The notes under the pieces were generated by a model that was not told where the DNA came from, searched no databases, and saw nothing but the letters and a program-made list of their open reading frames with translations. A program made the translations under genes and the position numbers. From NCBI GenBank assembly GCA_018992685.1, contig JACVGT010000010.1:1-64000 (forward strand): a stretch of 64,000 nt of DNA, read 5' to 3'. Every line of letters begins with the position of its first letter. Position 1 is the first letter of the stretch. Of this stretch, positions 1 through 64,000 are shown in pieces. Source of the stretch: Theionarchaea archaeon. Lineage in GTDB: Archaea > Methanobacteriota_B > Thermococci > Methanofastidiosales > SZ-28-30.

Positions 1-81
1 TGCTTCTGTCACTGTGAGGTGTTCTTCCTCTGGCAGTTGGAGTAATTTCCATCGTTCTGTTACCACGTCCAATGGGATCAC
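1..81 (-). CDS. Transposase N-terminus, partial (continues beyond base 1)
   Basis: The minus strand opens with GTG at 81-79 and reads 27 codons to the window edge, beginning V-I-P-L-D-V-V-T-E-R-W-K-L-L and ending L-T-V-T-E-A. An N-terminus of this kind, followed by a helix-turn-helix, is typical of integrase-core transposases of the IS481/IS3 type. Only the first 27 residues are visible, so the catalytic DDE domain cannot be checked. The adjacent repeated end sequence supports the call. It would be transcribed away from ileS. Confidence 0.55.
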   Translation of the reverse strand, partial: MIPLDVVTERWKLLQLPEEEHLTVTEA

Positions 82-144
82 CTTCTGCCAAAGTGTTACC
101 CATGTCTCTACTTACTTTTGTTACCCATGTCCCTACTTATTACA
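1..144 (-). mobile_element. Terminal part of an insertion sequence (IS481/IS3-like integrase-type), cut by the window edge
   Basis: Bases 1-81 on the minus strand encode the start of a transposase-like protein. Outside it lie two 20-base direct copies of GTTACCCATGTC(T/C)CTACTTA at 95-114 and 120-139, 25 bases apart, followed by TTATTACA at 137-144. Read outward, the element would begin TGTAATAAG, and the TGT...ACA type of end is usual for this group. The repeated end motif is the likely transposase binding site. The other end and the target duplication lie outside the window, so the family is an inference from the end structure and the short protein. Confidence 0.6.
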
Positions 145-163
145 TCAAACTCAAAACCGAAAC

Positions 164-173
164 CTTTATAAAC
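164..173 (+). promoter_or_regulatory. TATA box and BRE of ileS
   Basis: CTTTATAAAC is preceded by the purine-rich BRE-like CCGAAA at 157-162. Transcription should start near 195, which is the A of an ATG at 194, and leaves an 89-base leader before ileS. Confidence 0.7.
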
Positions 174-193
174 AGTTTTCTTGAATTTAATTC

Positions 194-226
194 ATGACCC
201 CAAGGGGGAATTTATTTATCGGCTAG
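194..226 (+). CDS. Possible 10-codon leader peptide ahead of ileS
   Basis: ATG at 194 lies where the TATA box predicts the transcript start. It opens a 10-residue frame, MTPRGNLFIG, ending in TAG at 224-226, with one Ile codon (ATC) as its ninth codon. It would be translated from a leaderless end. It matters because a hairpin with a U-run follows at 252-272, just ahead of the ileS ribosome site. That arrangement could allow leader-peptide control, but no experimental or comparative support is visible and the short frame may be chance. Confidence 0.3.
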   Translation: MTPRGNLFIG

Positions 227-251
227 CAAGGAAAGCGAGTTCTCAGGTAGC

Positions 252-272
252 GTGAGCTTTGCTCATTTTTTT
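252..272 (+). terminator. Hairpin plus U7 run in the ileS leader (possible attenuator)
   Basis: TGAGC-TTT-GCTCA (253-265) forms a five-pair stem with a three-base loop and is followed directly by seven T at 266-272. The ileS ribosome site GAGGTGGTGA begins at 273. A hairpin and U-run between promoter and gene can stop transcription early; U-runs alone terminate archaeal RNA polymerase. A regulatory role is inference. Confidence 0.4.
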
Positions 273-283
273 GAGGTGGTGAC

Positions 284-3200
284 ATGAAAGAAGTCGGTGA
301 GTATTCTCCAAATCAACTGGAAGAGAGAACACTAGAGTACTGGAAGAAAAATGACACATTCCTGGAAAGTCTGAGACGAAGAGAAGATGCTCCACCTTTC
401 ATATTCGTGGAAGGACCCCCCACAGCCAACGGATTGCCTGGTGTTCACCATATTCTAGCACGTGCAATGAAAGACGCCTTCTGCAGGTACAAACACATGT
501 CAGGATACCTGGTGAAACGGAAAGGAGGATGGGATACCCATGGATTGCCGGTGGAACTTGAAGTGGAAAAAGAGCTTAACATAAACAGCAAGAGAGAGAT
601 AGAGGAATACGGAATCGAGAAATTCAACCAGAAGTGCAAGGAGAGCGTGTTCCGTTATGAAAAAGAATGGCGTGCCATGACAGAGAGGATGGCCTTCTGG
701 ATTGACATGGACAATCCATATATCACCTTGAAGAACGAGTACATGGAATCTGTATGGTGGTCTCTCAAAGAGATATGGAAGAAAGGCCTCCTGTATAAAG
801 GGCACAAGATTATCCCATACTGCCCCCGATGCGGGACTGCTCTTTCCACCCACGAAATGGCCCAGGGATACAGGACAGTAACAGAACCTTCAGTGTACGT
901 CAAATTCATGACTGAGGATAAGTCTGCCTACTTCTTGGCGTGGACTACTACACCCTGGACCCTCCTTGCCAATCTTGCTCTGACGGTGCACCCTGATTAC
1001 ACGTATGTCAAAGTAAATAACGAGGGGAATATCCTTATTCTGGTCAAGGATCGCCTGGACATACTGGAAGGTGACTTCACCATTCTGGAGGAATTCCCAG
1101 GTAGAGATCTGGAGGGAATGAGATACCATCCTCTTTTTGAATACTGCAATCCGGAAGGAAAGAGGCACGTCGTCATTCTGGGAGATTTTGTCACCACTGA
1201 CGAAGGTACAGGCATCGTGCATACTGCCCCTGCTTTTGGAGAAGAGGACTATGTCATCTGCAGGGAGAATAACGTTGCCTTCTGCCAGCCTGTAGAGGAA
1301 GATGGACGTTTCTCAAAGGATGTCGTCCCCCTTGCGGGTGTATTTGTTAAAGATGCGGATGAGCAGATTCTTGAGATGCTCGATGACAAGCGGCTGCTCT
1401 ACAAGATAGAACCGTACACCCACGAATACCCTTTCTGCTGGCGATGTGATACAGCCCTCCTGTACTATGCCAGGGAGAGCTGGTTCATCAAAATGACTGA
1501 GGTCCGGGACAAGCTCGTCCAAGATAATGACAAGGTGAACTGGACTCCCTCCCACATAAAACACGGAAGATTTGGGAATTTCCTGGAAAATGTCAGAGAC
1601 TGGTCGCTGTCCAGAGAGCGCTACTGGGGAACTCCTCTACCCATATGGGTATGTGAGTGTGGCCTGCAGGAATGCATAGGAAGTGTCCAGGAATTGCGGG
1701 AGAAAGGGGGCCACCTGCCTGAGGATTTTGACTTGCACAGACCCTATGTGGATGAAATCCTCCTGAAATGTCCAGAGTGCGGTGGAACCATGAAAAGGGT
1801 TCCTGACGTCATCGACTGCTGGTACGATTCAGGAAGCGCTCCCTTTGCTCAGTGGCACTACCCCTTTGAGAATCAGGATGTCTTCTCCTACAGCTTTCCT
1901 GCCGATTTCATCTCTGAAGCCCTGGACCAAACCCGTGGGTGGTTTTACTCACTACACGCACTGGGTACCTTGCTGTTTGAAACTGAAACCTTCAGAAACT
2001 GTGTGTGTGATGGACTGGTCTTGGGCAGAGATGGGTCCCGGATGAGCAAGAGCAGGGGAACTGCTGTGGACCCCTGGGCTGTCTTCCAGAGCTATGGGGC
2101 TGATGCCATCCGCTGGTATCTGTACAGTGTGGTATCCCCTGGGGAAAACATACGCTTCTCTGAGGAAGCTGTAGAAGATGTGTACAAAGGATTTCTTAAT
2201 ACACTGTGGAACGTATACTCGTTCTATGTGACCTACGCATTGATCGATGAGTATCATCCTGACGAGGAGAGATTGCCAGTGGAGGAACGACCTGTTCTGG
2301 ATAGATGGATGGAAAGTAGACTGCATTCTCTGGTTCAGCAGGTTGTCTCTCACCTGGATTCTTATGAGGTGCATCTGGCCACCCGGGCCATTGAGGACTT
2401 TGTCACCAATGAGGTGTCCAACTGGTATGTGAGAAGGTCCAGGAGACGATTCTGGAAGCTTGAAAAAGACAGAGACAAGAAGGCAGCGTACGATACCCTG
2501 ACTGAGGTCATGGATATGATCTCCAGGCTGATAGCACCATTCATGCCATACATCAGCGAAGAAATCTACCGGAATGTCCTGGGAAAGGAAAGTGTCCACT
2601 TCAGTGATTATCCAGTGGCAGATGTCACGAAGATTGACACAGCACTGGAGTCACAGATGGAGAAAGCAGTGGCTGCATCAGAAGCAGGGAGGGCTGCCCG
2701 CGCAGAAGCAGGCATCAAGCTGAGACAGCCAATTGCAAAGGCAGTGGTCATAACAGGTGAACCCCTGGGAGTGGTAGCATCTCTCATCAAAGAAGAGCTC
2801 AACGTAAAGGCTCTGGAGGTGAAACCCTCGTCCAGTGAGCTCATGGAGTTCTCAGTGAAATTGAACTACAAGAATGCAGGCCCGAAGTATAAGCAAAAGG
2901 TTGGAGCGGTGGAAAAGGCTCTGGCAGAATTAGATCCCCGAAAAGTGAAGGATGACCTTACAAGAGAGGGAGTTATCTCTGTGACAGTGGAATCGGAACC
3001 AGTCGAGCTCACAGAGGAGGACGTGGTGGTCAAGAGCGCAGTCACGGAAGGATATACTGGAGGGGAGTCACAGGGTGTGACCGTGTTTGTGGAAACAGGG
3101 CTGACAGAGGAACTGAAGAAGGAAGGCCTTGCCAGAGACATTGTCCGAAGAATCCAGGAAATGCGAAAGGAAATGAAGCTGGACTATAAGGACAGTATCC

Positions 3201-3370
3201 AGGTGTATTACACTGGTACTGAGACAGCAGCACAGGCAGTCCGGGAGTTCAAAGACTATATCAAACAGGAAACCCTGGCTACTATACTGGAACAGGGACA
3301 GAACCAGGGATACACAAAATCATGGACAATTGAAGGAGAAACAATAGAACTGTCACTTGCAGTACAGTAA
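284..3370 (+). CDS. ileS: Isoleucyl-tRNA synthetase
   Basis: This cytoplasmic class I aminoacyl-tRNA synthetase charges tRNA-Ile with isoleucine. The Rossmann signature appears as G-V-H-H-I at residues 53-57 (the HIGH position) and the second signature as R-M-S-K-S at 586-590. Several CxxC pairs (CPRCG, CWRCD, CPECG) fit zinc binding. The large insert between the signatures holds the CP1 editing domain, with the T-rich A-W-T-T-T-P-W-T motif. At 1028 residues with a long C-terminal extension it matches the archaeal/eukaryal-type enzyme. The start has GAGGTGGTGA in front. A short leader frame and an attenuator-like hairpin precede the gene. A tRNA-Ile(GAU) gene lies elsewhere in the window. Confidence 0.97.
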   Translation: MKEVGEYSPNQLEERTLEYWKKNDTFLESLRRREDAPPFIFVEGPPTANGLPGVHHILARAMKDAFCRYKHMSGYLVKRKGGWDTHGLPVELEVEKELNINSKREIEEYGIEKFNQKCKESVFRYEKEWRAMTERMAFWIDMDNPYITLKNEYMESVWWSLKEIWKKGLLYKGHKIIPYCPRCGTALSTHEMAQGYRTVTEPSVYVKFMTEDKSAYFLAWTTTPWTLLANLALTVHPDYTYVKVNNEGNILILVKDRLDILEGDFTILEEFPGRDLEGMRYHPLFEYCNPEGKRHVVILGDFVTTDEGTGIVHTAPAFGEEDYVICRENNVAFCQPVEEDGRFSKDVVPLAGVFVKDADEQILEMLDDKRLLYKIEPYTHEYPFCWRCDTALLYYARESWFIKMTEVRDKLVQDNDKVNWTPSHIKHGRFGNFLENVRDWSLSRERYWGTPLPIWVCECGLQECIGSVQELREKGGHLPEDFDLHRPYVDEILLKCPECGGTMKRVPDVIDCWYDSGSAPFAQWHYPFENQDVFSYSFPADFISEALDQTRGWFYSLHALGTLLFETETFRNCVCDGLVLGRDGSRMSKSRGTAVDPWAVFQSYGADAIRWYLYSVVSPGENIRFSEEAVEDVYKGFLNTLWNVYSFYVTYALIDEYHPDEERLPVEERPVLDRWMESRLHSLVQQVVSHLDSYEVHLATRAIEDFVTNEVSNWYVRRSRRRFWKLEKDRDKKAAYDTLTEVMDMISRLIAPFMPYISEEIYRNVLGKESVHFSDYPVADVTKIDTALESQMEKAVAASEAGRAARAEAGIKLRQPIAKAVVITGEPLGVVASLIKEELNVKALEVKPSSSELMEFSVKLNYKNAGPKYKQKVGAVEKALAELDPRKVKDDLTREGVISVTVESEPVELTEEDVVVKSAVTEGYTGGESQGVTVFVETGLTEELKKEGLARDIVRRIQEMRKEMKLDYKDSIQVYYTGTETAAQAVREFKDYIKQETLATILEQGQNQGYTKSWTIEGETIELSLAVQ

Positions 3371-3419
3371 TTTCACTTTTTTTCCATACTTTTTTATAGG
3401 CTTGCTGGAAAAAGAGGTC

Positions 3420-4439
3420 ATGGAGTATGAATCATTTACCAGACAGGCAACTCTTGTCACTGCTCAAGGAAAAGTCTCTCACACGGTGGAACACAGGAAA
3501 GATCCCCTGACGGGAAGGATATCCACCATCTGTCCTGACCTGAAGGATAAGTGGTCCAGTTTTGTGGGAGAGACTGACATGGAGCTGATTAGGGAACTGG
3601 CTGAGAATTCTGCATCCTGGTGTCCTTTCTGCAAATCTATTGAGGAAATAACGCCTGAAGCTGAATACGTCCAAGAAGGAAGATGGTATCTCAATGGTGT
3701 GTGGGTATTCCCCAACCTGTTCCCCAGGACTGCATTTGAAGCTGTTGTAACCTCATCTGAAAATCACTTTCTGTGGCTGGACCAGTTCAGTGAGGAATTT
3801 GTGTTCAACCACGTGAAAGCAGGGATTACCTGTATCATGGATGTACATGCAGCCGATCCCGCGTTAACCCATGCTGTCATTGGCTGGAATTACCTCCCCC
3901 CTGCAGGAGCCTCCCTGACCCATCCGCATATGCAGGTTTCTATGAGAGATATAGCTTTCAACAATCCTGCCTTCTTACAGGAGAAGAGCAGGGAATACTA
4001 CGAAAAAACTGGGTCCAACTACTGGAACGACTGCATGAGGGAAGAGAGGCACATCGCAACTCGAGGACGAACAGTGTGGATGACACCCTATGCACCCACA
4101 GGGTTCAATGAGATTCGGGCAGTGGTGAAAGATGTATCGAACTTCACAGAGCTGGAAGATACTGATATTAGAGATCTTGCAGCAGGCATCAGTAATTCCT
4201 TACGGTTCTATGCAGATCGGGGTTGTTCTGCTTTCAACATGCTTATCTACTCAGGAGATCTTTCACAGCACTCAGATTGGTTCTGGCTTGGTGTAACTTT
4301 AATCACCCGTTCTAATATGAGATCCCTGTACCTCAATATTGATTCCTGGTATATGCCCAAATTGCTGGGAGAGGAGATCGTGGCAGAATCCCCGGAGGAA
4401 CTGGCGCAGGCTGTCAAAGAGTATTTTGGTGGATGCTAA
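3420..4439 (+). CDS. GalT-like nucleotidyltransferase (HIT superfamily)
   Basis: This protein resembles galactose-1-phosphate uridylyltransferases, which move a nucleotide between sugar phosphates through a nucleotidyl-histidine. The sequence shows a CPFC pair near residue 65, of the kind that binds zinc, and T-H-P-H-M-Q, the family's H-P-H active-site motif (usually HPHGQ; here Met replaces Gly). Length (339 residues) fits GalT. The ATG at 3420 follows GAGGT; an upstream in-frame ATG at 3357 overlaps the end of ileS and lacks a ribosome site. The true sugar substrate is not evident; related proteins include ADP-glucose phosphorylases. Confidence 0.75.
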   Translation: MEYESFTRQATLVTAQGKVSHTVEHRKDPLTGRISTICPDLKDKWSSFVGETDMELIRELAENSASWCPFCKSIEEITPEAEYVQEGRWYLNGVWVFPNLFPRTAFEAVVTSSENHFLWLDQFSEEFVFNHVKAGITCIMDVHAADPALTHAVIGWNYLPPAGASLTHPHMQVSMRDIAFNNPAFLQEKSREYYEKTGSNYWNDCMREERHIATRGRTVWMTPYAPTGFNEIRAVVKDVSNFTELEDTDIRDLAAGISNSLRFYADRGCSAFNMLIYSGDLSQHSDWFWLGVTLITRSNMRSLYLNIDSWYMPKLLGEEIVAESPEELAQAVKEYFGGC

Positions 4440-4498
4440 TACTTTTCTGACGTGGAAAAGATGCCAGTTGCGGTACCATCTGGGGATCGGTGGGAAAA

Positions 4499-5764
4499 AT
4501 GGAAAAGAAGTATGACATGGTGGTTGTTGGCTGTGGCATAGCAGGTGCAGTAGCCGGGCTGACTGCCCTAAGAGACGGACTGAAGGTCTGTATCATAGAA
4601 AAAAAAGGAGTATCTCAAATTGGAACCAAACCATGTGGAGAACTGACCACACAGGAAGCACTTGACTTTCTGAAGAACATGTTCGGTCTTTCCATGAGAC
4701 ACTATCCCTTGAAAGGACTCAAGATCTGTACACCATCTGGAAGTACATCCTATGCCAGGGAGCCTTTGTGCACTATTGATCGTTCGGAAATGGGGCAAGT
4801 CCTGGTACGAGCATTGCTGGATCAGGGGGCGGATATATATCACGAATCAGCAAAAAGCCCGATGGGCACGTCATGCGTTAAGGGTGTCCAGACGTCTGCC
4901 CATACTTTTTATGGAACCGTGACACTTGATTGTAGCGGCGTGGCAGCCGCAGTCAGGAGACATCTCCCCATGATGACCCCACAGTTTGGAGCAGCCTACA
5001 AAGAACGAGTAGTGCCAGACAACCCAGTAGAGCTTGAATATGCTACCCTGGTGATTGACAAAACCATAATTCGTTCAGGTTACATGTGGTGTTTTCCCAA
5101 GAGCGAATCTGAGCTGAACGTAGGTGCTGGCGGCATACACTATAAGAAAGCCGCACTGCAGGAGGGCGCACAATTCGTGCTTGATATGCTAGACATATCA
5201 GGAAAGCGCGACCTCCCCGGCATGAGTGCAGTTCCCATCAGCGGACCACTCCCTTCTCTGGTTCACCCGGGAGTTCTAGTGTGTGGTGATGCAGCGGGCC
5301 AGGTAAATCCCCTGACAGGAGAAGGGATAGCTCCCGCAATCACAGCAGGATACTCTGCTGCCAAGACTGTTGCAATAGCTGTTGAGACTGATGACAGCTC
5401 CATCGAAACACTGTGGAGGTACAATTGTGAAGCTGCAGCCTCCTATGGGGTCGTCCATGCTTCTCTGGTACCAGCACGGGATTTCCTGCTATCCCTGGGT
5501 GACAGAGACGTCAATAGGTTCTTGCGTGATGCGGTCTCTGATGAAGACATGGCTAACCTCATCAAGGGAATCATCAACATGGATGCAGGAAAAGTGGCTC
5601 AAATCATCTATAGATGTTGGAAGGCACCACAATTTCTGCATAGACTGTACCAAGCTGCTCAACACATGAATGAAATCAGGAGCTTGTATCTTGATTATCC
5701 TCAGACTCCTGAGGAATTCCCTCTTTGGGCAGAAAAAATGGCCTCGTTGCGCCACTTTGGCTAG
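4499..5764 (+). CDS. Geranylgeranyl reductase family FAD-dependent oxidoreductase
   Basis: A flavoprotein expected to saturate the geranylgeranyl chains of archaeal membrane lipids or of a quinone side chain. The N-terminal FAD-binding G-C-G-I-A-G-A-V motif is near residue 10. The second FAD motif, C-G-D-A-A-G-Q-V-N-P-L-T-G-E-G-I, near residue 260 is characteristic of the geranylgeranyl reductase family. At about 421 residues its length fits. The next gene, 200 bases downstream on the same strand, is a UbiA prenyltransferase, which supports an isoprenoid role. ATG at 4499 follows GGTGGGA; an in-frame GTG at 4490 is an alternative start. Which double bonds or lipid it reduces cannot be told. 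Confidence 0.85.
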   Translation: MEKKYDMVVVGCGIAGAVAGLTALRDGLKVCIIEKKGVSQIGTKPCGELTTQEALDFLKNMFGLSMRHYPLKGLKICTPSGSTSYAREPLCTIDRSEMGQVLVRALLDQGADIYHESAKSPMGTSCVKGVQTSAHTFYGTVTLDCSGVAAAVRRHLPMMTPQFGAAYKERVVPDNPVELEYATLVIDKTIIRSGYMWCFPKSESELNVGAGGIHYKKAALQEGAQFVLDMLDISGKRDLPGMSAVPISGPLPSLVHPGVLVCGDAAGQVNPLTGEGIAPAITAGYSAAKTVAIAVETDDSSIETLWRYNCEAAASYGVVHASLVPARDFLLSLGDRDVNRFLRDAVSDEDMANLIKGIINMDAGKVAQIIYRCWKAPQFLHRLYQAAQHMNEIRSLYLDYPQTPEEFPLWAEKMASLRHFG

Positions 5765-5968
5765 CCGGCAGATATTTCCTGTTGGTTCCAGAAGGGCAAT
5801 TTTGGTTTTTGAGAAGAAAACGTATCCTTTTCTGGATCAGTGATTTCCTCTTTTTCCTGTGAATATCCATGAAAGGCAGAAAGAGACCTTCCCACAGATA
5901 ACTATTTAAAAGAGCACAATATAGGAAAAGGAATCATCTTCTGCACACATGCAGCCGAGGAGAATCAA
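5765..5968. other. Spacer with T-rich runs and the UbiA promoter
   Basis: This spacer holds T-rich runs after the reductase (near 5803 and 5849), likely terminating it, and a TATA box TATTTAAAA at 5903-5911. Transcription should begin near 5933. No gene is visible. Confidence 0.5.
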
Positions 5969-6967
5969 ATGATTCAAGATGCCAAGAAGTCAGGTCGCAC
6001 ATGGCGAGATGTCGCCAAGGGAATGTTTATGGAAATACGGATTATTCCTGTGCTGGTATGGGCCTTCACTGCCGTGCTCATTGGAACTGCCGTGGCATAC
6101 GTGGAAACCGGTACATTCATTCTGAAGCATTTTGTGCTGGCTATGGTCGTTGCCTGCTTGGTCCAGGCATATCCCACCCACGCAGCGAATGAAATCGTGG
6201 ATTGGCTGAGTGGAACAGATGCAAAGGGGCACGGGGGTTCAAAAGTCATTCGTGAAGGACTACTGACTGTTGGTGAGCTGAGACTGATCTTTCTTGGTTC
6301 CATGATTGTGGTGGGAGCTCTGGCAGCATTTGTTGTCATAACAATAGATGTGAGAATGGTCTGGTTTGGGATTGTGGGAATAGCTGCTTCAGTTTTTTAC
6401 TCTGTGCCTCCATTCAAATTGGGATACCATCCTTTTGTGGGAGAATGGGTGGGAGGATTCGTAGGTATTTTTGTGGCTGTAACAGGAAGTTATTTCATCC
6501 AGAGTTTTACCCTCTCATCCGTGGTCATCGTAACAGGTATTGCCGTTGGCATGGCAGACGTTGCAATCATGGAGATGTTTCACACGATTGATTACGAGGC
6601 TGATAGATCAGCAGATCCCCAAAAGAGGACTACAATTGTCTTTTTGGGACCGAGACGGGGACAATTCTATGTCCTGGCTCAGATCGTGGGGAGTTCCATT
6701 TTGTTCTGGGTCCTTGTAATGTATTCGTGGGAATTTGTAGTCCTGGCAGTTGCTTCTACTGCGTGCATCTATTTCTATCACAGATATAACCCTTTGAATG
6801 CATGGGACATCATCAAGAACACAAAACGAGTTACGTGGGCTACCATCAGTTCAGGAGTGGTATTTGCCAGTCTGTCATGGGTATGGTTTATTCTGCTGGC
6901 CCTTCCGGTAGTTATAGGATACTCCTCTCACAAGAAATGGGGAAAGCTGCCCAAGAGAACTGAGTAA
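5969..6967 (+). CDS. UbiA-family prenyltransferase
   Basis: An integral membrane enzyme that attaches a polyprenyl chain to an acceptor. It carries both Asp-rich metal-diphosphate sites: N-E-I-V-D-W-L-S-G-T-D (residues 74-84) and D-Y-E-A-D-R-S-A-D (208-216). About eight or nine hydrophobic segments are evident in its 332 residues. Archaeal members include digeranylgeranylglyceryl phosphate synthase and MenA-like quinone enzymes; the sequence alone does not decide between them. The upstream geranylgeranyl reductase points to lipid or quinone side-chain synthesis. GAGGAGAATCAA precedes the ATG. Confidence 0.85.
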   Translation: MIQDAKKSGRTWRDVAKGMFMEIRIIPVLVWAFTAVLIGTAVAYVETGTFILKHFVLAMVVACLVQAYPTHAANEIVDWLSGTDAKGHGGSKVIREGLLTVGELRLIFLGSMIVVGALAAFVVITIDVRMVWFGIVGIAASVFYSVPPFKLGYHPFVGEWVGGFVGIFVAVTGSYFIQSFTLSSVVIVTGIAVGMADVAIMEMFHTIDYEADRSADPQKRTTIVFLGPRRGQFYVLAQIVGSSILFWVLVMYSWEFVVLAVASTACIYFYHRYNPLNAWDIIKNTKRVTWATISSGVVFASLSWVWFILLALPVVIGYSSHKKWGKLPKRTE

Positions 6968-7050
6968 GAACATGTCTTTCTTCACATGAGGTTGGGATTC
7001 CAGCACTCAGCACTGCAAATGGTTTTATAGGTTAAGAGTGAGGGCTCTTT

Positions 7051-7665
7051 GTGAAAGAACAGAGGACTTTTGGAGAGAAAGGGTTCCTGCAGGAAATGAA
7101 GATCTACCTCATAACTATCATAGTATTCGTCAGTTTTGGATGGTTCTATCTTGAAGAACTTGGGGGACATCGACTTTTTCTTTATCAGATAGATACTGTC
7201 TGCATTTTAATATATTTAGCAGTGGCAACGTACAGCTTTGTGAGAAGACCCTCAGAAGAGAGTACACAACCGTTTGTAGGTTCCTCCTTGGAGACCAAGT
7301 GGACGAATGAATTGGGGAATAAGATCAAGAAATTCGGAGGTATTGGGACGGCAACGTGCTTTCTCGTTGCTGTCGTATACATGGGGGAGAAAGCATTGTA
7401 TGTTGCAGGGGGCGTCTGTGCTGTATTGGCATTGGCCGAGTACCTGCTTCTGGCACCAGTGGCAGGAATCATGCGAAACGTATTGGCCCTTCTCATGATT
7501 GTGGGGTTTATGGGCGGGCTGTTCTTATCGTTCGCTCTTGGTTATTTCAACGCATCACTGGATGCTCTGGCATTAGTCCTGTTTCTCATTTCCTTTGTCA
7601 TACTAGTCTGGGGCGGAGGGATGGACTATCTCTGGAAAAAAATCAAGAAAAGGTACAGGGAGTGA
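7051..7665 (+). CDS. Multi-pass membrane protein of unknown function
   Basis: About 204 residues with five or six hydrophobic segments and no motif I recognise. A first hydrophobic helix follows M-K-I-Y-L-I-T and the C-terminus is basic (K-K-I-K-K-R-Y-R-E). The TATA box TTTTATAG at 7023-7030 puts the transcript start near 7052, so the GTG at 7051 could be a leaderless start. The in-frame ATG at 7096, after AGGAA, is the alternative and would remove 15 residues. It may be co-oriented with, but separately transcribed from, the UbiA gene. No function is proposed. Confidence 0.7.
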   Translation: MKEQRTFGEKGFLQEMKIYLITIIVFVSFGWFYLEELGGHRLFLYQIDTVCILIYLAVATYSFVRRPSEESTQPFVGSSLETKWTNELGNKIKKFGGIGTATCFLVAVVYMGEKALYVAGGVCAVLALAEYLLLAPVAGIMRNVLALLMIVGFMGGLFLSFALGYFNASLDALALVLFLISFVILVWGGGMDYLWKKIKKRYRE

Positions 7666-7780
7666 TCTGACTGACCTCTATTGAGGGGGCCATTCTACAA
7701 CTAGAGAGACTATACATAAGTGGCTACTGCGACATAGAGGATGTCGTATGGCTGGAAATCATATATAGAGGAGGATTTAC

Positions 7781-8521
7781 ATGAATGTGAAACGGATTGG
7801 AACCAGGGGAATCGTCTTCACGTTCTTCGAGCTGGACCAGTATCCCACCAATGTCTTTGTGATAGATGGGCCGTCTCACTTTTTTGTCTGCGACACGTTT
7901 TTGGGACCTGAACCCATGACAGAAATGAAGACCTATCTGACATACCACTTCCATGAGAAACCTTTTCTCATATTCAACTCCCATTATCACTGGGACCACG
8001 TCTGGGGAAATTGTGCCTTTCCTGATTCAGTGGTTCTTTCTCATGATAGCTGCAGAGAAGCTCTGATAGAAAAGGGAGAATCTGAATTGGAACAATATGA
8101 GGAGTATGCCCAAGGTGAAGTAGAAATTCGCTTGCCAACTATCACGTTCAGTGAGCGGATCGTCTTCCCCCAGGAGAGTGTAGAGTTCTTCTATAGCCCC
8201 GGTCACACGAGAGACTCCGCTTCCTGCCGCGATCACATAGACAATACCGTGTTTGTTGGGGACAACGTTGAAGCACCCATCCCGTACCTGTTTTACTCTG
8301 GGTTGAAGGAATACCTCGACACACTGGAAGTGTATTCACGATTTCAAGCGTTCACACTCGTGCCAGGACACGGAGAACTGTGTGGGTACTCTTTGCTACA
8401 TGAAAATCAAGAATATGTCAAAGCTTTCATGGAGAACGATACAGGGAAATTTCAAGAAGGAATATATGCACACATCCACAACGTAAATGTGAAGGTGCAG
8501 GAAGACCTGATGAAAGAGTAG
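7781..8521 (+). CDS. Metallo-beta-lactamase-fold hydrolase
   Basis: The protein shows the zinc-binding motif S-H-Y-H-W-D-H near residue 67 (HxHxDH), then G-H-T-R-D-S, then V-G-D-N with the bridging Asp, and V-P-G-H-G-E near residue 196. This is the full ligand set of the fold, which hydrolyses many esters, thioesters or lactams. At 246 residues it is a single-domain enzyme. GAGGAGGATTTAC precedes the ATG, and a TATA-like TATACATAA lies at 7711-7719. The substrate is unknown. The gene stands alone between a membrane protein and the first M29-like gene. Confidence 0.85.
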   Translation: MNVKRIGTRGIVFTFFELDQYPTNVFVIDGPSHFFVCDTFLGPEPMTEMKTYLTYHFHEKPFLIFNSHYHWDHVWGNCAFPDSVVLSHDSCREALIEKGESELEQYEEYAQGEVEIRLPTITFSERIVFPQESVEFFYSPGHTRDSASCRDHIDNTVFVGDNVEAPIPYLFYSGLKEYLDTLEVYSRFQAFTLVPGHGELCGYSLLHENQEYVKAFMENDTGKFQEGIYAHIHNVNVKVQEDLMKE

Positions 8522-8723
8522 ATGGTGCCACCACAATTTGCTGACTTTCTGGGAGGGTCAACGGGTCGCCTTCTGTCTTCCGGGAGTTGGTTCACTCGAT
8601 CTCGACTTTAGAATCACCTCTTTAGGATATTTTCTTTCAGAAGACCGTCATTGAAGGCTCAATTCTTTGTGTAACCTTTGGACATAGTTTCTTTTCTCCA
8701 GATTTTGCGATATGAATGACACA

Positions 8724-8750
8724 CCTGAATATTTCGGGAAAATGAATAAA
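8724..8750 (+). promoter_or_regulatory. Promoter element shared with the paralogous gene at 10882
   Basis: A 27-base block with core TTTCGGGAAAA followed by AATAAA recurs at 10806-10832 with only three differences. Each copy precedes one of the two M29-like paralogues by 50-80 bases. The A-T-rich end serves as a TATA-like box and the G-G-G-A-A-A-A part as a BRE. The rest of the 285-base spacer (8522-8806) shows no gene. Confidence 0.5.
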
Positions 8751-8806
8751 CGTTCTCACCTCAAAGGCAATACTAGAATAGAACCCCTACACATGGAGGA
8801 ACGACC

Positions 8807-9793
8807 ATGAGTATTGTAATGAGTGATATTACTCCTCTTTTGAAAGGAGCACGGAAAATTGTGATAGAATGTGCACGAGTGACTCCTGGGGAAAAAGTCC
8901 TGGTGGTCACTGATTCAGGAAGAGATCTGGCAGTAGCATATGCGCTCATGGAGGCTGCCATGGAGGTGGGAAGCGAGGTTGCTGCAATCACTATGAGGGA
9001 GCGAACAGCTCCTGGTGAAGAACCTCCCCCTCACGTGAGCAGAGCCATGTTGGAATCAGATGTTATCCTTCAGGCGACATCCACGGTAATGGCATTCACG
9101 CAGGCAAAAAAAGATGCCTGCAAGAAGGGAGCGCGGTTTGCTGCAATGACTGGTATGATTCCAGAGATTCTGACATCACCCGCTCTGACCGATACGGATT
9201 TTGGAAAAGAACAGGAAACCATCAAGAAAATGAGTGGATTAGTCAATGCTGCGAAAAAGGCAAAAGTAACGACTCCTGGAGGCACAGATCTTGTAATGAG
9301 TCTGGAGGGGAGAACTTCAGATGCCTGCACTTCCATACTGGACGCTCCTGGCTGTGCATCAGGATTGCCTGATCTCGAGGTGTACATTGCACCTGTTGAG
9401 AATTCTGTCAACGGTACAGCCGTCATTGATGCAACCATCTCTTCTTCAGGACTCGTCACCTCTCCTGTGACCTTAACCATCAAAGATGGCATCGTACAGA
9501 AGATTGAAGGCGGAAAAGATGCAGAAGTCCTGCGCACTCTGCTGGAGAACCAGAGGAACCCACACGTCTATCAGGTAGCTGAGCTGGGAATTGGATTGAA
9601 CCCCAATGCATGCCTGCGGGGTGCCATCATTGAAGACGAAGGAGTCTTAGGAACAGCTCATGTTGCTGTAGGAGATAACACAGTATTTGGAGGAACAAAC
9701 AGAGCACCCATCCATATTGATATGGTCATGAAAGACCCCACACTAGAATTGGACGGCACAGTCGTACTCAAGGGCAGGAAACTCTTCTTCTGA
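8807..9793 (+). CDS. M29-type aminopeptidase-like protein, copy 1
   Basis: 328 residues resembling the M29 metallopeptidase family (AmpS-type leucyl aminopeptidases), which also includes the dioxygenase NicX. The C-terminal half carries acidic and histidine residues at typical ligand spacing (I-I-E-D-E-G, T-A-H-V-A-V-G-D-N, H-I-D-M-V-M). The N-terminal half is close to the family's nucleotide-fold-like region. GGAGGAACGACC precedes the ATG. A paralogue lies at 10882-11940, and a segment of about 316 bases (9366-9681) is almost identical between the two. Whether it is a peptidase or a NicX-like enzyme is open. Confidence 0.7.
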   Translation: MSIVMSDITPLLKGARKIVIECARVTPGEKVLVVTDSGRDLAVAYALMEAAMEVGSEVAAITMRERTAPGEEPPPHVSRAMLESDVILQATSTVMAFTQAKKDACKKGARFAAMTGMIPEILTSPALTDTDFGKEQETIKKMSGLVNAAKKAKVTTPGGTDLVMSLEGRTSDACTSILDAPGCASGLPDLEVYIAPVENSVNGTAVIDATISSSGLVTSPVTLTIKDGIVQKIEGGKDAEVLRTLLENQRNPHVYQVAELGIGLNPNACLRGAIIEDEGVLGTAHVAVGDNTVFGGTNRAPIHIDMVMKDPTLELDGTVVLKGRKLFF

Positions 9794-9858
9794 AACCGGG
9801 AGAGAGTACACCATACAAAGACTGTCTTATCCTGTTCATGCTGGGGAAATCTCACAGG

Positions 9859-9890
9859 AGTACTCATACGTTCGTGGATCCATGAGTACT
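9859..9890. terminator. Inverted repeat between convergent genes (likely bidirectional terminator)
   Basis: AGTACTCAT at 9859-9867 is the exact complement of ATGAGTACT at 9882-9890, with a 14-base loop, and is followed by TTT. It sits between the ends of the M29-like gene (plus) and the HD gene (minus). The remaining spacer shows no gene. Confidence 0.4.
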
Positions 9891-10019
9891 TTTATGAGGA
9901 AAGGTGTGTGGACCTTCTGGTTCGAGGGACGATGCCGCATTGCCTGCAGCACTTTGCACGCAGGACTTTCCTCTGCAATCAATCCTAAGTGGTCCCTGTG
10001 CTGACGATGATTGATAGAC

Positions 10020-10670
10020 CTAATCTGCCTTATAATCAGGGACAATTTCTCCTATCAGGCGCTCTTCTTCATGAAATTCTCTTTCCAGTGCCTTCCAGAA
10101 TTCTCCTGCCCTCCTGAGACTCTCTTCCGCAAATCTCTTGCCCGCCTCTGTGCTCAAGTGTTTCTGAGGAATAATTCTTTCTTTGGGGAATTCCACCATC
10201 TCCCTCACACTCATGTCTTCCTCCCCCATGAAATGATGAAATGCCCTAGCGATACCTACGTAGCCGGCTGAACAGCTGAAGTCCACATCATAGCAGATTC
10301 TTGCTTCCAGTGTTTCTGGTTCTTCTGTTCCTCTGGGCCCGTTGCTTTTCACACAATGGACGACAGCCTCGATTTCCTTATCTGTAAATCCTGCATCTCG
10401 CAAAAAATCAGGTGCGACTTCTGCTCCCTTCATGTAGTGTTCCTTGCCAGAGTCGGGATATAGTCGTCCGATATCGTGGAGAAGGATTCCCGCTATGACA
10501 ATCTTCATGTTTGCTTTTTCTTCTTCTCCCAGGTAGATTGCTTTTGCCAGATCCCTCTGTGCATGAGTCCAGTTGTGATGAACAGGGTTCTTGGTAATAT
10601 ATTCTTGTTCTACCAGCTCATACAATGTCTTCAATTCTGGACATGTTGAAAAATACCCGGTAAGGTTCAT
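10020..10670 (-). CDS. HD-domain phosphohydrolase
   Basis: A 216-residue protein of the HD superfamily of metal-dependent phosphohydrolases. The signature L-L-H-D-I-G-R-L-Y-P-D is near residue 77; an upstream H (W-T-H-A-Q-R-D) and a downstream V-V-H-C supply the other ligands. The ATG at 10670 follows GAGGAGGTATACTC; the in-frame starts further upstream lack such a site. It is inserted on the opposite strand between two M29-like paralogues. The substrate (nucleotide, cyclic nucleotide or other phosphate) cannot be told. Confidence 0.8.
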   Translation of the reverse strand: MNLTGYFSTCPELKTLYELVEQEYITKNPVHHNWTHAQRDLAKAIYLGEEEKANMKIVIAGILLHDIGRLYPDSGKEHYMKGAEVAPDFLRDAGFTDKEIEAVVHCVKSNGPRGTEEPETLEARICYDVDFSCSAGYVGIARAFHHFMGEEDMSVREMVEFPKERIIPQKHLSTEAGKRFAEESLRRAGEFWKALEREFHEEERLIGEIVPDYKAD

Positions 10671-10805
10671 GAGTATACCTCCTCTTTCGACAGCCATCTC
10701 AACCACAGTAATCAAGATGGGTCATAGGTTGTTTTTTGACGTGTTTTATGAGATGTTCCTTCAAATATCCTTTCTTCTTGCTCTTATCAACTTAAGAGGA
10801 TAGTG

Positions 10806-10832
10806 CCTGAATGTTTCGGGAAAACTAATAAA
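10806..10832 (+). promoter_or_regulatory. Duplicated promoter element before M29-like copy 2
   Basis: Matches 8724-8750 at 24 of 27 positions, and similarity continues into CTTCAAAGGC downstream. It was evidently copied along with the gene. Confidence 0.5.
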
Positions 10833-10881
10833 GGGTTTCTCTTCAAAGGCGATGCATAATCTTGAAACCGGAGGAATAATC

Positions 10882-11940
10882 ATGGACATTGCTATGGGAG
10901 ATATTGCTCCCCTTATGGAAGGAGCACGGAAGATTGTAGTAGATTGCGCAAGAGTGACCCCCAACGAAAAAGTATTAATCATAACTGATACGGGAAGAGA
11001 TCTGGCAGTAGCGTATGCGCTCATGGAAGCAGCCATGGACGTGGGGAGTGAGGTTGCTGTCATCACCATGAAGGAACGAGACGCCCCTGGGCTGGAACCA
11101 CCTCCTCAAGTGAACAAGGCTATGCTGGAATCGGATGTTATCCTCCAGGTCACATCAACTATCATGGGATATTCACAGGCAAAAAAAGATGCCTGCAAGA
11201 AGGGAGCGAGGTTCGCTGCAATGACCGGCATGATCCCAGATATTTTGATGTCCCCTGCCCTGACGGAAACAGATTTTAAGAAGTTGAAGCCATTTGTTGA
11301 AAAAATGAGTGACATGGTGACAGCAGCAAAGAAAGCCACCGTAACGACTCATAGGGGAACAGCTCTCACTATGAACCTGGAGGGAAGAGGTGCAGAACTG
11401 TGCACTGCGATTCTGGAAACTCCAGGCAAGCTATCGGGAATGCCTGATCTCGAGGTGTACATTGCACCTGTTGAGAATTCTGTCAACGGTACAGCCGTCA
11501 TTGATGCAACCATCTCTTCTTCAGGACTCGTCACCTCTCCTGTGACTTTGACCATCAAAGATGGCATTGTACAGAAGATTGAAGGCGGAAAAGACGCAGA
11601 AGTCCTGCGGACTCTGCTGGAGAACCAGAGAAACCCTCACGTCTATCAGGTAGCTGAGCTGGGAATTGGATTGAACCCCAATGCATGCCTGCGGGGTGCC
11701 ATCATTGAAGACGAAGGAGTCTTGGGAACAGCTCATGTTGCTGTAGGAGACAATACGCTTATGAATGGTCTGAACAAAGCACCAATTCACGTTGATATGG
11801 TCATGAAAGACCCCACCATAGAACTGGATGGAAGAGTGGTGATATCTGCAGAAGGAAAAACCATTCATTTTGCATCTGAGCTCTTCCCCCTGACAGAACC
11901 TCTGAAATCTTCAGGGTGGGACACACACAAAATCCAGTGA
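10882..11940 (+). CDS. M29-type aminopeptidase-like protein, copy 2
   Basis: 352 residues, paralogous to the protein at 8807-9793. The N-terminal halves are similar but clearly diverged. From P-D-L-E-V-Y-I-A-P onward about 105 residues are identical, and the DNA differs there only at about ten third-codon positions. The C-terminus is longer than in copy 1, ending in roughly 25 extra residues. The ATG at 10882 follows GGAGGAATAATC; an in-frame ATG at 10852 has no ribosome site. Same open question of peptidase or NicX-like function. A pyrimidine-rich run after the stop (11948-11970) may terminate it. Confidence 0.7.
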   Translation: MDIAMGDIAPLMEGARKIVVDCARVTPNEKVLIITDTGRDLAVAYALMEAAMDVGSEVAVITMKERDAPGLEPPPQVNKAMLESDVILQVTSTIMGYSQAKKDACKKGARFAAMTGMIPDILMSPALTETDFKKLKPFVEKMSDMVTAAKKATVTTHRGTALTMNLEGRGAELCTAILETPGKLSGMPDLEVYIAPVENSVNGTAVIDATISSSGLVTSPVTLTIKDGIVQKIEGGKDAEVLRTLLENQRNPHVYQVAELGIGLNPNACLRGAIIEDEGVLGTAHVAVGDNTLMNGLNKAPIHVDMVMKDPTIELDGRVVISAEGKTIHFASELFPLTEPLKSSGWDTHKIQ

Positions 11941-12013
11941 CGTACCCTTCTCTTTCTTCTTTCTTTGTATTCTGGCAGCCAGAGGGTCTCTTGAACGTTC
12001 ACACTATCTCTCG

Positions 12014-12682
12014 CTAGTCTAGTCCGTACGATTCGCCTTCTTGTAAGATGGCCACCGTGATGTCCGAGGTGGCTTCGACCTGCTCTCTGAATATCTCTGG
12101 ATCTGTGTCCCAGCGATGCATTGACAGCACGACTCCAGGGTTGATTGCACGTGCAGCCTGTGCAGCCTCAAAATTATCCATGGTGTACCTATCACCCGTT
12201 GGAAGCAGAGCTACATCCACCTTTCCCAGATTCCGCATTTCAGGGATGAAATCAGTATCCCCAGCATGATAGATCGTTTTTCCTGCAACTGTGACAAGGT
12301 AGCCGACTCCATATCCTTTGGGGTGCCAGGGGTTTCCCGGCGTTCTGAATCGTGTGATATTATATGCTTCCACAGCTCCTACGGTGATCCCATTATGGAT
12401 CTTCTCTTCTCCTGGGGCCAGTGACTCAATCTCCCCTTTAATTTTCTTAACACACTGAGGAGGGGCAATCACTACAGTGGCTTCAGTTTTAATTTTTTGA
12501 ACAGTGGCAGGCTGGCAGTGGTCACCGTGGGCATGAGTTATCAACACCAGGTCTGCTTTTTCGAAGAGTCCCCCGATCTTCTTCTCGTATTTCTTATAGT
12601 AGACCACATCAATGTAGAGAATTCCCTGGGTGGTCTTGATCTGGAACCCTGACTGACCCAGCCAAGTGAGCTGCAAATTCAT
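12014..12682 (-). CDS. Metallo-beta-lactamase-fold hydrolase (UlaG/UPF0173-like)
   Basis: About 222 residues beginning M-N-L-Q-L-T-W-L-G-Q-S-G-F, the N-terminal strand typical of the UlaG/UPF0173 group. The zinc motif T-H-A-H-G-D-H-C is near residue 52, followed by Y-H-A-G-D-T-D and a late S-M-H-R-W. Such enzymes hydrolyse lactones and phosphodiesters; the substrate here is unknown. Start at 12682 follows AAGGGATGGGT; an ATG two codons earlier (12688) is possible. It runs in the same direction as the hydrolase at 12726-13769, 43 bases downstream of it, so the two may be co-transcribed. Confidence 0.85.
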   Translation of the reverse strand: MNLQLTWLGQSGFQIKTTQGILYIDVVYYKKYEKKIGGLFEKADLVLITHAHGDHCQPATVQKIKTEATVVIAPPQCVKKIKGEIESLAPGEEKIHNGITVGAVEAYNITRFRTPGNPWHPKGYGVGYLVTVAGKTIYHAGDTDFIPEMRNLGKVDVALLPTGDRYTMDNFEAAQAARAINPGVVLSMHRWDTDPEIFREQVEATSDITVAILQEGESYGLD

Positions 12683-12725
12683 ACCCATCCCTTGTCTTTT
12701 CTACTCTTAAGGGTAACTTCTCCTG

Positions 12726-13769
12726 TCAGAGCGTAGAAAGAGCTTCTTCATTCTTGTGAGAAATCGTCTCTTCTTTCAAGAATCGGTCGAGCCAGTCGTA
12801 GGCAAGAATCCGTGCATACTGTGGGAAAGAATGATCGTTACCGTGCATGAACCAGGAGAAATGACTTTCCTTACCATATAGTCTGTATATATTATAGAGC
12901 TTTACGCCTACCTCTGCCAGAAACTCTTGATTGCCGTATGCCCGGTCATGATATGAAGATATGTTCAGGAAAGGCCGTGGTGCAATCAAAGCTGCAACCT
13001 CATGAATGTCAAAGGGGGGCTCCAGATTTTCAAGGAAGTACCTTCTCAAAGCAGGAATGTAGATATATCCATCTTCTAGTGACCATTCCATGCGAAGCTC
13101 CTCTTCCGAAAAGAGTGACATACCGCAATTACTGACACATGCCTGTATTCTGTGATCTACAGCCATGGCAAACATTGCATTGTGCCCGCCGAGAGAGTGG
13201 CCTATGACGCCAATGCGCTTAGGATCTACTCCACCCACAGTACACAGAATGTCAACAGCCGCCATTGAGTCTTCCATGTTCTTTCCCACTATGGACCACT
13301 CTGGATAGCGCTTATAGAATTCTGCTGAATCAAAAGGACTTTCACCAGGAGAAACTCGCTCTCCAGCTGTAAGATAGTCAGGAGCGAGAACGATATATCC
13401 TCGTTCTGCCAAATCATGCCCATATGCGAAATCGGTGCATCCATCCAGAGCAACTACTTCATTCTTTCCTGAATTGACTGTTTGGTGCATCGCTACAACT
13501 GCAGGAGCGGGTTTTTCCAGGGGACTGGGAATCAGTAAATACGCTGTAATTCGATCCTGCATTGCTGTATAGGAGATCCTCTGCCTCCTGTAGTGTTCCA
13601 AGTGCTCTTCATCAAGTACTACAAGATCTCGTGTCTTCCGAGGTTCTGGTGAGAACCCAAGAGTCCTATGGAGGCGCTCTCTGATGTCTTCACGGTTCTT
13701 CTCCCACTGGCCCACTGTATCGATGGTGCCATCATCCTTGGACAATAGACTCTTTATCATAGAGTTCAT
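12726..13769 (-). CDS. Alpha/beta hydrolase (acetyl-esterase/dienelactone-hydrolase-like)
   Basis: 347 residues with an alpha/beta hydrolase core. The nucleophile elbow is G-H-S-L-G-G (serine near residue 193). A late acidic residue and H (H-G-N-D-H-S-F-P near residue 314) complete a plausible triad. The long N-terminal region before the core and the motif A-P-D-Y-L-T-A-G-E-R resemble the Abhydrolase_7/acetyl xylan esterase group. No signal peptide is seen, so it is probably cytoplasmic. A minus-strand TATA-like CTTAAGTAC lies near 13798-13806. The substrate is unknown. Confidence 0.8.
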   Translation of the reverse strand: MNSMIKSLLSKDDGTIDTVGQWEKNREDIRERLHRTLGFSPEPRKTRDLVVLDEEHLEHYRRQRISYTAMQDRITAYLLIPSPLEKPAPAVVAMHQTVNSGKNEVVALDGCTDFAYGHDLAERGYIVLAPDYLTAGERVSPGESPFDSAEFYKRYPEWSIVGKNMEDSMAAVDILCTVGGVDPKRIGVIGHSLGGHNAMFAMAVDHRIQACVSNCGMSLFSEEELRMEWSLEDGYIYIPALRRYFLENLEPPFDIHEVAALIAPRPFLNISSYHDRAYGNQEFLAEVGVKLYNIYRLYGKESHFSWFMHGNDHSFPQYARILAYDWLDRFLKEETISHKNEEALSTL

Positions 13770-13949
13770 CTCTTTTCTCTGCTGTAGTTGATGCCAGCGT
13801 ACTTAAGTTCTTTTTCAATGTCTACCATATACTGAAGGAAGATACCGCTCTGTAGCTGCTTTCCCCCCTCTGTTGAGAATCTTTCTCGTACTTGGATCGA
13901 TTTTTTCCAACGTTCCTTGACCTTTCCCTCTCAACCTTCACCCACAACC

Positions 13950-13958
13950 TTTATAAGC
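13950..13958 (+). promoter_or_regulatory. TATA box of the sulfate-activation operon
   Basis: TTTATAAGC follows the BRE-like ACAACC. The transcript should start near 13980, directly beside the tandem 10-base repeat at 13981-14000. Confidence 0.65.
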
Positions 13959-13980
13959 AGTAATAATATGTAATGCATTG

Positions 13981-14000
13981 TAATTAAATATAATTAAATA
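13981..14000 (+). repeat. Tandem 10-base repeat TAATTAAATA x2 (candidate operator)
   Basis: Two perfect copies of TAATTAAATA abut each other, one helical turn apart, at the predicted transcript start. The first gene of the operon is a ribbon-helix-helix protein, and proteins of this fold commonly bind tandem sites one turn apart and repress their own operon. Autoregulation here is inference. Confidence 0.4.
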
Positions 14001-14019
14001 TAGTTACAAGGTGTTGATC

Positions 14020-14244
14020 ATGAGTGACAAACGATACACAACCGTTTCTATTCCTGTCGAATTGGCAGAAAAGATAGAGAAACGGATTGAAGGGACTGGA
14101 TTTCATTCTATTTCCAGCTATGTGACGTATGTGCTGAGACAGGTGATTTCCAGTATCGAAGAAGATGAGAAAAAGGAAGTCTTCTCTAAAGAGGATGAAG
14201 AAAAGGTGAAAGAAAGACTTCGAGGACTCGGATATCTGGAGTGA
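14020..14244 (+). CDS. Ribbon-helix-helix (CopG-like) protein, operon regulator
   Basis: 74 residues. The N-terminus K-R-Y-T-T-V-S-I-P-V-E-L-A-E-K-I forms the strand and first helix of a ribbon-helix-helix DNA-binding fold, and S-I-S-S-Y-V-T-Y-V-L-R forms the second helix. The acidic tail ends E-R-L-R-G-L-G-Y-L-E, and a nearly identical tail closes the APS kinase encoded next. ATG at 14020 follows AAGGTGTTGATC. It is the first gene of a four-gene operon, four bases before the kinase gene. It probably represses the operon at the repeat 13981-14000; a role in binding the tail of partner proteins is possible. Confidence 0.75.
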   Translation: MSDKRYTTVSIPVELAEKIEKRIEGTGFHSISSYVTYVLRQVISSIEEDEKKEVFSKEDEEKVKERLRGLGYLE

Positions 14245-14248
14245 TACC

Positions 14249-14836
14249 ATGGCATTTGTATTATGGTTTACCGGTGTCCCTGCTAGTGGAAAGTCCACAA
14301 TTGGCAGGAGAGTAGAACAACTGCTCAGAGAGCGGGGTATGCCCATTGAGAATCTGGATGCAGATGAGATCAGAGCCAACCTAAGTCCAGATCTCGGTTA
14401 TACAGAAAAAGACAGGGATATAAACACAAAGAGGCTGGCATTCCTGGCCTCCTTGCTGGAAAAACACAACGTGTCAGCCATCGTGGCGGCTGTTTCCAGC
14501 CTGAGGCGATTCAGAGACAGGGCACGTTCCATGTCCAGAAATTTTGTGGAAATTCATGTTGACTGCCCCACTGAGGAGTGCATGAGAAGAGATCCCAAGG
14601 GGCTCTATGCCAAAGCCAAGCGAGGGGAGGTCAATGACATTGCAGGACTGCATCAACCCTATGAAGCTCCCCTGAATCCTGAAGTTGTGTGTGAATCTGG
14701 CAAGTATACTGTTGAGGAATGCGCCAATCAGGTCATTCTCAAGCTGGAAGAGATGGGGCTACTCCCTCCCGAGAACTACACCTTTGAGGACGAGGAGATT
14801 ATCAAGAAGCGCCTCAAAGCGCTAGGATATCTATAG
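14249..14836 (+). CDS. cysC: Adenylylsulfate (APS) kinase
   Basis: Phosphorylates adenylyl sulfate to PAPS, the sulfate donor for sulfotransferases. It shows the Walker A loop G-V-P-A-S-G-K-S-T (residues 9-17), L-D-A-D-E-I-R, and the family block D-P-K-G-L-Y-A-K-A near 112 with Y-E-A-P-L-N-P-E after it. The catalytic part ends near residue 170. A short extension, F-E-D-E-E-I-I-K-K-R-L-K-A-L-G-Y-L, follows and matches the tail of the upstream RHH protein. ATP sulfurylase is encoded eight bases downstream. No sulfite-producing reductase is seen nearby, so PAPS may feed sulfation rather than assimilation. Confidence 0.92.
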   Translation: MAFVLWFTGVPASGKSTIGRRVEQLLRERGMPIENLDADEIRANLSPDLGYTEKDRDINTKRLAFLASLLEKHNVSAIVAAVSSLRRFRDRARSMSRNFVEIHVDCPTEECMRRDPKGLYAKAKRGEVNDIAGLHQPYEAPLNPEVVCESGKYTVEECANQVILKLEEMGLLPPENYTFEDEEIIKKRLKALGYL

Positions 14837-14844
14837 GTGATGAC

Positions 14845-15963
14845 ATGATATCACCACATGGTGGACGACTAGTCAATCGCGTCATAAGCCCTGACCTGGA
14901 TGACATAAGAGAGCTGGAACACGTTTCCATCCCTGAAGAGATGCAGGGGGATCTCAGGAATATCGGGATTGGCGTGTTCAGTCCACTGGAAGGATTTCTC
15001 TCCTACAATGAGACAGAGAGTGTGTTGAAAGAAGGAAGACTTCCCAATGGAGTCGCATGGACCATTCCCATACTTCTTCCGGTGGAAAAGAGCACCTATC
15101 CTGACGAGGGCAGTGATGTTGTCCTCAATGAAACGGCAGTCATGCACGTAGAAGAGGTATTCACCTTTGATAAGAAAGAAGCTGCCCGTTCCATATTTGG
15201 CACTGACTCCACAGACCATCCTGGGGTCAAGAGGTTCCTATCACTTCCTGATACCTTTGCGGGAGGAAAGATAGATCTCCTTAAGAATGAGAGAGAACCT
15301 TTCTATAATTTTAACCTGGAACCCAAGGAGACGAGAGTCTTGTTCAAGGAAAGGAAATGGAGGACAGTAGCTGGGTTCCAGACGCGGAATCCCCCACATA
15401 CTGGGCACGAGAACTTGCAGAAGACAGTCCTGGGATTGGTGGACGGAATTTTCATCAACCCCTTAATCGGGAGAAAAAAACCGGGAGACTTTACAGATTC
15501 AGTGATACTCAATTCATACAAGGTGATGATTGACCACTATCTGCCCAGAGACAGGGCAGTTCTCAGCATTCTAGCCACGGAAATGCGGTATGCAGGTCCT
15601 AAGGAAGCTGTATTTCATGCCATCTGCAGAAAGAATTTTGGGTGTACTCATTTTATTGTGGGGAGAGATCATGCAGGTGTTGGGAATTTCTACCATCCCG
15701 AAGCTGCCATTGAAGTCTTTGACCAGTACCCGGACCTGGGAGTGAAGATCATCTCCATAAGAGGAGATTTCTTCTACTGTAATGTCTGCAAACATCTGGC
15801 GTCTGAACGCACATGCCCTCATGATGAAAAGGATCACATCAACTTCAGCGGGACGAGAATCAGAGAACTCCTTCGAGAGAAGAAGAGACCCCCTGACGAA
15901 ATCATGAGGTCTGAAGTGTTTGAAGCACTATTACAAGAGGAACATCCATTTGTAGGTGAATAG
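14845..15963 (+). CDS. sat: Sulfate adenylyltransferase (ATP sulfurylase)
   Basis: Makes adenylyl sulfate and pyrophosphate from ATP and sulfate, the step before APS kinase. The diagnostic motif Q-T-R-N-P-P-H-T-G-H-E is near residue 178. G-R-D-H-A-G-V-G near 274 and F-S-G-T-R-I-R-E-L near 334 complete the active site. At 372 residues it is the compact homo-oligomeric type without a kinase domain. GGTGATGAC precedes the ATG. The end overlaps the start of the next gene, indicating translational coupling. Confidence 0.93.
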   Translation: MISPHGGRLVNRVISPDLDDIRELEHVSIPEEMQGDLRNIGIGVFSPLEGFLSYNETESVLKEGRLPNGVAWTIPILLPVEKSTYPDEGSDVVLNETAVMHVEEVFTFDKKEAARSIFGTDSTDHPGVKRFLSLPDTFAGGKIDLLKNEREPFYNFNLEPKETRVLFKERKWRTVAGFQTRNPPHTGHENLQKTVLGLVDGIFINPLIGRKKPGDFTDSVILNSYKVMIDHYLPRDRAVLSILATEMRYAGPKEAVFHAICRKNFGCTHFIVGRDHAGVGNFYHPEAAIEVFDQYPDLGVKIISIRGDFFYCNVCKHLASERTCPHDEKDHINFSGTRIRELLREKKRPPDEIMRSEVFEALLQEEHPFVGE

Positions 15964-15964
15964 A

Positions 15965-17326
15965 TTGAAGGTTTTTGTCATAGGATTGGACTGCGCCCCC
16001 CCAGACCTGGTTTTTGACGAGTTTGATCTCCCAAATATACAGCAACTCATGGACTGTTACGGTGAACTAACCTCCACAATACCTGCCATCACGTGTCCTG
16101 CCTGGATGAGTATGGTTTCAGGGAAAAATCCTGGCAAACTGGGGTTTTATGGGTTTAGAAACAGGAAAGGATTCTCCTACACAGATATGTGGATTGCCAA
16201 CTCACTGGCCGTCAAAGAGGATACACTCTGGGACATTTTTAGCAGGGAAGGAAAGGACGTTTCGATTATTGGTGTTCCTCAGACATACCCTCCCAAACCC
16301 GTCAATGGCATCATGGTGACGAGTTTTCTCACACCCGATATCAACCATCAGTACACATATCCAGACGCACTGAAGACAGAAATCAAGGATCTGGTGGGAG
16401 AGTACATCCTCGACGTAGAGGAATTCAGGACGGAAGACAAACACAAGCTACTCTCTCAGATCTATGAGATGACAGAGAAGCGGTGCACTGTTGTCAAACA
16501 CTACCTCAAGAAGAAATGGGACTTTTTCATGTGGGTAGAAATGGGACCTGACCGTCTCCATCATGGATTATGGAAGTTCTTTGATCCAACTCATAGAAAG
16601 TACACCGAATCGGACTTACAATCTGCCATCCCTGAATACTACCAGTATCTAGATAACCAAATCGGAGAGATGCTTTCCCTTGTGGACGAAGACACCTGCG
16701 TCATGGTGGTATCTGATCACGGAGCCAAGAAGATGGAAGGGTGCATCAATGTCAATGACTGGCTGATCCAGGAGGGGTATTTGCACCTCAAGGAGGAACC
16801 CACACAGATCGTACCTATAAAGAAGGTGCAGATAGACTGGACAAAAACTAGTGTGTGGGCATGGGGCGGTTATTACAGCAGGATCTTCTTCAATGTCAAA
16901 GGCAGGGAAGATGCAGGTGTCCTGACGAGAGAGGAGTACCACGATGTCCGGGAGGAGGTCAAGAAGAAGCTTGAATCCATGAAAGATGATCGTGGGGCCC
17001 CTCTGAATACGAAAGCGTTCAGGCCAGAAGACATCTACACTGGGAAGTACGTGAGGGAAGCTCCTGATCTCATTGTCTACTTTGGCGATCTTTACTGGAG
17101 AGCAACCGAAAGCGTGGGACACGATTCGATATACTCATTCGAGACAGAGATCGGACCGGATGACTGTGTACATGCCCAGAAAGGTATTTTCATCCTGAAA
17201 GACCCTGAAGAAAGAGTGTCCGGGAAAAAAGAGAACTTGAATATTATGGATTGCGCTCCTACGATTCTCGACCTCATGGGAAGCACAAAGCCGCCCGGCA
17301 TGGATGGTCACTCGCTCCTGGAATGA
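15965..17326 (+). CDS. Alkaline-phosphatase-superfamily phosphodiesterase/nucleotide pyrophosphatase
   Basis: About 453 residues of the type I phosphodiesterase group. V-I-G-L-D-C-A-P-P-D near residue 5 holds the first metal Asp. T-C-P-A-W-M-S-M-V-S-G near 42 supplies the nucleophile Thr, and V-S-D-H-G-A-K near 245 gives further ligands. It lacks a signal peptide. Placed after APS kinase and ATP sulfurylase, it may cleave PAP, PAPS, APS or a sulfate/phosphate ester; this is inferred from context. Start: TTG at 15965 has GGTGA five bases ahead and yields the usual M-K-V-F-V-I-G-L-D; GTG at 15956 is the alternative. Confidence 0.8.
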   Translation: MKVFVIGLDCAPPDLVFDEFDLPNIQQLMDCYGELTSTIPAITCPAWMSMVSGKNPGKLGFYGFRNRKGFSYTDMWIANSLAVKEDTLWDIFSREGKDVSIIGVPQTYPPKPVNGIMVTSFLTPDINHQYTYPDALKTEIKDLVGEYILDVEEFRTEDKHKLLSQIYEMTEKRCTVVKHYLKKKWDFFMWVEMGPDRLHHGLWKFFDPTHRKYTESDLQSAIPEYYQYLDNQIGEMLSLVDEDTCVMVVSDHGAKKMEGCINVNDWLIQEGYLHLKEEPTQIVPIKKVQIDWTKTSVWAWGGYYSRIFFNVKGREDAGVLTREEYHDVREEVKKKLESMKDDRGAPLNTKAFRPEDIYTGKYVREAPDLIVYFGDLYWRATESVGHDSIYSFETEIGPDDCVHAQKGIFILKDPEERVSGKKENLNIMDCAPTILDLMGSTKPPGMDGHSLLE

Positions 17327-17390
17327 TTTTCTTTTTCCATTTTCATTCTCTTTCTCAGGAGGTTCAGTCCTCGTGGGGTTACTGGCTGTT

Positions 17391-18122
17391 CTATAGGAGT
17401 TCTCTGGTGATATGCTGTGCAGCTTCCAGTACTCCTTCCCCGAGGTTTTTCTGAGAGACGTAACCCTCTCGTTCTCTTACAATCTCTTTGACTCTCTCAT
17501 GTGCATTTCCAACTGCCACAGGATACCCCACGCAGGACAACATTTCCAGGTCATTCATTCCATCCCCCACCCCAATCATATCCTCAAAGGGGATGTCAAG
17601 GCGCTCTCTCACTACTGTTAACCCGGTTTTCTTACTTAGCCCATTCTGCATCACATCTACTGCGTCCACATGAGCAATTACATACAGATTCAGACGTTCC
17701 TCTTGTATGATGTCCTTCAGATCTTGACTGACCTGGGGGATGTCTTCCCACTTTCTTGGGAAGAGACTGAACAGCGTCTCCTTTGGCTCTTCCCACACCT
17801 CGTATGCCGTGCTTCTATTTTCGAAGAAATGCTGTCTCACCTTCTTAATATCATTAATATGCCTGGTGTACAGTACTTTCTCTTTCTCACGAGGGAAGAA
17901 AACGTGTCCTCCCGATTCGCCAATTATTACCGTATCCTGGCGGAGCAACCCTGAAAATACCAGCCCTCCTGTAATATACCAGGGATGTTTGCCCGAGGCA
18001 AAGGAAATGTCCAGCCCTCCCCGTTCCAATTCCAGTATGCCGTCAATACTCTCCTTCTGGACTGGACATCCAGGAGGATTCAACACACCGTCAATATCGA
18101 AAACACAGAGCCTATAGGTCAT
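17391..18122 (-). CDS. HAD-superfamily (Cof-type) phosphatase
   Basis: 243 residues. The nucleophile motif F-D-I-D-G-V-L is at residues 6-12, S-F-A-S-G-K is the second motif, and G-V-G-D-G-M-N-D-L-E-M-L near 195 is the fourth, with a cap domain between as in the IIB (Cof/phosphoglycolate phosphatase) subgroup. The ATG at 18122 follows GGAGGGG; reading on upstream would run through the kinase gene in another frame. It overlaps the GHMP kinase end by 11 bases, so both likely act on one metabolite, perhaps a sugar phosphate. The substrate is not known. Confidence 0.85.
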   Translation of the reverse strand: MTYRLCVFDIDGVLNPPGCPVQKESIDGILELERGGLDISFASGKHPWYITGGLVFSGLLRQDTVIIGESGGHVFFPREKEKVLYTRHINDIKKVRQHFFENRSTAYEVWEEPKETLFSLFPRKWEDIPQVSQDLKDIIQEERLNLYVIAHVDAVDVMQNGLSKKTGLTVVRERLDIPFEDMIGVGDGMNDLEMLSCVGYPVAVGNAHERVKEIVREREGYVSQKNLGEGVLEAAQHITRELL

Positions 18123-19074
18123 GCAACCCCTCCACACGTACTCCATCATCAACGTGAACTGGGTAGACTGCTGACGTTTCCTCCAGAAGCCTATCTGCAA
18201 CTGATTTCTGGTTCCTCTCCCCTGAGCACAAGGCTGCAATGCACCCTCCCTGACCTGCCCCCGTCACTTTACAAGCCACCGCCCCTCCCTGATAAGCTGC
18301 CTCAATCAACTGTTCATTCTGAGGGATGGATCGACCTACTTCCCTCATTATATCTTGATTTTCCTTGACAATATCGCCCAGTTGTTCAATATCTTTGTTA
18401 ACAACGGCTCTTTTGCCTTCCCTGGTAATCCAGTCCAATCTCTCGATCAGTTCAACTACTTTTTTGTCCCCTGCTTTATATCTCCTGTACAACTCATCAT
18501 TAGAGGCTGCAGAGCTGTGGAATACACCTGTGTCAGCAACCACGAATCTTATGTCGCCTTTGTAGTGAGAGAGAGATTCTACTGTAGCATAGGGCTCCTG
18601 GTCCACAGGTCTATTGTTCTTTCCTCTGAAGTCCAGGAAGAGCAACCCTCCAAAGCTTGCTGCATACCAGTCCTGATATCCATTGAGCATGCCTAGATCT
18701 GTCTCTGCCCTCTGAGCCTGTTCTGCAATTTCGTACAAAGACATCACATTCTTGGTAAGAAGAGACATAGCGTACAGTACAGCCACACTCATGGACGCAG
18801 ATCCACCCAGTCCAGCAGACATAGGGACGTCTGTATGAATAGACAATTCAGCACTGAAGGAAGCTTTGACTCTGGCCAGAGTAGCCGTGAGTACAGGAAC
18901 CTGATCCTGAGCAACCGGGGCCCCCTCCATAATAACCGTTCCTTTCTCTGCAGAGACGATTTCACAGTATGTTCTCAAGGAAATGGCACTGCACAGCGTG
19001 CATTTGCCAAACATATCAGCAGCTCCACCTGAAAGATCAATACGGGAAGGTGCAGAGCACGTAACACGAGACAT
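18112..19074 (-). CDS. GHMP-family small-molecule kinase
   Basis: 320 residues of the GHMP kinase superfamily. The N-terminus reads A-P-S-R-I-D-L-S-G-G-A-A-D, the form seen in sugar kinases of the heptose-7-phosphate kinase (HddA) type rather than in mevalonate kinase. The ATP loop is S-A-G-L-G-G-S-A-S near residue 100, and V-T-G-A-G-Q-G-G-C near 285 is the third motif. It begins at an ATG overlapping the stop of the upstream membrane protein (TGATG) and ends inside the HAD gene. A kinase and a phosphatase in one transcript suggest a sugar-phosphate step; this is inference. Confidence 0.8.
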   Translation of the reverse strand: MSRVTCSAPSRIDLSGGAADMFGKCTLCSAISLRTYCEIVSAEKGTVIMEGAPVAQDQVPVLTATLARVKASFSAELSIHTDVPMSAGLGGSASMSVAVLYAMSLLTKNVMSLYEIAEQAQRAETDLGMLNGYQDWYAASFGGLLFLDFRGKNNRPVDQEPYATVESLSHYKGDIRFVVADTGVFHSSAASNDELYRRYKAGDKKVVELIERLDWITREGKRAVVNKDIEQLGDIVKENQDIMREVGRSIPQNEQLIEAAYQGGAVACKVTGAGQGGCIAALCSGERNQKSVADRLLEETSAVYPVHVDDGVRVEGLHDL

Positions 19075-19583
19075 CACCTCTCTTTTCTGGAGCCTTTCTT
19101 AAATAGGTTTTCTCTGAGTGAGACGGTTGAAAAGTCAGTCGTTCCCAGAAGGACATAAATGACAGCCAGTCCACAAAAGAACTCAAGAACAACCCTGAGT
19201 GAGGTCAACACTGTAGTCACACTTGAAGCCTGAGGCAGAAATATGATCTTCACAAAAACTTTCTGTCCAACAACCACAAGATATGTGAAAAAGAGTACAC
19301 TAATTCCCACATAAGACATGGAAGGCGGCATCTTTCGGATCAGGAAAAAAAGACAACCTGCAGAGAGTATAACGCCTGCTAGAAACACGTATGGCAGAGG
19401 CAGATAGACCCCCACCCTCATTGCCAGAGAAGAAACCCCAAAGATTGCATAAAAAGGGAAGTACATCGCATAGGGCAATAGTTCCGATGCAGATATTCGT
19501 ATCCCTGTAATGAACAGAAGTGAGCTCACGGCAGATGAGATGACAAGGAGAGCCAAGACACCTACCCTGCTTGAGGATTCCAT
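19074..19583 (-). CDS. Membrane protein, first gene of the GHMP kinase operon
   Basis: 169 residues with five hydrophobic segments and a basic C-terminal tail (L-F-K-K-G-S-R-K-E-R). I recognise no family. ATG at 19583 follows GGAGGTG at the right distance; the in-frame GTG at 19592 falls within that site. Its stop overlaps the kinase start, so the three genes (membrane protein, GHMP kinase, HAD phosphatase) are one operon. A transport or anchoring role for the same pathway is possible but not shown. Confidence 0.7.
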   Translation of the reverse strand: MESSSRVGVLALLVISSAVSSLLFITGIRISASELLPYAMYFPFYAIFGVSSLAMRVGVYLPLPYVFLAGVILSAGCLFFLIRKMPPSMSYVGISVLFFTYLVVVGQKVFVKIIFLPQASSVTTVLTSLRVVLEFFCGLAVIYVLLGTTDFSTVSLRENLFKKGSRKER

Positions 19584-19643
19584 GGGCTGCACCTCCTGAC
19601 TGGTATCAGATGCTTCATGCTTCTCATCAGTTAGGTTCGTGAG

Positions 19644-19683
19644 GAAAAAGTAATAAGAAAAGAGTTAAAAAATATAAAAGAAA
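19644..19683 (-). terminator. U-rich terminator after the pilin gene
   Basis: Read on the minus strand just after the pilin stop, the sequence is a series of T-runs (six T, then two groups of four and five), the usual archaeal termination signal. Confidence 0.6.
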
Positions 19684-19688
19684 GTTGT

Positions 19689-20099
19689 CTAACCCTTCAC
19701 TTTGAACTTGATCTGGGTTCCTTGTTCGGTGACCAACATGCAGTCGTCTCCACCAGCATAGGTACCGGTTAACGTTACACAGGTTACACTGTCTGCTGTC
19801 AATTCTGTGCCAATGCTGGAGGCTATAAGTGATCCAGTATCGTCATACTCAGCGTCGAGTACAGCAGACGTGTTCAGGGCATTACGGATACACACTTCAA
19901 GAGCACCGCTGCTGAGCCTCTGATTTTCAAGCACGAGCTGCTCAGCTTCTCCACTCTCTGCACCGGTTTTTTCAGAAGTAAATCCGCTGGCCCATGCATA
20001 CACAATGACAGCAATGGCCACTGCAACTGCGATCATCAGAACGACTGCAATAACAGGGGATACACCCTTCTTTTTCATTAGTCTCTTGAGGAACTTCAT
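19689..20099 (-). CDS. Archaeal type IV pilin
   Basis: 136 residues with the hallmark archaeal pilin N-terminus: basic K-K-K-G followed by V-S-P-V-I-A-V-V-L-M and a long hydrophobic stretch to about residue 35. Archaeal prepilin peptidase would cut after K-K-G-V-S-type sites; the mature hydrophobic helix then packs into a pilus core. The rest is a small Cys- and Thr-containing soluble domain. ATG at 20099 lies eight bases after GGAGG; upstream in-frame codons precede the TATA-predicted start. The promoter is very strong by eye and faces an Lrp-like regulator gene. Confidence 0.88.
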   Translation of the reverse strand: MKFLKRLMKKKGVSPVIAVVLMIAVAVAIAVIVYAWASGFTSEKTGAESGEAEQLVLENQRLSSGALEVCIRNALNTSAVLDAEYDDTGSLIASSIGTELTADSVTCVTLTGTYAGGDDCMLVTEQGTQIKFKVKG

Positions 20100-20142
20100 A
20101 CGCTCATACCTCCTTTCCTTTTGTATAATATTTTCAGGCATC

Positions 20143-20151
20143 CTTATAAAG
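20143..20151 (-). promoter_or_regulatory. TATA box of the pilin gene
   Basis: On the minus strand, CGAAACC followed by TTTATAAGG gives a textbook BRE/TATA. Transcript start is expected near 20121, leaving a leader of about 20 bases with GGAGG. Confidence 0.75.
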
Positions 20152-20165
20152 GTTTCGCTTTGACA

Positions 20166-20252
20166 TTGCGAAATTTACACGAGTAATTGAAATTCTCGCA
20201 AAAACGGGATTGATAGTTGCGAGTTCACCAGAGAACCGCAGCTTTCTTGCGA
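20166..20252. promoter_or_regulatory. Four TTGCGA sites between the pilin and regulator genes (candidate operator)
   Basis: TTGCGA occurs at 20166-20171, 20217-20222 and 20247-20252 on the plus strand and at 20196-20201 on the minus strand. Spacings are 30, 21 and 30 bases, close to whole helical turns. The array fills the space between the two divergent TATA boxes. It is a likely binding region for the Lrp-like protein encoded alongside. Confidence 0.5.
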
Positions 20253-20256
20253 AAAC

Positions 20257-20265
20257 CTTAAATAT
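20257..20265 (+). promoter_or_regulatory. TATA box of the Lrp-like regulator
   Basis: CCTTAAATA follows GCGAAAA. Transcript start is expected near 20287, at the ATG of 20286, so the mRNA would be leaderless. Confidence 0.6.
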
Positions 20266-20285
20266 AGGTGTTAGTAATTTCATTC

Positions 20286-20705
20286 ATGAAAGAGAAGGAC
20301 AAGCGTATCATTGAGATTCTCAAGAAAGATTCCCGTGTTCCTGTCATTGCCATTTCCAAGAAGACCGGTATACCAGATACCACAATTCACTTTCGCTTGA
20401 AGAAGATTCAGGAGTGTGTGGACCGCTTCACGCTGTGTATGGATCATGAAAAAATGGGATACACCCTTTATATGCTTGAAGTGGAACCTGAACGCTATGC
20501 TCTTGATTTTATTACCGAAAAGAATGTAGAATCTGTTATTAACAACCTGAAAAAGATTGAAGGGGTACTTTTTGTGGCCCAGAGTAATGGTTCTATGGTT
20601 GCATTCTGTCGCAGCAAAGAACGACCGAATATTGAGATTCCCGGGGCTTCCGTCAGAAGGATTCTTCCCATAAAGAGACGATGGGGTAACTTCGCTGAAT
20701 ACTGA
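20286..20705 (+). CDS. Lrp/AsnC-like transcription regulator
   Basis: 139 residues. The N-terminal winged helix-turn-helix reads K-R-I-I-E-I-L-K-K-D-S-R-V-P-V-I-A-I-S and I-P-D-T-T-I-H-F-R-L-K-K-I, typical of Lrp/AsnC proteins. A C-terminal region with beta-rich character could be a small ligand-binding or dimer domain, though it is less typical of the RAM domain. The gene diverges from the pilin gene across four TTGCGA sites and probably controls the pilin, itself, or both. The start is chosen from the TATA spacing (leaderless). Confidence 0.8.
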   Translation: MKEKDKRIIEILKKDSRVPVIAISKKTGIPDTTIHFRLKKIQECVDRFTLCMDHEKMGYTLYMLEVEPERYALDFITEKNVESVINNLKKIEGVLFVAQSNGSMVAFCRSKERPNIEIPGASVRRILPIKRRWGNFAEY

Positions 20706-20878
20706 CTTTTTTCAGTACTAGAAATGCATGACAGAGTATGGCAAGGTTCCGTGCCTGTATTGTGCTACTGCTATGAAAACATCAATCCACGCGTACTTCC
20801 AATACACTGAATTGGTTCTTGATCTTCAACAATCCACAGGTTCTCCATCAGAAAGATGAAATCAAAAGTGAACGAGGT

Positions 20879-21337
20879 TCATGGAAGAGGAACCATGATG
20901 TCGCCCGCAAACAACAGCAACAGTACGAGAGCCAAGAGAAAGCACACAATTACCGCAATAAGATAGATCACCTGTATGATCCACAGTGAATACACCGATA
21001 ACAGCTTGATGTTCATTTCTTTGATTTTCTTTTCCCATGTCTCCCTGACTGTGAGACCCAATGCAAACAAGGCACAACTGGAGAAAAACAATCCCAAGGA
21101 AAGAAAGAATAATTCAAAACGTATGTCATACCAGATGAACGATCGGGCAACGTAGGATGCAGCGAAAAGTAGAAGACAAATGCAAAACAGGGATGCCAGA
21201 AACTCTGAGGACGGCTTGAGCTGTTCCTTGTAGAAAATTTTATAGAAAACGAATAAGATCTCTATGTACGCGAATGAATACAGAATAATCAGGCTGAACT
21301 CGATCACCAATGAAATGAATTCGACAATATCGATCAT
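20879..21337 (-). CDS. Small membrane protein downstream of tRNA-Ile
   Basis: 152 residues with four hydrophobic segments and no recognised family. ATG at 21337 follows GGAGAGGATGCT. The tRNA-Ile gene ends only 26 bases before it on the same strand with no separate TATA box between, so the tRNA and this mRNA may come from one transcript. Charged residues (E-K-K-I-K-E) lie between the second and third hydrophobic segments. No function is proposed. Confidence 0.65.
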   Translation of the reverse strand: MIDIVEFISLVIEFSLIILYSFAYIEILFVFYKIFYKEQLKPSSEFLASLFCICLLLFAASYVARSFIWYDIRFELFFLSLGLFFSSCALFALGLTVRETWEKKIKEMNIKLLSVYSLWIIQVIYLIAVIVCFLLALVLLLLFAGDIMVPLP

Positions 21338-21363
21338 AGCATCCTCTCCTTGATACAGGGTAG

Positions 21364-21438
21364 TGGGCCCGTCGAGATTTGAACTCGAGACCTCCCGGTT
21401 ATCAGCCGGACGCTCTAACCAACCTAAGCCACGGGCCC
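21364..21438 (-). tRNA. tRNA-Ile (GAU)
   Basis: The minus strand folds as a cloverleaf: acceptor GGGCCCG pairs with CGGGCCC, U8 is present, and the anticodon stem CCGG(C)/CCGG flanks loop CTGATAA, giving anticodon GAU. The T arm holds GTTCAAATC. The discriminator is A, and CCA is not encoded. No intron is seen. It serves the product of ileS at 284. Confidence 0.93.
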
Positions 21439-21470
21439 GTGAAGGCGTGTACACCCTCTTTCATCCACCC

Positions 21471-21480
21471 CTATTTAAGG
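21471..21480 (-). promoter_or_regulatory. TATA box of tRNA-Ile
   Basis: CCTTAAATAG on the minus strand lies about 35 bases before the tRNA 5' end. Confidence 0.55.
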
Positions 21481-21489
21481 TTTTTCCCT

Positions 21490-21803
21490 TGATTTGATCA
21501 GCTGCCAGAGAAAGAACTTCGTCAGATTGGCAGGCTTCAAGTGTCTACGTCGCTGGAAGTAAGGCAAGTGCAGGAATGGCAATCCTGTGACCGTTCGTGG
21601 ATTGCTAGGGAAATGGCATCAGGATGAAAAGATGAAAGAAAGAATTCCCAGCAAACTCTTGGTGATCGACGACAAGAGTCCCAGTCTTTTGTCAAAACTT
21701 CCGCTATTGTGGAATTACTCCTGGGAAGAAACCGTTCTTTGTAGGGATTCAGATGCTGAAGGTGCCAGGGTTCACGAGTTCAGCTATTGGAGTAGCAGGT
21801 ACA
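21490..21803 (+). pseudogene. Possible decayed gene fragment, unidentified
   Basis: One plus-strand frame reads F-D-Q-L-P-E-K-E-L-R-Q-I-G-R-L from 21493 to a TGA at 21625. A second frame then continues with L-L-V-I-D-D-K-S-P-S and W-N-Y-S-W-E-E-T to about 21840, overlapping the 3' end of the mutY-like gene. Composition is protein-like, but there is no ribosome site, promoter or single open frame. It could be a frameshifted remnant. I recognise no family. Confidence 0.25.
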
Positions 21804-22661
21804 TCAGACAAGTGAGTAGCCATCATGTATCTCTTTTATAAGTCCTTCCTTCTCCAGTTGCTTGATGATTCTCATCACCCGTTGAGATGCACCGCATTCT
21901 CGAATTAGCACTCCTGTGGATCGAGGGCCATCCAGCAGGATGTGGAGAATCTTCCCTCTGATCTGCCTGTCACTTCCTTCAAAGGGCGACTGTTTCTGAT
22001 GGTGAGCGCTCCTTCTGCTCGGGTTCTTCTCTGATTTCTTGATCATGACCCCGTAGTCCATCAGGGCGTAATACCATTCTCGAGGATTCCTCCTGTCCAG
22101 TGTCACCTTCACAAGAGGCAGAATCTCTGTGTCTCTGACAATCTCCCGATCACTGAAAAAGAAATGTATGTATACAGTCCTGATGTTAGTCTCAATGAAG
22201 ACAGCAGGCTTCAAGAAAGCAAAGGCAGCAAGTGCCCCGGCTGTGGCCTTGCCAATCCCAGGAAGTGTTTCCAGGATGGCAACATCTGACGGCAAATCCC
22301 CGTGAAATCTTGTAACTACCAGTTCTGCAGTCTTTTTAAGGTTTAGAGCTCTGCGATTATATCCCAACCCCTGCCACACTTTCAAAACGTCCTTGAAAGG
22401 GGCGTCGGCCAACGCGTGGATATCAGGAAATGCATGGATGAACTGATTGTATTTTGCTTTCACCCTCTGAGTCTGTGTCTGCTGAAGCATGAATTCAGAT
22501 ACAAGAATTCGGTAGGGATTTGTGGTTTCTCTCCACGGAAATGACCTACCACAGACTGAATAGTAGTCGTAAATGAGGGTTCGGAAAGCTGCGATGGATT
22601 CAGGTGCCAGTGGGGACGCTTGGAATTTCCTGTCTCTACCATCGTGAGACACTTCCTTCAT
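21804..22661 (-). CDS. MutY-like HhH-GPD DNA glycosylase lacking the Fe-S cluster
   Basis: 285 residues. V-S-E-F-M-L-Q-Q-T-Q-T near residue 54 matches MutY's adenine-binding segment, with Glu56 at the catalytic position. L-P-G-I-G-K-A-T-A-G-A at 133-143 is the helix-hairpin-helix. The usual catalytic Asp of L-D-G-N-V is replaced by Glu157 in I-E-T-N-I. The four Cys of the [4Fe-4S] loop are absent; instead the region reads N-P-S-R-R-S-A-H-H-Q-K-Q-S. The C-terminal 60 residues form a winged-helix-like unit rather than the MutT-like domain. It belongs to a divergent clade, probably still a base-excision enzyme. Confidence 0.8.
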   Translation of the reverse strand: MKEVSHDGRDRKFQASPLAPESIAAFRTLIYDYYSVCGRSFPWRETTNPYRILVSEFMLQQTQTQRVKAKYNQFIHAFPDIHALADAPFKDVLKVWQGLGYNRRALNLKKTAELVVTRFHGDLPSDVAILETLPGIGKATAGALAAFAFLKPAVFIETNIRTVYIHFFFSDREIVRDTEILPLVKVTLDRRNPREWYYALMDYGVMIKKSEKNPSRRSAHHQKQSPFEGSDRQIRGKILHILLDGPRSTGVLIRECGASQRVMRIIKQLEKEGLIKEIHDGYSLV

Positions 22662-23139
22662 GCTATTTAGACAGGTTCATACTTTAAAGACTTTCACAGA
22701 CTACCTAAAGAAAATACGTGAGCTTGTCAACGAATGACAGCACATTCTCTATGCTCTTTCACTGCTGCGCTGAGCCCGCAGTTCTAGGTTAATTGGCAAA
22801 GTGCAATCTTTGCTCCTGCCAATTCCTGGGATATTCTTATGATGAACGAGCATTGTTACCTCCTATTCATCGCATTTCCTAAATCTTTTTCTTGCTTTTC
22901 ATCTGCAACACCCCGGACTCACTAATACTACCGTACTGAAGAAGACCTCATAGCTTTTTGCGGTCAGTGCTGTTGCGATTGTAGTCATCGTAAGAAGATT
23001 CGGCTTCAGGGCAAAGGATCTCTTGAGAGAGATTAGAACCTAACACTGGATGTAAAGAATACATGAAGAACAAGAGAGGGGAATGACATAGATTCGGCGT
23101 TATTCCAAAGGCTTAAAAATCTCTACAAAAAAAAGAGGC
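22662..23139. other. Intergenic region with a strong hairpin
   Basis: No protein-coding frame with a ribosome site is seen in these 478 bases. A minus-strand TTTAAAG near 22683-22692 is the mutY-like promoter, and GCTTAAAAAT at 23111-23120 is that of purP. Between them AATTGGCAAAG (22791-22801) can pair with CTTTGC (22808-22813) and CAATT (22820-22824), with extra AGG/CCT pairing outside. It may be a small RNA or a terminator; nothing decides this. Confidence 0.3.
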
Positions 23140-24123
23140 ATGGTTACGATTGCCACCTTAGGCTCACATTCTGCATTGAATATCCTCGCAGGTGCCAAGG
23201 ATGAAGGGTTTAAAACACTCCTCCTGTGCGAGAGATCCCGCACTTTCTATGAACGGTTTAGTGTTGCTGATGAGATCATGTATTTGAACAGCTTGTCAGA
23301 AATCAAAGACCCGCAGCTGCAGGAGACTCTCATACAGAAAGAGGTCGTTCTCATTCCTCATGGTTCTTTCATTTCCTATCTTGATATAGACTCTTTGGAG
23401 ACTGAGTTCACTGTTCCCATTCTGGGAAATAAATACCTGTTCAGGCATGAATCTGACCGGAATTTAGAGAGAGAATGGTTCCTGAGAGCAAACGTACGGA
23501 TACCACGTACTTTTTCCCCTGACGAAATTGACACGAGAGTTATCGTGAAATACCATGGGGCCAAAGGAGGGAAAGGATACTTCACTGCAGATACTCCTCA
23601 GGAGTTTTACCACAAGCAGAAAGAGAATGAAGAAAAGGCAGAAATCCAGATTCAGGAATGGATTCACGGCGTAACAATGTACTTCCACTATTTCTACTCT
23701 CCTCTCAACAGGGAACTGGAACTGACAAGCATTGACCGCCGGTATGAAACTACTGCTGACGCCGTGGTCAGCCTGCCGAACAGAGAACCAACCTATGTGG
23801 TTGTAGGGAATTTTCCGCTGGCCATAAGAGAATCCTTGCTGGAACAGGTCTTTGATATTGGAGACAAGATGGTTGAAGCGTCTCAGACCCTTCATGAACG
23901 GGGATTGATTGGTCCTTTCTGTCTGGAGACTATTATCACAGACAAGCCAGAAATTGTAGTCTTTGAGATTTCGGCCCGAATTGTTGCGGGTACCAACATT
24001 TTTGTCCCATATTCTCCCTACTCCTATGCTAAGTATTTTGAACCCATGAGTGCAGGAAGACGCATCGCCCGGGAGATAAGAGAAGCAGTCGCCAGAGGAC
24101 GACTTAAAGACATTACCACCTAG
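23140..24123 (+). CDS. purP: FAICAR synthetase PurP (formate-dependent)
   Basis: This archaeal enzyme uses ATP and formate to convert AICAR to FAICAR, replacing the folate-dependent step of bacterial PurH. The protein (327 residues) begins T-I-A-T-L-G-S-H-S-A-L-N-I-L, then shows I-V-K-Y-H-G-A-K-G-G-K-G-Y of the ATP-grasp and F-E-I-S-A-R-I-V-A-G-T-N near 285. The TATA box at 23111-23119 puts the transcript start at the ATG, so it is leaderless and monocistronic. The rest of the pathway is in the operon at 55286 onward. Confidence 0.9.
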   Translation: MVTIATLGSHSALNILAGAKDEGFKTLLLCERSRTFYERFSVADEIMYLNSLSEIKDPQLQETLIQKEVVLIPHGSFISYLDIDSLETEFTVPILGNKYLFRHESDRNLEREWFLRANVRIPRTFSPDEIDTRVIVKYHGAKGGKGYFTADTPQEFYHKQKENEEKAEIQIQEWIHGVTMYFHYFYSPLNRELELTSIDRRYETTADAVVSLPNREPTYVVVGNFPLAIRESLLEQVFDIGDKMVEASQTLHERGLIGPFCLETIITDKPEIVVFEISARIVAGTNIFVPYSPYSYAKYFEPMSAGRRIAREIREAVARGRLKDITT

Positions 24124-24167
24124 AGGGGATGGAACACACGGGACAACCGGTTCAGGAGAGGAAAGAA

Positions 24168-24176
24168 TATTTAAAC
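24168..24176 (+). promoter_or_regulatory. TATA box before the small frame and Fe-S protein gene
   Basis: ATATTTAAA; the centre at about 24172 predicts transcription from about 24198, the A of a small frame's ATG. Confidence 0.6.
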
Positions 24177-24197
24177 GTGGGAAAATTGATGGTGTCC

Positions 24198-24278
24198 ATG
24201 AATAATCAGAGCGCCTCTCGGAATCCCGCTGGTCAGAAGCTGGGGATCGGAGGCATCTACCTCTGGTTCATGAGGTGA
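24198..24278 (+). CDS. Small leaderless 26-residue frame coupled to the Fe-S protein gene
   Basis: ATG at 24198 coincides with the predicted transcript start. The frame runs 26 codons, ending G-G-I-Y-L-W-F-M-R, and its TGA is part of the GAGGTGA ribosome site of the next gene, whose ATG is four bases on. Translation of this frame would therefore end on the next gene's ribosome site. It could be a small protein, a coupling leader, or chance. No homologue is known to me. Confidence 0.4.
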   Translation: MNNQSASRNPAGQKLGIGGIYLWFMR

Positions 24279-24282
24279 TCAG

Positions 24283-25782
24283 ATGCTGGATACGTATATT
24301 CCGGATATCTATGCCTGCGCCCGTTGTGGTGATTGCAGAGAATCAGTGAAGCTTGAATCTGCTCACAAAGGTGTGTACCAGGTGTGTCCCATGAGAAACC
24401 AATTGGGATTCGACTCTTATACTGCTAGAGGAAAACTCACGGTGTTGCGCCACATACTTGAAGGCAAACCCATAGATGACGATGTGGCTGATCTGTTTTA
24501 CCACTGCCTGGAGTGTGGAAGCTGTGCAGAAGTGTGCATCTCTCAATTGGGTGAAGGAATCGACATCCCTTCCATTGTGGAGGATTTCAGGTCTGTGCTT
24601 GTGGACACGAACCTTATCAGGAAAGAACATAAACCCTTGATTGCGTCCATCAAGAACTATGATAATCCCTGGCAGATGCCCAGGTACCGGAAGGCTGAGT
24701 GGGCTGCTGCGTATGACCTGCCAGAGACAGGCGATATCCTCTTTTTTGCTGGGTGTTCAAGTTCTCTTTTGAATCCCCACCTGGCTGATTCAGTGATACG
24801 GATCTTCCACACTTTGGATATCCCTGTGGCATATCTGGGAAAGAAAGAAACCTGCTGCGGTTCTTTATTAAAGCGGGTGGGAGATCTTAGAGATTTTGAA
24901 CGTATCAAAGTAAAGAATGTGAAGTTATTTGAAGAATCGAAAGCTGAAACCATCGTTACCACATGTGCAGGGTGTTACCGCACGCTTTCCCGGGATTACA
25001 ATATCAGGGTTCAGCATATCTCGGAATTTCTGGATGAATACAGGAAAACACACGGATTGACCCTGACTCCTTTTGAGGAGAAGGTGACCTATCACGATCC
25101 CTGTCACCTGGGCAGGCACTGCAATATCTACATCCAGCCTCGAACCCTCATCAAGGCAATCCCCGGAATTGATTTCAAAGAGATGCCTCGAAACAGGGAA
25201 TTCTCCTGGTGTTGTGGTTCTGGGGCAGGAATAAAAACATATGATCCTCAGCTTGCCGTGGACATAGCCAAAGAAAGAGTAGAGGAGGCAGAGGGCCGAC
25301 TCATTATATCCACCTGTCCGTACTGTGAGGGCAACCTCAAAGACGGTGGAGCCCGGGTTCTGGATCTCGCTGAATTGTATGCTGACCTGCTGAAGCCTGG
25401 TGCTGCAGAAGAACAGGTGTCACATGCACTGGAAGCTTTCATGGCATATTTGCAGGACCATACAGAGATTTTTTCAGAAATCAAGAATGGCGGCATTCTA
25501 TTGTATCAGATCGAAGGTCAGTTCTTCACTGTTGAGCAAACCAAGAAGGGAACTGAAGTCAAGAAAGGAGAACACGATAAACCAGACCTTCTCATAACGA
25601 TTTCCCCTGAAGGGTGTAGTCAACTCATGTCCTGCAGGACCAAGGAAGAATACCTGGCTATGTACAAATATTTGTACAAGGAGACAGACCACCTGGATTT
25701 TGAAGTGAAGACTAACATGTTTAACATGGCAAGAAGGGGCTATGTCTTCTGGGCGAAAAAAGCAGGACTTCTTTCAATCTAG
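24283..25782 (+). CDS. HdrD/GlcF-like Fe-S protein with C-terminal SCP2-like domain
   Basis: 499 residues. Two ferredoxin-type [4Fe-4S] sites are visible: C12-C15-C18-C35 and C75-C78-C81-C85. Two CCG domains follow (C-C-G-S-L-L-K-R-V and T-C-A-G-C near 190-225; C-C-G-S-G-A-G and S-T-C-P-Y-C near 310-350), as in heterodisulfide reductase D and glycolate oxidase GlcF. From about residue 385 a separate domain (Y-Q-I-E-G-Q-F-F-T-V-E, then K-P-D-L-L-I-T-I-S) looks like an SCP2 lipid-binding domain. It likely passes electrons to a bound hydrophobic or thiol partner; the partner flavoprotein is not nearby. Confidence 0.85.
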   Translation: MLDTYIPDIYACARCGDCRESVKLESAHKGVYQVCPMRNQLGFDSYTARGKLTVLRHILEGKPIDDDVADLFYHCLECGSCAEVCISQLGEGIDIPSIVEDFRSVLVDTNLIRKEHKPLIASIKNYDNPWQMPRYRKAEWAAAYDLPETGDILFFAGCSSSLLNPHLADSVIRIFHTLDIPVAYLGKKETCCGSLLKRVGDLRDFERIKVKNVKLFEESKAETIVTTCAGCYRTLSRDYNIRVQHISEFLDEYRKTHGLTLTPFEEKVTYHDPCHLGRHCNIYIQPRTLIKAIPGIDFKEMPRNREFSWCCGSGAGIKTYDPQLAVDIAKERVEEAEGRLIISTCPYCEGNLKDGGARVLDLAELYADLLKPGAAEEQVSHALEAFMAYLQDHTEIFSEIKNGGILLYQIEGQFFTVEQTKKGTEVKKGEHDKPDLLITISPEGCSQLMSCRTKEEYLAMYKYLYKETDHLDFEVKTNMFNMARRGYVFWAKKAGLLSI

Positions 25783-25895
25783 AAAGGTGAAATATGGTAG
25801 TAGAAATCGTTCGGAAGCGTCCTAGATGCGAAAACCTCTCAAATGATGATGGTCTCACACAGTTTGGTGGGTGAGAAAACCATTTGTTAGAAAGA

Positions 25896-25904
25896 CTTAA
25901 ATTC
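25896..25904 (+). promoter_or_regulatory. TATA box of the DUF354 gene
   Basis: CTTAAATTC, about 27 bases before the ATG at 25927, indicating a leaderless mRNA. Confidence 0.55.
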
Positions 25905-25926
25905 GTGAGATTCACCAACATTATCA

Positions 25927-26949
25927 ATGAAGGTATGGATTGACATATCGAATGCCCCCCATGCACACTTCTTTAAGCACGTAATACGTGAGCTGAAGGC
26001 AGAAGTCATTGTTACGACGAGGGCCTTTGACTCTGTGCCCAAGATCTTGGATTTGAATAACATAAAATATACTATTATTGGTAATCACGGGGGATCTGAT
26101 GTCAAGGAAAAGCTTGTGGCCTCTTCAAAACGAGTTTTAGAGCTCACTGAATTCATCGCTGCAGAAGACGTGGATTTAGCAGTATTCAAGCACTCAGTGG
26201 AAGCTCCCCGGGTGGCCTACGGGTTACAGATACCTTCTCTGTGTATTTTAGACAATGAAAATGCCGTGGCCCAGAACAAGTTGATGCTCCCCTTATCCAC
26301 CAGAGTTGTGGCTCCAAAGTGCATTTCTCCTGAAGAGATCACTCAATTTGGAGTCAGAAAAGAAGATCTAATCCAGTTCAATGGTATCTGCGAGCTGGCC
26401 CACGTGCGGAACTTTACTCCAAACCCAGAAGTACTCTCGTACCTGGGGTTAGACCCTGATGAGTCCATTGTGGTCATGCGCCCTGAGCCTGCCAAGGCCA
26501 ATTACTTCAACGGGGACCGGAAGAAGACTATCATCAAGACAATCCTGCAGAATAATTCGTTCAACCAAGTGGTGGTTTTCCCTCGATTTGATGAACAGAA
26601 ACATGTGCTCCAATTCCCGCATACCATCATACCGGATGAACCGGTGGATTCTCTCAGTCTGATGTACTATTCTGACCTGGTGATCAGTGCGGGAGGCTCC
26701 ATGAACAGGGAGGCTGTTTGCGTGGGGACCCCTGCTCTCTCCACCTATCCCGAGAAACTGCTGTCAGTGACGAGGTACTTGATGGACCTGGGATTGAAGA
26801 AGCACTCAATTGCCATCCCGGAGATTCTCACATACGCACATCAGCTCATAAAAGATAAGGGATACAGAGAGCGGGCCAACCGGATACTGTCCACCATGGA
26901 AGACCCTGTCGATGTTGTTCTGAGAGAGATCAGAGCCCTCGCAGGGTAA
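25927..26949 (+). CDS. DUF354 protein (GT-B-like)
   Basis: 340 residues beginning M-K-V-W-I-D-I-S-N-A-P-H-A-H-F-F, the signature opening of archaeal DUF354 proteins, which resemble the GT-B fold of UDP-GlcNAc 2-epimerase and glycosyltransferases. The C-terminal half has I-S-A-G-G-S-M-N-R-E-A near residue 260, typical of a nucleotide-sugar site. It is probably cytoplasmic and may act in surface-glycan or cofactor synthesis; the reaction is not known. It is leaderless by TATA spacing and stands alone. Confidence 0.75.
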   Translation: MKVWIDISNAPHAHFFKHVIRELKAEVIVTTRAFDSVPKILDLNNIKYTIIGNHGGSDVKEKLVASSKRVLELTEFIAAEDVDLAVFKHSVEAPRVAYGLQIPSLCILDNENAVAQNKLMLPLSTRVVAPKCISPEEITQFGVRKEDLIQFNGICELAHVRNFTPNPEVLSYLGLDPDESIVVMRPEPAKANYFNGDRKKTIIKTILQNNSFNQVVVFPRFDEQKHVLQFPHTIIPDEPVDSLSLMYYSDLVISAGGSMNREAVCVGTPALSTYPEKLLSVTRYLMDLGLKKHSIAIPEILTYAHQLIKDKGYRERANRILSTMEDPVDVVLREIRALAG

Positions 26950-27009
26950 CCTTCAATTCTTGCTGAAGTGAAGTGCAACCTTTATATTCTTCTCAAAAGA
27001 GATACTCCC

Positions 27010-27627
27010 ATGAATCTGGATGAAATGGTTCATGTCTTCCGGACAGATGAGGAAAAGGCAAAACTCCTGGCCATGCAGATTGCCAATGATCGAGGACGGG
27101 AAGTCCTGGAGTGTCTTTTCAGGGGGAGACCGAAGTCAGCATCTGAAATCGCCCGGGAGCTCAACGTTCCCCTCCCCACTGTCATGTTTCATATAGAACG
27201 ATTCTTGGAGATTGGCATCATAAAAATCGCCAAGACCCGCATGTCCAAGAAACTGCGGGAAATAAAGTACTACGGCCCTTCTAAGAGAGCAATTCTCATT
27301 ATCCCCTACCAGAAGGAAGAGACAATATCTTACATTAAAGATGCCATAAGGACTTCCGTTATTACACCCATATCACTGGGATTGGCCGTGGTGATCTCAG
27401 CAATTGCAGGATATGTACTCTATCAGATCACCCAGACAGTACCACAGTCCCTTCTTGCTGCGCGAGAGGAAGCTCCTGCACTGCCTCTTGAGAAGGCGGC
27501 GGAGGGAGCAGGGCCGCAACTGAGTGAATTTCTCTCTTTGTCCAGCCCGCTGGTCCTTGTGCTCGTGGGGTGTCTCATCACCATGGGTGTTCTGGCTGGT
27601 TATTCGTTCATAAAGAACAGAAGATAA
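27010..27627 (+). CDS. Membrane-anchored winged-helix transcription regulator
   Basis: 205 residues. The N-terminal part carries an ArsR-like winged helix (V-L-E-C-L-F-R-G-R-P-K-S-A-S-E-I-A, then P-L-P-T-V-M-F-H-I-E-R-F). Two transmembrane segments follow, near 122-142 and 177-198, joined by a loop of about 30 residues and ending in K-N-R-R. This topology fits a one-component sensor tethered to the membrane, with the loop outside. TATA TTTATATTC at 26981-26989 predicts a nearly leaderless start at 27010. The neighbour is a convergent MFS carrier gene, four bases away at its 3' end. Confidence 0.75.
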   Translation: MNLDEMVHVFRTDEEKAKLLAMQIANDRGREVLECLFRGRPKSASEIARELNVPLPTVMFHIERFLEIGIIKIAKTRMSKKLREIKYYGPSKRAILIIPYQKEETISYIKDAIRTSVITPISLGLAVVISAIAGYVLYQITQTVPQSLLAAREEAPALPLEKAAEGAGPQLSEFLSLSSPLVLVLVGCLITMGVLAGYSFIKNRR

Positions 27628-27631
27628 GTGA

Positions 27632-28855
27632 TTATGGATTGTTCTTATTCCTAAAGAAGAAGTAGAACAGTGCCGTGCCCACCACATAGATGAACCCTGT
27701 GATCTGGAATGCCTGGGTAAAGCCCCCTGCAGACAGTAGATACCCTCCAATGTCTGACCCAAATGCTCTGGAAAAGGTGGATCCAAATTGGGACAGACTA
27801 TTTGCCTTTCCACGTTCGTGCTCTGAGATTTCATCCATGAAAAAGTTCTGCTGGGCAGGGCTGGCCGTGTTCATCAAGGTGGTTCTGAAAAAGTATCCAA
27901 TGAATGATGGAAACAGTGTATCAGACACGGTGATCAGTAGCAGGAAGGGAATGGACAAGATCTGCGTCAACACAATGGAACCCACTTTCCCGTATCTTCT
28001 CACAACAAAAGGAAGCACCAGAGAGGCAATCCCCATGGACAATTCTCCCAGTGAAAACATGAATCCAATCTGAGCAGGTGTTGCCTGGAGTACCTCAGAG
28101 AAGTAAACATTGAAGAAGGGGACAATGACTCCTGCGCCAAACCCAATCAATGATGAGCAGAACACGAACTGACCCACAAACCTCTTCTTGTCCCCGAACA
28201 GATGAAGGCTGGAGGAGGAAGGGGTGGCAACTCTCTTCTTTTCTGTGATGAAAAACAGAGGGAAAAAGGCCAGCAACGTGAAAACGCCTGCAGTTAACAA
28301 CGTATACTGATACTGCACAGTCACTGTTACTCTTGCCACAGAAAACGCAGCAGGCAACAATCCGCCTATGAGACTTCCTATCATCCGGGAGAAACTCCTG
28401 AGAGCAGCATCCACACTGAAGAGGTGCATTCTCTCATATGGGTTGCTCTGCTCCATCATGAAGGGTGCAATAACCACCATGATCAAGGAATTCGACAAGC
28501 CACGGACACTGTTCCCTACGAGAAGCAGGAGTTTGTCTTGGGCAACACTTACTGCAAGAGTAGATCCAATCATCAACCCCGTAGAGAGGAGGAGCGTGTT
28601 CTTCCTGCCAATCTTATCTGAGATGGCTCCTCCAGGGAACAGGAACACGGCTGAAAAGATGAGGTTGGAGGAAATCACAATCCCCAGAAATGCGGCAGAA
28701 TAACCCAGCTCCAGGATATACAGGTTGAAAATCACATTGAAAATGCCCAACCCAACAGTCACCAGGCAGTGACTGAGTAGGAATATTTTGCTGTTTCTGG
28801 AGATGGACCTGATTCTGTCCAAGTAGTCAGTGATTTCATCCTTGATGGCGGCCAT
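27632..28855 (-). CDS. MFS transporter
   Basis: 407 residues with about twelve hydrophobic segments. The MFS loop 2-3 motif appears as G-G-A-I-S-D-K-I-G-R-K-N-T, and a similar region recurs in the second half. TTTTTATAG on the minus strand at 28876-28885 predicts transcription from the ATG itself, hence leaderless. The substrate cannot be told; it is of the drug/sugar efflux type. Its end nearly touches the end of the regulator gene at 27010-27627. Confidence 0.85.
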   Translation of the reverse strand: MAAIKDEITDYLDRIRSISRNSKIFLLSHCLVTVGLGIFNVIFNLYILELGYSAAFLGIVISSNLIFSAVFLFPGGAISDKIGRKNTLLLSTGLMIGSTLAVSVAQDKLLLLVGNSVRGLSNSLIMVVIAPFMMEQSNPYERMHLFSVDAALRSFSRMIGSLIGGLLPAAFSVARVTVTVQYQYTLLTAGVFTLLAFFPLFFITEKKRVATPSSSSLHLFGDKKRFVGQFVFCSSLIGFGAGVIVPFFNVYFSEVLQATPAQIGFMFSLGELSMGIASLVLPFVVRRYGKVGSIVLTQILSIPFLLLITVSDTLFPSFIGYFFRTTLMNTASPAQQNFFMDEISEHERGKANSLSQFGSTFSRAFGSDIGGYLLSAGGFTQAFQITGFIYVVGTALFYFFFRNKNNP

Positions 28856-28926
28856 TGGGTGGTAGAATTTGGGCCACTATAAAAAGATATGGGTTGAAAG
28901 GCTCTGGCACTGTCTGCCAACAGCAT

Positions 28927-30159
28927 TCACAGTGCCTTCAGGTATGTGGGAGCAGCCCCGGTAATGGTAACCCTGGAAAATGACCCCATGCGACCTGTGC
29001 ACACCACCGGTTTGTAATTGAAAAGTCTGGCTATCATGGTGGAAGGAACAGTCCCTTTTTGATTGACAAGGACTTCATAAGATTTTCCCACGTATTTCCT
29101 GTTAATGGAATGAGAAATGTCCATTCGCAACTTATATAAGAGGCGGGAACGTTCTTTCTTTATCCAGTCAGGGATTTGAGGCATCCTGGAGGCCTGTGTT
29201 CCCGGACGTGGCGAGAATCGAGTAACATTTATCTTATCTGGATTAATCTTCTTTACCAGAACGAGGGTGTCGTGAAACTGTTCTTCTGTTTCGGTGGGGA
29301 ATCCTGCAATGACATCTGTACATAGGTACAGATCCGGGAATTCTTTCCTGAAAGCCATACAGACAGTCACGAATTCATCTACTGTGTATTTTCTGTTCAT
29401 GAGTTGGAGGATGTGGTCGTTCCCCGATTGAACGGGAATGTGCAGGAATGTATAGATCTTTTCATGGTGGTAGACAGAAAGAAGATCCTCCAGGATGTCA
29501 AGAGCATGATTGGGATTCATCATTCCCACCCTGATTCTGAATTTTCCTTCCAGAGAGACCAGGTTCTCCAAGAGGAGCGGGAGTCTTTCCCCTGTGTTGA
29601 GGTCTGCGCCATAGCACCCCGTGTCCTGGGAAGTGATCTGCAGTTCCTTATATTCCTGAGAAATGAACTGGGCTGCCGTCTTGACGATTGATTCTGCGGG
29701 GTAGCTGTACAAGTGACCCCGGGCGAACCGGGCAGCGCAATAACTGCAGGATCCCACGCAGCCCTCAGAAATGGGAATGAGAGCATTAATCCCATCACCT
29801 GTACGAGGATAGCACAGCTTATTCTGTTTCTCTTCTCGTATAATGCGAACAGTGTGCCCTTCTTTGACCCTCTGGACAGCTTCAACAATGTCGTAAACAT
29901 TTGTTCCCACAACGTTTACATCCAGATTGGATATCTTGGGAAGACATCCTGCCACAATCAGGCATTTGTTCCTGGCTTTGATCTCCTCAATTCGCTTCCT
30001 GATCTTGTGTTCAGTGGGTCCTTTAACCCCACAGGAATTTATAATCACAACGTCAGCTTCGTCCAGACTCTCTGTGATCTGAGGGTAGAGTAGGGCTTTG
30101 ATAATTTCCGAATCTGCTTTGTTCATGGTGCAGCCATAGGTTTCCAGGTAGATCGACAT
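28927..30159 (-). CDS. tRNA t6A37 methylthiotransferase (CDKAL1/MtaB type)
   Basis: A radical SAM enzyme adding a methylthio group to t6A37 of ANN-decoding tRNAs. The N-terminal UPF0004 domain has Y-G-C-T-M-N and N-S-C-G-V-K cysteines and A-G-C-L-P-K. The radical SAM cluster is C-V-G-S-C-S-Y-C near residue 142. A C-terminal TRAM-like segment follows Y-V-G-K-S-Y-E-V-L-V near 360. At 410 residues it fits the archaeal/eukaryal e-MtaB group. A TATA-like ATATTATATATC at 30181-30192 on the minus strand gives a leaderless start. Confidence 0.9.
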   Translation of the reverse strand: MSIYLETYGCTMNKADSEIIKALLYPQITESLDEADVVIINSCGVKGPTEHKIRKRIEEIKARNKCLIVAGCLPKISNLDVNVVGTNVYDIVEAVQRVKEGHTVRIIREEKQNKLCYPRTGDGINALIPISEGCVGSCSYCAARFARGHLYSYPAESIVKTAAQFISQEYKELQITSQDTGCYGADLNTGERLPLLLENLVSLEGKFRIRVGMMNPNHALDILEDLLSVYHHEKIYTFLHIPVQSGNDHILQLMNRKYTVDEFVTVCMAFRKEFPDLYLCTDVIAGFPTETEEQFHDTLVLVKKINPDKINVTRFSPRPGTQASRMPQIPDWIKKERSRLLYKLRMDISHSINRKYVGKSYEVLVNQKGTVPSTMIARLFNYKPVVCTGRMGSFSRVTITGAAPTYLKAL

Positions 30160-30433
30160 TTGCTGATTACAGGTGTCGAAGATATATAATATTTGTTGAC
30201 AGGTGCTGCCCCTGGTTCATGAAGTGTGGAACAGGATGGTCGCCTCAAGCCTCCAGTATCTGAACACACGAGTATGAGGTATTCAGAACTGCGGCTGATC
30301 GAGTACATATTTGCGGGCAAGAGATTCTGCCAAAAGGCTTGAAGATTTATTCAAATATTGAACGCAGGACTGTACGCTACGCCCAACTCCTCTATCCAGT
30401 GTTCACTGAGAGCTTGCAGGACAGCTGCGAAAA

Positions 30434-30442
30434 TCTATATTA
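30434..30442 (+). promoter_or_regulatory. TATA box of the CLC gene
   Basis: TCTATATTA predicts transcript start at about 30464, the A of an ATG; this decides the CLC start in favour of 30464 over the in-frame GTG at 30443. The spacer 30160-30433 otherwise shows no clear gene. Confidence 0.55.
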
Positions 30443-30463
30443 GTGATGATGAGAATGTGCAGC

Positions 30464-31765
30464 ATGCCAGAACTGCCAGAGGAGCCCAGACTGCCCAGCC
30501 GACGTGAGCTTGAACAGGCGATCTGGTCTGTGATGATAGCAATTTGTGTTGTACCTGTGGTGTACTCTTTTTCTCTTTTAGTCCGAGAGAGATTTTCTCT
30601 CATTCAAGCAGCAGAGCCCATGGCGGCCTTTCCCTATCACTGGTGGTTGGTGTTCATCTGCCTGGGGGGAGGTGCAGTTGTGGGACTTATCATCTGGAAG
30701 ATCGCCCCGGAATCAGAAGGTCCAGGACTGCAGGTGGTTATTGCAGCTTTCAATAAACGGGACGGTCATTTGAGAACCAGAACGGGCGCCTCAAAGTATG
30801 TAGCCACGCTCATAACAGTAGGATCTGGCACTCCCAACGGTATTGTCAGCCCTTCTGCTGTTCTGGGGAATTCAGTGGCCAGCATGATAGGAAGAATAGG
30901 AAATACGGAAAAAGACAGAGACCTGCAGAAGACTCTTTCCCTCTGTGGAGTTTCTGCCGCCCTTTCAACGCTACTGGGAGCACCAGTGGGTGCTGCACTA
31001 TTTGCGGTTGAAGTGGTGTATGGCAATTACATATTGTATAGGAGGTTCTTCTACTGTTTGATTTCCAGCGTTACAGCGCATGCGGTGACCCATTTTCTCG
31101 GTATGGAAACAGCGTACTTTGACATCACTCTTCCGGAGTTATCGCTCACGGGGTACGGACTTTTCCTTGTGATACTCACGGCGCTGTTCTCAGTAATGAT
31201 AAATATTGGATATATTTCTGTATATCAGAGAATCCATGACTTTTTTTCAGATCTATCCCACAGAATGATTCCATGGCTTGTTCCTGCAGTAGGTATGGGA
31301 CTGGCTGCCCTTATAATGGTTCCCCTCTATCAGAAGTTGATTGACTTCAGTCTTCTGGGCGGGAGTGCTTTCAGAATTACTGCAGCTGCAGCTGCCCCCT
31401 GGTATGTGATAGCTGTACTGATTGTGGTCATCGTGATAGCTACTTCTCTGGTGGCAGGCTCAGGGGGGAGTGGCGGGCTCTTCATGCCCGTTATGACAGT
31501 AGGAGTGCTGACAGGGATTCTGGTTGGAAATGCATATCCTCCTTTCATCTTTTTCTTTATCGTGGCTGGGATGAGCGCCGCCCTGTGCACCACACTCAAT
31601 GTTCCGCTGGCATCAGCTGTCCTGGGCATTGAATTGTTTGGTCCTCCTGCTATTCTTCCTTCAATCATAGGCGCCCTGACAGGATATATTTTTGCCAAAC
31701 GTTATGTCATATATCATGAAATCCAGTGGGAGGCATTGAAGGAATCAGATCAAGAGAAAGACTAG
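30464..31765 (+). CDS. CLC-family chloride channel, gating Glu replaced
   Basis: 433 residues with ten or more hydrophobic segments. G-S-G-T-P-N-G-I-V-S-P-S-A-V-L-G (121-136) aligns with the family's G-K/R-E-G-P filter motif, and the gating Glu falls on Val128. F-A-V-E-V-V (180-185) aligns with the inner F-x-x-E-E, with the proton Glu as Val. Later G-S-G-G-S-G-G-L-F-M-P matches the GxFxP filter. Loss of both Glu suggests a passive anion channel rather than a Cl-/H+ exchanger. There is no CBS domain. A perfect inverted repeat follows the stop. Confidence 0.8.
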   Translation: MPELPEEPRLPSRRELEQAIWSVMIAICVVPVVYSFSLLVRERFSLIQAAEPMAAFPYHWWLVFICLGGGAVVGLIIWKIAPESEGPGLQVVIAAFNKRDGHLRTRTGASKYVATLITVGSGTPNGIVSPSAVLGNSVASMIGRIGNTEKDRDLQKTLSLCGVSAALSTLLGAPVGAALFAVEVVYGNYILYRRFFYCLISSVTAHAVTHFLGMETAYFDITLPELSLTGYGLFLVILTALFSVMINIGYISVYQRIHDFFSDLSHRMIPWLVPAVGMGLAALIMVPLYQKLIDFSLLGGSAFRITAAAAAPWYVIAVLIVVIVIATSLVAGSGGSGGLFMPVMTVGVLTGILVGNAYPPFIFFFIVAGMSAALCTTLNVPLASAVLGIELFGPPAILPSIIGALTGYIFAKRYVIYHEIQWEALKESDQEKD

Positions 31766-31771
31766 CCCACA

Positions 31772-31794
31772 ATGATCTCCTCCTTGGAGATCAT
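31772..31794. terminator. Perfect 9-base inverted repeat between convergent CLC and MFS genes
   Basis: ATGATCTCC (31772-31780), loop TCCTT, GGAGATCAT (31786-31794), seven bases after the CLC stop. No U-run follows on the plus strand. It probably marks the end of the CLC transcript or of the opposing RiPP operon. Confidence 0.4.
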
Positions 31795-31900
31795 ATGCGG
31801 GAAGCCAAGTCCTGGTTTGTGTACTGATTTCTCCCTGCAGATGATCTTCCAGTCTGTTGTTCGTAGGAGATTCAGTCACTTCATGTCCTCCCAATCCAAG

Positions 31901-33115
31901 TTATTCATCTCCATGGGAAGAAGCATCAGACCTCCTTAGCATGAAAAGAGCAGGTATTCCAAGCAGAATTACCACTGATGCTACATACCAGGATCCGATA
32001 ATGGAGGCTCGCTCTGCAATCACACCAAAAATGATTAACCCCAGAGCTGCAGCTCCTCTGCAGATCATGGAATCAAATGATAGAATCGTCGCCCTGGTCT
32101 CTGCTGGGATATGGTCGTTTATATACGCTTTCCGGGTGGGAAGCATGGTACCCCTCCCCACAAAGTACAGGAAGAAGAGAGGCAGCGACAACACAAAGTA
32201 GTTTGATAATCCCAGGACCAGAGGTGTGGCAGCACACAGAACAGTTGACAGGATCAGCACGTGATATCGCTTGAAGAGTGACGTCCAGTGCACCAGGAGA
32301 CTGCCCACCATCAGTCCCAGCGACAGGGCAACCCATGCGAGACCTACCTGTTGGGTGTTGGCGATCTCCTGGAAGTAGGGCTGCCAATACTGCATCACAG
32401 CCATGTATGCAAACATTGAGATGGCGCCAGGTATGATCAGGAATAACACCACCTTATTCTTTACCCCATAGGTAATGCTGAATCCAATGATTTTTTTCAT
32501 CTGTGATGCTCCATTCCTCAAAGAGAGGTTCTCCCTTCCTAGGTGCACCTCCTCCATCAGTAGATATCCTATCCAGAGAGTTGCCAGAGCCAACACCGCT
32601 CCCGCCAGAAAGGGATATGCTAAATTGCGTGAACCCAGGAATGCTCCAGAGAGTCCTGCAACAATCGACATGCCGCTTGCCAGGGTAGCCGCTCTCCCGA
32701 AGAGCCTGTCTTTCTTTTGTGTGTATCCGTTGGCATCCAGAGAGTCCACGAACCAGGCTTCCAGCGCACCCGAATGGAATGTCATGCCTATGGCAGCCAC
32801 TATTTCTGCAAGGGCAAAAAAGAGAAGAGACCCTGAGAAGAAGTAGATGAAAAAAGAAAAAGACATGAATAAGCAGGCAATCAGGAAGGAACGCTTGCGT
32901 CCAAACATGTCTGATACTGCACCTGTGGGAATCTCCAGAAGGAACACACTCCCCATGTAGAAGATATTTACCAGGTTGACCTGCAACAGATTCAGCCCCT
33001 TGGAAAGCATGAAGAGAATGTTTGTCGCCTGAATGGTGTTTACAGACAACATAAATAAGCATTCCAACAGGTAGAATGTGAGTACCGTCTTTTTCAGTCT
33101 ATGTATGAAGCCCAC
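31901..33115 (-). CDS. MFS transporter, putative exporter of the RiPP operon
   Basis: 404 residues with about twelve hydrophobic segments. The MFS loop motif is G-A-V-S-D-M-F-G-R-K-R-S near residue 60, and R-K-A-Y-I-N in the second half is the matching loop. GTG at 33115 follows AAAGGTG and lies 17 bases inside the end of the upstream radical SAM gene, so it is translationally coupled. As last gene after a precursor and two maturases it probably exports the finished peptide; an import or self-protection role is possible. Export by MFS rather than an ABC transporter is less usual, and no dedicated peptidase is encoded nearby. Confidence 0.8.
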   Translation of the reverse strand: MGFIHRLKKTVLTFYLLECLFMLSVNTIQATNILFMLSKGLNLLQVNLVNIFYMGSVFLLEIPTGAVSDMFGRKRSFLIACLFMSFSFFIYFFSGSLLFFALAEIVAAIGMTFHSGALEAWFVDSLDANGYTQKKDRLFGRAATLASGMSIVAGLSGAFLGSRNLAYPFLAGAVLALATLWIGYLLMEEVHLGRENLSLRNGASQMKKIIGFSITYGVKNKVVLFLIIPGAISMFAYMAVMQYWQPYFQEIANTQQVGLAWVALSLGLMVGSLLVHWTSLFKRYHVLILSTVLCAATPLVLGLSNYFVLSLPLFFLYFVGRGTMLPTRKAYINDHIPAETRATILSFDSMICRGAAALGLIIFGVIAERASIIGSWYVASVVILLGIPALFMLRRSDASSHGDE

Positions 33116-34454
33116 CTTTGGTTCGTTCTTTCAAGAAGGGATAGTAGTATCGGGCGGACTCGAAGAGAACATCTTGTACATCAGTGCAGAATGGGCTGCC
33201 GATACTCCCTTCCTTTTCTGCAGCAAGCTTTGTACACCCTCCACCGCATACGAGCGCCAGGTTGCAGGACGTACATTTTTGCATGCATAGAATACTCCTG
33301 TTCCTCCATGATCCCAAGACGCTCTCATCTATTTCGAGTGTTGGAAAGAATCGTCCCACTTTGTATTCTTCAACACCAGCACTATCAACGCAGGTATAGA
33401 CATCCCCATTCAAATCAAAACAATAGCGAGTCATGTTCCCTCCACAGAATTTGAACTGGGGAGATGGAAGATGCCCAGTTTCCAAGACCTTTCTGAAGAT
33501 TTCAGCTCCGACCCAACCAACAAGGTGAATGACACTCATATCTTCACAATTTCGGTAGAAGTCAAAGATTTGATGTAGTGAGACATGTTCTGGCAGTCTG
33601 TGTTCATATTCCATGCAGCTGATGTCTCTCATGGGGGCAAGGTAGGGGACAATCAGGTTATTTCCTTTCCAGCCCTGTTCAACAAAGAAATGGGCCAGCT
33701 CAGGAAGAAGAGGTAAATTCTGAGCATCCACGTTGATGTGAATTGCTATCTTTATGTTGTTATCCACTGCCTTCTGAACTCCTCGTATGATGGGAGCAAA
33801 CGTCCCTCCAGACGTGGCAGAGATGCGCCTCTTGTTGTGTATCTCTTCAGGCCCATCCACTGTGACCTGGATATACTCCAGCTTATAGGAAGACAACATA
33901 TCGGTGTAGAATTCCAGATCCACGCCATTCGAGACAATTTTGGGTTTCCACCCGCGATTGTTGCTTTCTTCAAGGGTTTTCTGGATAACCTCAGATTGCC
34001 TCTTCCTCTTCAAGAGTGGTTCTCCCCCGAAAATCACAAAGTAGGGGAGTTCCTTTGATGGTGATCTTTCCTGAAGATAGTCCATGCTTTCAAAGGCAGC
34101 CTGAAGACATTCATCATCAATGACAGCACTTTTCAAGGCTGAATGATCCTGAAAGCAGTAGCTGCAACGGAGGTTGCATGCGTAGGTGGGGTACAGATAG
34201 AAAACGGGCAGACTCGTTCTGATCTTCTCCTCATACTCTCTGAACCGATAGTTCAGAAACCTGTCCTCGTGTTCCTCGATTTCGTACACGTATCCCTTTC
34301 TCTTCAAAGTGAGCAGTATGTTGGCATCACTTATCTCTTCACCACGTTCCAGACTCTTGAGGATTTCCACCATTTCATCATCAATGATATCCATGGCAGA
34401 AGACAGATTATTCATCAAAATGTACATTCCTTCTTCATCTACTGGCAGCAGCAA
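33099..34454 (-). CDS. Radical SAM/SPASM peptide maturase B
   Basis: About 451 residues. The radical SAM site is C93-N-L-R-C97-S-Y-C100, and F-G-G-E-P-L-L follows. A C-terminal SPASM region carries F-C-G-G-N, C-T-S-C and V-C-G-G-G-C-T for two auxiliary Fe-S clusters. The first 80 residues resemble a small peptide-recognition domain. It is paralogous to the maturase upstream. The start is unusual: homology to maturase A (L-S-R-Y near its start) extends to about 34475, where the codon is ATA, not ATG. The TTG at 34454 is the first standard start, and the frame is open back to the TAG of maturase A. It likely modifies the CALEVQPTF precursor. Confidence 0.85.
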   Translation of the reverse strand: MLLPVDEEGMYILMNNLSSAMDIIDDEMVEILKSLERGEEISDANILLTLKRKGYVYEIEEHEDRFLNYRFREYEEKIRTSLPVFYLYPTYACNLRCSYCFQDHSALKSAVIDDECLQAAFESMDYLQERSPSKELPYFVIFGGEPLLKRKRQSEVIQKTLEESNNRGWKPKIVSNGVDLEFYTDMLSSYKLEYIQVTVDGPEEIHNKRRISATSGGTFAPIIRGVQKAVDNNIKIAIHINVDAQNLPLLPELAHFFVEQGWKGNNLIVPYLAPMRDISCMEYEHRLPEHVSLHQIFDFYRNCEDMSVIHLVGWVGAEIFRKVLETGHLPSPQFKFCGGNMTRYCFDLNGDVYTCVDSAGVEEYKVGRFFPTLEIDESVLGSWRNRSILCMQKCTSCNLALVCGGGCTKLAAEKEGSIGSPFCTDVQDVLFESARYYYPFLKERTKGGLHT

Positions 34455-34481
34455 ATTGTAACGACTAAGATGTATACTATG

Positions 34482-35852
34482 CTAACCTCCCTCTGCTCTT
34501 TTCTTTATGTAGGGGTAGTAGTAGTGAAACCCGAGATTCAATATCTGGTGTATTCCCACACAGGGGCTGGCCTGCAATGAACCATGTTTTGTCACCGCGA
34601 TGAACGTACAGCCTCCCCCGCACAGGAGATTGTAGGAGCAGGTGCTGCACTTTGGAAGTGTCAAGATGTTTCTCGTTTCCCATTGGTTGAGCAAGTCAAC
34701 ATAGAACTCCGATTCCGGAAAGAACTTTCCGATAACCTGACTCTTCTCCCCCGCGAATCCAGCGCATGCGTAGATGTCCCCGAATGTGTCGAAGCATAAC
34801 CGCTTCATTCCTGCCCCACAGAAGTTGAAAAGGGGAGAATACAGCCGGCCCTTTTTCACCAGGTTTTCTATGCTTTCCATCCATCTCCATCCCATCAGTG
34901 TGATGATTTTTGTCTCCGGACGCTCTGCATACATGTTCAGTACTGTCTTGAGCAACTGCGGAAGCGGAACAACATGTTCCTGTCCAATGCAACCAGAATC
35001 CCTCACAGCCGCAATGTACGGCGTGATCAACCCGGTGTCCTTCCAGCCTCTTTCTATGATAAAGGAGGCCATCTCAGGCAGTGTTGAGAGATTCTCTTTG
35101 TCCACATTGATGCGCAGTGCAATGTTCATTCCTATTTCCTTTAGAACCCTGTCTATGTTATCTGCAATTCGGTCAAAGCTTCCCGATCCATCCGCGAAAA
35201 TCCTCCTCCTGTTGTGTGTGTCTCTCGGTCCATCCAGGGTGACCTGAATATGTTTATCCACATATTTCCGGACTATGTCTATGTAATGACCAAGATCAAC
35301 CCCATTCGTAATTATTTTTGAGTGAAATCCCATATCCTGGCATTTCTTGAGGATGTATGTAACTGCTTCTTTCTGCTCTTTGCGATACATCAGTGGTTCT
35401 CCACCGAATAGGGTGAGCAAGGGCTGTTCTTTGGCTCCTCCTTCTGAATGGAATTTTTCCATGACCTCAAATGCCTTGTCAACAAGACGGGGTTTGATAA
35501 CATCTCCAATTCTCATGTCCTCTGTCTGAAAACAGTAGGTGCAGCGGAGATTGCATCCATATGTTGGATAGATAAAAAAAGACTCGGGCTCTGAAGCAAG
35601 GTTCTTGTTCCACTGCTCGAAAGCTTCTGTGATCAACTTTTCTTCATCTTCTTTTTTTAGATAAATGTATCTTCTCCTTGCCAGTTCATAGAGTATTTCT
35701 CTGTTATTCACCAACTCCCCCTGACTTAAGGTCTTGATGACGTCAATAACCTCTTTATCAACTATATCAACAGCTCCTGAAAGAGGATTCACCAAGATGA
35801 TGTCCTCTGTATCAGAAATTGGAAAAAAGAAAGTATAACGACTAACGTACAT
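34482..35852 (-). CDS. Radical SAM/SPASM peptide maturase A
   Basis: 456 residues. The radical SAM cluster motif is Y-G-C100-N-L-R-C104-T-Y-C107-F-Q, and L-F-G-G-E-P-L-M follows. The SPASM cysteines occur in F-C-G-A-G, C-S-T-C and L-C-G-G-G-C-T. The N-terminal 80 residues (D-I-V-D-K-E-V-I-D-V-I-K, then E-I-L-Y-E-L-A-R-R) look like a winged-helix peptide-binding domain. ATG at 35852 follows GGTGATC, 29 bases after the precursor stop. SPASM enzymes of this kind form thioether or C-C bonds in peptides. With six cysteines in the precursor, thioether formation is the leading guess. Confidence 0.88.
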   Translation of the reverse strand: MYVSRYTFFFPISDTEDIILVNPLSGAVDIVDKEVIDVIKTLSQGELVNNREILYELARRRYIYLKKEDEEKLITEAFEQWNKNLASEPESFFIYPTYGCNLRCTYCFQTEDMRIGDVIKPRLVDKAFEVMEKFHSEGGAKEQPLLTLFGGEPLMYRKEQKEAVTYILKKCQDMGFHSKIITNGVDLGHYIDIVRKYVDKHIQVTLDGPRDTHNRRRIFADGSGSFDRIADNIDRVLKEIGMNIALRINVDKENLSTLPEMASFIIERGWKDTGLITPYIAAVRDSGCIGQEHVVPLPQLLKTVLNMYAERPETKIITLMGWRWMESIENLVKKGRLYSPLFNFCGAGMKRLCFDTFGDIYACAGFAGEKSQVIGKFFPESEFYVDLLNQWETRNILTLPKCSTCSYNLLCGGGCTFIAVTKHGSLQASPCVGIHQILNLGFHYYYPYIKKRAEGG

Positions 35853-35881
35853 GGCGATCACCAGATCAAGTAGTGTGCGCG

Positions 35882-36109
35882 TTATGGCACAGCAACTTCA
35901 AGAGCACAGAATGTTGGCTGGACTTCAAGAGCACAGAATGTTGGCTGGACTTCAAGAGCACAGAATGTTGGCTGGACTTCAAGAGCACAGAATGTTGGCT
36001 GGACTTCAAGAGCACAGAATGTTGGCTGGACTTCAAGAGCACAATACAGTGTTCCGCTTTCGTCCTTCAGGTTAAGGTTCTCGTCACTAACCACAGATTT
36101 CATGAACAT
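35882..36109 (-). CDS. RiPP precursor peptide with six CALEV(QPTF) repeats
   Basis: A 75-residue peptide. Residues 1-22 form a polar, acidic leader (M-F-M-K-S-V-V-S-D-E-N-L and on to L-Y). Residues 23-67 are five perfect copies of CALEVQPTF, and the end is CALEVAVP. Cysteines fall at 23, 32, 41, 50, 59 and 68, exactly nine apart. AGGAGGTGA lies seven bases ahead of the ATG, and a TATA box is at 36151. Two SPASM maturases and an MFS carrier follow within the operon. Six cysteines within 46 residues recall ranthipeptide (SCIFF/freyrasin) precursors, but the sequence matches no precursor I know. The product may be one multi-bridged peptide or be cut into repeat units. Confidence 0.85.
   Translation of the reverse strand: MFMKSVVSDENLNLKDESGTLYCALEVQPTFCALEVQPTFCALEVQPTFCALEVQPTFCALEVQPTFCALEVAVP
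35895..36043. repeat. 27-base tandem repeat, about 5.5 perfect copies
   Basis: Units start at 35895, 35922, 35949, 35976 and 36003, with a 14-base partial copy at 36030-36043. All full copies are identical in DNA, third codon positions included. Because 27 is a multiple of three, other frames also stay open across the repeat; only the minus-strand frame has a promoter, ribosome site, leader and downstream maturases. There are no spacers, so this is not a CRISPR array. Confidence 0.95.
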
Positions 36110-36150
36110 GTGTTCACCTCCTAAAGGTTTTACTTTCCATCCCGCACGAG

Positions 36151-36160
36151 TATTTAGATC
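36151..36160 (-). promoter_or_regulatory. TATA box of the RiPP operon
   Basis: GATCTAAATA on the minus strand predicts transcription from about 36129, leaving a leader of about 20 bases that includes AGGAGGTGA. No other promoter is seen within the operon. Confidence 0.5.
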
Positions 36161-36251
36161 TAATGGTTATTAGACTCTTTTTCTTTGCGAGATATTCTCA
36201 TTCGTAGGCTACTCAGATGATGTTTGAGAAAAAGCCTGAAAAAATCCTGAA

Positions 36252-37691
36252 TCAGGGTAGTCCTAAACGTTTCCTTATGATCACAGCAAACATACGAAGT
36301 CCTGTTTTCACATTCTGTGTTCTCCCTGCAGAATGTTTTGACTCCCCTCCACATCTCTTTCCGTACGTGACTGCTACCTCAACCACTGTCATGTCCGCCT
36401 TCAGCGCTTCAATCATCATTTCCACTGAGAAAGCTGCTCCTTCGTCTCGAAGGGTGTCCCGTATTCTGGCGTAGGTCCATTTCCACAGTCCCCGGTATGT
36501 GCACCCCACATCGGTGAATGAAGCACCTTTCTTCCACCACAATGTTTCCACCAGTTTTGCCAGAGCCCTATTCCCCCATCTCAGGAACCAATCCATGTTG
36601 GCCCCCGGTTCCACCAACTCCCTGAAGGTCCGGGTCCCAACAACCATGTCAGCATCTTTCAGGTGATCCACAATCATGAGGAGGTCCTTTGATCTGAAAG
36701 AGGCGTCCGCTTCTGTTATCACCAGGATGTCTCCCTTTGCGGCCTCCATGCCGCATTTCAGTGCATTCCCGTATCCCTGCTGTGGTTCCAACACTACCCG
36801 GGCTCCCTTCTTCTCTGCGATTGCTGCTGTCTCATCAATAGAATTGTTGTTTATCACAATAATTTCGTTCACAGGTTGGCTGGAGAAATCATCTATCACG
36901 TTTCCAATGCATTCTTCTTCATTGTATGCAGGTATAACAACAGAAGTATCAAAAGAATCGAAGTGGGACTGTCGCCACTGATACGTGGCCCGATTCAAGT
37001 CTCTTACTGTATTGATATTGGTGTAGAATCCTCTTAGAAAGAAAGCATAGACCTTTGACTCTTGCCTGGCAAGAATGTCAATAATATCAGTAATCTCAAT
37101 CTCATTCCGCAAGGAGGAAGGAGAAGCCTTTCTGATGTAATCGAATACCACTGGAGAAAATGCGTAGGTTCCCACACCCAGAAGATCGGTCCTCGGTGAC
37201 ACTGGCTTTTCTGTCAGAGACAGGATTCTATCACCTTCAAGGCACACGGCATAATTCTGGCTGATAGCTTTCATATCCATTGTCTTTTGAACGGCACAAA
37301 TAGCATTGAAATCACGGGAGAACAAAGAAAGCATCTCATTGTGGTTGGTGTTGATGTACATTTCATCCCCTAGAATAACGAAGAAAGGTGAATCAATATA
37401 CTCTTCACCAAGTCCAATGGCGTGGCCTATCCCTCTGGGATATTCCTGGGTAATGTAGTTGATTTCCAATCCCAGTGAGGACCCGTCTTCAAAATAAGAC
37501 CTTACCTGGTCTCCATGCTTTCCAGTCACAATGTGTATTGTTTTACAGTCTAGGTTGGTCTTGAGCAATTCCAGGTTATACTGGAGAAGGGGTTTCCCGT
37601 GAATGGTAAGCATTGCTTTTGGCTTCCTTTCTGTCATGGGGTACATTCGTAGTCCCCGCCCGGCAGCAGGAATGAGTGCTACGTTGCTCAT
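36252..37691 (-). CDS. Sugar nucleotidyltransferase-GT2 glycosyltransferase fusion
   Basis: 479 residues with two enzymes joined. Residues 1-235 form an NTP-transferase (I-P-A-A-G-R-G-L-R-M-Y-P-M-T, then R-K-P-K-A-M-L and G-D-E-M-Y), making a nucleotide sugar. Residues 245-479 form a GT2 domain of the dolichyl-phosphate sugar transferase type (V-V-I-P-A-Y-N-E-E-E, T-E-A-D-A-S, and D-V-G-C-T-Y-R-G). One polypeptide could make the donor and load it onto a lipid carrier. No membrane helix is present. A strong TATA at 37729-37738 faces that of the GT-C-like gene. Sugar identity is unknown. Confidence 0.85.
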   Translation of the reverse strand: MSNVALIPAAGRGLRMYPMTERKPKAMLTIHGKPLLQYNLELLKTNLDCKTIHIVTGKHGDQVRSYFEDGSSLGLEINYITQEYPRGIGHAIGLGEEYIDSPFFVILGDEMYINTNHNEMLSLFSRDFNAICAVQKTMDMKAISQNYAVCLEGDRILSLTEKPVSPRTDLLGVGTYAFSPVVFDYIRKASPSSLRNEIEITDIIDILARQESKVYAFFLRGFYTNINTVRDLNRATYQWRQSHFDSFDTSVVIPAYNEEECIGNVIDDFSSQPVNEIIVINNNSIDETAAIAEKKGARVVLEPQQGYGNALKCGMEAAKGDILVITEADASFRSKDLLMIVDHLKDADMVVGTRTFRELVEPGANMDWFLRWGNRALAKLVETLWWKKGASFTDVGCTYRGLWKWTYARIRDTLRDEGAAFSVEMMIEALKADMTVVEVAVTYGKRCGGESKHSAGRTQNVKTGLRMFAVIIRKRLGLP

Positions 37692-37831
37692 GGGTCATGC
37701 CTCTCTTTCTGTACTTGTACCAGTATTTTTATATAAAGGTTAAGCTGTCTCCATTTTGGACTGGAGGTATCACCCATGATTGGAGGATGTGCCGTTTTCA
37801 ACCTTTATAAGCAGGCACGCCAAGAATACGT

Positions 37832-40381
37832 ATGAAGCTGAAGCACCCCACAGTGATCGCTTTTCTTATCCTGGCCCTGCTCACAGGGCTGGAAACACCC
37901 TTGAGACCTGTCTTCTCCCTGGGGTTATTCAGCTTCTTCCCTGGGCTACTCATCATATCTCTGGTTAAAAAAGAGGTTGATGTACCGGAACTTGCAGGAC
38001 TCCCACTCTTGGTGGGAATTTCCTTCTGGATTGTCTTTTATTATTTAACGTCAGGGCTTCACATCTTCACCTGGTACATTCTGGGAGGCATATCCTTTGT
38101 ATGTGCCGTTCTTGCAGAGAGGCAACCCCTGGTGGTGTCACGTGAGCACTACTGGGGGGTGTTCATCCTAGTTCTCTGCTGTCTCTTTGTTGGTTCGTAC
38201 CTGTACCCCTGGAACCAGTTTTTCCAATGGATGCCTCCCGGAGATGACATGAAGTTTCATATCCCTTTCATTGAGCATCTGGTTTCTCAACATGCGTTGC
38301 CTCAGGACTACGGTCTTTTGTACCCAGAGCTATCCACACTCACCTACTCTCTGGGATACCATATCACTGCAGGGCTGGCAGTCATCGTCGATTATTCGGT
38401 ACGTTCTCTCATGATTGCCACCTTTTTTATTGCTTCTCTTGCCTGTTTTTCCTTCTACTATTTGGGAAAGGCTTTATTTGACTGGAAGACCGGGATTTAT
38501 GCTGCTTTTTCCTTTGCCTTCTTATCCTTATTTTTCCAGCGGTTGTCTTCCACGGGGACCTATCCTAATCTACTTGCTGTCGCACTGCACGTTGTAGGAC
38601 TTTCATTGCTTTGTGAGTTGATGCTCCAGAAACCCAGTATCTCCTGCCGGTTCAGGAGAGGAGATAGTATATTCGGAATCTTCTGTGTAACGTTGGTATG
38701 TGCAGGTGCCGCAGAAACTCACCCTTATATTTTCATCATGGAGGGCATGGTCCTGGGAGGGGCATTGCTCTACTGGGTGTGGCAGAAGAATTTCGGAGCA
38801 GCTCGCCTCATTATCGCTGTTGGTGCTGGAATTCTTTTCCTGTGCATCCCCTTCTTCTTGAGGTTCAACCTAGAGCCACTCTCTGAGCTGGAATTCCTAA
38901 CGTTTGCTGCCTGGTACAGAATTGACTCTTTTGTGTCAGTACAGAACGTGATAAAATTCATCGGCATTATCAGTCCGCTCCTGCTTTTTTTGGGGGTGTC
39001 AGGGTGTATGGTGACTGAGAGAAAATGGATTCTGAGTGTATGGGGTGGGAGCATGATGGTTTTTCCCCTGTTATCGGTTTTCCAGGTACGGTACCCAGGC
39101 TGGTACACCATTTCTCCCAACAGGTTCTTTTTCTTCTTGTTCATGCCGCTCTCCATCATGTCAGGGAGACTTCTTTCCTACATGGAAGAACACATTGGTT
39201 CCAGGAAGGTTATAGGGTTCCTGGTCATTCTGATCCTTGTGTCAGCAGGGATGCACCACGCAAACCTCTTCCATTCGTTCTCGCAGGACCCACTCACGCA
39301 GGTTCAGATGAATGGTGACGACCAATTTGTCATAGATTGGATTTCCACGTATACACCCCAGAATACGGTCATTCTAAACACGGGCCCGGTGGCAGACTGT
39401 TCCTCATGGGTTCCTGTGTTGGCCGAAAGGAGGGTGGTCTTTCCCTTCTTTTCAGGATACAGGGGCGACAACTGCATAGAAAGACTGAAGGCTTACAACA
39501 GCCTGGCTGATCTAATGGTTCTCACGCATACACCTGATTCTGATCTGGCGCTCATGGCTTTGAAGAAGTACGGCATCCAATACATATACGTTCCTGCCTG
39601 GAGGGAAGTAAGATGGCTTGATCTCCACCCGGAGCTCTTACTGGATTCTCCATTGTATCAGTCAGTGGTCAAGAAAGGAGATGCATACGTGTTTGAAGTG
39701 AATTTCAATAGTCGTCACAAAACAGTGTACTATACAGTCACAGAAATAGAACAGATTCATTCGTCTGAGAACATGATCTCTCTCTTTTTCAACCCTATAA
39801 CTTCTTTCGGAGTCCATGGAGGACTGTACTTGCAGGTAGACTATGCAGATACAACGCACCAGCAGATTGACATCTACGTGAATGATACGTATGTGGAAAC
39901 TGTGTACACGTACCTGACAGATGAGGAAAGATCATTATTACTCCCTCTTTCTCACCTGGAAGAAGCAACCATTCTTTTCAAAGGAGACAGTGACTTCGTC
40001 CTGAAAAAAGTGTCCCTCCTGGTAGGAGTAGAGAACTGTCTGCAATTGTCTGAGAACGTAGGGACCCAGGGTGCATGGGTGAGAACAGACCTCGGTGTCA
40101 TTGCTCCATCATCTGAGAGGGGACTGCAACTTCTGGTGGTTAACGTGTCAGGAGGAGTAGTTGTGATGGAATACAAAGATGAAGGCATGGGGGATATTGA
40201 AATTTATGAAATTGATGCCTGGGGGAACCGTCGTCTTCTTCAGACCATCTCTAGAGAGAATACAGGAAAGAATGTGACAGTGCAGCTTCCTCTCCAGGAC
40301 GAATACACGGTTCTCGTTTTGACTGTAGAGGTCTGCGGTGATGACTTTCTCATACGTGAGATCGGGTATACTCCATCATGA
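37832..40381 (+). CDS. GT-C-like membrane glycosyltransferase
   Basis: 849 residues. About twelve hydrophobic segments fill the first 500 residues. The first outer loop holds P-P-G-D-D-M-K-F-H, an acidic pair in the position of the catalytic/metal site in GT-C enzymes. The C-terminal 300 residues form an outer soluble domain, beginning I-D-W-I-S-T-Y-T-P and containing F-S-G-Y-R-G-D-N. Proteins of this shape transfer sugar from a polyprenyl carrier to a glycan, lipid or protein outside the cell. TATA TTTATAAG at 37804-37811 gives a leaderless start. It diverges from the fusion enzyme that may make its donor. Confidence 0.75.
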   Translation: MKLKHPTVIAFLILALLTGLETPLRPVFSLGLFSFFPGLLIISLVKKEVDVPELAGLPLLVGISFWIVFYYLTSGLHIFTWYILGGISFVCAVLAERQPLVVSREHYWGVFILVLCCLFVGSYLYPWNQFFQWMPPGDDMKFHIPFIEHLVSQHALPQDYGLLYPELSTLTYSLGYHITAGLAVIVDYSVRSLMIATFFIASLACFSFYYLGKALFDWKTGIYAAFSFAFLSLFFQRLSSTGTYPNLLAVALHVVGLSLLCELMLQKPSISCRFRRGDSIFGIFCVTLVCAGAAETHPYIFIMEGMVLGGALLYWVWQKNFGAARLIIAVGAGILFLCIPFFLRFNLEPLSELEFLTFAAWYRIDSFVSVQNVIKFIGIISPLLLFLGVSGCMVTERKWILSVWGGSMMVFPLLSVFQVRYPGWYTISPNRFFFFLFMPLSIMSGRLLSYMEEHIGSRKVIGFLVILILVSAGMHHANLFHSFSQDPLTQVQMNGDDQFVIDWISTYTPQNTVILNTGPVADCSSWVPVLAERRVVFPFFSGYRGDNCIERLKAYNSLADLMVLTHTPDSDLALMALKKYGIQYIYVPAWREVRWLDLHPELLLDSPLYQSVVKKGDAYVFEVNFNSRHKTVYYTVTEIEQIHSSENMISLFFNPITSFGVHGGLYLQVDYADTTHQQIDIYVNDTYVETVYTYLTDEERSLLLPLSHLEEATILFKGDSDFVLKKVSLLVGVENCLQLSENVGTQGAWVRTDLGVIAPSSERGLQLLVVNVSGGVVVMEYKDEGMGDIEIYEIDAWGNRRLLQTISRENTGKNVTVQLPLQDEYTVLVLTVEVCGDDFLIREIGYTPS

Positions 40382-40432
40382 TAAATGAACAAGAAAAGGA
40401 AATTTTAAATGTGATCACAATAAATGTCGTAC

Positions 40433-41113
40433 ATGATTTTGTTTGATGAATCGCACAGTGAATTCTGTACAATTTCAGAGGTGAAGAAAAAACGGTCTTA
40501 TGCAGTATGGGAAAGAAGTATCAAAAAAGAGGTGACTCCACTCACATCTCGAAAAGAGTTTATGGTTCGCCTTTCTCAGGCTACCGTCATGGTGATAGCT
40601 GAACCGCATTCTTATTTCGCCCTGGATGAAACTCGAGCTCTGATTGATTTTGTGTTTCAAGGGGGATCACTGGTCCTTGTCGGGAATCACCACAATACGC
40701 CGCGATATTATTCATACGGGTGCAATGAGATTCTAAACGTGATTTCCAGTCCATTTGGAATGCGATTCAATGATGATGGAGTGGTTTTCAATGGGGAGAA
40801 TGTGATCCTGAAGTTTAGTGAACACCCCGTATGCAGAGGGGTACGACTGCTTCATTACTGGAGGGGCTGCTCAATCACGTTACTAAGGCAGAGAAGGCGA
40901 TATGCGGCTGAAGGGGTGGCTTCTGGTTCCCGGCATGACGTGTCTGAAGTGTACAGGAAAGAACCCGTAGTGGCTGCCCTGCATGAGAAGAAAGGGAAGG
41001 TATTCTGTCTGGGAGATTCCAGTGTCTGGTCAGATCCGGGCGAAGAGGTTGAAGACGATAATTTTCTCTTTGCCGAAAATGTGATAAAATGGGCTCTAAC
41101 GGACAAAGGGTAG
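40433..41113 (+). CDS. GATase1-like/DUF4350-type protein, function unknown
   Basis: 226 residues beginning M-I-L-F-D-E-S-H-S-E-F, the opening of DUF4350-type proteins, which have a flavodoxin/GATase1-like fold and often sit by membrane transport or gliding genes. L-I-D-F-V-F-Q-G-G-S-L-V-L-V-G-N near residue 70 and G-K-V-F-C-L-G-D-S-S near 188 are the conserved strands. No nucleophile Cys in a GATase elbow is seen. A TATA TTTTAAAT at 40403-40410 predicts a leaderless start at 40433; ATG 40424 is three codons earlier. It may bind a sugar or nucleotide. Confidence 0.6.
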   Translation: MILFDESHSEFCTISEVKKKRSYAVWERSIKKEVTPLTSRKEFMVRLSQATVMVIAEPHSYFALDETRALIDFVFQGGSLVLVGNHHNTPRYYSYGCNEILNVISSPFGMRFNDDGVVFNGENVILKFSEHPVCRGVRLLHYWRGCSITLLRQRRRYAAEGVASGSRHDVSEVYRKEPVVAALHEKKGKVFCLGDSSVWSDPGEEVEDDNFLFAENVIKWALTDKG

Positions 41114-41233
41114 TTCAAGACCAGAAGTGCTGGCTGAATGAGAGATAAAACCTTACAAGTCACTACTCACATATGGAAATCGAGCCAGAAGACTATCAAA
41201 GAACCAATATGCGTCTTCATGTACGCGGATTGT

Positions 41234-42334
41234 TCACAGGTCAGCTTCAAAAACAGATTCCCCTTTGACAAAAGTCCTCACCACTTTTCCCCTCACCCGC
41301 CATCCATCAAATGGCGAGTGTTTTGCCTTTGATTTGAATTCAGAAGCGTCAATGACCCATTCCTTTCCCGGGTCGATCATGGTGAAATCAGCATCTGCTC
41401 CCACAAAGAACCCCTTTCTATAGCCAAGGAGCGAGTTCACGAGCTTACAAGGAATGTCGCACAATCGTAAGGCAATGTCCTCCAGAGTCAGTAACTCCTT
41501 GTGGCGGGCATGCAGCAACAGCGGCAGCATGGTCTCAATCCCTGCAATCCCGGAAGCGCCCTGCATCTTTTCTTCAAGAGTATGAGGGGCATGGTCTGAC
41601 CCAATAACATCAATACTTCCTAGATTACTCCAGAGAGCTTTTCTATCTTCCTCACGTCCCAGGGGAGGCTTCACTGTACTGAGTACATCGTCACTCCTGG
41701 TCAGGAACAGATGGTGAGGGGTTACCTCCCGGATGACCTGCTGTCCTCTCAAAAACTCGATTTCCGGCTTTGATGCTACATGGCACACATACAGAATTCC
41801 CTTATTCAATCTGCACCATTCCTTTGTGGTTTCCAGGTCGGAATGAACTGCAATCGGCTTTCCTAGAGATAGAAGTTCCCTTGAGTCTCCTCTAAAAAGA
41901 ATATGCCCTGTGGTCTCAGACAGGTACACCTTCACAAACAGTGGGGTTACTTGTGAGATCTCCTCCATTGTGTCCACAACCCCAAAATTCAATGCAAAGT
42001 CACAGACACTTTCGCGTTCAAATAGAGATTTTCTCATCTCAAATGCTTCTTTGGTGATAACGGGAGGATCAGTATTTGGCATGTCCACTACTGTTGTGAC
42101 CCCACCCGCTACTGCAGCCTCCGTGCACGTTTTCACTGTCTCCTTGTACCTTTGATTGAAATCTCTGGCATGAACGTGAAGGTCGACTATTGAAGGGAAC
42201 GTGTATGACCCTGAGAAATCAGTACCTTCGCCCGGGATATCCTTTCCTATGTGAGTGATCAACCCATGATCAACCTGAATATCACAATCGACAGTACCCT
42301 TGGACGTGACGACTCTCAGATTCTTGAACAACAT
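41234..42334 (-). CDS. pyrC: Dihydroorotase
   Basis: Cyclises carbamoyl aspartate to dihydroorotate in pyrimidine synthesis. D-L-H-V-H-A-R-D near residue 51 gives two metal His, D-M-P-N-T is the substrate motif, F-V-K-V-Y holds the Lys that is carbamylated, and I-G-S-D-H-A-P-H near 240 supplies the last Asp ligand. The 366-residue length is in the usual range for the amidohydrolase-type enzyme. A minus-strand TTTTTAAGG at 42364-42372 is its promoter. It is divergent from pyrB, so three steps of the pathway lie together. Confidence 0.9.
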   Translation of the reverse strand: MLFKNLRVVTSKGTVDCDIQVDHGLITHIGKDIPGEGTDFSGSYTFPSIVDLHVHARDFNQRYKETVKTCTEAAVAGGVTTVVDMPNTDPPVITKEAFEMRKSLFERESVCDFALNFGVVDTMEEISQVTPLFVKVYLSETTGHILFRGDSRELLSLGKPIAVHSDLETTKEWCRLNKGILYVCHVASKPEIEFLRGQQVIREVTPHHLFLTRSDDVLSTVKPPLGREEDRKALWSNLGSIDVIGSDHAPHTLEEKMQGASGIAGIETMLPLLLHARHKELLTLEDIALRLCDIPCKLVNSLLGYRKGFFVGADADFTMIDPGKEWVIDASEFKSKAKHSPFDGWRVRGKVVRTFVKGESVFEADL

Positions 42335-42403
42335 GGCAGGTCGAGTCCGCTTGGTGCTCCTGCCTTAAAAACCATTTCACTGGATACCTAGAAAGTATAG
42401 GTG

Positions 42404-43959
<1,556 letters not shown>

Positions 43960-44128
43960 TAATAAGGCCCTGGACAGTGTGTAAAGTCAGGATGTCATTG
44001 TTGCACTCTAAACATTCTATTGTTTTTCCTTTTCTGTAGTCCTGGGCCTTGAATCCTTCTTGGAATTCTCAGGAGTCGATACCCTGTCACACAATGAAGG
44101 ACACATCCAACCTTACAAGACAAAAAGG

Positions 44129-44201
44129 TGCCGCGGGCCGGGCTTGAACCAGCGACTTCCAGATCTTCAGTCTGGCGCTCTCCCAACTGAGCTACCGCGG
44201 C
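44129..44201 (-). tRNA. tRNA-Phe (GAA)
   Basis: The minus strand folds as acceptor GCCGCGG/CCGCGGC, D arm GCTC-GAGC, anticodon stem CCAGA/TCTGG with loop CTGAAGA (anticodon GAA), and T loop GTTCAAGCC. The discriminator is A, followed by CCTTTTTG: CCA is not encoded and five T end transcription. A minus-strand TATA CCTTTTTAAAGA at 44225-44235 lies about 26 bases before the 5' end. No intron. Confidence 0.95.
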
Positions 44202-44431
44202 TAGTCTAGTATTCCTCGGTTCATCTTTAAAAAGGTTGTGGTCCCTTTTCCTTGAGAGTGGGAACGATGCAAGGCAGATTCACATCCGATTTCAGAATCC
44301 AGACAAAAGATATCGGTCGATTCAGGAGACCCGAATCATTCTCGATGACCAGTTTCTCAGTCGTATTACAACAGAACCAAGAGAATCCTCGCAATTTTCA
44401 GGTGCCGTGGACCATGATATAGACCAGTTCA

Positions 44432-45001
44432 TCAAGGGAACTGCTTGATCTCGCCCAAAGTTGCGTAGAGCCATTCTCCTAAAGGAAACAAAGGTCTCAC
44501 CATGTTGTACCGCTCTTCACATTGAGCTTCAAGGAACTCTTCGTCTGCAGACATAGAAACTACCTGTCCAAGAATTATGATCTCGTCTTTGTAGGTCTTG
44601 TTCCACTCTTCTCTGCATTCTAGATGCACGAGGCACTCAGCAATACGGGGTGGACCAACTGCGAAAGAAGGTATGGCAGTCAACCCCGCCTTTTCCAGTT
44701 CATTTACACCTTCTGGGTAATCCTTTGCAGTTTCCATAGCTTTCTCAATGATTTCTTCTCCAGGAATATTCACCACAAATTCGTGAGTCTGCAGAATATT
44801 CTGTGCAGTGTGGTGGGCAAGGTTACACGAGAACCCGAGGATAGGTGGTTCTGTTACCATTCGCATGAAATCTGACTTAAGTCCTGCATTGACAGTGCCC
44901 TTGTCATTTACCGTAGTGACAATGATGAGCTGTCCCGTGATAGGCAGGAGCTCTCCCATCTTGTCACGGAAATTTGTGAGGACGACTTCTTTCTTACCCA
45001 T
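44432..45001 (-). CDS. Flavin reductase-like FMN-binding protein
   Basis: 189 residues of the flavin reductase-like split-barrel family. V-T-T-V-N-D-K-G-T-V-N-A-G near residue 28 and F-S-C-N-L-A-H-H-T-A-Q-N-I near 58 form the FMN pocket, and F-V-V-N-I-P-G follows. Archaeal members bind FMN and act in electron transfer or flavin reduction; the partner is not evident. GAGGTGAGAAC precedes the ATG, and TATA GTTTAAATGG is at 45031-45040. An ATTGCATG operator candidate lies upstream. Confidence 0.85.
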   Translation of the reverse strand: MGKKEVVLTNFRDKMGELLPITGQLIIVTTVNDKGTVNAGLKSDFMRMVTEPPILGFSCNLAHHTAQNILQTHEFVVNIPGEEIIEKAMETAKDYPEGVNELEKAGLTAIPSFAVGPPRIAECLVHLECREEWNKTYKDEIIILGQVVSMSADEEFLEAQCEERYNMVRPLFPLGEWLYATLGEIKQFP

Positions 45002-45077
45002 GTTCTCACCTCTGGGATAGGGAACTCAAACCATTTAAACTTTTCACATAGTCTAGCATAGTCGAGCAGAATCTAGT

Positions 45078-45105
45078 ATTGCATGCAATTTATGAAGATT
45101 GCATG
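45078..45105. promoter_or_regulatory. ATTGCATG inverted repeats upstream of the flavin reductase promoter
   Basis: CATGCAAT (45082-45089) and ATTGCATG (45098-45105) are exact complements eight bases apart, and ATTGCATGCAAT at 45078-45089 is itself a palindrome. The array starts about 40 bases upstream of the TATA box, where an activator or repressor could sit. Confidence 0.4.
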
Positions 45106-45179
45106 TTTTAAGAGTCACATTTGACACGAGTAACCTGGAAGCGACATCTTCCGAGGTTTCTCTTCAACAACAATGAAAA

Positions 45180-45596
45180 TTAGAATACTCCCATGGCTGT
45201 TCTAATAGATTCTCTGAGGTTCTCTCTGGTGATTTCGTTGAATTGAAGCGTATCCCCGTTTATCACCACGGAGGGAGTGATGTTGAGGCGAGCTTTCTTG
45301 AATTCATCCCATCCCCCTTCGGTGGTGACATCCACGTATCTGATGAGAATTCTGTCACCGTATTCTCTCTTCAATTCTTCGCACCACGCTTCAACCTGGA
45401 TACAGAAGTCGCAACCGGGAGTAGTGTACACTGTGAGAGTAACCTTGTCCGCATACTGAGGGATTTCAATATGCTGTTCTTTTTGCCTGACAGAGATAAT
45501 ATCAGTGCATCCAGAAGTCAGAAGTATTATGAGAACGATGACTATGCCGCCCACGGTCATCTTTCGGGTATTTGGGTCATGGATTGTCCTTTTCAT
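45180..45596 (-). CDS. Thioredoxin-fold lipoprotein
   Basis: 138 residues. A hydrophobic signal (V-G-G-I-V-I-V-L-I-I-L-L) leads to the lipobox-like L-T-S-G-C near residue 29, so the protein is probably lipid-anchored outside the cell. The mature part has T-T-P-G-C-D-F-C, a thioredoxin/glutaredoxin-type CxxC, and T-P-S-V-V-I-N-G with the cis-Pro. It likely handles disulfides at the cell surface. ATG at 45596 follows GGAG; the TATA at 45643-45653 would also allow a leaderless ATG at 45620, adding eight residues. It diverges from the DUF2157 gene. Confidence 0.75.
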   Translation of the reverse strand: MKRTIHDPNTRKMTVGGIVIVLIILLTSGCTDIISVRQKEQHIEIPQYADKVTLTVYTTPGCDFCIQVEAWCEELKREYGDRILIRYVDVTTEGGWDEFKKARLNITPSVVINGDTLQFNEITRENLRESIRTAMGVF

Positions 45597-45665
45597 TGGT
45601 ACACTCTCCACGAAAAGCATTAACATAACTGAGAGCTTTCATGGTTTTAAGGTTTTCGGAAAAAC

Positions 45666-45674
45666 CTAATAAGT
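45666..45674 (+). promoter_or_regulatory. Promoter of the DUF2157/GDYXXLXY operon
   Basis: CTAATAAGT preceded by CGGAAAAA, resembling the two M29 promoters. The predicted start at about 45696 matches the GTG at 45695 (leaderless). Confidence 0.45.
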
Positions 45675-45694
45675 GCAGCTGACCATAGAATAGT

Positions 45695-46960
45695 GTGGAA
45701 CAGAAAGAGACGTGGCTTGAAAAAGAAGTTGCAGGATGGGAAACAGAGGGAATTATTACTGAGTACCAAGCACGTGCAATTCTGTCAAAGTATGGTCTGG
45801 CTGAACCTCCTACTTCTGAAAAGACTAGAGACAAATCAAGACTGACCACCGTAGTTTCAGTGCTAGGTGCATTTCTTATAGGAATCGGGGCAATTCTGGC
45901 CGTCGCTTCCAACTGGGAGAAGATTCCTGATTCTCTTAAGCTACTCTTGTCAACTGGTACAACATTTGCCACGTACGTGGTGGGCTGGAGCTTGAAATAT
46001 GATACCAGATTGCATCCAAGAGTGGGAAGTGCTCTCCTCTTTTTGGGTTCCATACTCGTCGGTGCAACGCTCTTCTTGATTGCTCAGATATTCAACGTGA
46101 ACGCGGGTACCCACTGGTTAGTATTCTTGTGGTTTGTAGCTATATCTCCTCTGGGGTATGGGTTCAATCAGAAATCTATTCTGGGGCTAAACATTTTCAC
46201 AGCTGCTCTGTGGATGATCCTTTATGCCTCAAACATGAGACAGTTCTACCAGAGTACATTTGAGACATTTATGCTGTATCTTTTGTTTGGCATGTGCCTC
46301 TATGGTCTTGGACAGGTGCATACAACAATCACATCCTATGCCCATTTTCGCCTCACGTACCAGAATTCTGGGTTATTTTTCATTTTGCTATCCTATTTCT
46401 ACTTCAGTCTGAGAACAGCGTATGAAAGGATCTTTGCAGAAATTGGCCCGAAGAACTGGACACTTCAGCTGTTGTTCATTCTGTTTGGCACGACTGCCTT
46501 GCTTTCAATTGGCTACACTCGATTGAGATACAAGGAATTCAGAACGGTACGACACGAGTTCTATATTCTTTTGCTGGCATTTTCAGGATGGGTTGGTGTT
46601 TGGCTGCTGACGATTTTTCGGGAGAATGTAACGACATCAGTCACATACGGTAATCTTACCTACACTGAACTAAGTTCCACCGTGGCTACGCTGCTGTTTG
46701 TAGTGTTCACTGTGATGTTCTTTGCGTTATCCATTGGTAGTATCTTGATAGGGTACTACAAAGCTGTCACTTCTTTTGTTAATCTTGGAATGTCCTTTTT
46801 TGTGCTGGGAATCCTGCATTTATACTTTACGACATTGTATCGGTTCTTACCCAGGGCACTTGCTTTTATCACTGGTGGATTCATACTTCTGGGGATGGGC
46901 TGGTATCTGGAGAGAAAGAGACGCTCTCTCATACAGGATATGGAGGCTCGCCATGAATAG
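45695..46960 (+). CDS. DUF2157 membrane protein
   Basis: 421 residues. The first 55 form a soluble N-terminal region (W-L-E-K-E-V-A-G-W-E-T-E-G-I-I-T) typical of DUF2157. Then some twelve hydrophobic segments follow, starting V-L-G-A-F-L-I-G-I-G-A-I-L. The function of the family is not known. Its end overlaps the GDYXXLXY gene by eight bases, and these two families are commonly paired, suggesting a membrane complex. The start GTG is at the predicted transcript start. Confidence 0.8.
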   Translation: MEQKETWLEKEVAGWETEGIITEYQARAILSKYGLAEPPTSEKTRDKSRLTTVVSVLGAFLIGIGAILAVASNWEKIPDSLKLLLSTGTTFATYVVGWSLKYDTRLHPRVGSALLFLGSILVGATLFLIAQIFNVNAGTHWLVFLWFVAISPLGYGFNQKSILGLNIFTAALWMILYASNMRQFYQSTFETFMLYLLFGMCLYGLGQVHTTITSYAHFRLTYQNSGLFFILLSYFYFSLRTAYERIFAEIGPKNWTLQLLFILFGTTALLSIGYTRLRYKEFRTVRHEFYILLLAFSGWVGVWLLTIFRENVTTSVTYGNLTYTELSSTVATLLFVVFTVMFFALSIGSILIGYYKAVTSFVNLGMSFFVLGILHLYFTTLYRFLPRALAFITGGFILLGMGWYLERKRRSLIQDMEARHE

Positions 46961-47471
46961 GAGGCGATTTATTCTGATGATGTCTGTTCCAGCAGTAGTC
47001 ATATTGGCGTTTATCAGTGTGAACTTGTACATCGTATACACCGGACAGGAAATCCTGCTGAAGGTGGCACCGGTCGATCCGCGAGATTTATTCAGAGGGG
47101 ATTACGTTGCTCCGACATATGAGATTTCAGCAATTGATTTGGGAGATGTATCCTATGACACTGTGTTTTCACCTGGAGAGACTGTCTATGCGATTCTGTC
47201 AAAAAAGGAGAAATTCTGGACTGTTGATTCTACTCATCATGCGAAGCCCTTGCTGAGCAATGATCAGGTATGTATGAAAGGAAGGGTAACACGAACGTAC
47301 GGGAGTCTCGTATTTGTCGAATGGGGAATAGAGAGTTATTTTGTTCCTGAGGGGGAGGGCAGAGGTATTGAGGATATGAGGGACGCTGAAATTTCTGCGA
47401 TAGTTTCAGTAGATTCTACTGGTTCTTCAGTTCTCAAGGAATTACTCATAAATGATGAACCGATATCCTAG
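46953..47471 (+). CDS. GDYXXLXY domain membrane-anchored protein
   Basis: 172 residues. One N-terminal hydrophobic segment (V-P-A-V-V-I-L-A-F-I-S-V) anchors it, with the rest outside. P-R-D-L-F-R-G-D-Y-V-A-P-T-Y carries the family motif (GDYxxLxY, here with Pro for Leu). G-I-E-S-Y-F-V-P-E-G-E-G is a second conserved block of the family. ATG at 46953 overlaps the DUF2157 gene. Probably a partner of the DUF2157 protein; the role is unknown. Confidence 0.85.
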   Translation: MNRRRFILMMSVPAVVILAFISVNLYIVYTGQEILLKVAPVDPRDLFRGDYVAPTYEISAIDLGDVSYDTVFSPGETVYAILSKKEKFWTVDSTHHAKPLLSNDQVCMKGRVTRTYGSLVFVEWGIESYFVPEGEGRGIEDMRDAEISAIVSVDSTGSSVLKELLINDEPIS

Positions 47472-47527
47472 CCAGTAGGTTCCATTGCAGCCCATGGGAT
47501 GTCAAATCACCATCATGAGGAATCTTT

Positions 47528-48607
47528 TCAGATCTGTTGTACTGCCCTTTTCCCAACCAGGCAGTAAGTGGAGAAAGCATCCACTATGTCCGAGACCATC
47601 ACATATTCATCAGGGCCGTGGGCCACTTCCAGCAGTCCAGGACCATACGCGACTGCAGGAATACCTCTGTGAGCGCAGTGTCGTATATCCAGGAACCCAG
47701 GACACTCAGCAAACTGGACGGAGCCCTTCACCTCCTTGACAGCATCAGCCACCCATGTGCAGATTTCCGCATCTTCCGGTGTTAAGAACCCTTCACTTTC
47801 CAGAAGAGTCTCTGATTCAATGGTGACCCCTTTCTTTCTCATGGTGTCAATGAGTGAACATATACTGTTTCTTATGTCATCCAGAGATTGAGAAGAAGGA
47901 AATCGCCAATCCACACTGAATGAGCATGATTCAGGGACCATGTTAAACTGCGTTCCTCCCCTTACTGAACCTCCCAAGAGTACTGTACCCCTACCCGGGT
48001 CGATTTCACGGAACGTTTCAGCAGTGTCAACCATGGCTTCAAAAGCATTTGATCCCTGCTGGGGGAAGACAGAATGAGCGCTCCTTCCCTTTATTGCTAG
48101 TTCCACAGCCAAGGCTCCCCGACAGGCATTCCATATCGTGTTGGAGGAAACCTCAGGCATGATCACGGCCTTGGGAGATATCAACCCCTTATCTAGAAGA
48201 CATGCGAATCCGTGGAGGCCTCCTGTCTCCTCATCAGGCGTTATGGAGAAGCTAATATTGGGGTGCTGCACCTCAGAGATGGCATATAACATGGCAGCTA
48301 GTCCTCCCTTCATGTCAGACGAGCCTCTCCCATAGAGCTTTCCTTCTCTTACTACAGGAGTGAACTGGGATTTATTTCCTCCAACGACATCGTAGTGTCC
48401 ATGAAAGTGAAGAACCCCTTTCCCATCCCCACCGATTATGGAAGGGAGACCATCACACGTATCCACCGTGGTTTCCAGCCCCAGTTCGTCACATTTTTTC
48501 TTGAGAAATGCTACACACTCCTTATAGCAGTCACCAGGCGGGTTGACAGTGGGTATTCGTATCAGTTGTTCAGTGAATTCAATAATCTCATCCTTAACAG
48601 CATGCAT
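47528..48607 (-). CDS. M20-family metallopeptidase (ArgE/DapE type)
   Basis: 359 residues. F-H-G-H-Y-D-V-V near residue 68 supplies the first His and Asp. G-R-G-S-S-D-M-K-G-G near 93 gives the bridging Asp, and T-P-D-E-E-T-G-G near 124 the catalytic and metal Glu. An ACY1/ArgE/DapE-like deacylase or peptidase, cytoplasmic. The dimerisation domain (G-R-S-A-H-S) is present. The exact substrate cannot be told; lysine/arginine or succinyl-diaminopimelate routes are possible. Confidence 0.85.
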   Translation of the reverse strand: MHAVKDEIIEFTEQLIRIPTVNPPGDCYKECVAFLKKKCDELGLETTVDTCDGLPSIIGGDGKGVLHFHGHYDVVGGNKSQFTPVVREGKLYGRGSSDMKGGLAAMLYAISEVQHPNISFSITPDEETGGLHGFACLLDKGLISPKAVIMPEVSSNTIWNACRGALAVELAIKGRSAHSVFPQQGSNAFEAMVDTAETFREIDPGRGTVLLGGSVRGGTQFNMVPESCSFSVDWRFPSSQSLDDIRNSICSLIDTMRKKGVTIESETLLESEGFLTPEDAEICTWVADAVKEVKGSVQFAECPGFLDIRHCAHRGIPAVAYGPGLLEVAHGPDEYVMVSDIVDAFSTYCLVGKRAVQQI

Positions 48608-48647
48608 GGCCAGACTTCACATATACCCTTTTAACTTTTCTCAGAGC

Positions 48648-49475
48648 TCAGAGCGTATTCAGCCAGTTCAGTACTGTTCTGGTTAGAGCAATCCTCTTGT
48701 CCAGAAACAGGTGGTCACTCTCCAGAATGACGCTTGAAAGTTTGTTGGGATGTCCCTTGATAGCTCTCGCTAGTGGAAAATGATGCACAGACACGGGTGC
48801 CACCTCATCTCGGCTCCCCCCTATGAGCAGCATGGGATTTCTTGCCAGTTCTTCACTGTAGGTGAGGAGGTTCCAGGATTCTGCATGAGAAATCATCTCC
48901 TGGATCAAGGCCTTCCCCGATGTTCCCTGCAAAGGGGCCAGATCTTTCTCGAAGGATGCAATGGCCAGTTTCTCTGCCTCCTTGTTCCCTATGATGCTCT
49001 GGGCAAAGAGCCCAATATTGAACCCTGCAATTGACCCTACAGCAGAAATACCGGGATTGTTCACTGCTGTCATCATACTGGCGAATCCCCCCATACTGTA
49101 CCCAACCAACACGATCTTGTCAGGGTTCACCCGGTATGCTTGACTCCATTTTTCTGCTCTTAGGAAGGAGAGAGCTGAGGATACATCCTCCACACAGTTG
49201 GAAAAGGAGAATGAGCCCTTGCTTCCCCAGGATCCCCTGTAATGGAAGACCAGTACATTCCATCCTGCCCTCCGCAGCACGTGTGCCATATCATAGTTGC
49301 ACTCACTTCCAGGAAATCCGTGGAGCAGTACTACCACGGGGTGGGGACCTTCTCCACGTGCAACGTAGAGATTTCCTAGCATATCTGACCCTTTACTTCT
49401 GATGATAACAGGTTCTAGGGCAGCGGGATACACAGGGTCTGGGGCAGGATCATCTGTAACAGGATCGAAATTCAT
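48648..49475 (-). CDS. Alpha/beta hydrolase
   Basis: 275 residues. L-L-H-G-F-P-G-S-E near residue 52 forms the oxyanion hole and V-G-Y-S-M-G-G near 125 the nucleophile elbow. The C-terminal D-E-V-A-P-V and E-S-D-H-L-F give the acid and His. There is no signal peptide, so it acts inside the cell. A TATA TCTTTATATGG on the minus strand at 49505-49515 shows that the upstream in-frame ATG at 49520 cannot be used; ATG 49475 follows AGGGATAACT. Substrate unknown. Confidence 0.82.
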   Translation of the reverse strand: MNFDPVTDDPAPDPVYPAALEPVIIRSKGSDMLGNLYVARGEGPHPVVVLLHGFPGSECNYDMAHVLRRAGWNVLVFHYRGSWGSKGSFSFSNCVEDVSSALSFLRAEKWSQAYRVNPDKIVLVGYSMGGFASMMTAVNNPGISAVGSIAGFNIGLFAQSIIGNKEAEKLAIASFEKDLAPLQGTSGKALIQEMISHAESWNLLTYSEELARNPMLLIGGSRDEVAPVSVHHFPLARAIKGHPNKLSSVILESDHLFLDKRIALTRTVLNWLNTL

Positions 49476-49568
49476 AGTTATCCCTTGTTCTTTCAAGAGG
49501 GCCCATATAAAGATTTTCAAGAGATCTGGGAGAGGAATATCTCCTCGACAACACCTGCACGTGATAGT

Positions 49569-50162
49569 CTATGACCTGCAGAAGTAGACCTTCCAACCCT
49601 TAATTGTCATCTCGATTCTCTTCGCCACTCCTCTCATTTCGATGAAATACACAGCACAATTGACCATGAACCCGATTCTCATCACTATCCTGTTGTACAC
49701 TCGTATGGACCCAATGAAGTCCCCGTGGGTTCGTGCTGCTCTCAATTGCGCCAGTTCAGGGGTAACTGTGTTGAGAGCGGTAGGGTGCTTAGCCAGACAC
49801 CCTTCCAGGTCTTTGAATACTTCCAGGAGTACGCTCCATGATCTGATTACCCCTTTGGCTTGGTGCACAAAAAGGAGTCTTGGTCCTCTGTACTCCATTG
49901 TCATATAAGATTCTGCCTTCAGGTCCTTGATTCTGCTCCGTATCTGGCCATCGCTCAATACAGAACACAACCCCATTGATCTCAATTCTGCAGTCACTTC
50001 AGACACCGTCGTTGTCGATCCTCCGAATGTCAGACTGCCAATTGTTATCAAGATCTCTCCATAGTGCCGCGAAGCTATCCGCGGGTGGCGTCCTCTCATG
50101 GTCTTAACAAGCTCACGGAGAACTCCTCTGCATGTTCGGGGCGGTCTCACAATTGCCATCAT
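49569..50162 (-). CDS. Unrecognised protein, possible winged-helix regulator
   Basis: 197 residues with no family I recognise. Residues 35-95 (T-V-S-E-V-T-A-E-L-R-S-M-G, then I-R-S-R-I-K-D-L-K-A-E-S-Y) look like a helix-turn-helix with a wing. The C-terminal part is basic and amphipathic (K-R-I-E-M-T-I-K-G-W-K-V-Y), with one hydrophobic patch. GGAGGTAGTAGT precedes the ATG. TATA AATTTAAAAAC on the minus strand is at 50210-50220, so it is an independent transcript. Confidence 0.6.
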   Translation of the reverse strand: MMAIVRPPRTCRGVLRELVKTMRGRHPRIASRHYGEILITIGSLTFGGSTTTVSEVTAELRSMGLCSVLSDGQIRSRIKDLKAESYMTMEYRGPRLLFVHQAKGVIRSWSVLLEVFKDLEGCLAKHPTALNTVTPELAQLRAARTHGDFIGSIRVYNRIVMRIGFMVNCAVYFIEMRGVAKRIEMTIKGWKVYFCRS

Positions 50163-50333
50163 ACTACTACCTCCATATTCATGACTTACAAAAAGTCATG
50201 GACTGCCTGTTTTTAAATTTCTGGTATGTCACAACCGGTACAAAGTGGAGCAAAGAAAAGCCAGTGGCTGTCTATACAGGAGAGAACACTCAAGAGAAGA
50301 CCTCCTGCACCGTGGAACTTACTCTTGTGAATC

Positions 50334-51581
50334 CTACCGATTTACAAGATCATATGCATGCTCTCGTGCCTTTTCAACAATGTCCTCTTCATGAAGGGTC
50401 TTTAGTACCCTATTTTCCATGATGACTTCTCCATCTATGATGACCGTGTCCACTGCCGAGGAATTTGCAGCATACACTACATTTGAAAGCACATCATGTC
50501 GGGGAGTCATGCACGGGTTCCTTAAATCTATTAATATAATATCTGCCAGGAACCCTTCTTCTATTCTTCCTATTTTCCACTTCAGTGCAGTGCCGCCGTT
50601 TTCAGTGGCAATCTTCACTGCTGCACGTGACGTCATAGCAGAAGGGTCGTTCAATTTCTGCAACAAGGTCATCAACCGCATTTCCGCAAAAAGGTCCAGT
50701 GTATTATTTGAGGCCGCTCCATCTGTTCCCAGGGCAACACAGATCCCTTTCTTGATCATGCTAGCCACAGGAGCAATCCCATTGGCCAGTTTCAAATTGG
50801 AAGAAGGGCAGTGCAGCACTTTTACTCCATGTGTTTTCAGGATGTCCAGTTCCTTGTCAGTTGCGTGAACCACGTGGGCTGCGCACACATTATTCTTCAG
50901 AAATCCTGAAGATTCCAGAAATTCAATGGGTGGTTTCTCGTGGGCTTTCGAGAAGTTCTCAACCCAATCTTTTGACTCATGAAGGTGGATGTGAACGAGT
51001 TTGCTCAACTTCTGGGCATGATCCTGTACTTTGAGTAGATATTCTGGCGAACAGGTCGAGGGGGAGTGGGGACCAAATGAGGTATCAATCCGGGATTCAG
51101 TGCGTAGTGTGTCCATGAATTGCAGTCCCGCTTGTAGCATGTGCCCTGCTCGCTCTGGATTTCCAAATTCGGCCAAAGGGTAAGAAATGACAGCTCGCAT
51201 TCCTGATTCCTTGACTGCCTTTACGGCTTGATCAGGGTAGAAATACATGTCGTGAAAACACGTGGTCCCGGATTTGATCATTTCAACACTACCCAGCAGA
51301 TTACCGTAGTAGCAGTCTTCAGGAGTCAGGTTCATCTCCCTGGGCCAGATGTAGTCTCTTAACCATTCAGTGAGCGGCACATCATCTGCATATCCTCTGA
51401 GAAGCGTCATGGCTAAATGAGTATGAGTGTTAACCAGACCGGGCAGAACCAGATGGTTGGAGGCATCTATGACATCGGAGCCTGAAAGGGATGTCCCTAC
51501 TTCGGTTATGGTAGTACCGTCTACTGCAACATCCTTCTTTTCCAACCTTGTGGTGAGAACCCAGCCATTCTTGATGAGCAT
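50334..51581 (-). CDS. Amidohydrolase: MTA/SAH/5'-deoxyadenosine-type deaminase
   Basis: 415 residues of the metal-dependent deaminase group that deaminates S-adenosylhomocysteine, methylthioadenosine or 5'-deoxyadenosine. V-N-T-H-T-H-L-A-M-T near residue 53 gives two metal His. H-I-H-L-H-E-S and A-H-V-V-H-A follow, and L-G-T-D-G-A-A-S-N-N holds the final Asp. Radical SAM enzymes in this window would produce 5'-deoxyadenosine, the substrate of the archaeal DadD enzyme. ATG at 51581 gives the usual M-L-I-K-N-G start; a minus-strand TTTATAT at 51583-51589 sits so close that the promoter assignment is uncertain. Confidence 0.85.
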   Translation of the reverse strand: MLIKNGWVLTTRLEKKDVAVDGTTITEVGTSLSGSDVIDASNHLVLPGLVNTHTHLAMTLLRGYADDVPLTEWLRDYIWPREMNLTPEDCYYGNLLGSVEMIKSGTTCFHDMYFYPDQAVKAVKESGMRAVISYPLAEFGNPERAGHMLQAGLQFMDTLRTESRIDTSFGPHSPSTCSPEYLLKVQDHAQKLSKLVHIHLHESKDWVENFSKAHEKPPIEFLESSGFLKNNVCAAHVVHATDKELDILKTHGVKVLHCPSSNLKLANGIAPVASMIKKGICVALGTDGAASNNTLDLFAEMRLMTLLQKLNDPSAMTSRAAVKIATENGGTALKWKIGRIEEGFLADIILIDLRNPCMTPRHDVLSNVVYAANSSAVDTVIIDGEVIMENRVLKTLHEEDIVEKAREHAYDLVNR

Positions 51582-51741
51582 ATAAAGAAAGGAAATACGG
51601 AACATATGAAGGTATGCACAGGGGTTCCAGCACCACCTCTTGGAGGAAAAAGCAAATACCGTAAGGAAGAAGCCCCTCCAGCACGACATCACGCACGGTG
51701 AACGGAATCTGCTGAACTACCTGAGAGAGTGGAAAAGGAGT

Positions 51742-52182
51742 TCAGGCACCTGCACCGCTGTTGCTCGCATAGGTAGCGAAGGATACGAAAGCCCACACCA
51801 CCACCATAAGGGCCAGTTTCCACTTGTTTCTGCCCAGTTCCCTGTCGACAATCCATTTCGGAACAAAAACCAGAAAACTGTAGAGCGAGATCCCCACAGG
51901 TATGGCAAGCACCATGATAGGAAGTGTGAAAAGAAGCGCGTTTTGAGTGAAGACTATCTCCACAATGAAGACTTCCATGAGGGTCGCCATGAAGATTCTA
52001 TGATTACTCCACATTCTCTTATAGATGAGAACTGCAAAAATCAGTGGAAATCCAATATAAAAAATCCATATTTCTGGCCAGAAACTCAGCCATCTCTGTA
52101 AATCCGGCTGGAAAGCAGTAGTCCATTCAACAATCAGCCAGAAAATCACACTTATAGCAAAATACTTCACGAACTTGCTCAT
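51742..52182 (-). CDS. Small four-helix membrane protein
   Basis: 146 residues with four hydrophobic segments separated by short basic loops (Y-K-R-M-W, R-E-L-G-R-N-K-W-K). No family is recognised. A minus-strand CCTTAATAG near 52205-52213 may be its promoter. It stands alone. The spacer 52183-52417 shows no further gene. Confidence 0.6.
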   Translation of the reverse strand: MSKFVKYFAISVIFWLIVEWTTAFQPDLQRWLSFWPEIWIFYIGFPLIFAVLIYKRMWSNHRIFMATLMEVFIVEIVFTQNALLFTLPIMVLAIPVGISLYSFLVFVPKWIVDRELGRNKWKLALMVVVWAFVSFATYASNSGAGA

Positions 52183-52417
52183 GAAGCATATGGCAGCCCT
52201 GGACTATTAAGGTTATCGCTCTTGGATTGATGTCGCTGTTTTCTGTATGAGAGAGGTTTCCTGCCCTGAACATTAGGTCCCCGTGTTTTCCTTTCATGAA
52301 AGAAGAGCTGCGGATTTTGGGGAGATCCACCCTGCATGAGACAGGTGACATCTCTGCAAAGCGAAGACACAGAAAAGAGAGGATTTATACTATTCTTCAG
52401 GTGCTTCTTCCCCATTT

Positions 52418-52699
52418 TCAGGGCCGGGGGCTCTGTCTTCCAGAGTGCTTCTTATGACGAACATAGGAAGCATATTCAGATCTGAGAGCTTCTACATAGA
52501 TATTTTCAGAAGGTGGGCTCACGTAATTCCTCTTTCTTACGCCCTCTAGTATCTCCTTTTCTTCTAGAGTGTCAGGCATTCGGTCCTTAGACATCCATTC
52601 GTCGAACAGATCTGTCAGTCCAATGAGACCTACCATCTGGGTTCCCATTTTAACCATGATCACAGCAGGATCTCTCTTACACGAACATCCTCGTTCCAT
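52418..52699 (-). CDS. Small conserved-looking protein of unknown function
   Basis: 93 residues beginning M-E-R-G-C-S-C-K-R-D-P-A-V-I-M-V and continuing V-G-L-I-G-L-T-D-L-F-D-E-W, a pattern I associate with small archaeal proteins of unknown role. C-S-C may bind metal or form a disulfide. ATG at 52699 follows CAGAGGTCGAGACT, and the TATA at 52749-52758 on the minus strand supports transcription from about 52727; the upstream TTG at 52744 falls before that. No function is proposed. Confidence 0.6.
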   Translation of the reverse strand: MERGCSCKRDPAVIMVKMGTQMVGLIGLTDLFDEWMSKDRMPDTLEEKEILEGVRKRNYVSPPSENIYVEALRSEYASYVRHKKHSGRQSPRP

Positions 52700-52762
52700 A
52701 GTCTCGACCTCTGATTTCCTTTTGCTGCACTTCCTGAAGCTCAATGAACATATAAATGTTTT

Positions 52763-53578
52763 TCAATATATCAGTATATCAGACTCACTGATTCTCCTTC
52801 TTGCACACTCAAGATCTCCCACTATCTCCATTTTTCGGACGTCGCCTTCCCCTAACCCCCTCCTGGCAGCTTCCTGTATCACAGGCATCTCAAGAGGGTC
52901 CAGCCCACAGAGTGAAGCTCCTATGGCTTCCACTGCTACAGCATCCCTGCCCACCACAAGAATATTGAGTTCAGCCTCCCTGTTCTCACCATCTGGTGTC
53001 TCCACAAACATGTACGTCCCATCTAGAACGGCAAGGTCTATCCCCTTGACTGCTTCATAGGCATCAAGCAGTGTGTCAACAAGCTTCTCATGAAATCTCT
53101 CTTTTTCTCGATCGGGGACCAGCCCCAGGAGATTCTTCAGGATACTCCCCACCTGAGCTCTTCGAAGGACGTGCGTACTCACGAGAATATGTGGGTTGAA
53201 CAGAATGTGAGAAAATTCCAGGGATTCGTGAGCTACAGCCACAGGTCTCTTTTCTGGATCTCCAGATAGGTCGAAGGGGACCACCTTGTCACTGAAGACT
53301 TCCTTATAGATCTGCAGCCTGTCTAGGGCCTTTCCTTTGTAGTTGTCTGACTCAGCTACGTGAACTACTGGCGCTCTATCAAACCACCGGGCGATAGCAT
53401 TCACAGCCTGCGGGGTCGTATGGTGGTGTCCTTCCATATGGTTGAAGATGCCTACTTTGACAGTGACGGGGTTCGCTTTAGTGTTTATGTCATCAAGCCC
53501 TCCTATGAGGGTAACTGCCCTTTCGAAAGCCTTGTATACATCCTTCCCAATATCAACCACAGCAACTCTTGGTTTCAT
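52763..53578 (-). CDS. DUF362 protein
   Basis: 271 residues of the DUF362 family, which is often linked to Fe-S proteins, although this copy shows no ferredoxin cysteines. The conserved blocks V-T-V-K-V-G-I-F-N and V-A-E-S-D-N-Y-K-G-K near residue 75 and L-D-G-T-Y-M-F-V-E near 195 are present. Function unknown; its metal or redox role elsewhere in the family is not established. No strong TATA is visible, so the start is provisional. Confidence 0.75.
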   Translation of the reverse strand: MKPRVAVVDIGKDVYKAFERAVTLIGGLDDINTKANPVTVKVGIFNHMEGHHHTTPQAVNAIARWFDRAPVVHVAESDNYKGKALDRLQIYKEVFSDKVVPFDLSGDPEKRPVAVAHESLEFSHILFNPHILVSTHVLRRAQVGSILKNLLGLVPDREKERFHEKLVDTLLDAYEAVKGIDLAVLDGTYMFVETPDGENREAELNILVVGRDAVAVEAIGASLCGLDPLEMPVIQEAARRGLGEGDVRKMEIVGDLECARRRISESDILIY

Positions 53579-53660
53579 ATTCTGGCATTACCCGCATTCA
53601 CTAAAACCTTTCTACACCTTTATGAGTTACCTGACGAATTGCGCAATTTCTTCATGCACA

Positions 53661-53670
53661 ACCTATATAT
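53661..53670 (+). promoter_or_regulatory. TATA box of the Roadblock/V4R operon
   Basis: ACCTATATAT gives an expected transcript start near 53692 and a leader of about 75 bases. Confidence 0.55.
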
Positions 53671-53767
53671 TCCCAGATCCGCGAAAAGAGGGTTTGAGAA
53701 AGTCCCTGTGAGGGCTGGAAGAGTTGCGCATTCCCTGTGACAACACTCTGGAATGGGAGGCTAGAAA

Positions 53768-54142
53768 ATGGCAAAAAAATCCAAAGTTGAAGAGTTGACA
53801 GATCTCTTGAAGATCCTAGAAGCGACAACTCCGGATATCGAGGCGTCTGCCGTAGTATCGGTGGACGGGTTAATGATCGCATCAGCCCTGCCACGAGATG
53901 TTGAAGAGGATAGGGTAGCTGCTATGTCAGCTGCTATGCTGTCGCTAGGTGAGAGAACAGCTAGGGAGCTAGCGAGAGGAGGACTCTCTGAAGTCTATGT
54001 GAAGGGAGAGAATGGGTACGTGGTCTTGATGGCATCTGGTGAAAATGCAGTGTTAACGGCTCTCGCACGAAAAGATGCAAAACTGGGACTGGTATTCCTG
54101 GATATGAAGAGGACAGCAGAAGAAGTGGCAGAACTGGTGTGA
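53768..54142 (+). CDS. Roadblock/LC7-domain protein
   Basis: 124 residues forming one Roadblock/LC7 domain: A-S-A-V-V-S-V-D-G-L-M-I-A-S-A-L-P near 28-42, then the long helix R-V-A-A-M-S-A-A-M-L-S-L-G-E-R and the strand G-Y-V-V-L-M. Prokaryotic Roadblock proteins regulate small GTPases or bind partner sensors. GGGAGGCTAG precedes the ATG. The V4R gene starts ten bases downstream, so the two are coupled and the proteins may form a complex. Confidence 0.88.
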   Translation: MAKKSKVEELTDLLKILEATTPDIEASAVVSVDGLMIASALPRDVEEDRVAAMSAAMLSLGERTARELARGGLSEVYVKGENGYVVLMASGENAVLTALARKDAKLGLVFLDMKRTAEEVAELV

Positions 54143-54152
54143 GGGTGTGAAG

Positions 54153-54773
54153 ATGCCTGAAGCTAAGAGAGTCTCCAACTATGCAATGAGAAATTGGTTG
54201 GAATCAACCGAGTCCATTCTAGGGGCTAATGGACTCAAATCCGTCCTGAATCACAGCAATCTGAAAAAGTATATTGACAACTTCCCCCCGCCTGATTACG
54301 AAATGCAGATTCCTGAAGAGGATTTTAGAGGGTTTTTCAACTCTCTCATGGAATTGTTTGGGGAAAAAGGCAGTCGCAGTCTGCAACTCCGGATGGGTCG
54401 AGAGACGGTGAGGATAGACATTGAGAAGTATAACCAGAGACTCGTGAAGGCAATCTTACTGGCAGCGCGTCTCGTTCCAGAAACAAAGAAAATGCGATTG
54501 ATACTGGACAGATACAAAGAAGAGTATGAACGGTCCTATCACGACTCAATTGATATTCAGGAAAACGATGACCACTTCTTGGTGATTCAAAAAGCCTGTT
54601 TCATGAGTGAAGGAGTTACATCTCAGGTTTCCGTCTGTGGTGTTTTGGTGGGTGCGATCGAGTACTCCATAGAATGGGTCACAGGGCATAGGCATAAGGT
54701 AGAAGAGATTGAATGCAGAGCCATGGGACATCCTGCTGATGTTTTCAGGATTTCAAAGGCTGTAGAAGAGTAG
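54153..54773 (+). CDS. V4R (4-vinyl reductase)-domain protein
   Basis: 206 residues. The C-terminal half ends V-E-E-I-E-C-R-A-M-G-H-P-A-D-V-F-R-I, the V4R signature in which a Cys-x-Ala-x-Gly block closes a small ligand-binding domain; the second Cys of the typical motif is Ala here. The N-terminal half is helical (S-I-L-G-A-N-G-L-K-S-V-L). V4R domains sense small molecules. ATG at 54153 follows GAGGGTG. Paired with the Roadblock protein it may form a sensor. A decayed copy of its N-terminal part lies 145 bases downstream. Confidence 0.78.
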   Translation: MPEAKRVSNYAMRNWLESTESILGANGLKSVLNHSNLKKYIDNFPPPDYEMQIPEEDFRGFFNSLMELFGEKGSRSLQLRMGRETVRIDIEKYNQRLVKAILLAARLVPETKKMRLILDRYKEEYERSYHDSIDIQENDDHFLVIQKACFMSEGVTSQVSVCGVLVGAIEYSIEWVTGHRHKVEEIECRAMGHPADVFRISKAVEE

Positions 54774-54918
54774 GGGTGATTTCAGAAGAGCCTCTCTTTG
54801 TGATCAGAAATGGATCGTGTGTTTTAGGAGAGATAAATAGTTGTTTTCTTTCTATTTTCCTGCGAACATTCCTCTTTTCAGGTAATATTTCTTCTCAGGG
54901 AAACGCGAGGTGTGTCAA

Positions 54919-55113
54919 ATGACTCTTGTAACGAAAACTGACAACTTTCTCATGAGAACTTATTTGACGACTGTTCAAACCGTTCTCGGACCTAACGGGC
55001 TAAAATCAATCCTGATTTAGAGCCATCTGGAAAAATACATTGATTCTCTCCCCCCGGATAACAACGAGCTGGAAATTCAAGTATCCTTTGCAAGTCTCCA
55101 ATCGTGTCTCTAG
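54919..55113 (+). pseudogene. Decayed N-terminal copy of the V4R gene
   Basis: The reading frame from the ATG at 54919 gives Q-T-V-L-G-P-N-G-L-K-S-I-L-I, a TAG at 55018-55020, then S-H-L-E-K-Y-I-D-S-L-P-P and on to a second TAG at 55111-55113. This matches S-I-L-G-A-N-G-L-K-S-V-L-N-H-S-N-L-K-K-Y-I-D of the intact neighbour. The V4R domain itself is missing. The in-frame stop and truncation mark it as a pseudogene fragment from a local duplication. Confidence 0.8.
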
Positions 55114-55144
55114 AAATCTGTCTAAAGGTTGTTGGATTCTAAAC

Positions 55145-55153
55145 CTTTAAATG
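55145..55153 (+). promoter_or_regulatory. Upstream promoter before purC
   Basis: CTTTAAATG after AAAC; predicted start about 55175, seven bases before the ATG of a small frame. Confidence 0.5.
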
Positions 55154-55181
55154 CATAAACCCATGAAACATCACCAAACCC

Positions 55182-55289
55182 ATGGAACTATTCATATGGT
55201 TCTTACACATATTTATGTTAATTCTCAAGTGGATAGGCATGGAAATGTACAAAAACGTTTATAAATCAGCAACCGAAGAAAAAGCATGA
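55182..55289 (+). CDS. Possible 35-residue membrane peptide coupled to purC
   Basis: ATG at 55182 opens a 35-codon frame (M-E-L-F-I-W-F-L-H-I-F-M-L-I-L-K-W-I-G) with one hydrophobic segment, and its TGA overlaps the purC ATG as ATGA. A TATA box lies at 55145. Against it, a second TATA inside the frame (55258-55266) would make purC leaderless. Real gene, leader or chance cannot be decided. Confidence 0.35.
   Translation: MELFIWFLHIFMLILKWIGMEMYKNVYKSATEEKA
55258..55266 (+). promoter_or_regulatory. TATA box of the purine operon
   Basis: TTTATAAAT, with centre at about 55262; transcription should begin at about 55288, at the purC ATG. Confidence 0.65.
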
Positions 55290-56191
55290 AACTCTGGAAA
55301 GTGGGGAAAGTCAAGAAAGTCTACGAAGTGTCCCCCACGGAGCTCGAGTTTGAGTTTACCGATCAAATTTCTGTCTTTGACAAAATTATCCCATCATTGA
55401 TACCTCGGAAAGGGGAGACCCTATGCCGGACCAGTGCATACTGGTTTCAGCGCGCACACGCCATGGGATTGAAGACTCACTTTCAGGAAATGAAAGCTCC
55501 CAATAGAATGAGAGTATCCAGAGTGAAAATGCTTGAATCACCTTCTCAATCTGACATGGGTTATTTAGTACCTTTAGAGTTTATCGCTCGCTACTACGTG
55601 GCAGGTTCTCTGCTGGATAGAGTGAAGGCTGGAGACATTGCTCCTAGATCACTGGGAGTAACCCAGGTGGAGTACGGGACTCCATTACCAGACCCTTTCA
55701 TTGAAGTGACCACCAAACTGGAGAAAGTTGACAGACCACTCAAGAAACAGGAAGCCCTTCACCTTGCAGGACTGACCAGTCAGGAGTATGACGAGATTGT
55801 AGAGATCATTTTGAAGATTGATAGAGATATTGATGAGCAAGTTACGAAGAGGGGATTAATCCATGTAGATGGAAAAAAGGAATTTGCGTTCAATAGTAAG
55901 AGGGATATCATGGTGGTAGATACCTACGGGACCGCCGATGAAGACAGGTTCTGGGATCTTCGTTCGTATGAGGAAGGAACATGCATTGAGCTGAGCAAGG
56001 AGGTTGTGCGTCAATATTACAGAGACACAGGATATCATAAAGCTCTGAATGATGCTCGGGCAAGAAGAGCTCCCGAACCAGATATCCCACCGTTGCCGCC
56101 AGATGTGGTGGAAAAAACACGCCAATTGTACCAGAAGTTGTACTTCCAAATTACAGGAGAGACCATTCATGAAGGCAGAAATCAAAGTTGA
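55286..56191 (+). CDS. purC: SAICAR synthetase
   Basis: Ligates aspartate to CAIR, step eight of purine synthesis. The N-terminal G-K-V-K-K-V-Y-E-V is the P-loop-like ATP strand; F-D-K-I-I-P-S-L-I-P-R-K-G and E-F-I-A-R-Y-Y-V-A-G-S near residue 105 bind CAIR, and D-Y/F-K-x type V-D-T-Y-G-T-A-D-E-D-R-F close the site. 301 residues, larger than bacterial PurC by about 60, with a C-terminal extension. First gene of the operon; its end overlaps purS by 23 bases. Confidence 0.93.
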   Translation: MKLWKVGKVKKVYEVSPTELEFEFTDQISVFDKIIPSLIPRKGETLCRTSAYWFQRAHAMGLKTHFQEMKAPNRMRVSRVKMLESPSQSDMGYLVPLEFIARYYVAGSLLDRVKAGDIAPRSLGVTQVEYGTPLPDPFIEVTTKLEKVDRPLKKQEALHLAGLTSQEYDEIVEIILKIDRDIDEQVTKRGLIHVDGKKEFAFNSKRDIMVVDTYGTADEDRFWDLRSYEEGTCIELSKEVVRQYYRDTGYHKALNDARARRAPEPDIPPLPPDVVEKTRQLYQKLYFQITGETIHEGRNQS

Positions 56192-56390
56192 GTTAAAGGA
56201 GGGCGTTTTCGACCCTGAGGGAGAGAATATAAAGAAAGCGCTCCATTTGTTGGGATTTTCAGGAGTACAGAATGTCAAACTGGCCAAAGTATACACCATT
56301 GAAATGGACAAGGAAGAGAATGTGCAGGAGATGTGCACCAAGCTGCTGACCAACCCTGTTATCCACATGTATGATATCAGGAAGGGATGA
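56169..56390 (+). CDS. purS: FGAM synthetase subunit PurS
   Basis: 73-residue small subunit that holds PurL and PurQ together and helps channel ammonia. The start [18 protein letters not shown] and the helix [10 protein letters not shown] are typical. ATG at 56169 lies inside the end of purC, indicating coupling; the stop is directly followed by the purL ATG. Too short to be called by length alone, but context and motifs are decisive. Confidence 0.93.
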
Positions 56391-56391
56391 C

Positions 56392-58656
56392 ATGGATGTG
56401 CCAGTCTTAACCTCAAACGAGGAAGAACTCAAGGAGATCAGTCGGGCAACAGGTGTTGGCCTGGAACTGCAGGAGATGCAGCAGGTCAAAGAATACTTCC
56501 AGAGGAAGAAGAGAAACCCCACGGATGTGGAGCTACAGGCTCTGGGCCAGGCCTGGTCAGAACACTGCAGCTATAAGACGTCCATGCCCATTCTGAAAGA
56601 GGTCTTGCTGACCATTGAGGCGTCCCAGAACATGGTGGTAGTGGAAGAGGACGCCGGGGTTGTCACATTTGACGAAGACCATGCGTATGTCATTGCATTT
56701 GAGAGCCACAACCATCCCTCTGCCATTGAACCCTATGGTGGAGCAGCCACGGGAATTGGAGGAATCCTGAGAGACGTGGTATGCATGGGAGCCCAGCCCG
56801 TGGCTTTGATTGACCCTCTGTTTTTTGGCCCTCTTGACTATGCTGACTCTCTACCCAGAGGGGTCAAGCATCCCAAGTTCTTGTTTTCAGGTGTGGTGGC
56901 AGGCATAAGGGACTATGGAAACAGAGTGGGCATTCCCACTGTGGCAGGGCAGGTATGCTTTCATCCGGGATATGTGTCTAACTGTATTGTCAACGTGGGA
57001 TGCATAGGCATTGTCAAGAAGGAGGACATCATCCATAGCAGGGTGGGGGCGCCTGGAGATTACTTTGTGTTGGCGGGAGGACGCACGGGAAGAGACGGTA
57101 TTCACGGGGTGACCTTTGCTTCTGCAGAGCTCCATGAAAACTCAGAGCACGAATCCCGGAGTGCTGTGCAGGTGGGGGATCCCATTCTCAAAGAGCCCCT
57201 GATTCACGCGTGTCTGGAAGCCAATGGGAAAAAGTTGCTCTCAGGGATGAAAGACCTGGGAGGAGGAGGATTGTCCTGTGCCGTGGGTGAAATGGCCTAT
57301 GCAGCAGGATATGGAGCTGAGGTGACGCTGGATACTGTCCCACTGAAGGAAACAGGAATGGAATCGTGGGAGATCTGGGTTTCTGAATCCCAGGAACGAA
57401 TGATGCTTTCTGTTCCTGTGGAGAACGTGGATGAAGTAAAGAGCATTTTTGATGGATGGGATGTTCCCTGTACTGTCATTGGAAGAGTTATCCCGGAAAA
57501 GGTATTGAGAATTACTCACAAGGGAAAGAAAATTTTGGAGATGGAGCTTGATTTTCTCACCAAGTCTCCCCGGTACAGGAGACCCTACACTGTAAGAACT
57601 ATTCATCCTGTGGTGCCGGAACTGGAACCACCCACAAACTATAATGAGGTACTGCTCGAATTGCTATCATCACCCAATATTTGTTCAAGAGAGTGGGTAA
57701 TCAGGCAGTATGACCATGAAGTGAGAGGTTCTACTGTCATCAAGCCCTTGAATGGGAAGATCGGGTACTACACTCACGGGGATGCTGCCATCATGCGGCC
57801 TTTGAGGAGTTCATACCAGGGACTGGCCATCACTGCGGACGTCAACCCCCGGTGGGTGGAACTTGATCCCTATTGGGGAGCAGCAGCCACCGTGGATGAA
57901 GTGTGCAGAAACCTGGTCTCAGTGGGCGCTGTACCTCATTCTCTGGCAGACTGCCTCAATTTTGGCAACCCTGAAAAGCCCGAACGCTTGGGTGATTTCT
58001 TCCAGGTGGCAGAGGGACTTCACCTGGTGGCAAGCGCTATGAATATTTCCTTTGTCTCAGGGAACGTGAGTTTCTATAATGAGAGCCATTCTGGAGCCAT
58101 CCCACCCACCCCAACCATTCTGGGAGTAGGCATTGTGAGGGATTTACGCTGCGCCGTTACAGCAGATTTGAAAGCGTCAGGTAACAGCCTGTACCAGGTG
58201 GGCACTGCACAGGAGGAGATGGGCGGTTCAGAGTATTACCAGGTGCGACACGTTACAGGAAATCAGATCCCGCAGACATCCCCCGGTGTTCTGAGAAGGA
58301 GGACATCAGCTCTCCTGGCTGCAATAGAGAAAGGCTGTGTGGCCAGCTGCCATGACATATCCCACGGTGGGCTGGGTGTCTGTCTTTCTGAAATGGCTCT
58401 TGGGGGAAACCATGGCGTTTCAGTAACAGTTGATGACAGGAACCTGGAGACTGCTTTATTCAGCGAATCTCCTTCCCGATGGGTAGTAGAGGTTGTGAGA
58501 GGAAAAGAAGATGAGTTTGAACACGTGCTAGGGGAAGATGCCCACAGAATAGGTGCGGTCACTGATGGATTTCTTACTATTAACCCCGTTATTAACCTGC
58601 CTTTGGACCAGGTTCGAGCTGCATGGGAGGACACCCTGTGGAGGATGATGGGATGA
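56392..58656 (+). CDS. purL: FGAM synthetase subunit PurL
   Basis: 754 residues, the small-type PurL that works with separate PurS and PurQ. Converts FGAR to FGAM using ATP and glutamine-derived ammonia. [10 protein letters not shown] near residue 55 holds the catalytic His. [19 protein letters not shown] is the ATP and Mg site, and D-L-G-G-G-G-L near 290 is conserved. ATG at 56392 follows GGAAGGGATGAC; the stop overlaps the purQ ATG. Confidence 0.95.
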
Positions 58657-59417
58657 GCCCCATTAAAGTATGTATTCTGCGCATTGAAGGCACCAATTGT
58701 GAACAGGAAACGTTTGATGCATTTCTGGAACTTGGTGCCCACCCTGAAATGATCCATCTAAAGGAATTAACACCGGAAACCCTCTTAGAGTATCAGTGCT
58801 TGATGATCCCGGGAGGATTTTCCAGTGGCGATTATGTGCGGGCTGGAGCCATTTTTGCGGCTCGCATGAAGAGCAGGCTCTTTTCTGCACTAAAAAAGTA
58901 TGTCGAACACGGGTATCCCGTGGGGGGGATTTGCAATGGATTTCAAGTGTTGGTGGAGCTGGGATTCTTGCCTCGTCTTTCAGATCACCCCGAGGCATGC
59001 TTGGCCACCAATGATTCTGCACGGTTTGAGTGCAGGCCGACCCTCCTTAAACTGGAGAACCACTGTGCATTCACCCAGAAAATGGACATCGGCTCGATCT
59101 ATGAAATACCATCAGCACACGCTGAAGGGAAGTTTGTGTCACCATATATTGAAGAGCTGATGGAGAATGGACAGGCCATCTTCAGGTATGTGAATCCCCA
59201 AGGGGAATACGCGGGGTACCCGTGGAACCCCAATGGGTCACAGTACAGTATTGCGGGTGTGACGAACGAGCAGGGGAACGTGTTCGGTATGATGCCCCAT
59301 CCCGAGCGAGCATTTCACATATATCAAAATCAGGAATGGACAAGACACAGCAGTACAGCAGGCGGTCATGGCCGGCTTGTCTTTGAGTCTGTTATAGAAT
59401 ATGCCAGGAGGCTTTAG
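58653..59417 (+). CDS. purQ: FGAM synthetase subunit PurQ (glutaminase)
   Basis: 254 residues of the class I glutamine amidotransferase fold. G-G-I-C-N-G-F-Q near residue 90 holds the nucleophile Cys and M-P-H-P-E-R-A near 222 the His and Glu. Supplies ammonia to PurL. ATG at 58653 overlaps the purL stop (ATGA). Its stop is followed without any gap by the purF ATG. Confidence 0.95.
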
Positions 59418-60785
59418 ATGTGCGGGATTGTGAGTATTGCGGGACAGAAAGATAATGCCTCTCAGTTGGCGCTGGAGAGTCTCATGAGCATCCAGCACCG
59501 GGGACAGGATTCCTGTGGCATTCTCTGCTATAATGACACGATCGTCCTGAAGAAAGGGACTGGACTCGTTTCTGATGTATTCTCAAACTGGAACGCCCAG
59601 AAGAGCAGACTGGCCATAGGTCATGTGAGATACCCTACTATAGGGACTGATCCAGCCAGAGATGCCCAGCCCTTCTATGTCAACTATCCCTACGGGCTGG
59701 GGCTGTGCCACAACGGGAATATTGTCAACTATTGCGAATTGCGTGAAGAACTTATGGAGAGAAAGAGGAGGCTGCAGTCCAGTTGTGATGGTGAGCTATT
59801 GCTGAATGTCATGGCCGAGGAGCTCATTGACAATGAACTGGATCAAGCAGTAGAAAATGTAATGAACAGGACACTGGGCAGTTACTCGGCTGTTTCTATC
59901 ATTGCTGATAACCAGGGAAAAGTCGTTGTGTTCAGGGATCCGTGGGGAATCAGACCGCTGGTGTTCGGGGAGAAGGGAGGGTTCATGGCAGCTTCAGAAT
60001 CCGTAGCCCTGGACAAGTTGGGTATCCCTGCCAGTGATGTCCACCCCGGCGAAATGATCGTCCTGGACGGGTCAGACCTGATTCGGACCCAGTTGAGAAA
60101 AGAAAGACACGCTCACTGCATGTTTGAATGGGTGTATTTTTCTAGGGCAGACTCAGTTATTGAAGGCAGCAGCGTGTATCAGGCACGACTGCAGCTGGGG
60201 AAGAACCTCAACCTGGAACAGGATGTCGACGTTGTCATTCCCGTTCCTGACACTGCCCGTCCAGCGGCTTTAGGGTTTGCGGAACAACACAGTATTACCT
60301 ACCGTGAGGGATTGATTAAGAACAGGTACGCAGGGAGAAGCTTTATCATGGGCACACAGCAGAAGCGAGAACGTGCCGTATCCAAGCTCAATGTCATCAA
60401 GTCTGAGGTAAAAGGCAAGAAAATCGCGCTAATTGATGACTCCATTGTGAGGGGGACAACCTCTCGGAAGATTGTATCCCTCATCAGGAAGGCCGGTGCA
60501 AGAGAAGTTCATGTGTACAGTTCGTGCCCCAGGATACTATATCCCTGTTTCTATGGTATTGATTTTCCTTCTAAAAAGGAACTCATTGCATCAAGAGACG
60601 AAATTAACTCAATAGGAGCAGATTCTGTCACGTACCAGACGCTCGATGGTCTCCGAAAGGCTGTGGGACTGGATGACTTATGCATGGCCTGCCTAGACGG
60701 AGATTATCCAGTAGAGTGCTGCACTGCTCAGTTTGAGACGTTGAGAGAAAAAGAACGGGAGGAATGTATATGGCAGGAATATTAG
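59418..60785 (+). CDS. purF: Amidophosphoribosyltransferase
   Basis: Makes phosphoribosylamine from PRPP and glutamine, the first committed step. M-C-G-I-V-S-I-A gives the catalytic Cys2 after Met removal, and I-Q-H-R-G-Q-D-S-C-G-I matches the class II glutaminase. The PRPP loop is I-A-L-I-D-D-S-I-V-R-G-T-T near residue 340. The four Fe-S-type cysteines of the Bacillus class (H-C-M-F-E, P-C-F-Y-G, C-M-A-C) are present. 455 residues. Its end overlaps a paralogue that lacks the glutaminase Cys. Confidence 0.95.
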   Translation: MCGIVSIAGQKDNASQLALESLMSIQHRGQDSCGILCYNDTIVLKKGTGLVSDVFSNWNAQKSRLAIGHVRYPTIGTDPARDAQPFYVNYPYGLGLCHNGNIVNYCELREELMERKRRLQSSCDGELLLNVMAEELIDNELDQAVENVMNRTLGSYSAVSIIADNQGKVVVFRDPWGIRPLVFGEKGGFMAASESVALDKLGIPASDVHPGEMIVLDGSDLIRTQLRKERHAHCMFEWVYFSRADSVIEGSSVYQARLQLGKNLNLEQDVDVVIPVPDTARPAALGFAEQHSITYREGLIKNRYAGRSFIMGTQQKRERAVSKLNVIKSEVKGKKIALIDDSIVRGTTSRKIVSLIRKAGAREVHVYSSCPRILYPCFYGIDFPSKKELIASRDEINSIGADSVTYQTLDGLRKAVGLDDLCMACLDGDYPVECCTAQFETLREKEREECIWQEY

Positions 60786-62011
60786 GAATTTATGCATTTG
60801 AAGAGATATGGAACGTTTCCCGGTTCCTCTATTACGGGCTGGTAGCCATCCAAACGCGGGGAGAAGAAGTTTCTACCTTGGCAGTGGGGAATGATTCTGC
60901 TGTGGCTAAAGGGACAGCAGATAACCTGGATGTTTCTCCTCTCAAAGGATACTGCGGAGTGGCAGGAGCATTCACCCGCAATGAGGGTTACTACTTCGAT
61001 GATGGGATCACCGTAGTGTATGACGGCAGTATTGATGTTTCACGACTTGTAACCCAGATAAAGAGTGGGAAAGAGGTTGAAGACTGCCTTGCCGATCTGG
61101 ATGGTGCCTATGCCTTATTGTTGCTCAAGGATAATGTAATGTATGCTGCCCGCGATCCTTATGGTATCAGACCTCTATGCATTGGAGGGATTGGCTTTGA
61201 TATGGCAGTTATTTCTTCGGAGAGTTCAGCTCTGGATGTCATTGGTGCTGAATACTCCAGAGACATTAAACCTGGTGAAGTGGTTGTGGTGGACCAGTTC
61301 TACATTGATTCTCTGGAGAACAAGGCGAAACAGAAGGCTGTCTGCGCCTTTGAATTTGTATATTTCTCACGGCCTGATTCGCAGGTTTTTGGCAAGTCTG
61401 TGCACACCGTGAGGAAGCTAATCGGAGAGACACTGGAACCTCATGATGCAGATGCAGTAATCGGTGTCCCTGAAACTGCTATTCCCTTTGCCATGGCATA
61501 CGCAAGTAAGAATGGAATCCCCGTAGACCTGGGATTTGTTCGCACAGGAAGACCCACCCGGACAGCAATCAAGCCCACTCAACTGGAGAGGATGATTGGT
61601 GTACAGCTGAAGTTAAATCCCGTCCGGACAGCAGTCGCCGGAAAACGGGTGGTACTCATTGATGACTCTGTGGTCAGGGGGACGACCTTGCGGAATACGG
61701 TGTCACTGTTGCGCAGGAGAGGGGCCAAGGAAGTCCACGTGAGAATTGCCTCTCCCAAATTGATAGCTCCCTGTCCCTACGGAGTGGAGGTACCCACCAA
61801 AGATGAGCTGATTGCTGTGGATAACACAGAAGAGGAAATTTCCAGGATTGTTGGAGCTGATTCCTTCAGCTACCTGAAAGTTGAACAGCTCACATCCCTC
61901 ATAGGGATGCCGGTGTGTACGGGGTGTATGACTGGAGAATATCCCACAGAACAGGGGGAGTGTTGTTCATGCCAACCAGGCAGTGAGTGTCCTGTGGAGG
62001 TGTCGCAATGA
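60770..62011 (+). CDS. PurF paralogue lacking the glutaminase nucleophile
   Basis: 413 residues, clearly PurF-like but starting M-A-G-I-L-G-I-Y: the catalytic Cys is Ala, and Q-H-R-G is Q-T-R-G. The glutaminase half is also shorter than in PurF. The phosphoribosyltransferase half keeps V-V-L-I-D-D-S-V-V-R-G-T-T and the Fe-S cysteines (V-C-A-F-E, P-C-P-Y-G, C-T-G-C). An extra Cys-rich tail follows (C-C-S-C, then S-E-C-P). ATG at 60770 lies seven bases after GGGAGG and inside purF. It may partner PurF, act with free ammonia, or regulate flux. Confidence 0.85.
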   Translation: MAGILGIYAFEEIWNVSRFLYYGLVAIQTRGEEVSTLAVGNDSAVAKGTADNLDVSPLKGYCGVAGAFTRNEGYYFDDGITVVYDGSIDVSRLVTQIKSGKEVEDCLADLDGAYALLLLKDNVMYAARDPYGIRPLCIGGIGFDMAVISSESSALDVIGAEYSRDIKPGEVVVVDQFYIDSLENKAKQKAVCAFEFVYFSRPDSQVFGKSVHTVRKLIGETLEPHDADAVIGVPETAIPFAMAYASKNGIPVDLGFVRTGRPTRTAIKPTQLERMIGVQLKLNPVRTAVAGKRVVLIDDSVVRGTTLRNTVSLLRRRGAKEVHVRIASPKLIAPCPYGVEVPTKDELIAVDNTEEEISRIVGADSFSYLKVEQLTSLIGMPVCTGCMTGEYPTEQGECCSCQPGSECPVEVSQ

Positions 62012-63435
62012 AATTCCTGCTAGTCGGGGGCGGTGCACGGGAGCATGCTATTGCCAAGAATGCAGCACAGTACTATGATGTGTACGCTGCTGTCCCCTAT
62101 GTGAACCCGGGTATTGCCCGCCTCGCTTCATACAAGGTGGTGGACATCCTGAACCCTCAGAAAGTGGCAGAGTACTGTGATGACGTCTCTCCTGATCTGG
62201 TGTTCATCGGCTCAGAAGAATCATTGTTCCACGGCGTTTCTGATGAAATCATGAAGAGAGGACACGTGTGCATTGGTGCCAAGAAAGAAGCAGCCGAGAT
62301 TGAACGGTCCAAGGCATTCATGCGTCGATTGCTGGAGAAGAATAACATTCATGGATCGTTGCGGTTCAAAACCTTTACTGATGCAGATACTGCACTCCGG
62401 TACATTGACGAATATGCAGGAAGCATTGCCATTAAGCCCGCCCGACAGGCAGGAGGAAAGGGGGTCAAGGTTATCGCCGACCTCCAGGCTTACCTCAAGG
62501 AAGAGAAAAAGGATGCCAAGAAGAAACATGCAGAACAGATCATGCAGGAGCATCTTTCGCAGGATCTGGAAGACCAGATTCTCATTGAGGAACGGGTGGA
62601 GGGTGTGGAGTATTCGCTGCAGTGTTTTACTGATGGGTCTTGCGTGATTCCACTCCCACTGGTGCAGGATCATCCCCATGCATTTGAGGAAGATATTGGC
62701 CCCGAGACTGGGGGAATGGGTGCCATATCAGGACGGGGGACACTACCATTCATTGAGGATTCTGAATACAAGAAGTCACTGGAGATCATGGAGCAGTCAG
62801 TCCAGTCTATCAAGACAGAAACAGGCGAGATGTACTGTGGTGTCATTACAGGGCAGTTCATGCTCACAGACAAGTGGGGTCCCACCATAATTGAATATTA
62901 CGCCCGGCTGGGAGACCCGGAAGCGGTCAATGTCATGAATATTCTGGAGAACTTTGACGAGGTCTGTGAAGGGTATCTCACGGGAAGCCTTGCCAAGGTG
63001 AAGCCACGGATACGGGAAGTGGCCACCGTGGTCAAGTGTGTCTCTCCCAAAGGGTACCCCAATGAACGGGGGACAGGCAGGGGAAAGAAATTGCAGATAG
63101 ACTTCGAAGAGATACACAATCTGGGAGCAGAGGTGTTTTTTGGATCTGTCTATCAGGATACAGGGGAATTGTACACAGGGGGTTCACGGGCTGTGGAAAT
63201 CTATGCAGAAGCTGACACAATCGTCGAGGCAGGGGCTATTGCGGAAAAGGCTACTCACTGTGTGACTTCTGACTGGAAGCTCTTCCACCGCCATGACATT
63301 GGGTCCCAGGACCTTCTAGACAAGAGAGTGCGGACTGCTCAGCTGGTGCGTGACGTCTACCAGTACAGAGGGCAGCATGGGCTCATTGGCCGCAATATTG
63401 ACTGGATCCCAGGAATCGGGAAAATCGAAACGTGA
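62008..63435 (+). CDS. purD: GAR synthetase
   Basis: Joins glycine to phosphoribosylamine. The N-terminal L-L-V-G-G-G-A-R-E-H-A-I-A is the PurD hallmark. The ATP-grasp has I-K-P-A-R-Q-A-G-G-K-G-V-K near residue 145 and I-E-Y-Y-A-R-L-G-D-P-E near 295. 475 residues, longer than the usual 420-430, with a Lys-rich insert (K-K-D-A-K-K-K-H) after the ATP loop. GGAGGTG precedes the ATG, which overlaps the stop of the PurF paralogue. Confidence 0.94.
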   Translation: MKFLLVGGGAREHAIAKNAAQYYDVYAAVPYVNPGIARLASYKVVDILNPQKVAEYCDDVSPDLVFIGSEESLFHGVSDEIMKRGHVCIGAKKEAAEIERSKAFMRRLLEKNNIHGSLRFKTFTDADTALRYIDEYAGSIAIKPARQAGGKGVKVIADLQAYLKEEKKDAKKKHAEQIMQEHLSQDLEDQILIEERVEGVEYSLQCFTDGSCVIPLPLVQDHPHAFEEDIGPETGGMGAISGRGTLPFIEDSEYKKSLEIMEQSVQSIKTETGEMYCGVITGQFMLTDKWGPTIIEYYARLGDPEAVNVMNILENFDEVCEGYLTGSLAKVKPRIREVATVVKCVSPKGYPNERGTGRGKKLQIDFEEIHNLGAEVFFGSVYQDTGELYTGGSRAVEIYAEADTIVEAGAIAEKATHCVTSDWKLFHRHDIGSQDLLDKRVRTAQLVRDVYQYRGQHGLIGRNIDWIPGIGKIET

Positions 63436-63444
63436 GGTGATCGT

Positions 63445-64000
63445 ATGAAAATGATGTTGTTGGGTTCAGGAGAATTGGGTAAAGAAGTGATTATTGAAGC
63501 CCAGAGACTTGGGCTGGAGACAGTTGCTGTTGACCGATACATGGGTGCTCCCGCCCAGCATCCAGCAGACAAAGCCTATACTGGTAATATGACGGAAAAA
63601 GGGTTCCTCAGGTACCTGGTGGAGAGGGAGAATCCAGATTTCATTGTGCCTGAAATTGAGGCTATTAATCTGGAGGCTCTCAGTGAATTTGAGGACCAGG
63701 GCATTTTTGTCTCTCCCCGAGCTGAAGCACAGAAGATCGCCATGGATCGATTCAAGTTGCGGGAAACTCTGGACACAGCAGGTGTCAGAGTGTCGAAGTA
63801 CCATTTCACGTCTTCTGCTGAGGATTTTGAGTCTGCATGCAAGGATTTCAACTACACGTGTATTACCAAGGCTAGGTTTTCTTCATCAGGACATGGATCC
63901 TACATTGTCAACAGCAAAGAGGATGTAGAGGCAGCGTGGGACGAGCGCAAGAAGGCTCGAAAACCTAGTGAGGACGTCATTGTGGAAGAATACATACCCT
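63445..64000 (+). CDS. purT: Formate-dependent GAR transformylase, partial (runs off the window)
   Basis: ATG at 63445 follows GAGGTGATCGT, nine bases after the purD stop, and the frame stays open to base 64000 (185 codons seen of about 390). M-L-L-G-S-G-E-L-G-K-E-V-I-I-E-A is the PurT N-terminal motif, followed by V-P-E-I-E-A-I and the start of the ATP-grasp (I-T-K-A-R-F-S-S-S-G-H-G). Uses formate and ATP to make FGAR, fitting a formate-based route with PurP. Confidence 0.92.
   Translation, partial: MKMMLLGSGELGKEVIIEAQRLGLETVAVDRYMGAPAQHPADKAYTGNMTEKGFLRYLVERENPDFIVPEIEAINLEALSEFEDQGIFVSPRAEAQKIAMDRFKLRETLDTAGVRVSKYHFTSSAEDFESACKDFNYTCITKARFSSSGHGSYIVNSKEDVEAAWDERKKARKPSEDVIVEEYIP

What the first reader, a model, noticed from the sequence alone, without database searches (positions are those of the whole stretch)
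31901..36160. A new-looking archaeal RiPP operon: repeat-core precursor, two SPASM maturases and an MFS carrier
Seen: in one minus-strand operon, a 75-residue peptide with five perfect CALEVQPTF units and a final CALEV is followed 29 bases later by a radical SAM/SPASM protein, a second one 27 bases after that, and an overlapping MFS gene. Known: SPASM enzymes next to small Cys-rich peptides build sactipeptides, ranthipeptides and related RiPPs; six Cys in about 45 residues recalls SCIFF and freyrasin. Inference: each Cys is bridged within or across units (candidates are Glu at +3 or Thr at +7), giving a six-bridge ladder or several nonapeptide products. RiPPs with such maturases are poorly documented in archaea and I know no family with this core.
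Basis: partly seen in the sequence, partly recalled or inferred. Interest (0 to 1): 0.93.

Follow-up and report, generated by a model that had tools for sequence, protein, structure and literature searches.

The report
Archaeal repeat-peptide operon with paired maturases
Two related Theionarchaea genomes carry a short gene built around identical nine-residue, cysteine-containing units directly ahead of genes for two predicted radical-SAM enzymes and a predicted exporter, an arrangement that likely makes secreted, cysteine-crosslinked peptides of a kind known mainly from bacteria.

Summary
Window 35882-36109(-) encodes 75 residues: a 22-residue leader, five perfect CALEVQPTF units and a truncated CALEVAVP. 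Two intact radical-SAM/SPASM genes and an MFS gene follow. The peptide is a real gene. Theionarchaea archaeon SZ_28-30 has the same operon with four units; at near-saturated synonymous divergence (dS about 1.1 in the enzyme genes) the peptide shows 12 synonymous and 2 nonsynonymous changes (leader plus one unit). Units within a genome are DNA-identical, so the array is homogenised. Two database homologues have three and two full units plus a truncated one. Both enzymes model confidently as an RRE-like domain plus SPASM maturase; SPASM1's closest solved structure is the thioether maturase CteB, but no NCBIfam maturase model shown reaches its cutoff. In SZ_28-30 an enzyme 36% identical to SPASM1 sits beside another repeat precursor (three FCATLP units). 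Most likely this is a repeat-core radical-SAM RiPP, each Cys bridged within its own CALEV, best candidate Glu+3 (17 of 17 Cys; Thr+7 14 of 17). The bond, unit release and function are untested. It is a new archaeal variant of a known kind.

The parts
36151..36158 (-). TATA-like box (TCTAAATA), 49 bases before the ATG
   Evidence: Pattern found by script; sister genome has TTTAAATA at 50 bases. Promoter role inferred
36114..36122 (-). Ribosome-binding site AGGAGGTGA of the peptide gene
   Evidence: Same sequence at the same distance in SZ_28-30 and in the FCATLP locus L054
35882..36109 (-). Precursor peptide gene, 75 residues
   Evidence: frame under purifying selection; homologues P0001, P0002
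36044..36109 (-). Leader, 22 residues (MFMKSVVSDENLNLKDESGTLY)
   Evidence: 10 synonymous, 2 nonsynonymous changes against SZ_28-30. Leader role inferred
35909..36043 (-). Five identical 27-base units, CALEVQPTF
35882..35908 (-). Truncated last unit CALEVAVP and stop
   Evidence: lost to a TGA in SZ_28-30, CALEVMVP in P0001 and P0002
34482..35852 (-). SPASM1, radical-SAM/SPASM enzyme, 456 aa
   Evidence: PF04055; CX3CX2C, GGEP and seven SPASM Cys invariant in a 50-row alignment; model pLDDT 93.4; CteB closest by sequence and fold
33099..34472 (-). SPASM2, radical-SAM/SPASM enzyme, 457 aa from the homologous start (ATA here, ATG in the sister genome)
   Evidence: PF04055; same motifs; model pLDDT 92.6; 39% identical to SPASM1
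31901..33115 (-). MFS transporter, 404 aa, overlapping SPASM2 by 17 bases
   Evidence: PF07690; same place in SZ_28-30. Export of the product inferred

Best explanation
This operon likely makes a radical-SAM RiPP: the 75-residue peptide is predicted to be a precursor whose leader would be held by RRE-like domains of the two SPASM enzymes, which would bridge each Cys inside its own CALEV segment, most likely to Glu three residues on (a Cys-X2-Glu thioether), before the MFS protein would export the product. Shown here: the gene order and its conservation in a second genome, selection on the peptide's reading frame, homogenised units with variable copy number, and intact cluster-binding motifs in both enzymes. 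Inferred: leader recognition, the chemistry, the Glu acceptor, how the two enzymes share the work, and export. Because unit number varies while unit sequence is held identical, I favour independent rings on interchangeable units, possibly cut apart later by a protease encoded elsewhere, over a ladder with a fixed number of rings. Rough odds: RiPP precursor with its maturases 0.88; Cys-based crosslink 0.7; Cys-Glu in particular 0.4; units released as separate peptides 0.4.
Against: No modification is demonstrated. Neither enzyme reaches the cutoff of any maturase model shown, PapB included. The related FCATLP precursors have no Glu+3 (Leu there; 47 of 59 units have Glu at +6), so Glu is not the common feature of the two repeat types. 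Only one Pfam model of RRE type could have been expected at the N-terminus (PqqD) and it did not match. No protease family among the nine proteins scanned around the peptide. Unit counts come from draft assemblies, where a 149-base perfect array can be collapsed.
Confidence: 0.6

Rival explanations
1. The Cys are bridged to another carbon: sactipeptide-like to the alpha carbon of a neighbour, or to a residue next to Cys such as the aromatic at -1, with Glu a bystander.
For: Aromatic at -1 and Ala+1 are at 17 of 17 Cys here and are shared with the FCATLP units, which lack Glu+3.
Against: The closest solved enzyme by sequence and fold is CteB and PapB scores second among the profiles; both are known, partly from recall, as makers of non-alpha thioethers. 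Not decisive.
Confidence: 0.3
2. The product is one polymer-like chain of rings (a ladder), not separate nonapeptides; bridges may cross unit borders, for example from Cys to the Thr two residues before it.
For: No dibasic or other obvious cleavage site between units and no protease among nine proteins scanned.
Against: Cys number varies from 3 to 6 in four versions. The first Cys has Thr at -3, the later ones at -2, and the last has no Thr after it, so a Thr rule cannot serve all Cys alike.
Confidence: 0.4
3. Only one enzyme is catalytic on the peptide; the other is a partner whose own radical chemistry is not needed, as reported for thuricin CD.
For: [quoted passage not shown] In the FCATLP locus the second enzyme has lost CX3CX2C and GGEP but keeps its SPASM motif.
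Against: In this operon both enzymes keep these motifs, in both genomes (for the sister copies; for the window's).
Confidence: 0.3
4. The peptide is a Cys-rich metal-binding or redox peptide, or a precursor of a cofactor, on which the enzymes do something other than crosslink.
For: Evenly spaced Cys; SPASM enzymes also make cofactors (recalled: PQQ, mycofactocin).
Against: One unit type with variable copy number and an adjacent MFS gene fit an exported peptide better; no direct test.
Confidence: 0.15
5. The array is a minisatellite that happens to stay open and is not translated.
For: The unit is open in five of six frames, so openness is cheap.
Against: 12 synonymous to 2 nonsynonymous changes, conserved leader, ribosome-binding site and place in the operon.
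Confidence: 0.03

Closest known systems
FCATLP triple-repeat precursors (G001:C132, L054, and 20 database homologues; found here, name mine)
   Same: Same genus; precursor ahead of a SPASM enzyme 36% identical to SPASM1; aromatic-Cys-Ala units; same ribosome-binding site
   Different: Three units in 19 of 20 homologues, separated by diverged spacers; other leader; partner enzyme without radical-SAM motif; a B12-radical-SAM gene follows
Freyrasin/PapA-PapB ranthipeptides
   Same: Several Cys-Xn-acid motifs in one precursor, one SPASM maturase family; PapB profile second best for SPASM1 (PMC9413430)
   Different: Cys-X3-Asp/Glu there, Cys-X2-Glu here; profile cutoff 340 bits, SPASM1 scores 130.9; two enzymes and DNA-identical units here
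SCIFF maturase CteB
   Same: Closest solved structure of SPASM1 by sequence and fold
   Different: SCIFF profile 108.8 bits against a cutoff of 425; SCIFF precursor is not a tandem of identical units (recalled)
CefB (Cys-every-fifth) maturase, NF038107
   Same: Best NCBIfam profile for both enzymes, full length; regular Cys spacing implied by the name
   Different: 159.4 and 143.7 bits against a cutoff of 600; Cys every ninth residue here. No paper found
TvgA/TvgB repeat-core radical-SAM RiPP
   Same: Tandem-motif precursor modified repeatedly by a radical-SAM enzyme; authors expect several products per precursor (PMC9062424, passages)
   Different: TVGG motif, cyclopropylglycine, no Cys; bacterium; cluster includes an oxidase and peptidase/transporters
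Thuricin CD (TrnC/TrnD)
   Same: Two radical-SAM enzymes in one pathway (PMC12093266, abstract)
   Different: Two precursors there; one tandem precursor here

Membership tests
RiPP (general) | Translated precursor with leader and core, under selection | tested here: met
   the leader/core division is inferred from repeat borders
RiPP (general) | Modifying enzymes encoded next to the precursor, conserved together | tested here: met
   Window and SZ_28-30, 2 of 2 loci with DNA available
RiPP (general) | Post-translational modification of the core | not testable with these tools
   Needs expression and mass spectrometry
Radical-SAM/SPASM peptide maturase | CX3CX2C and the seven-Cys SPASM pattern | tested here: met
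   Invariant in alignments A1 (50 rows) and A2 (36 rows)
Radical-SAM/SPASM peptide maturase | N-terminal RRE | tested here: inconclusive
   Three-strand, three-helix domain in both models, aligned with CteB's N-terminus; Pfam PqqD does not match
PapB-type ranthipeptide | Maturase reaches the NF047865 cutoff (340 bits) | tested here: not met
   130.9 and 115.4 bits
PapB-type ranthipeptide | Thioether from Cys to a non-alpha carbon of Asp/Glu | not testable with these tools
   Glu+3 at 17 of 17 Cys allows it
SCIFF | Maturase reaches TIGR03974 cutoff (425 bits) | tested here: not met
   108.8 and 83.5 bits
CefA/CefB | Maturase reaches NF038107 cutoff (600 bits) | tested here: not met
   159.4 and 143.7 bits
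CefA/CefB | Cys at every fifth residue | tested here: not met
   Cys at every ninth residue; the criterion is read from the family name
Sactipeptide | Thioether to an alpha carbon | not testable with these tools
   No bond determined
Repeat-core (multi-core) RiPP precursor | Tandem core units after one leader | tested here: met
Repeat-core (multi-core) RiPP precursor | Units released as separate products | not testable with these tools
   No protease found among nine proteins scanned; could lie elsewhere

The most novel reading that the evidence does not exclude
A new archaeal RiPP class in which a cassette of DNA-identical, concertedly evolving nonapeptide units is converted by two cooperating SPASM enzymes into many copies of one small Cys-Glu bridged macrocycle, with unit number, changed by expansion and contraction of the array, acting as a dosage dial; the FCATLP precursors would be a second branch of the same archaeal aromatic-Cys-Ala repeat class.
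Probability: 0.25. Interest if true: 0.78.

Novelty: new variant of a known kind. Interest (0 to 1): 0.62.

Why it matters
It is a compact test case (one 75-residue precursor, two enzymes, one carrier) for radical-SAM RiPP chemistry in uncultured archaea; the characterised archaeal RiPPs I saw in print are lanthipeptides (PMC12144867, passages). Identical units make the chemistry easy to read, since every unit should show the same mass change, and the natural versions with 2, 3, 4 and 5 full units are a ready series for asking whether the enzymes act processively and whether unit number sets ring number or dose. The same two genomes hold further SPASM loci beside short Cys-rich peptides, so Theionarchaea may be a neglected RiPP source.

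Tried and rejected
Minisatellite or non-coding reading: rejected on synonymous-biased divergence and the conserved leader. Membership of the PapB, SCIFF or CefB families: cutoffs not met (the best 25 of 80 families for SPASM1 and of 68 for SPASM2 were shown). Tandem-unit precursors elsewhere in the window's own genome: a script over 13 stretches around other radical-SAM matches found none; its only three repeat hits were low-complexity Q/A- or P/V/L/C-rich frames of one spot in L023. The e-MtaB gene as part of the pathway: set aside, it meets the curated model TIGR01578 of the tRNA enzyme, 412 bits against 314.7. SPASM1 and SPASM2 as a fresh duplication inside this operon: not supported, since P0010 and P0011 group with SPASM1 and SPASM2 does not, though those forks are weak (94/85 and 92/78).

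Genome-collection scan: 95 stretches matched, 2 encoded relatives; the Planctomycetota one (L002, 21%) showed no short ORF with ribosome-binding site near its radical-SAM gene and was dropped. Fold search: families not listed are not excluded. Paper searches: in an open-licence PMC library only. CALEVQPTF, FCATLP, KAFCATLP: no paper. Any two of Cys-every-fifth, CefB, radical SAM: no paper. Theionarchaea with RiPP or radical SAM: none of the 20 listed of 206 and none of the 15 listed of 7,456 holds the name; the rest were not seen.

Limits: P0001 and P0002 came without DNA, so their genomic place is unknown; P0001 and the SPASM1 relative P0005 both list 5350 as longest contig, which suggests, but does not show, one contig. 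The protein search takes only lengths of 0.55-1.75 times the query, so one-unit or very long versions would be missed. In the tree I used 30 of the 120 listed proteins (those 120 being the best of 573) and 43 window or locus proteins; left out were P0003 (identical to SPASM1), P0004 (87%, taken as the sister copy), the fragment P0009, P0036-P0122, and of the 49 locus proteins the pseudo-enzyme of L054, L055_6373, L058_6908, L063_4009, both of L067, L072_5039 and L075_5038. In one search the unit search required FC (or the one FHSALP), so F and C there are by construction, and P0142 (E 0.71) is a weak member. The p value treats changes as independent and counts the unit once.
Full report
Observation. 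The window holds, on the minus strand and in this order, a 75-codon gene (35882-36109), SPASM1 (34482-35852), SPASM2 (33099-34472 by homology) and an MFS gene (31901-33115), with short or negative spacing. The 75-codon gene is 22 leader codons, five identical 27-base units for CALEVQPTF and a truncated CALEVAVP; it is the only tandem array Tandem Repeats Finder reports in the 64 kb.

Organism. A locus with SPASM1 87% identical lies in Theionarchaea archaeon SZ_28-30, contig JACVGW010000047.1, 21,429 bases. A 4-kb stretch of it is found, reversed, in contig C128 (also 21,429 bases) of genome G001, which is in the same genus as the window's genome. So the window comes from a Theionarchaea genome, 3.03 Mb in 45 contigs.

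The peptide is a real, selected gene. SPASM1 and SPASM2 differ between the two genomes at dS 1.08 and 1.15 and dN 0.075 and 0.11. Across the leader there are 10 synonymous and 2 nonsynonymous changes, across one unit 2 and 0; pooled, 12 to 2 where site numbers predict 80% nonsynonymous, p = 2.5e-7. The unit's own dS, 0.41, is lower than the gene average but rests on two changes. The two silent changes alter residues in the other open frames of the unit and bring a stop into one of them. The ribosome-binding site AGGAGGTGA lies at the same distance, and a TATA-like box within one base of the same distance.

Concerted evolution and copy number. All five full window units are identical, all four SZ_28-30 units are identical, and the two sets differ at the same two silent positions in every unit. 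Units within a genome are therefore homogenised, by recent expansion or by conversion. In SZ_28-30 the Cys codon of the truncated unit is TGA, so its array ends exactly after a complete unit, and the sequence behind the stop has changed. Two database proteins with the same leader type have three and two full units and end in CALEVMVP; their leaders are identical to each other and they differ by one unit. Cys counts are thus 6, 4, 4 and 3. Assembly collapse of a perfect 149-base array could cause part of the variation. The peptide was found in 2 of 115 genomes of the phylum, both of this genus.

A second repeat precursor. In SZ_28-30 (G001:C132, L054) a 79-residue peptide with three KAFCATLP-like units ends 61 bases before the homologous start of a SPASM enzyme 36% identical to SPASM1. 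The next gene keeps the SPASM motif but has lost CX3CX2C and GGEP, and a B12-radical-SAM gene, cut by the contig end, follows. The precursor has 20 database homologues at E of 1 or better, 19 of them below 1e-8; one is labelled Methanofastidiosia and one Methanosarcina; 19 of 20 have three units and one, the weak P0142, has two. It occurs in 1 of 115 phylum genomes. Both repeat types share aromatic-Cys-Ala, but the FCATLP type has Leu, not Glu, at +3.

Other RiPP-like loci. Of six further SPASM stretches of the window's genome looked at by script, three (on C10, C18 and C1 near 309 kb) have short Cys-rich peptides with a ribosome-binding site that I count as candidates; a 30-residue three-Cys frame in L016 was not counted. 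In SZ_28-30, 7 of 13 further contigs taken (C13, C30, C29, C4, C71, C105, C52) have such candidates. These were chosen by script and eye without a chance control, so they are a lead.

Mechanism. I read this as a repeat-core radical-SAM RiPP. RRE-like domains would hold the leader; one or both SPASM enzymes would bridge each Cys within CALEV. [quoted passage not shown] Two-enzyme precedent: thuricin CD (PMC12093266, abstract). Repeat-core precedent: TvgA (PMC9062424, passages). None of these steps was tested here for this operon, and the absence of Glu+3 in the FCATLP units counts against Glu as a rule for the whole enzyme group.

Verdict. The core, the archaeal operon and the homogenised cassette are new to the libraries and papers searched, while the kind, a repeat-core radical-SAM RiPP, is known (PMC9062424).

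Noticed in passing
L054 (G001:C132), 956-4832: FCATLP triple-repeat precursor, SPASM enzyme, a SPASM-like protein without radical-SAM motif, and a B12-radical-SAM gene cut by the contig end; 20 database homologues of the precursor, one labelled Methanosarcina.
   Followed up: partly
L012 4957-5157, L013 7931-8089, L014 7155-7646: Short Cys-rich peptides with ribosome-binding sites beside other SPASM genes of the window's genome (for example cores CGGCACGCFVVNCMGLSAC and CGCGGCCCAFYCRTLIC; two CMCC peptides).
   Followed up: partly
L055 (G001:C13) 8945-17410; L058, L060, L061, L064: SZ_28-30 has a dense cluster of radical-SAM/SPASM genes on C13 with three candidate Cys-rich precursors, and further candidates on C30, C29, C4 and C71.
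   Followed up: no
L066 1845-5686 and L068 5213-5365 (G001:C105, C52): Candidate precursors with spaced Cys and Gly/Pro-rich repeats beside another pair type of SPASM genes.
   Followed up: no
window 34472: The start codon of SPASM2 that is ATG in SZ_28-30 reads ATA in the window, behind a conserved GGAGGT; a start change, a rare start or an assembly error.
   Followed up: partly
window 27632-31765: In SZ_28-30 a methylthiotransferase-like gene and a second MFS gene follow the operon directly; in the window a chloride-channel gene on the other strand (30443-31765) lies between them and the operon. The window's methylthiotransferase meets the tRNA e-MtaB model.
   Followed up: partly
L071 6030-6251, L075 4294-4635 (same class, family f5): Cys-rich short ORFs (73, 44 and 66 residues) next to more distant SPASM genes, with ABC-transporter-like genes nearby by eye.
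   Followed up: no
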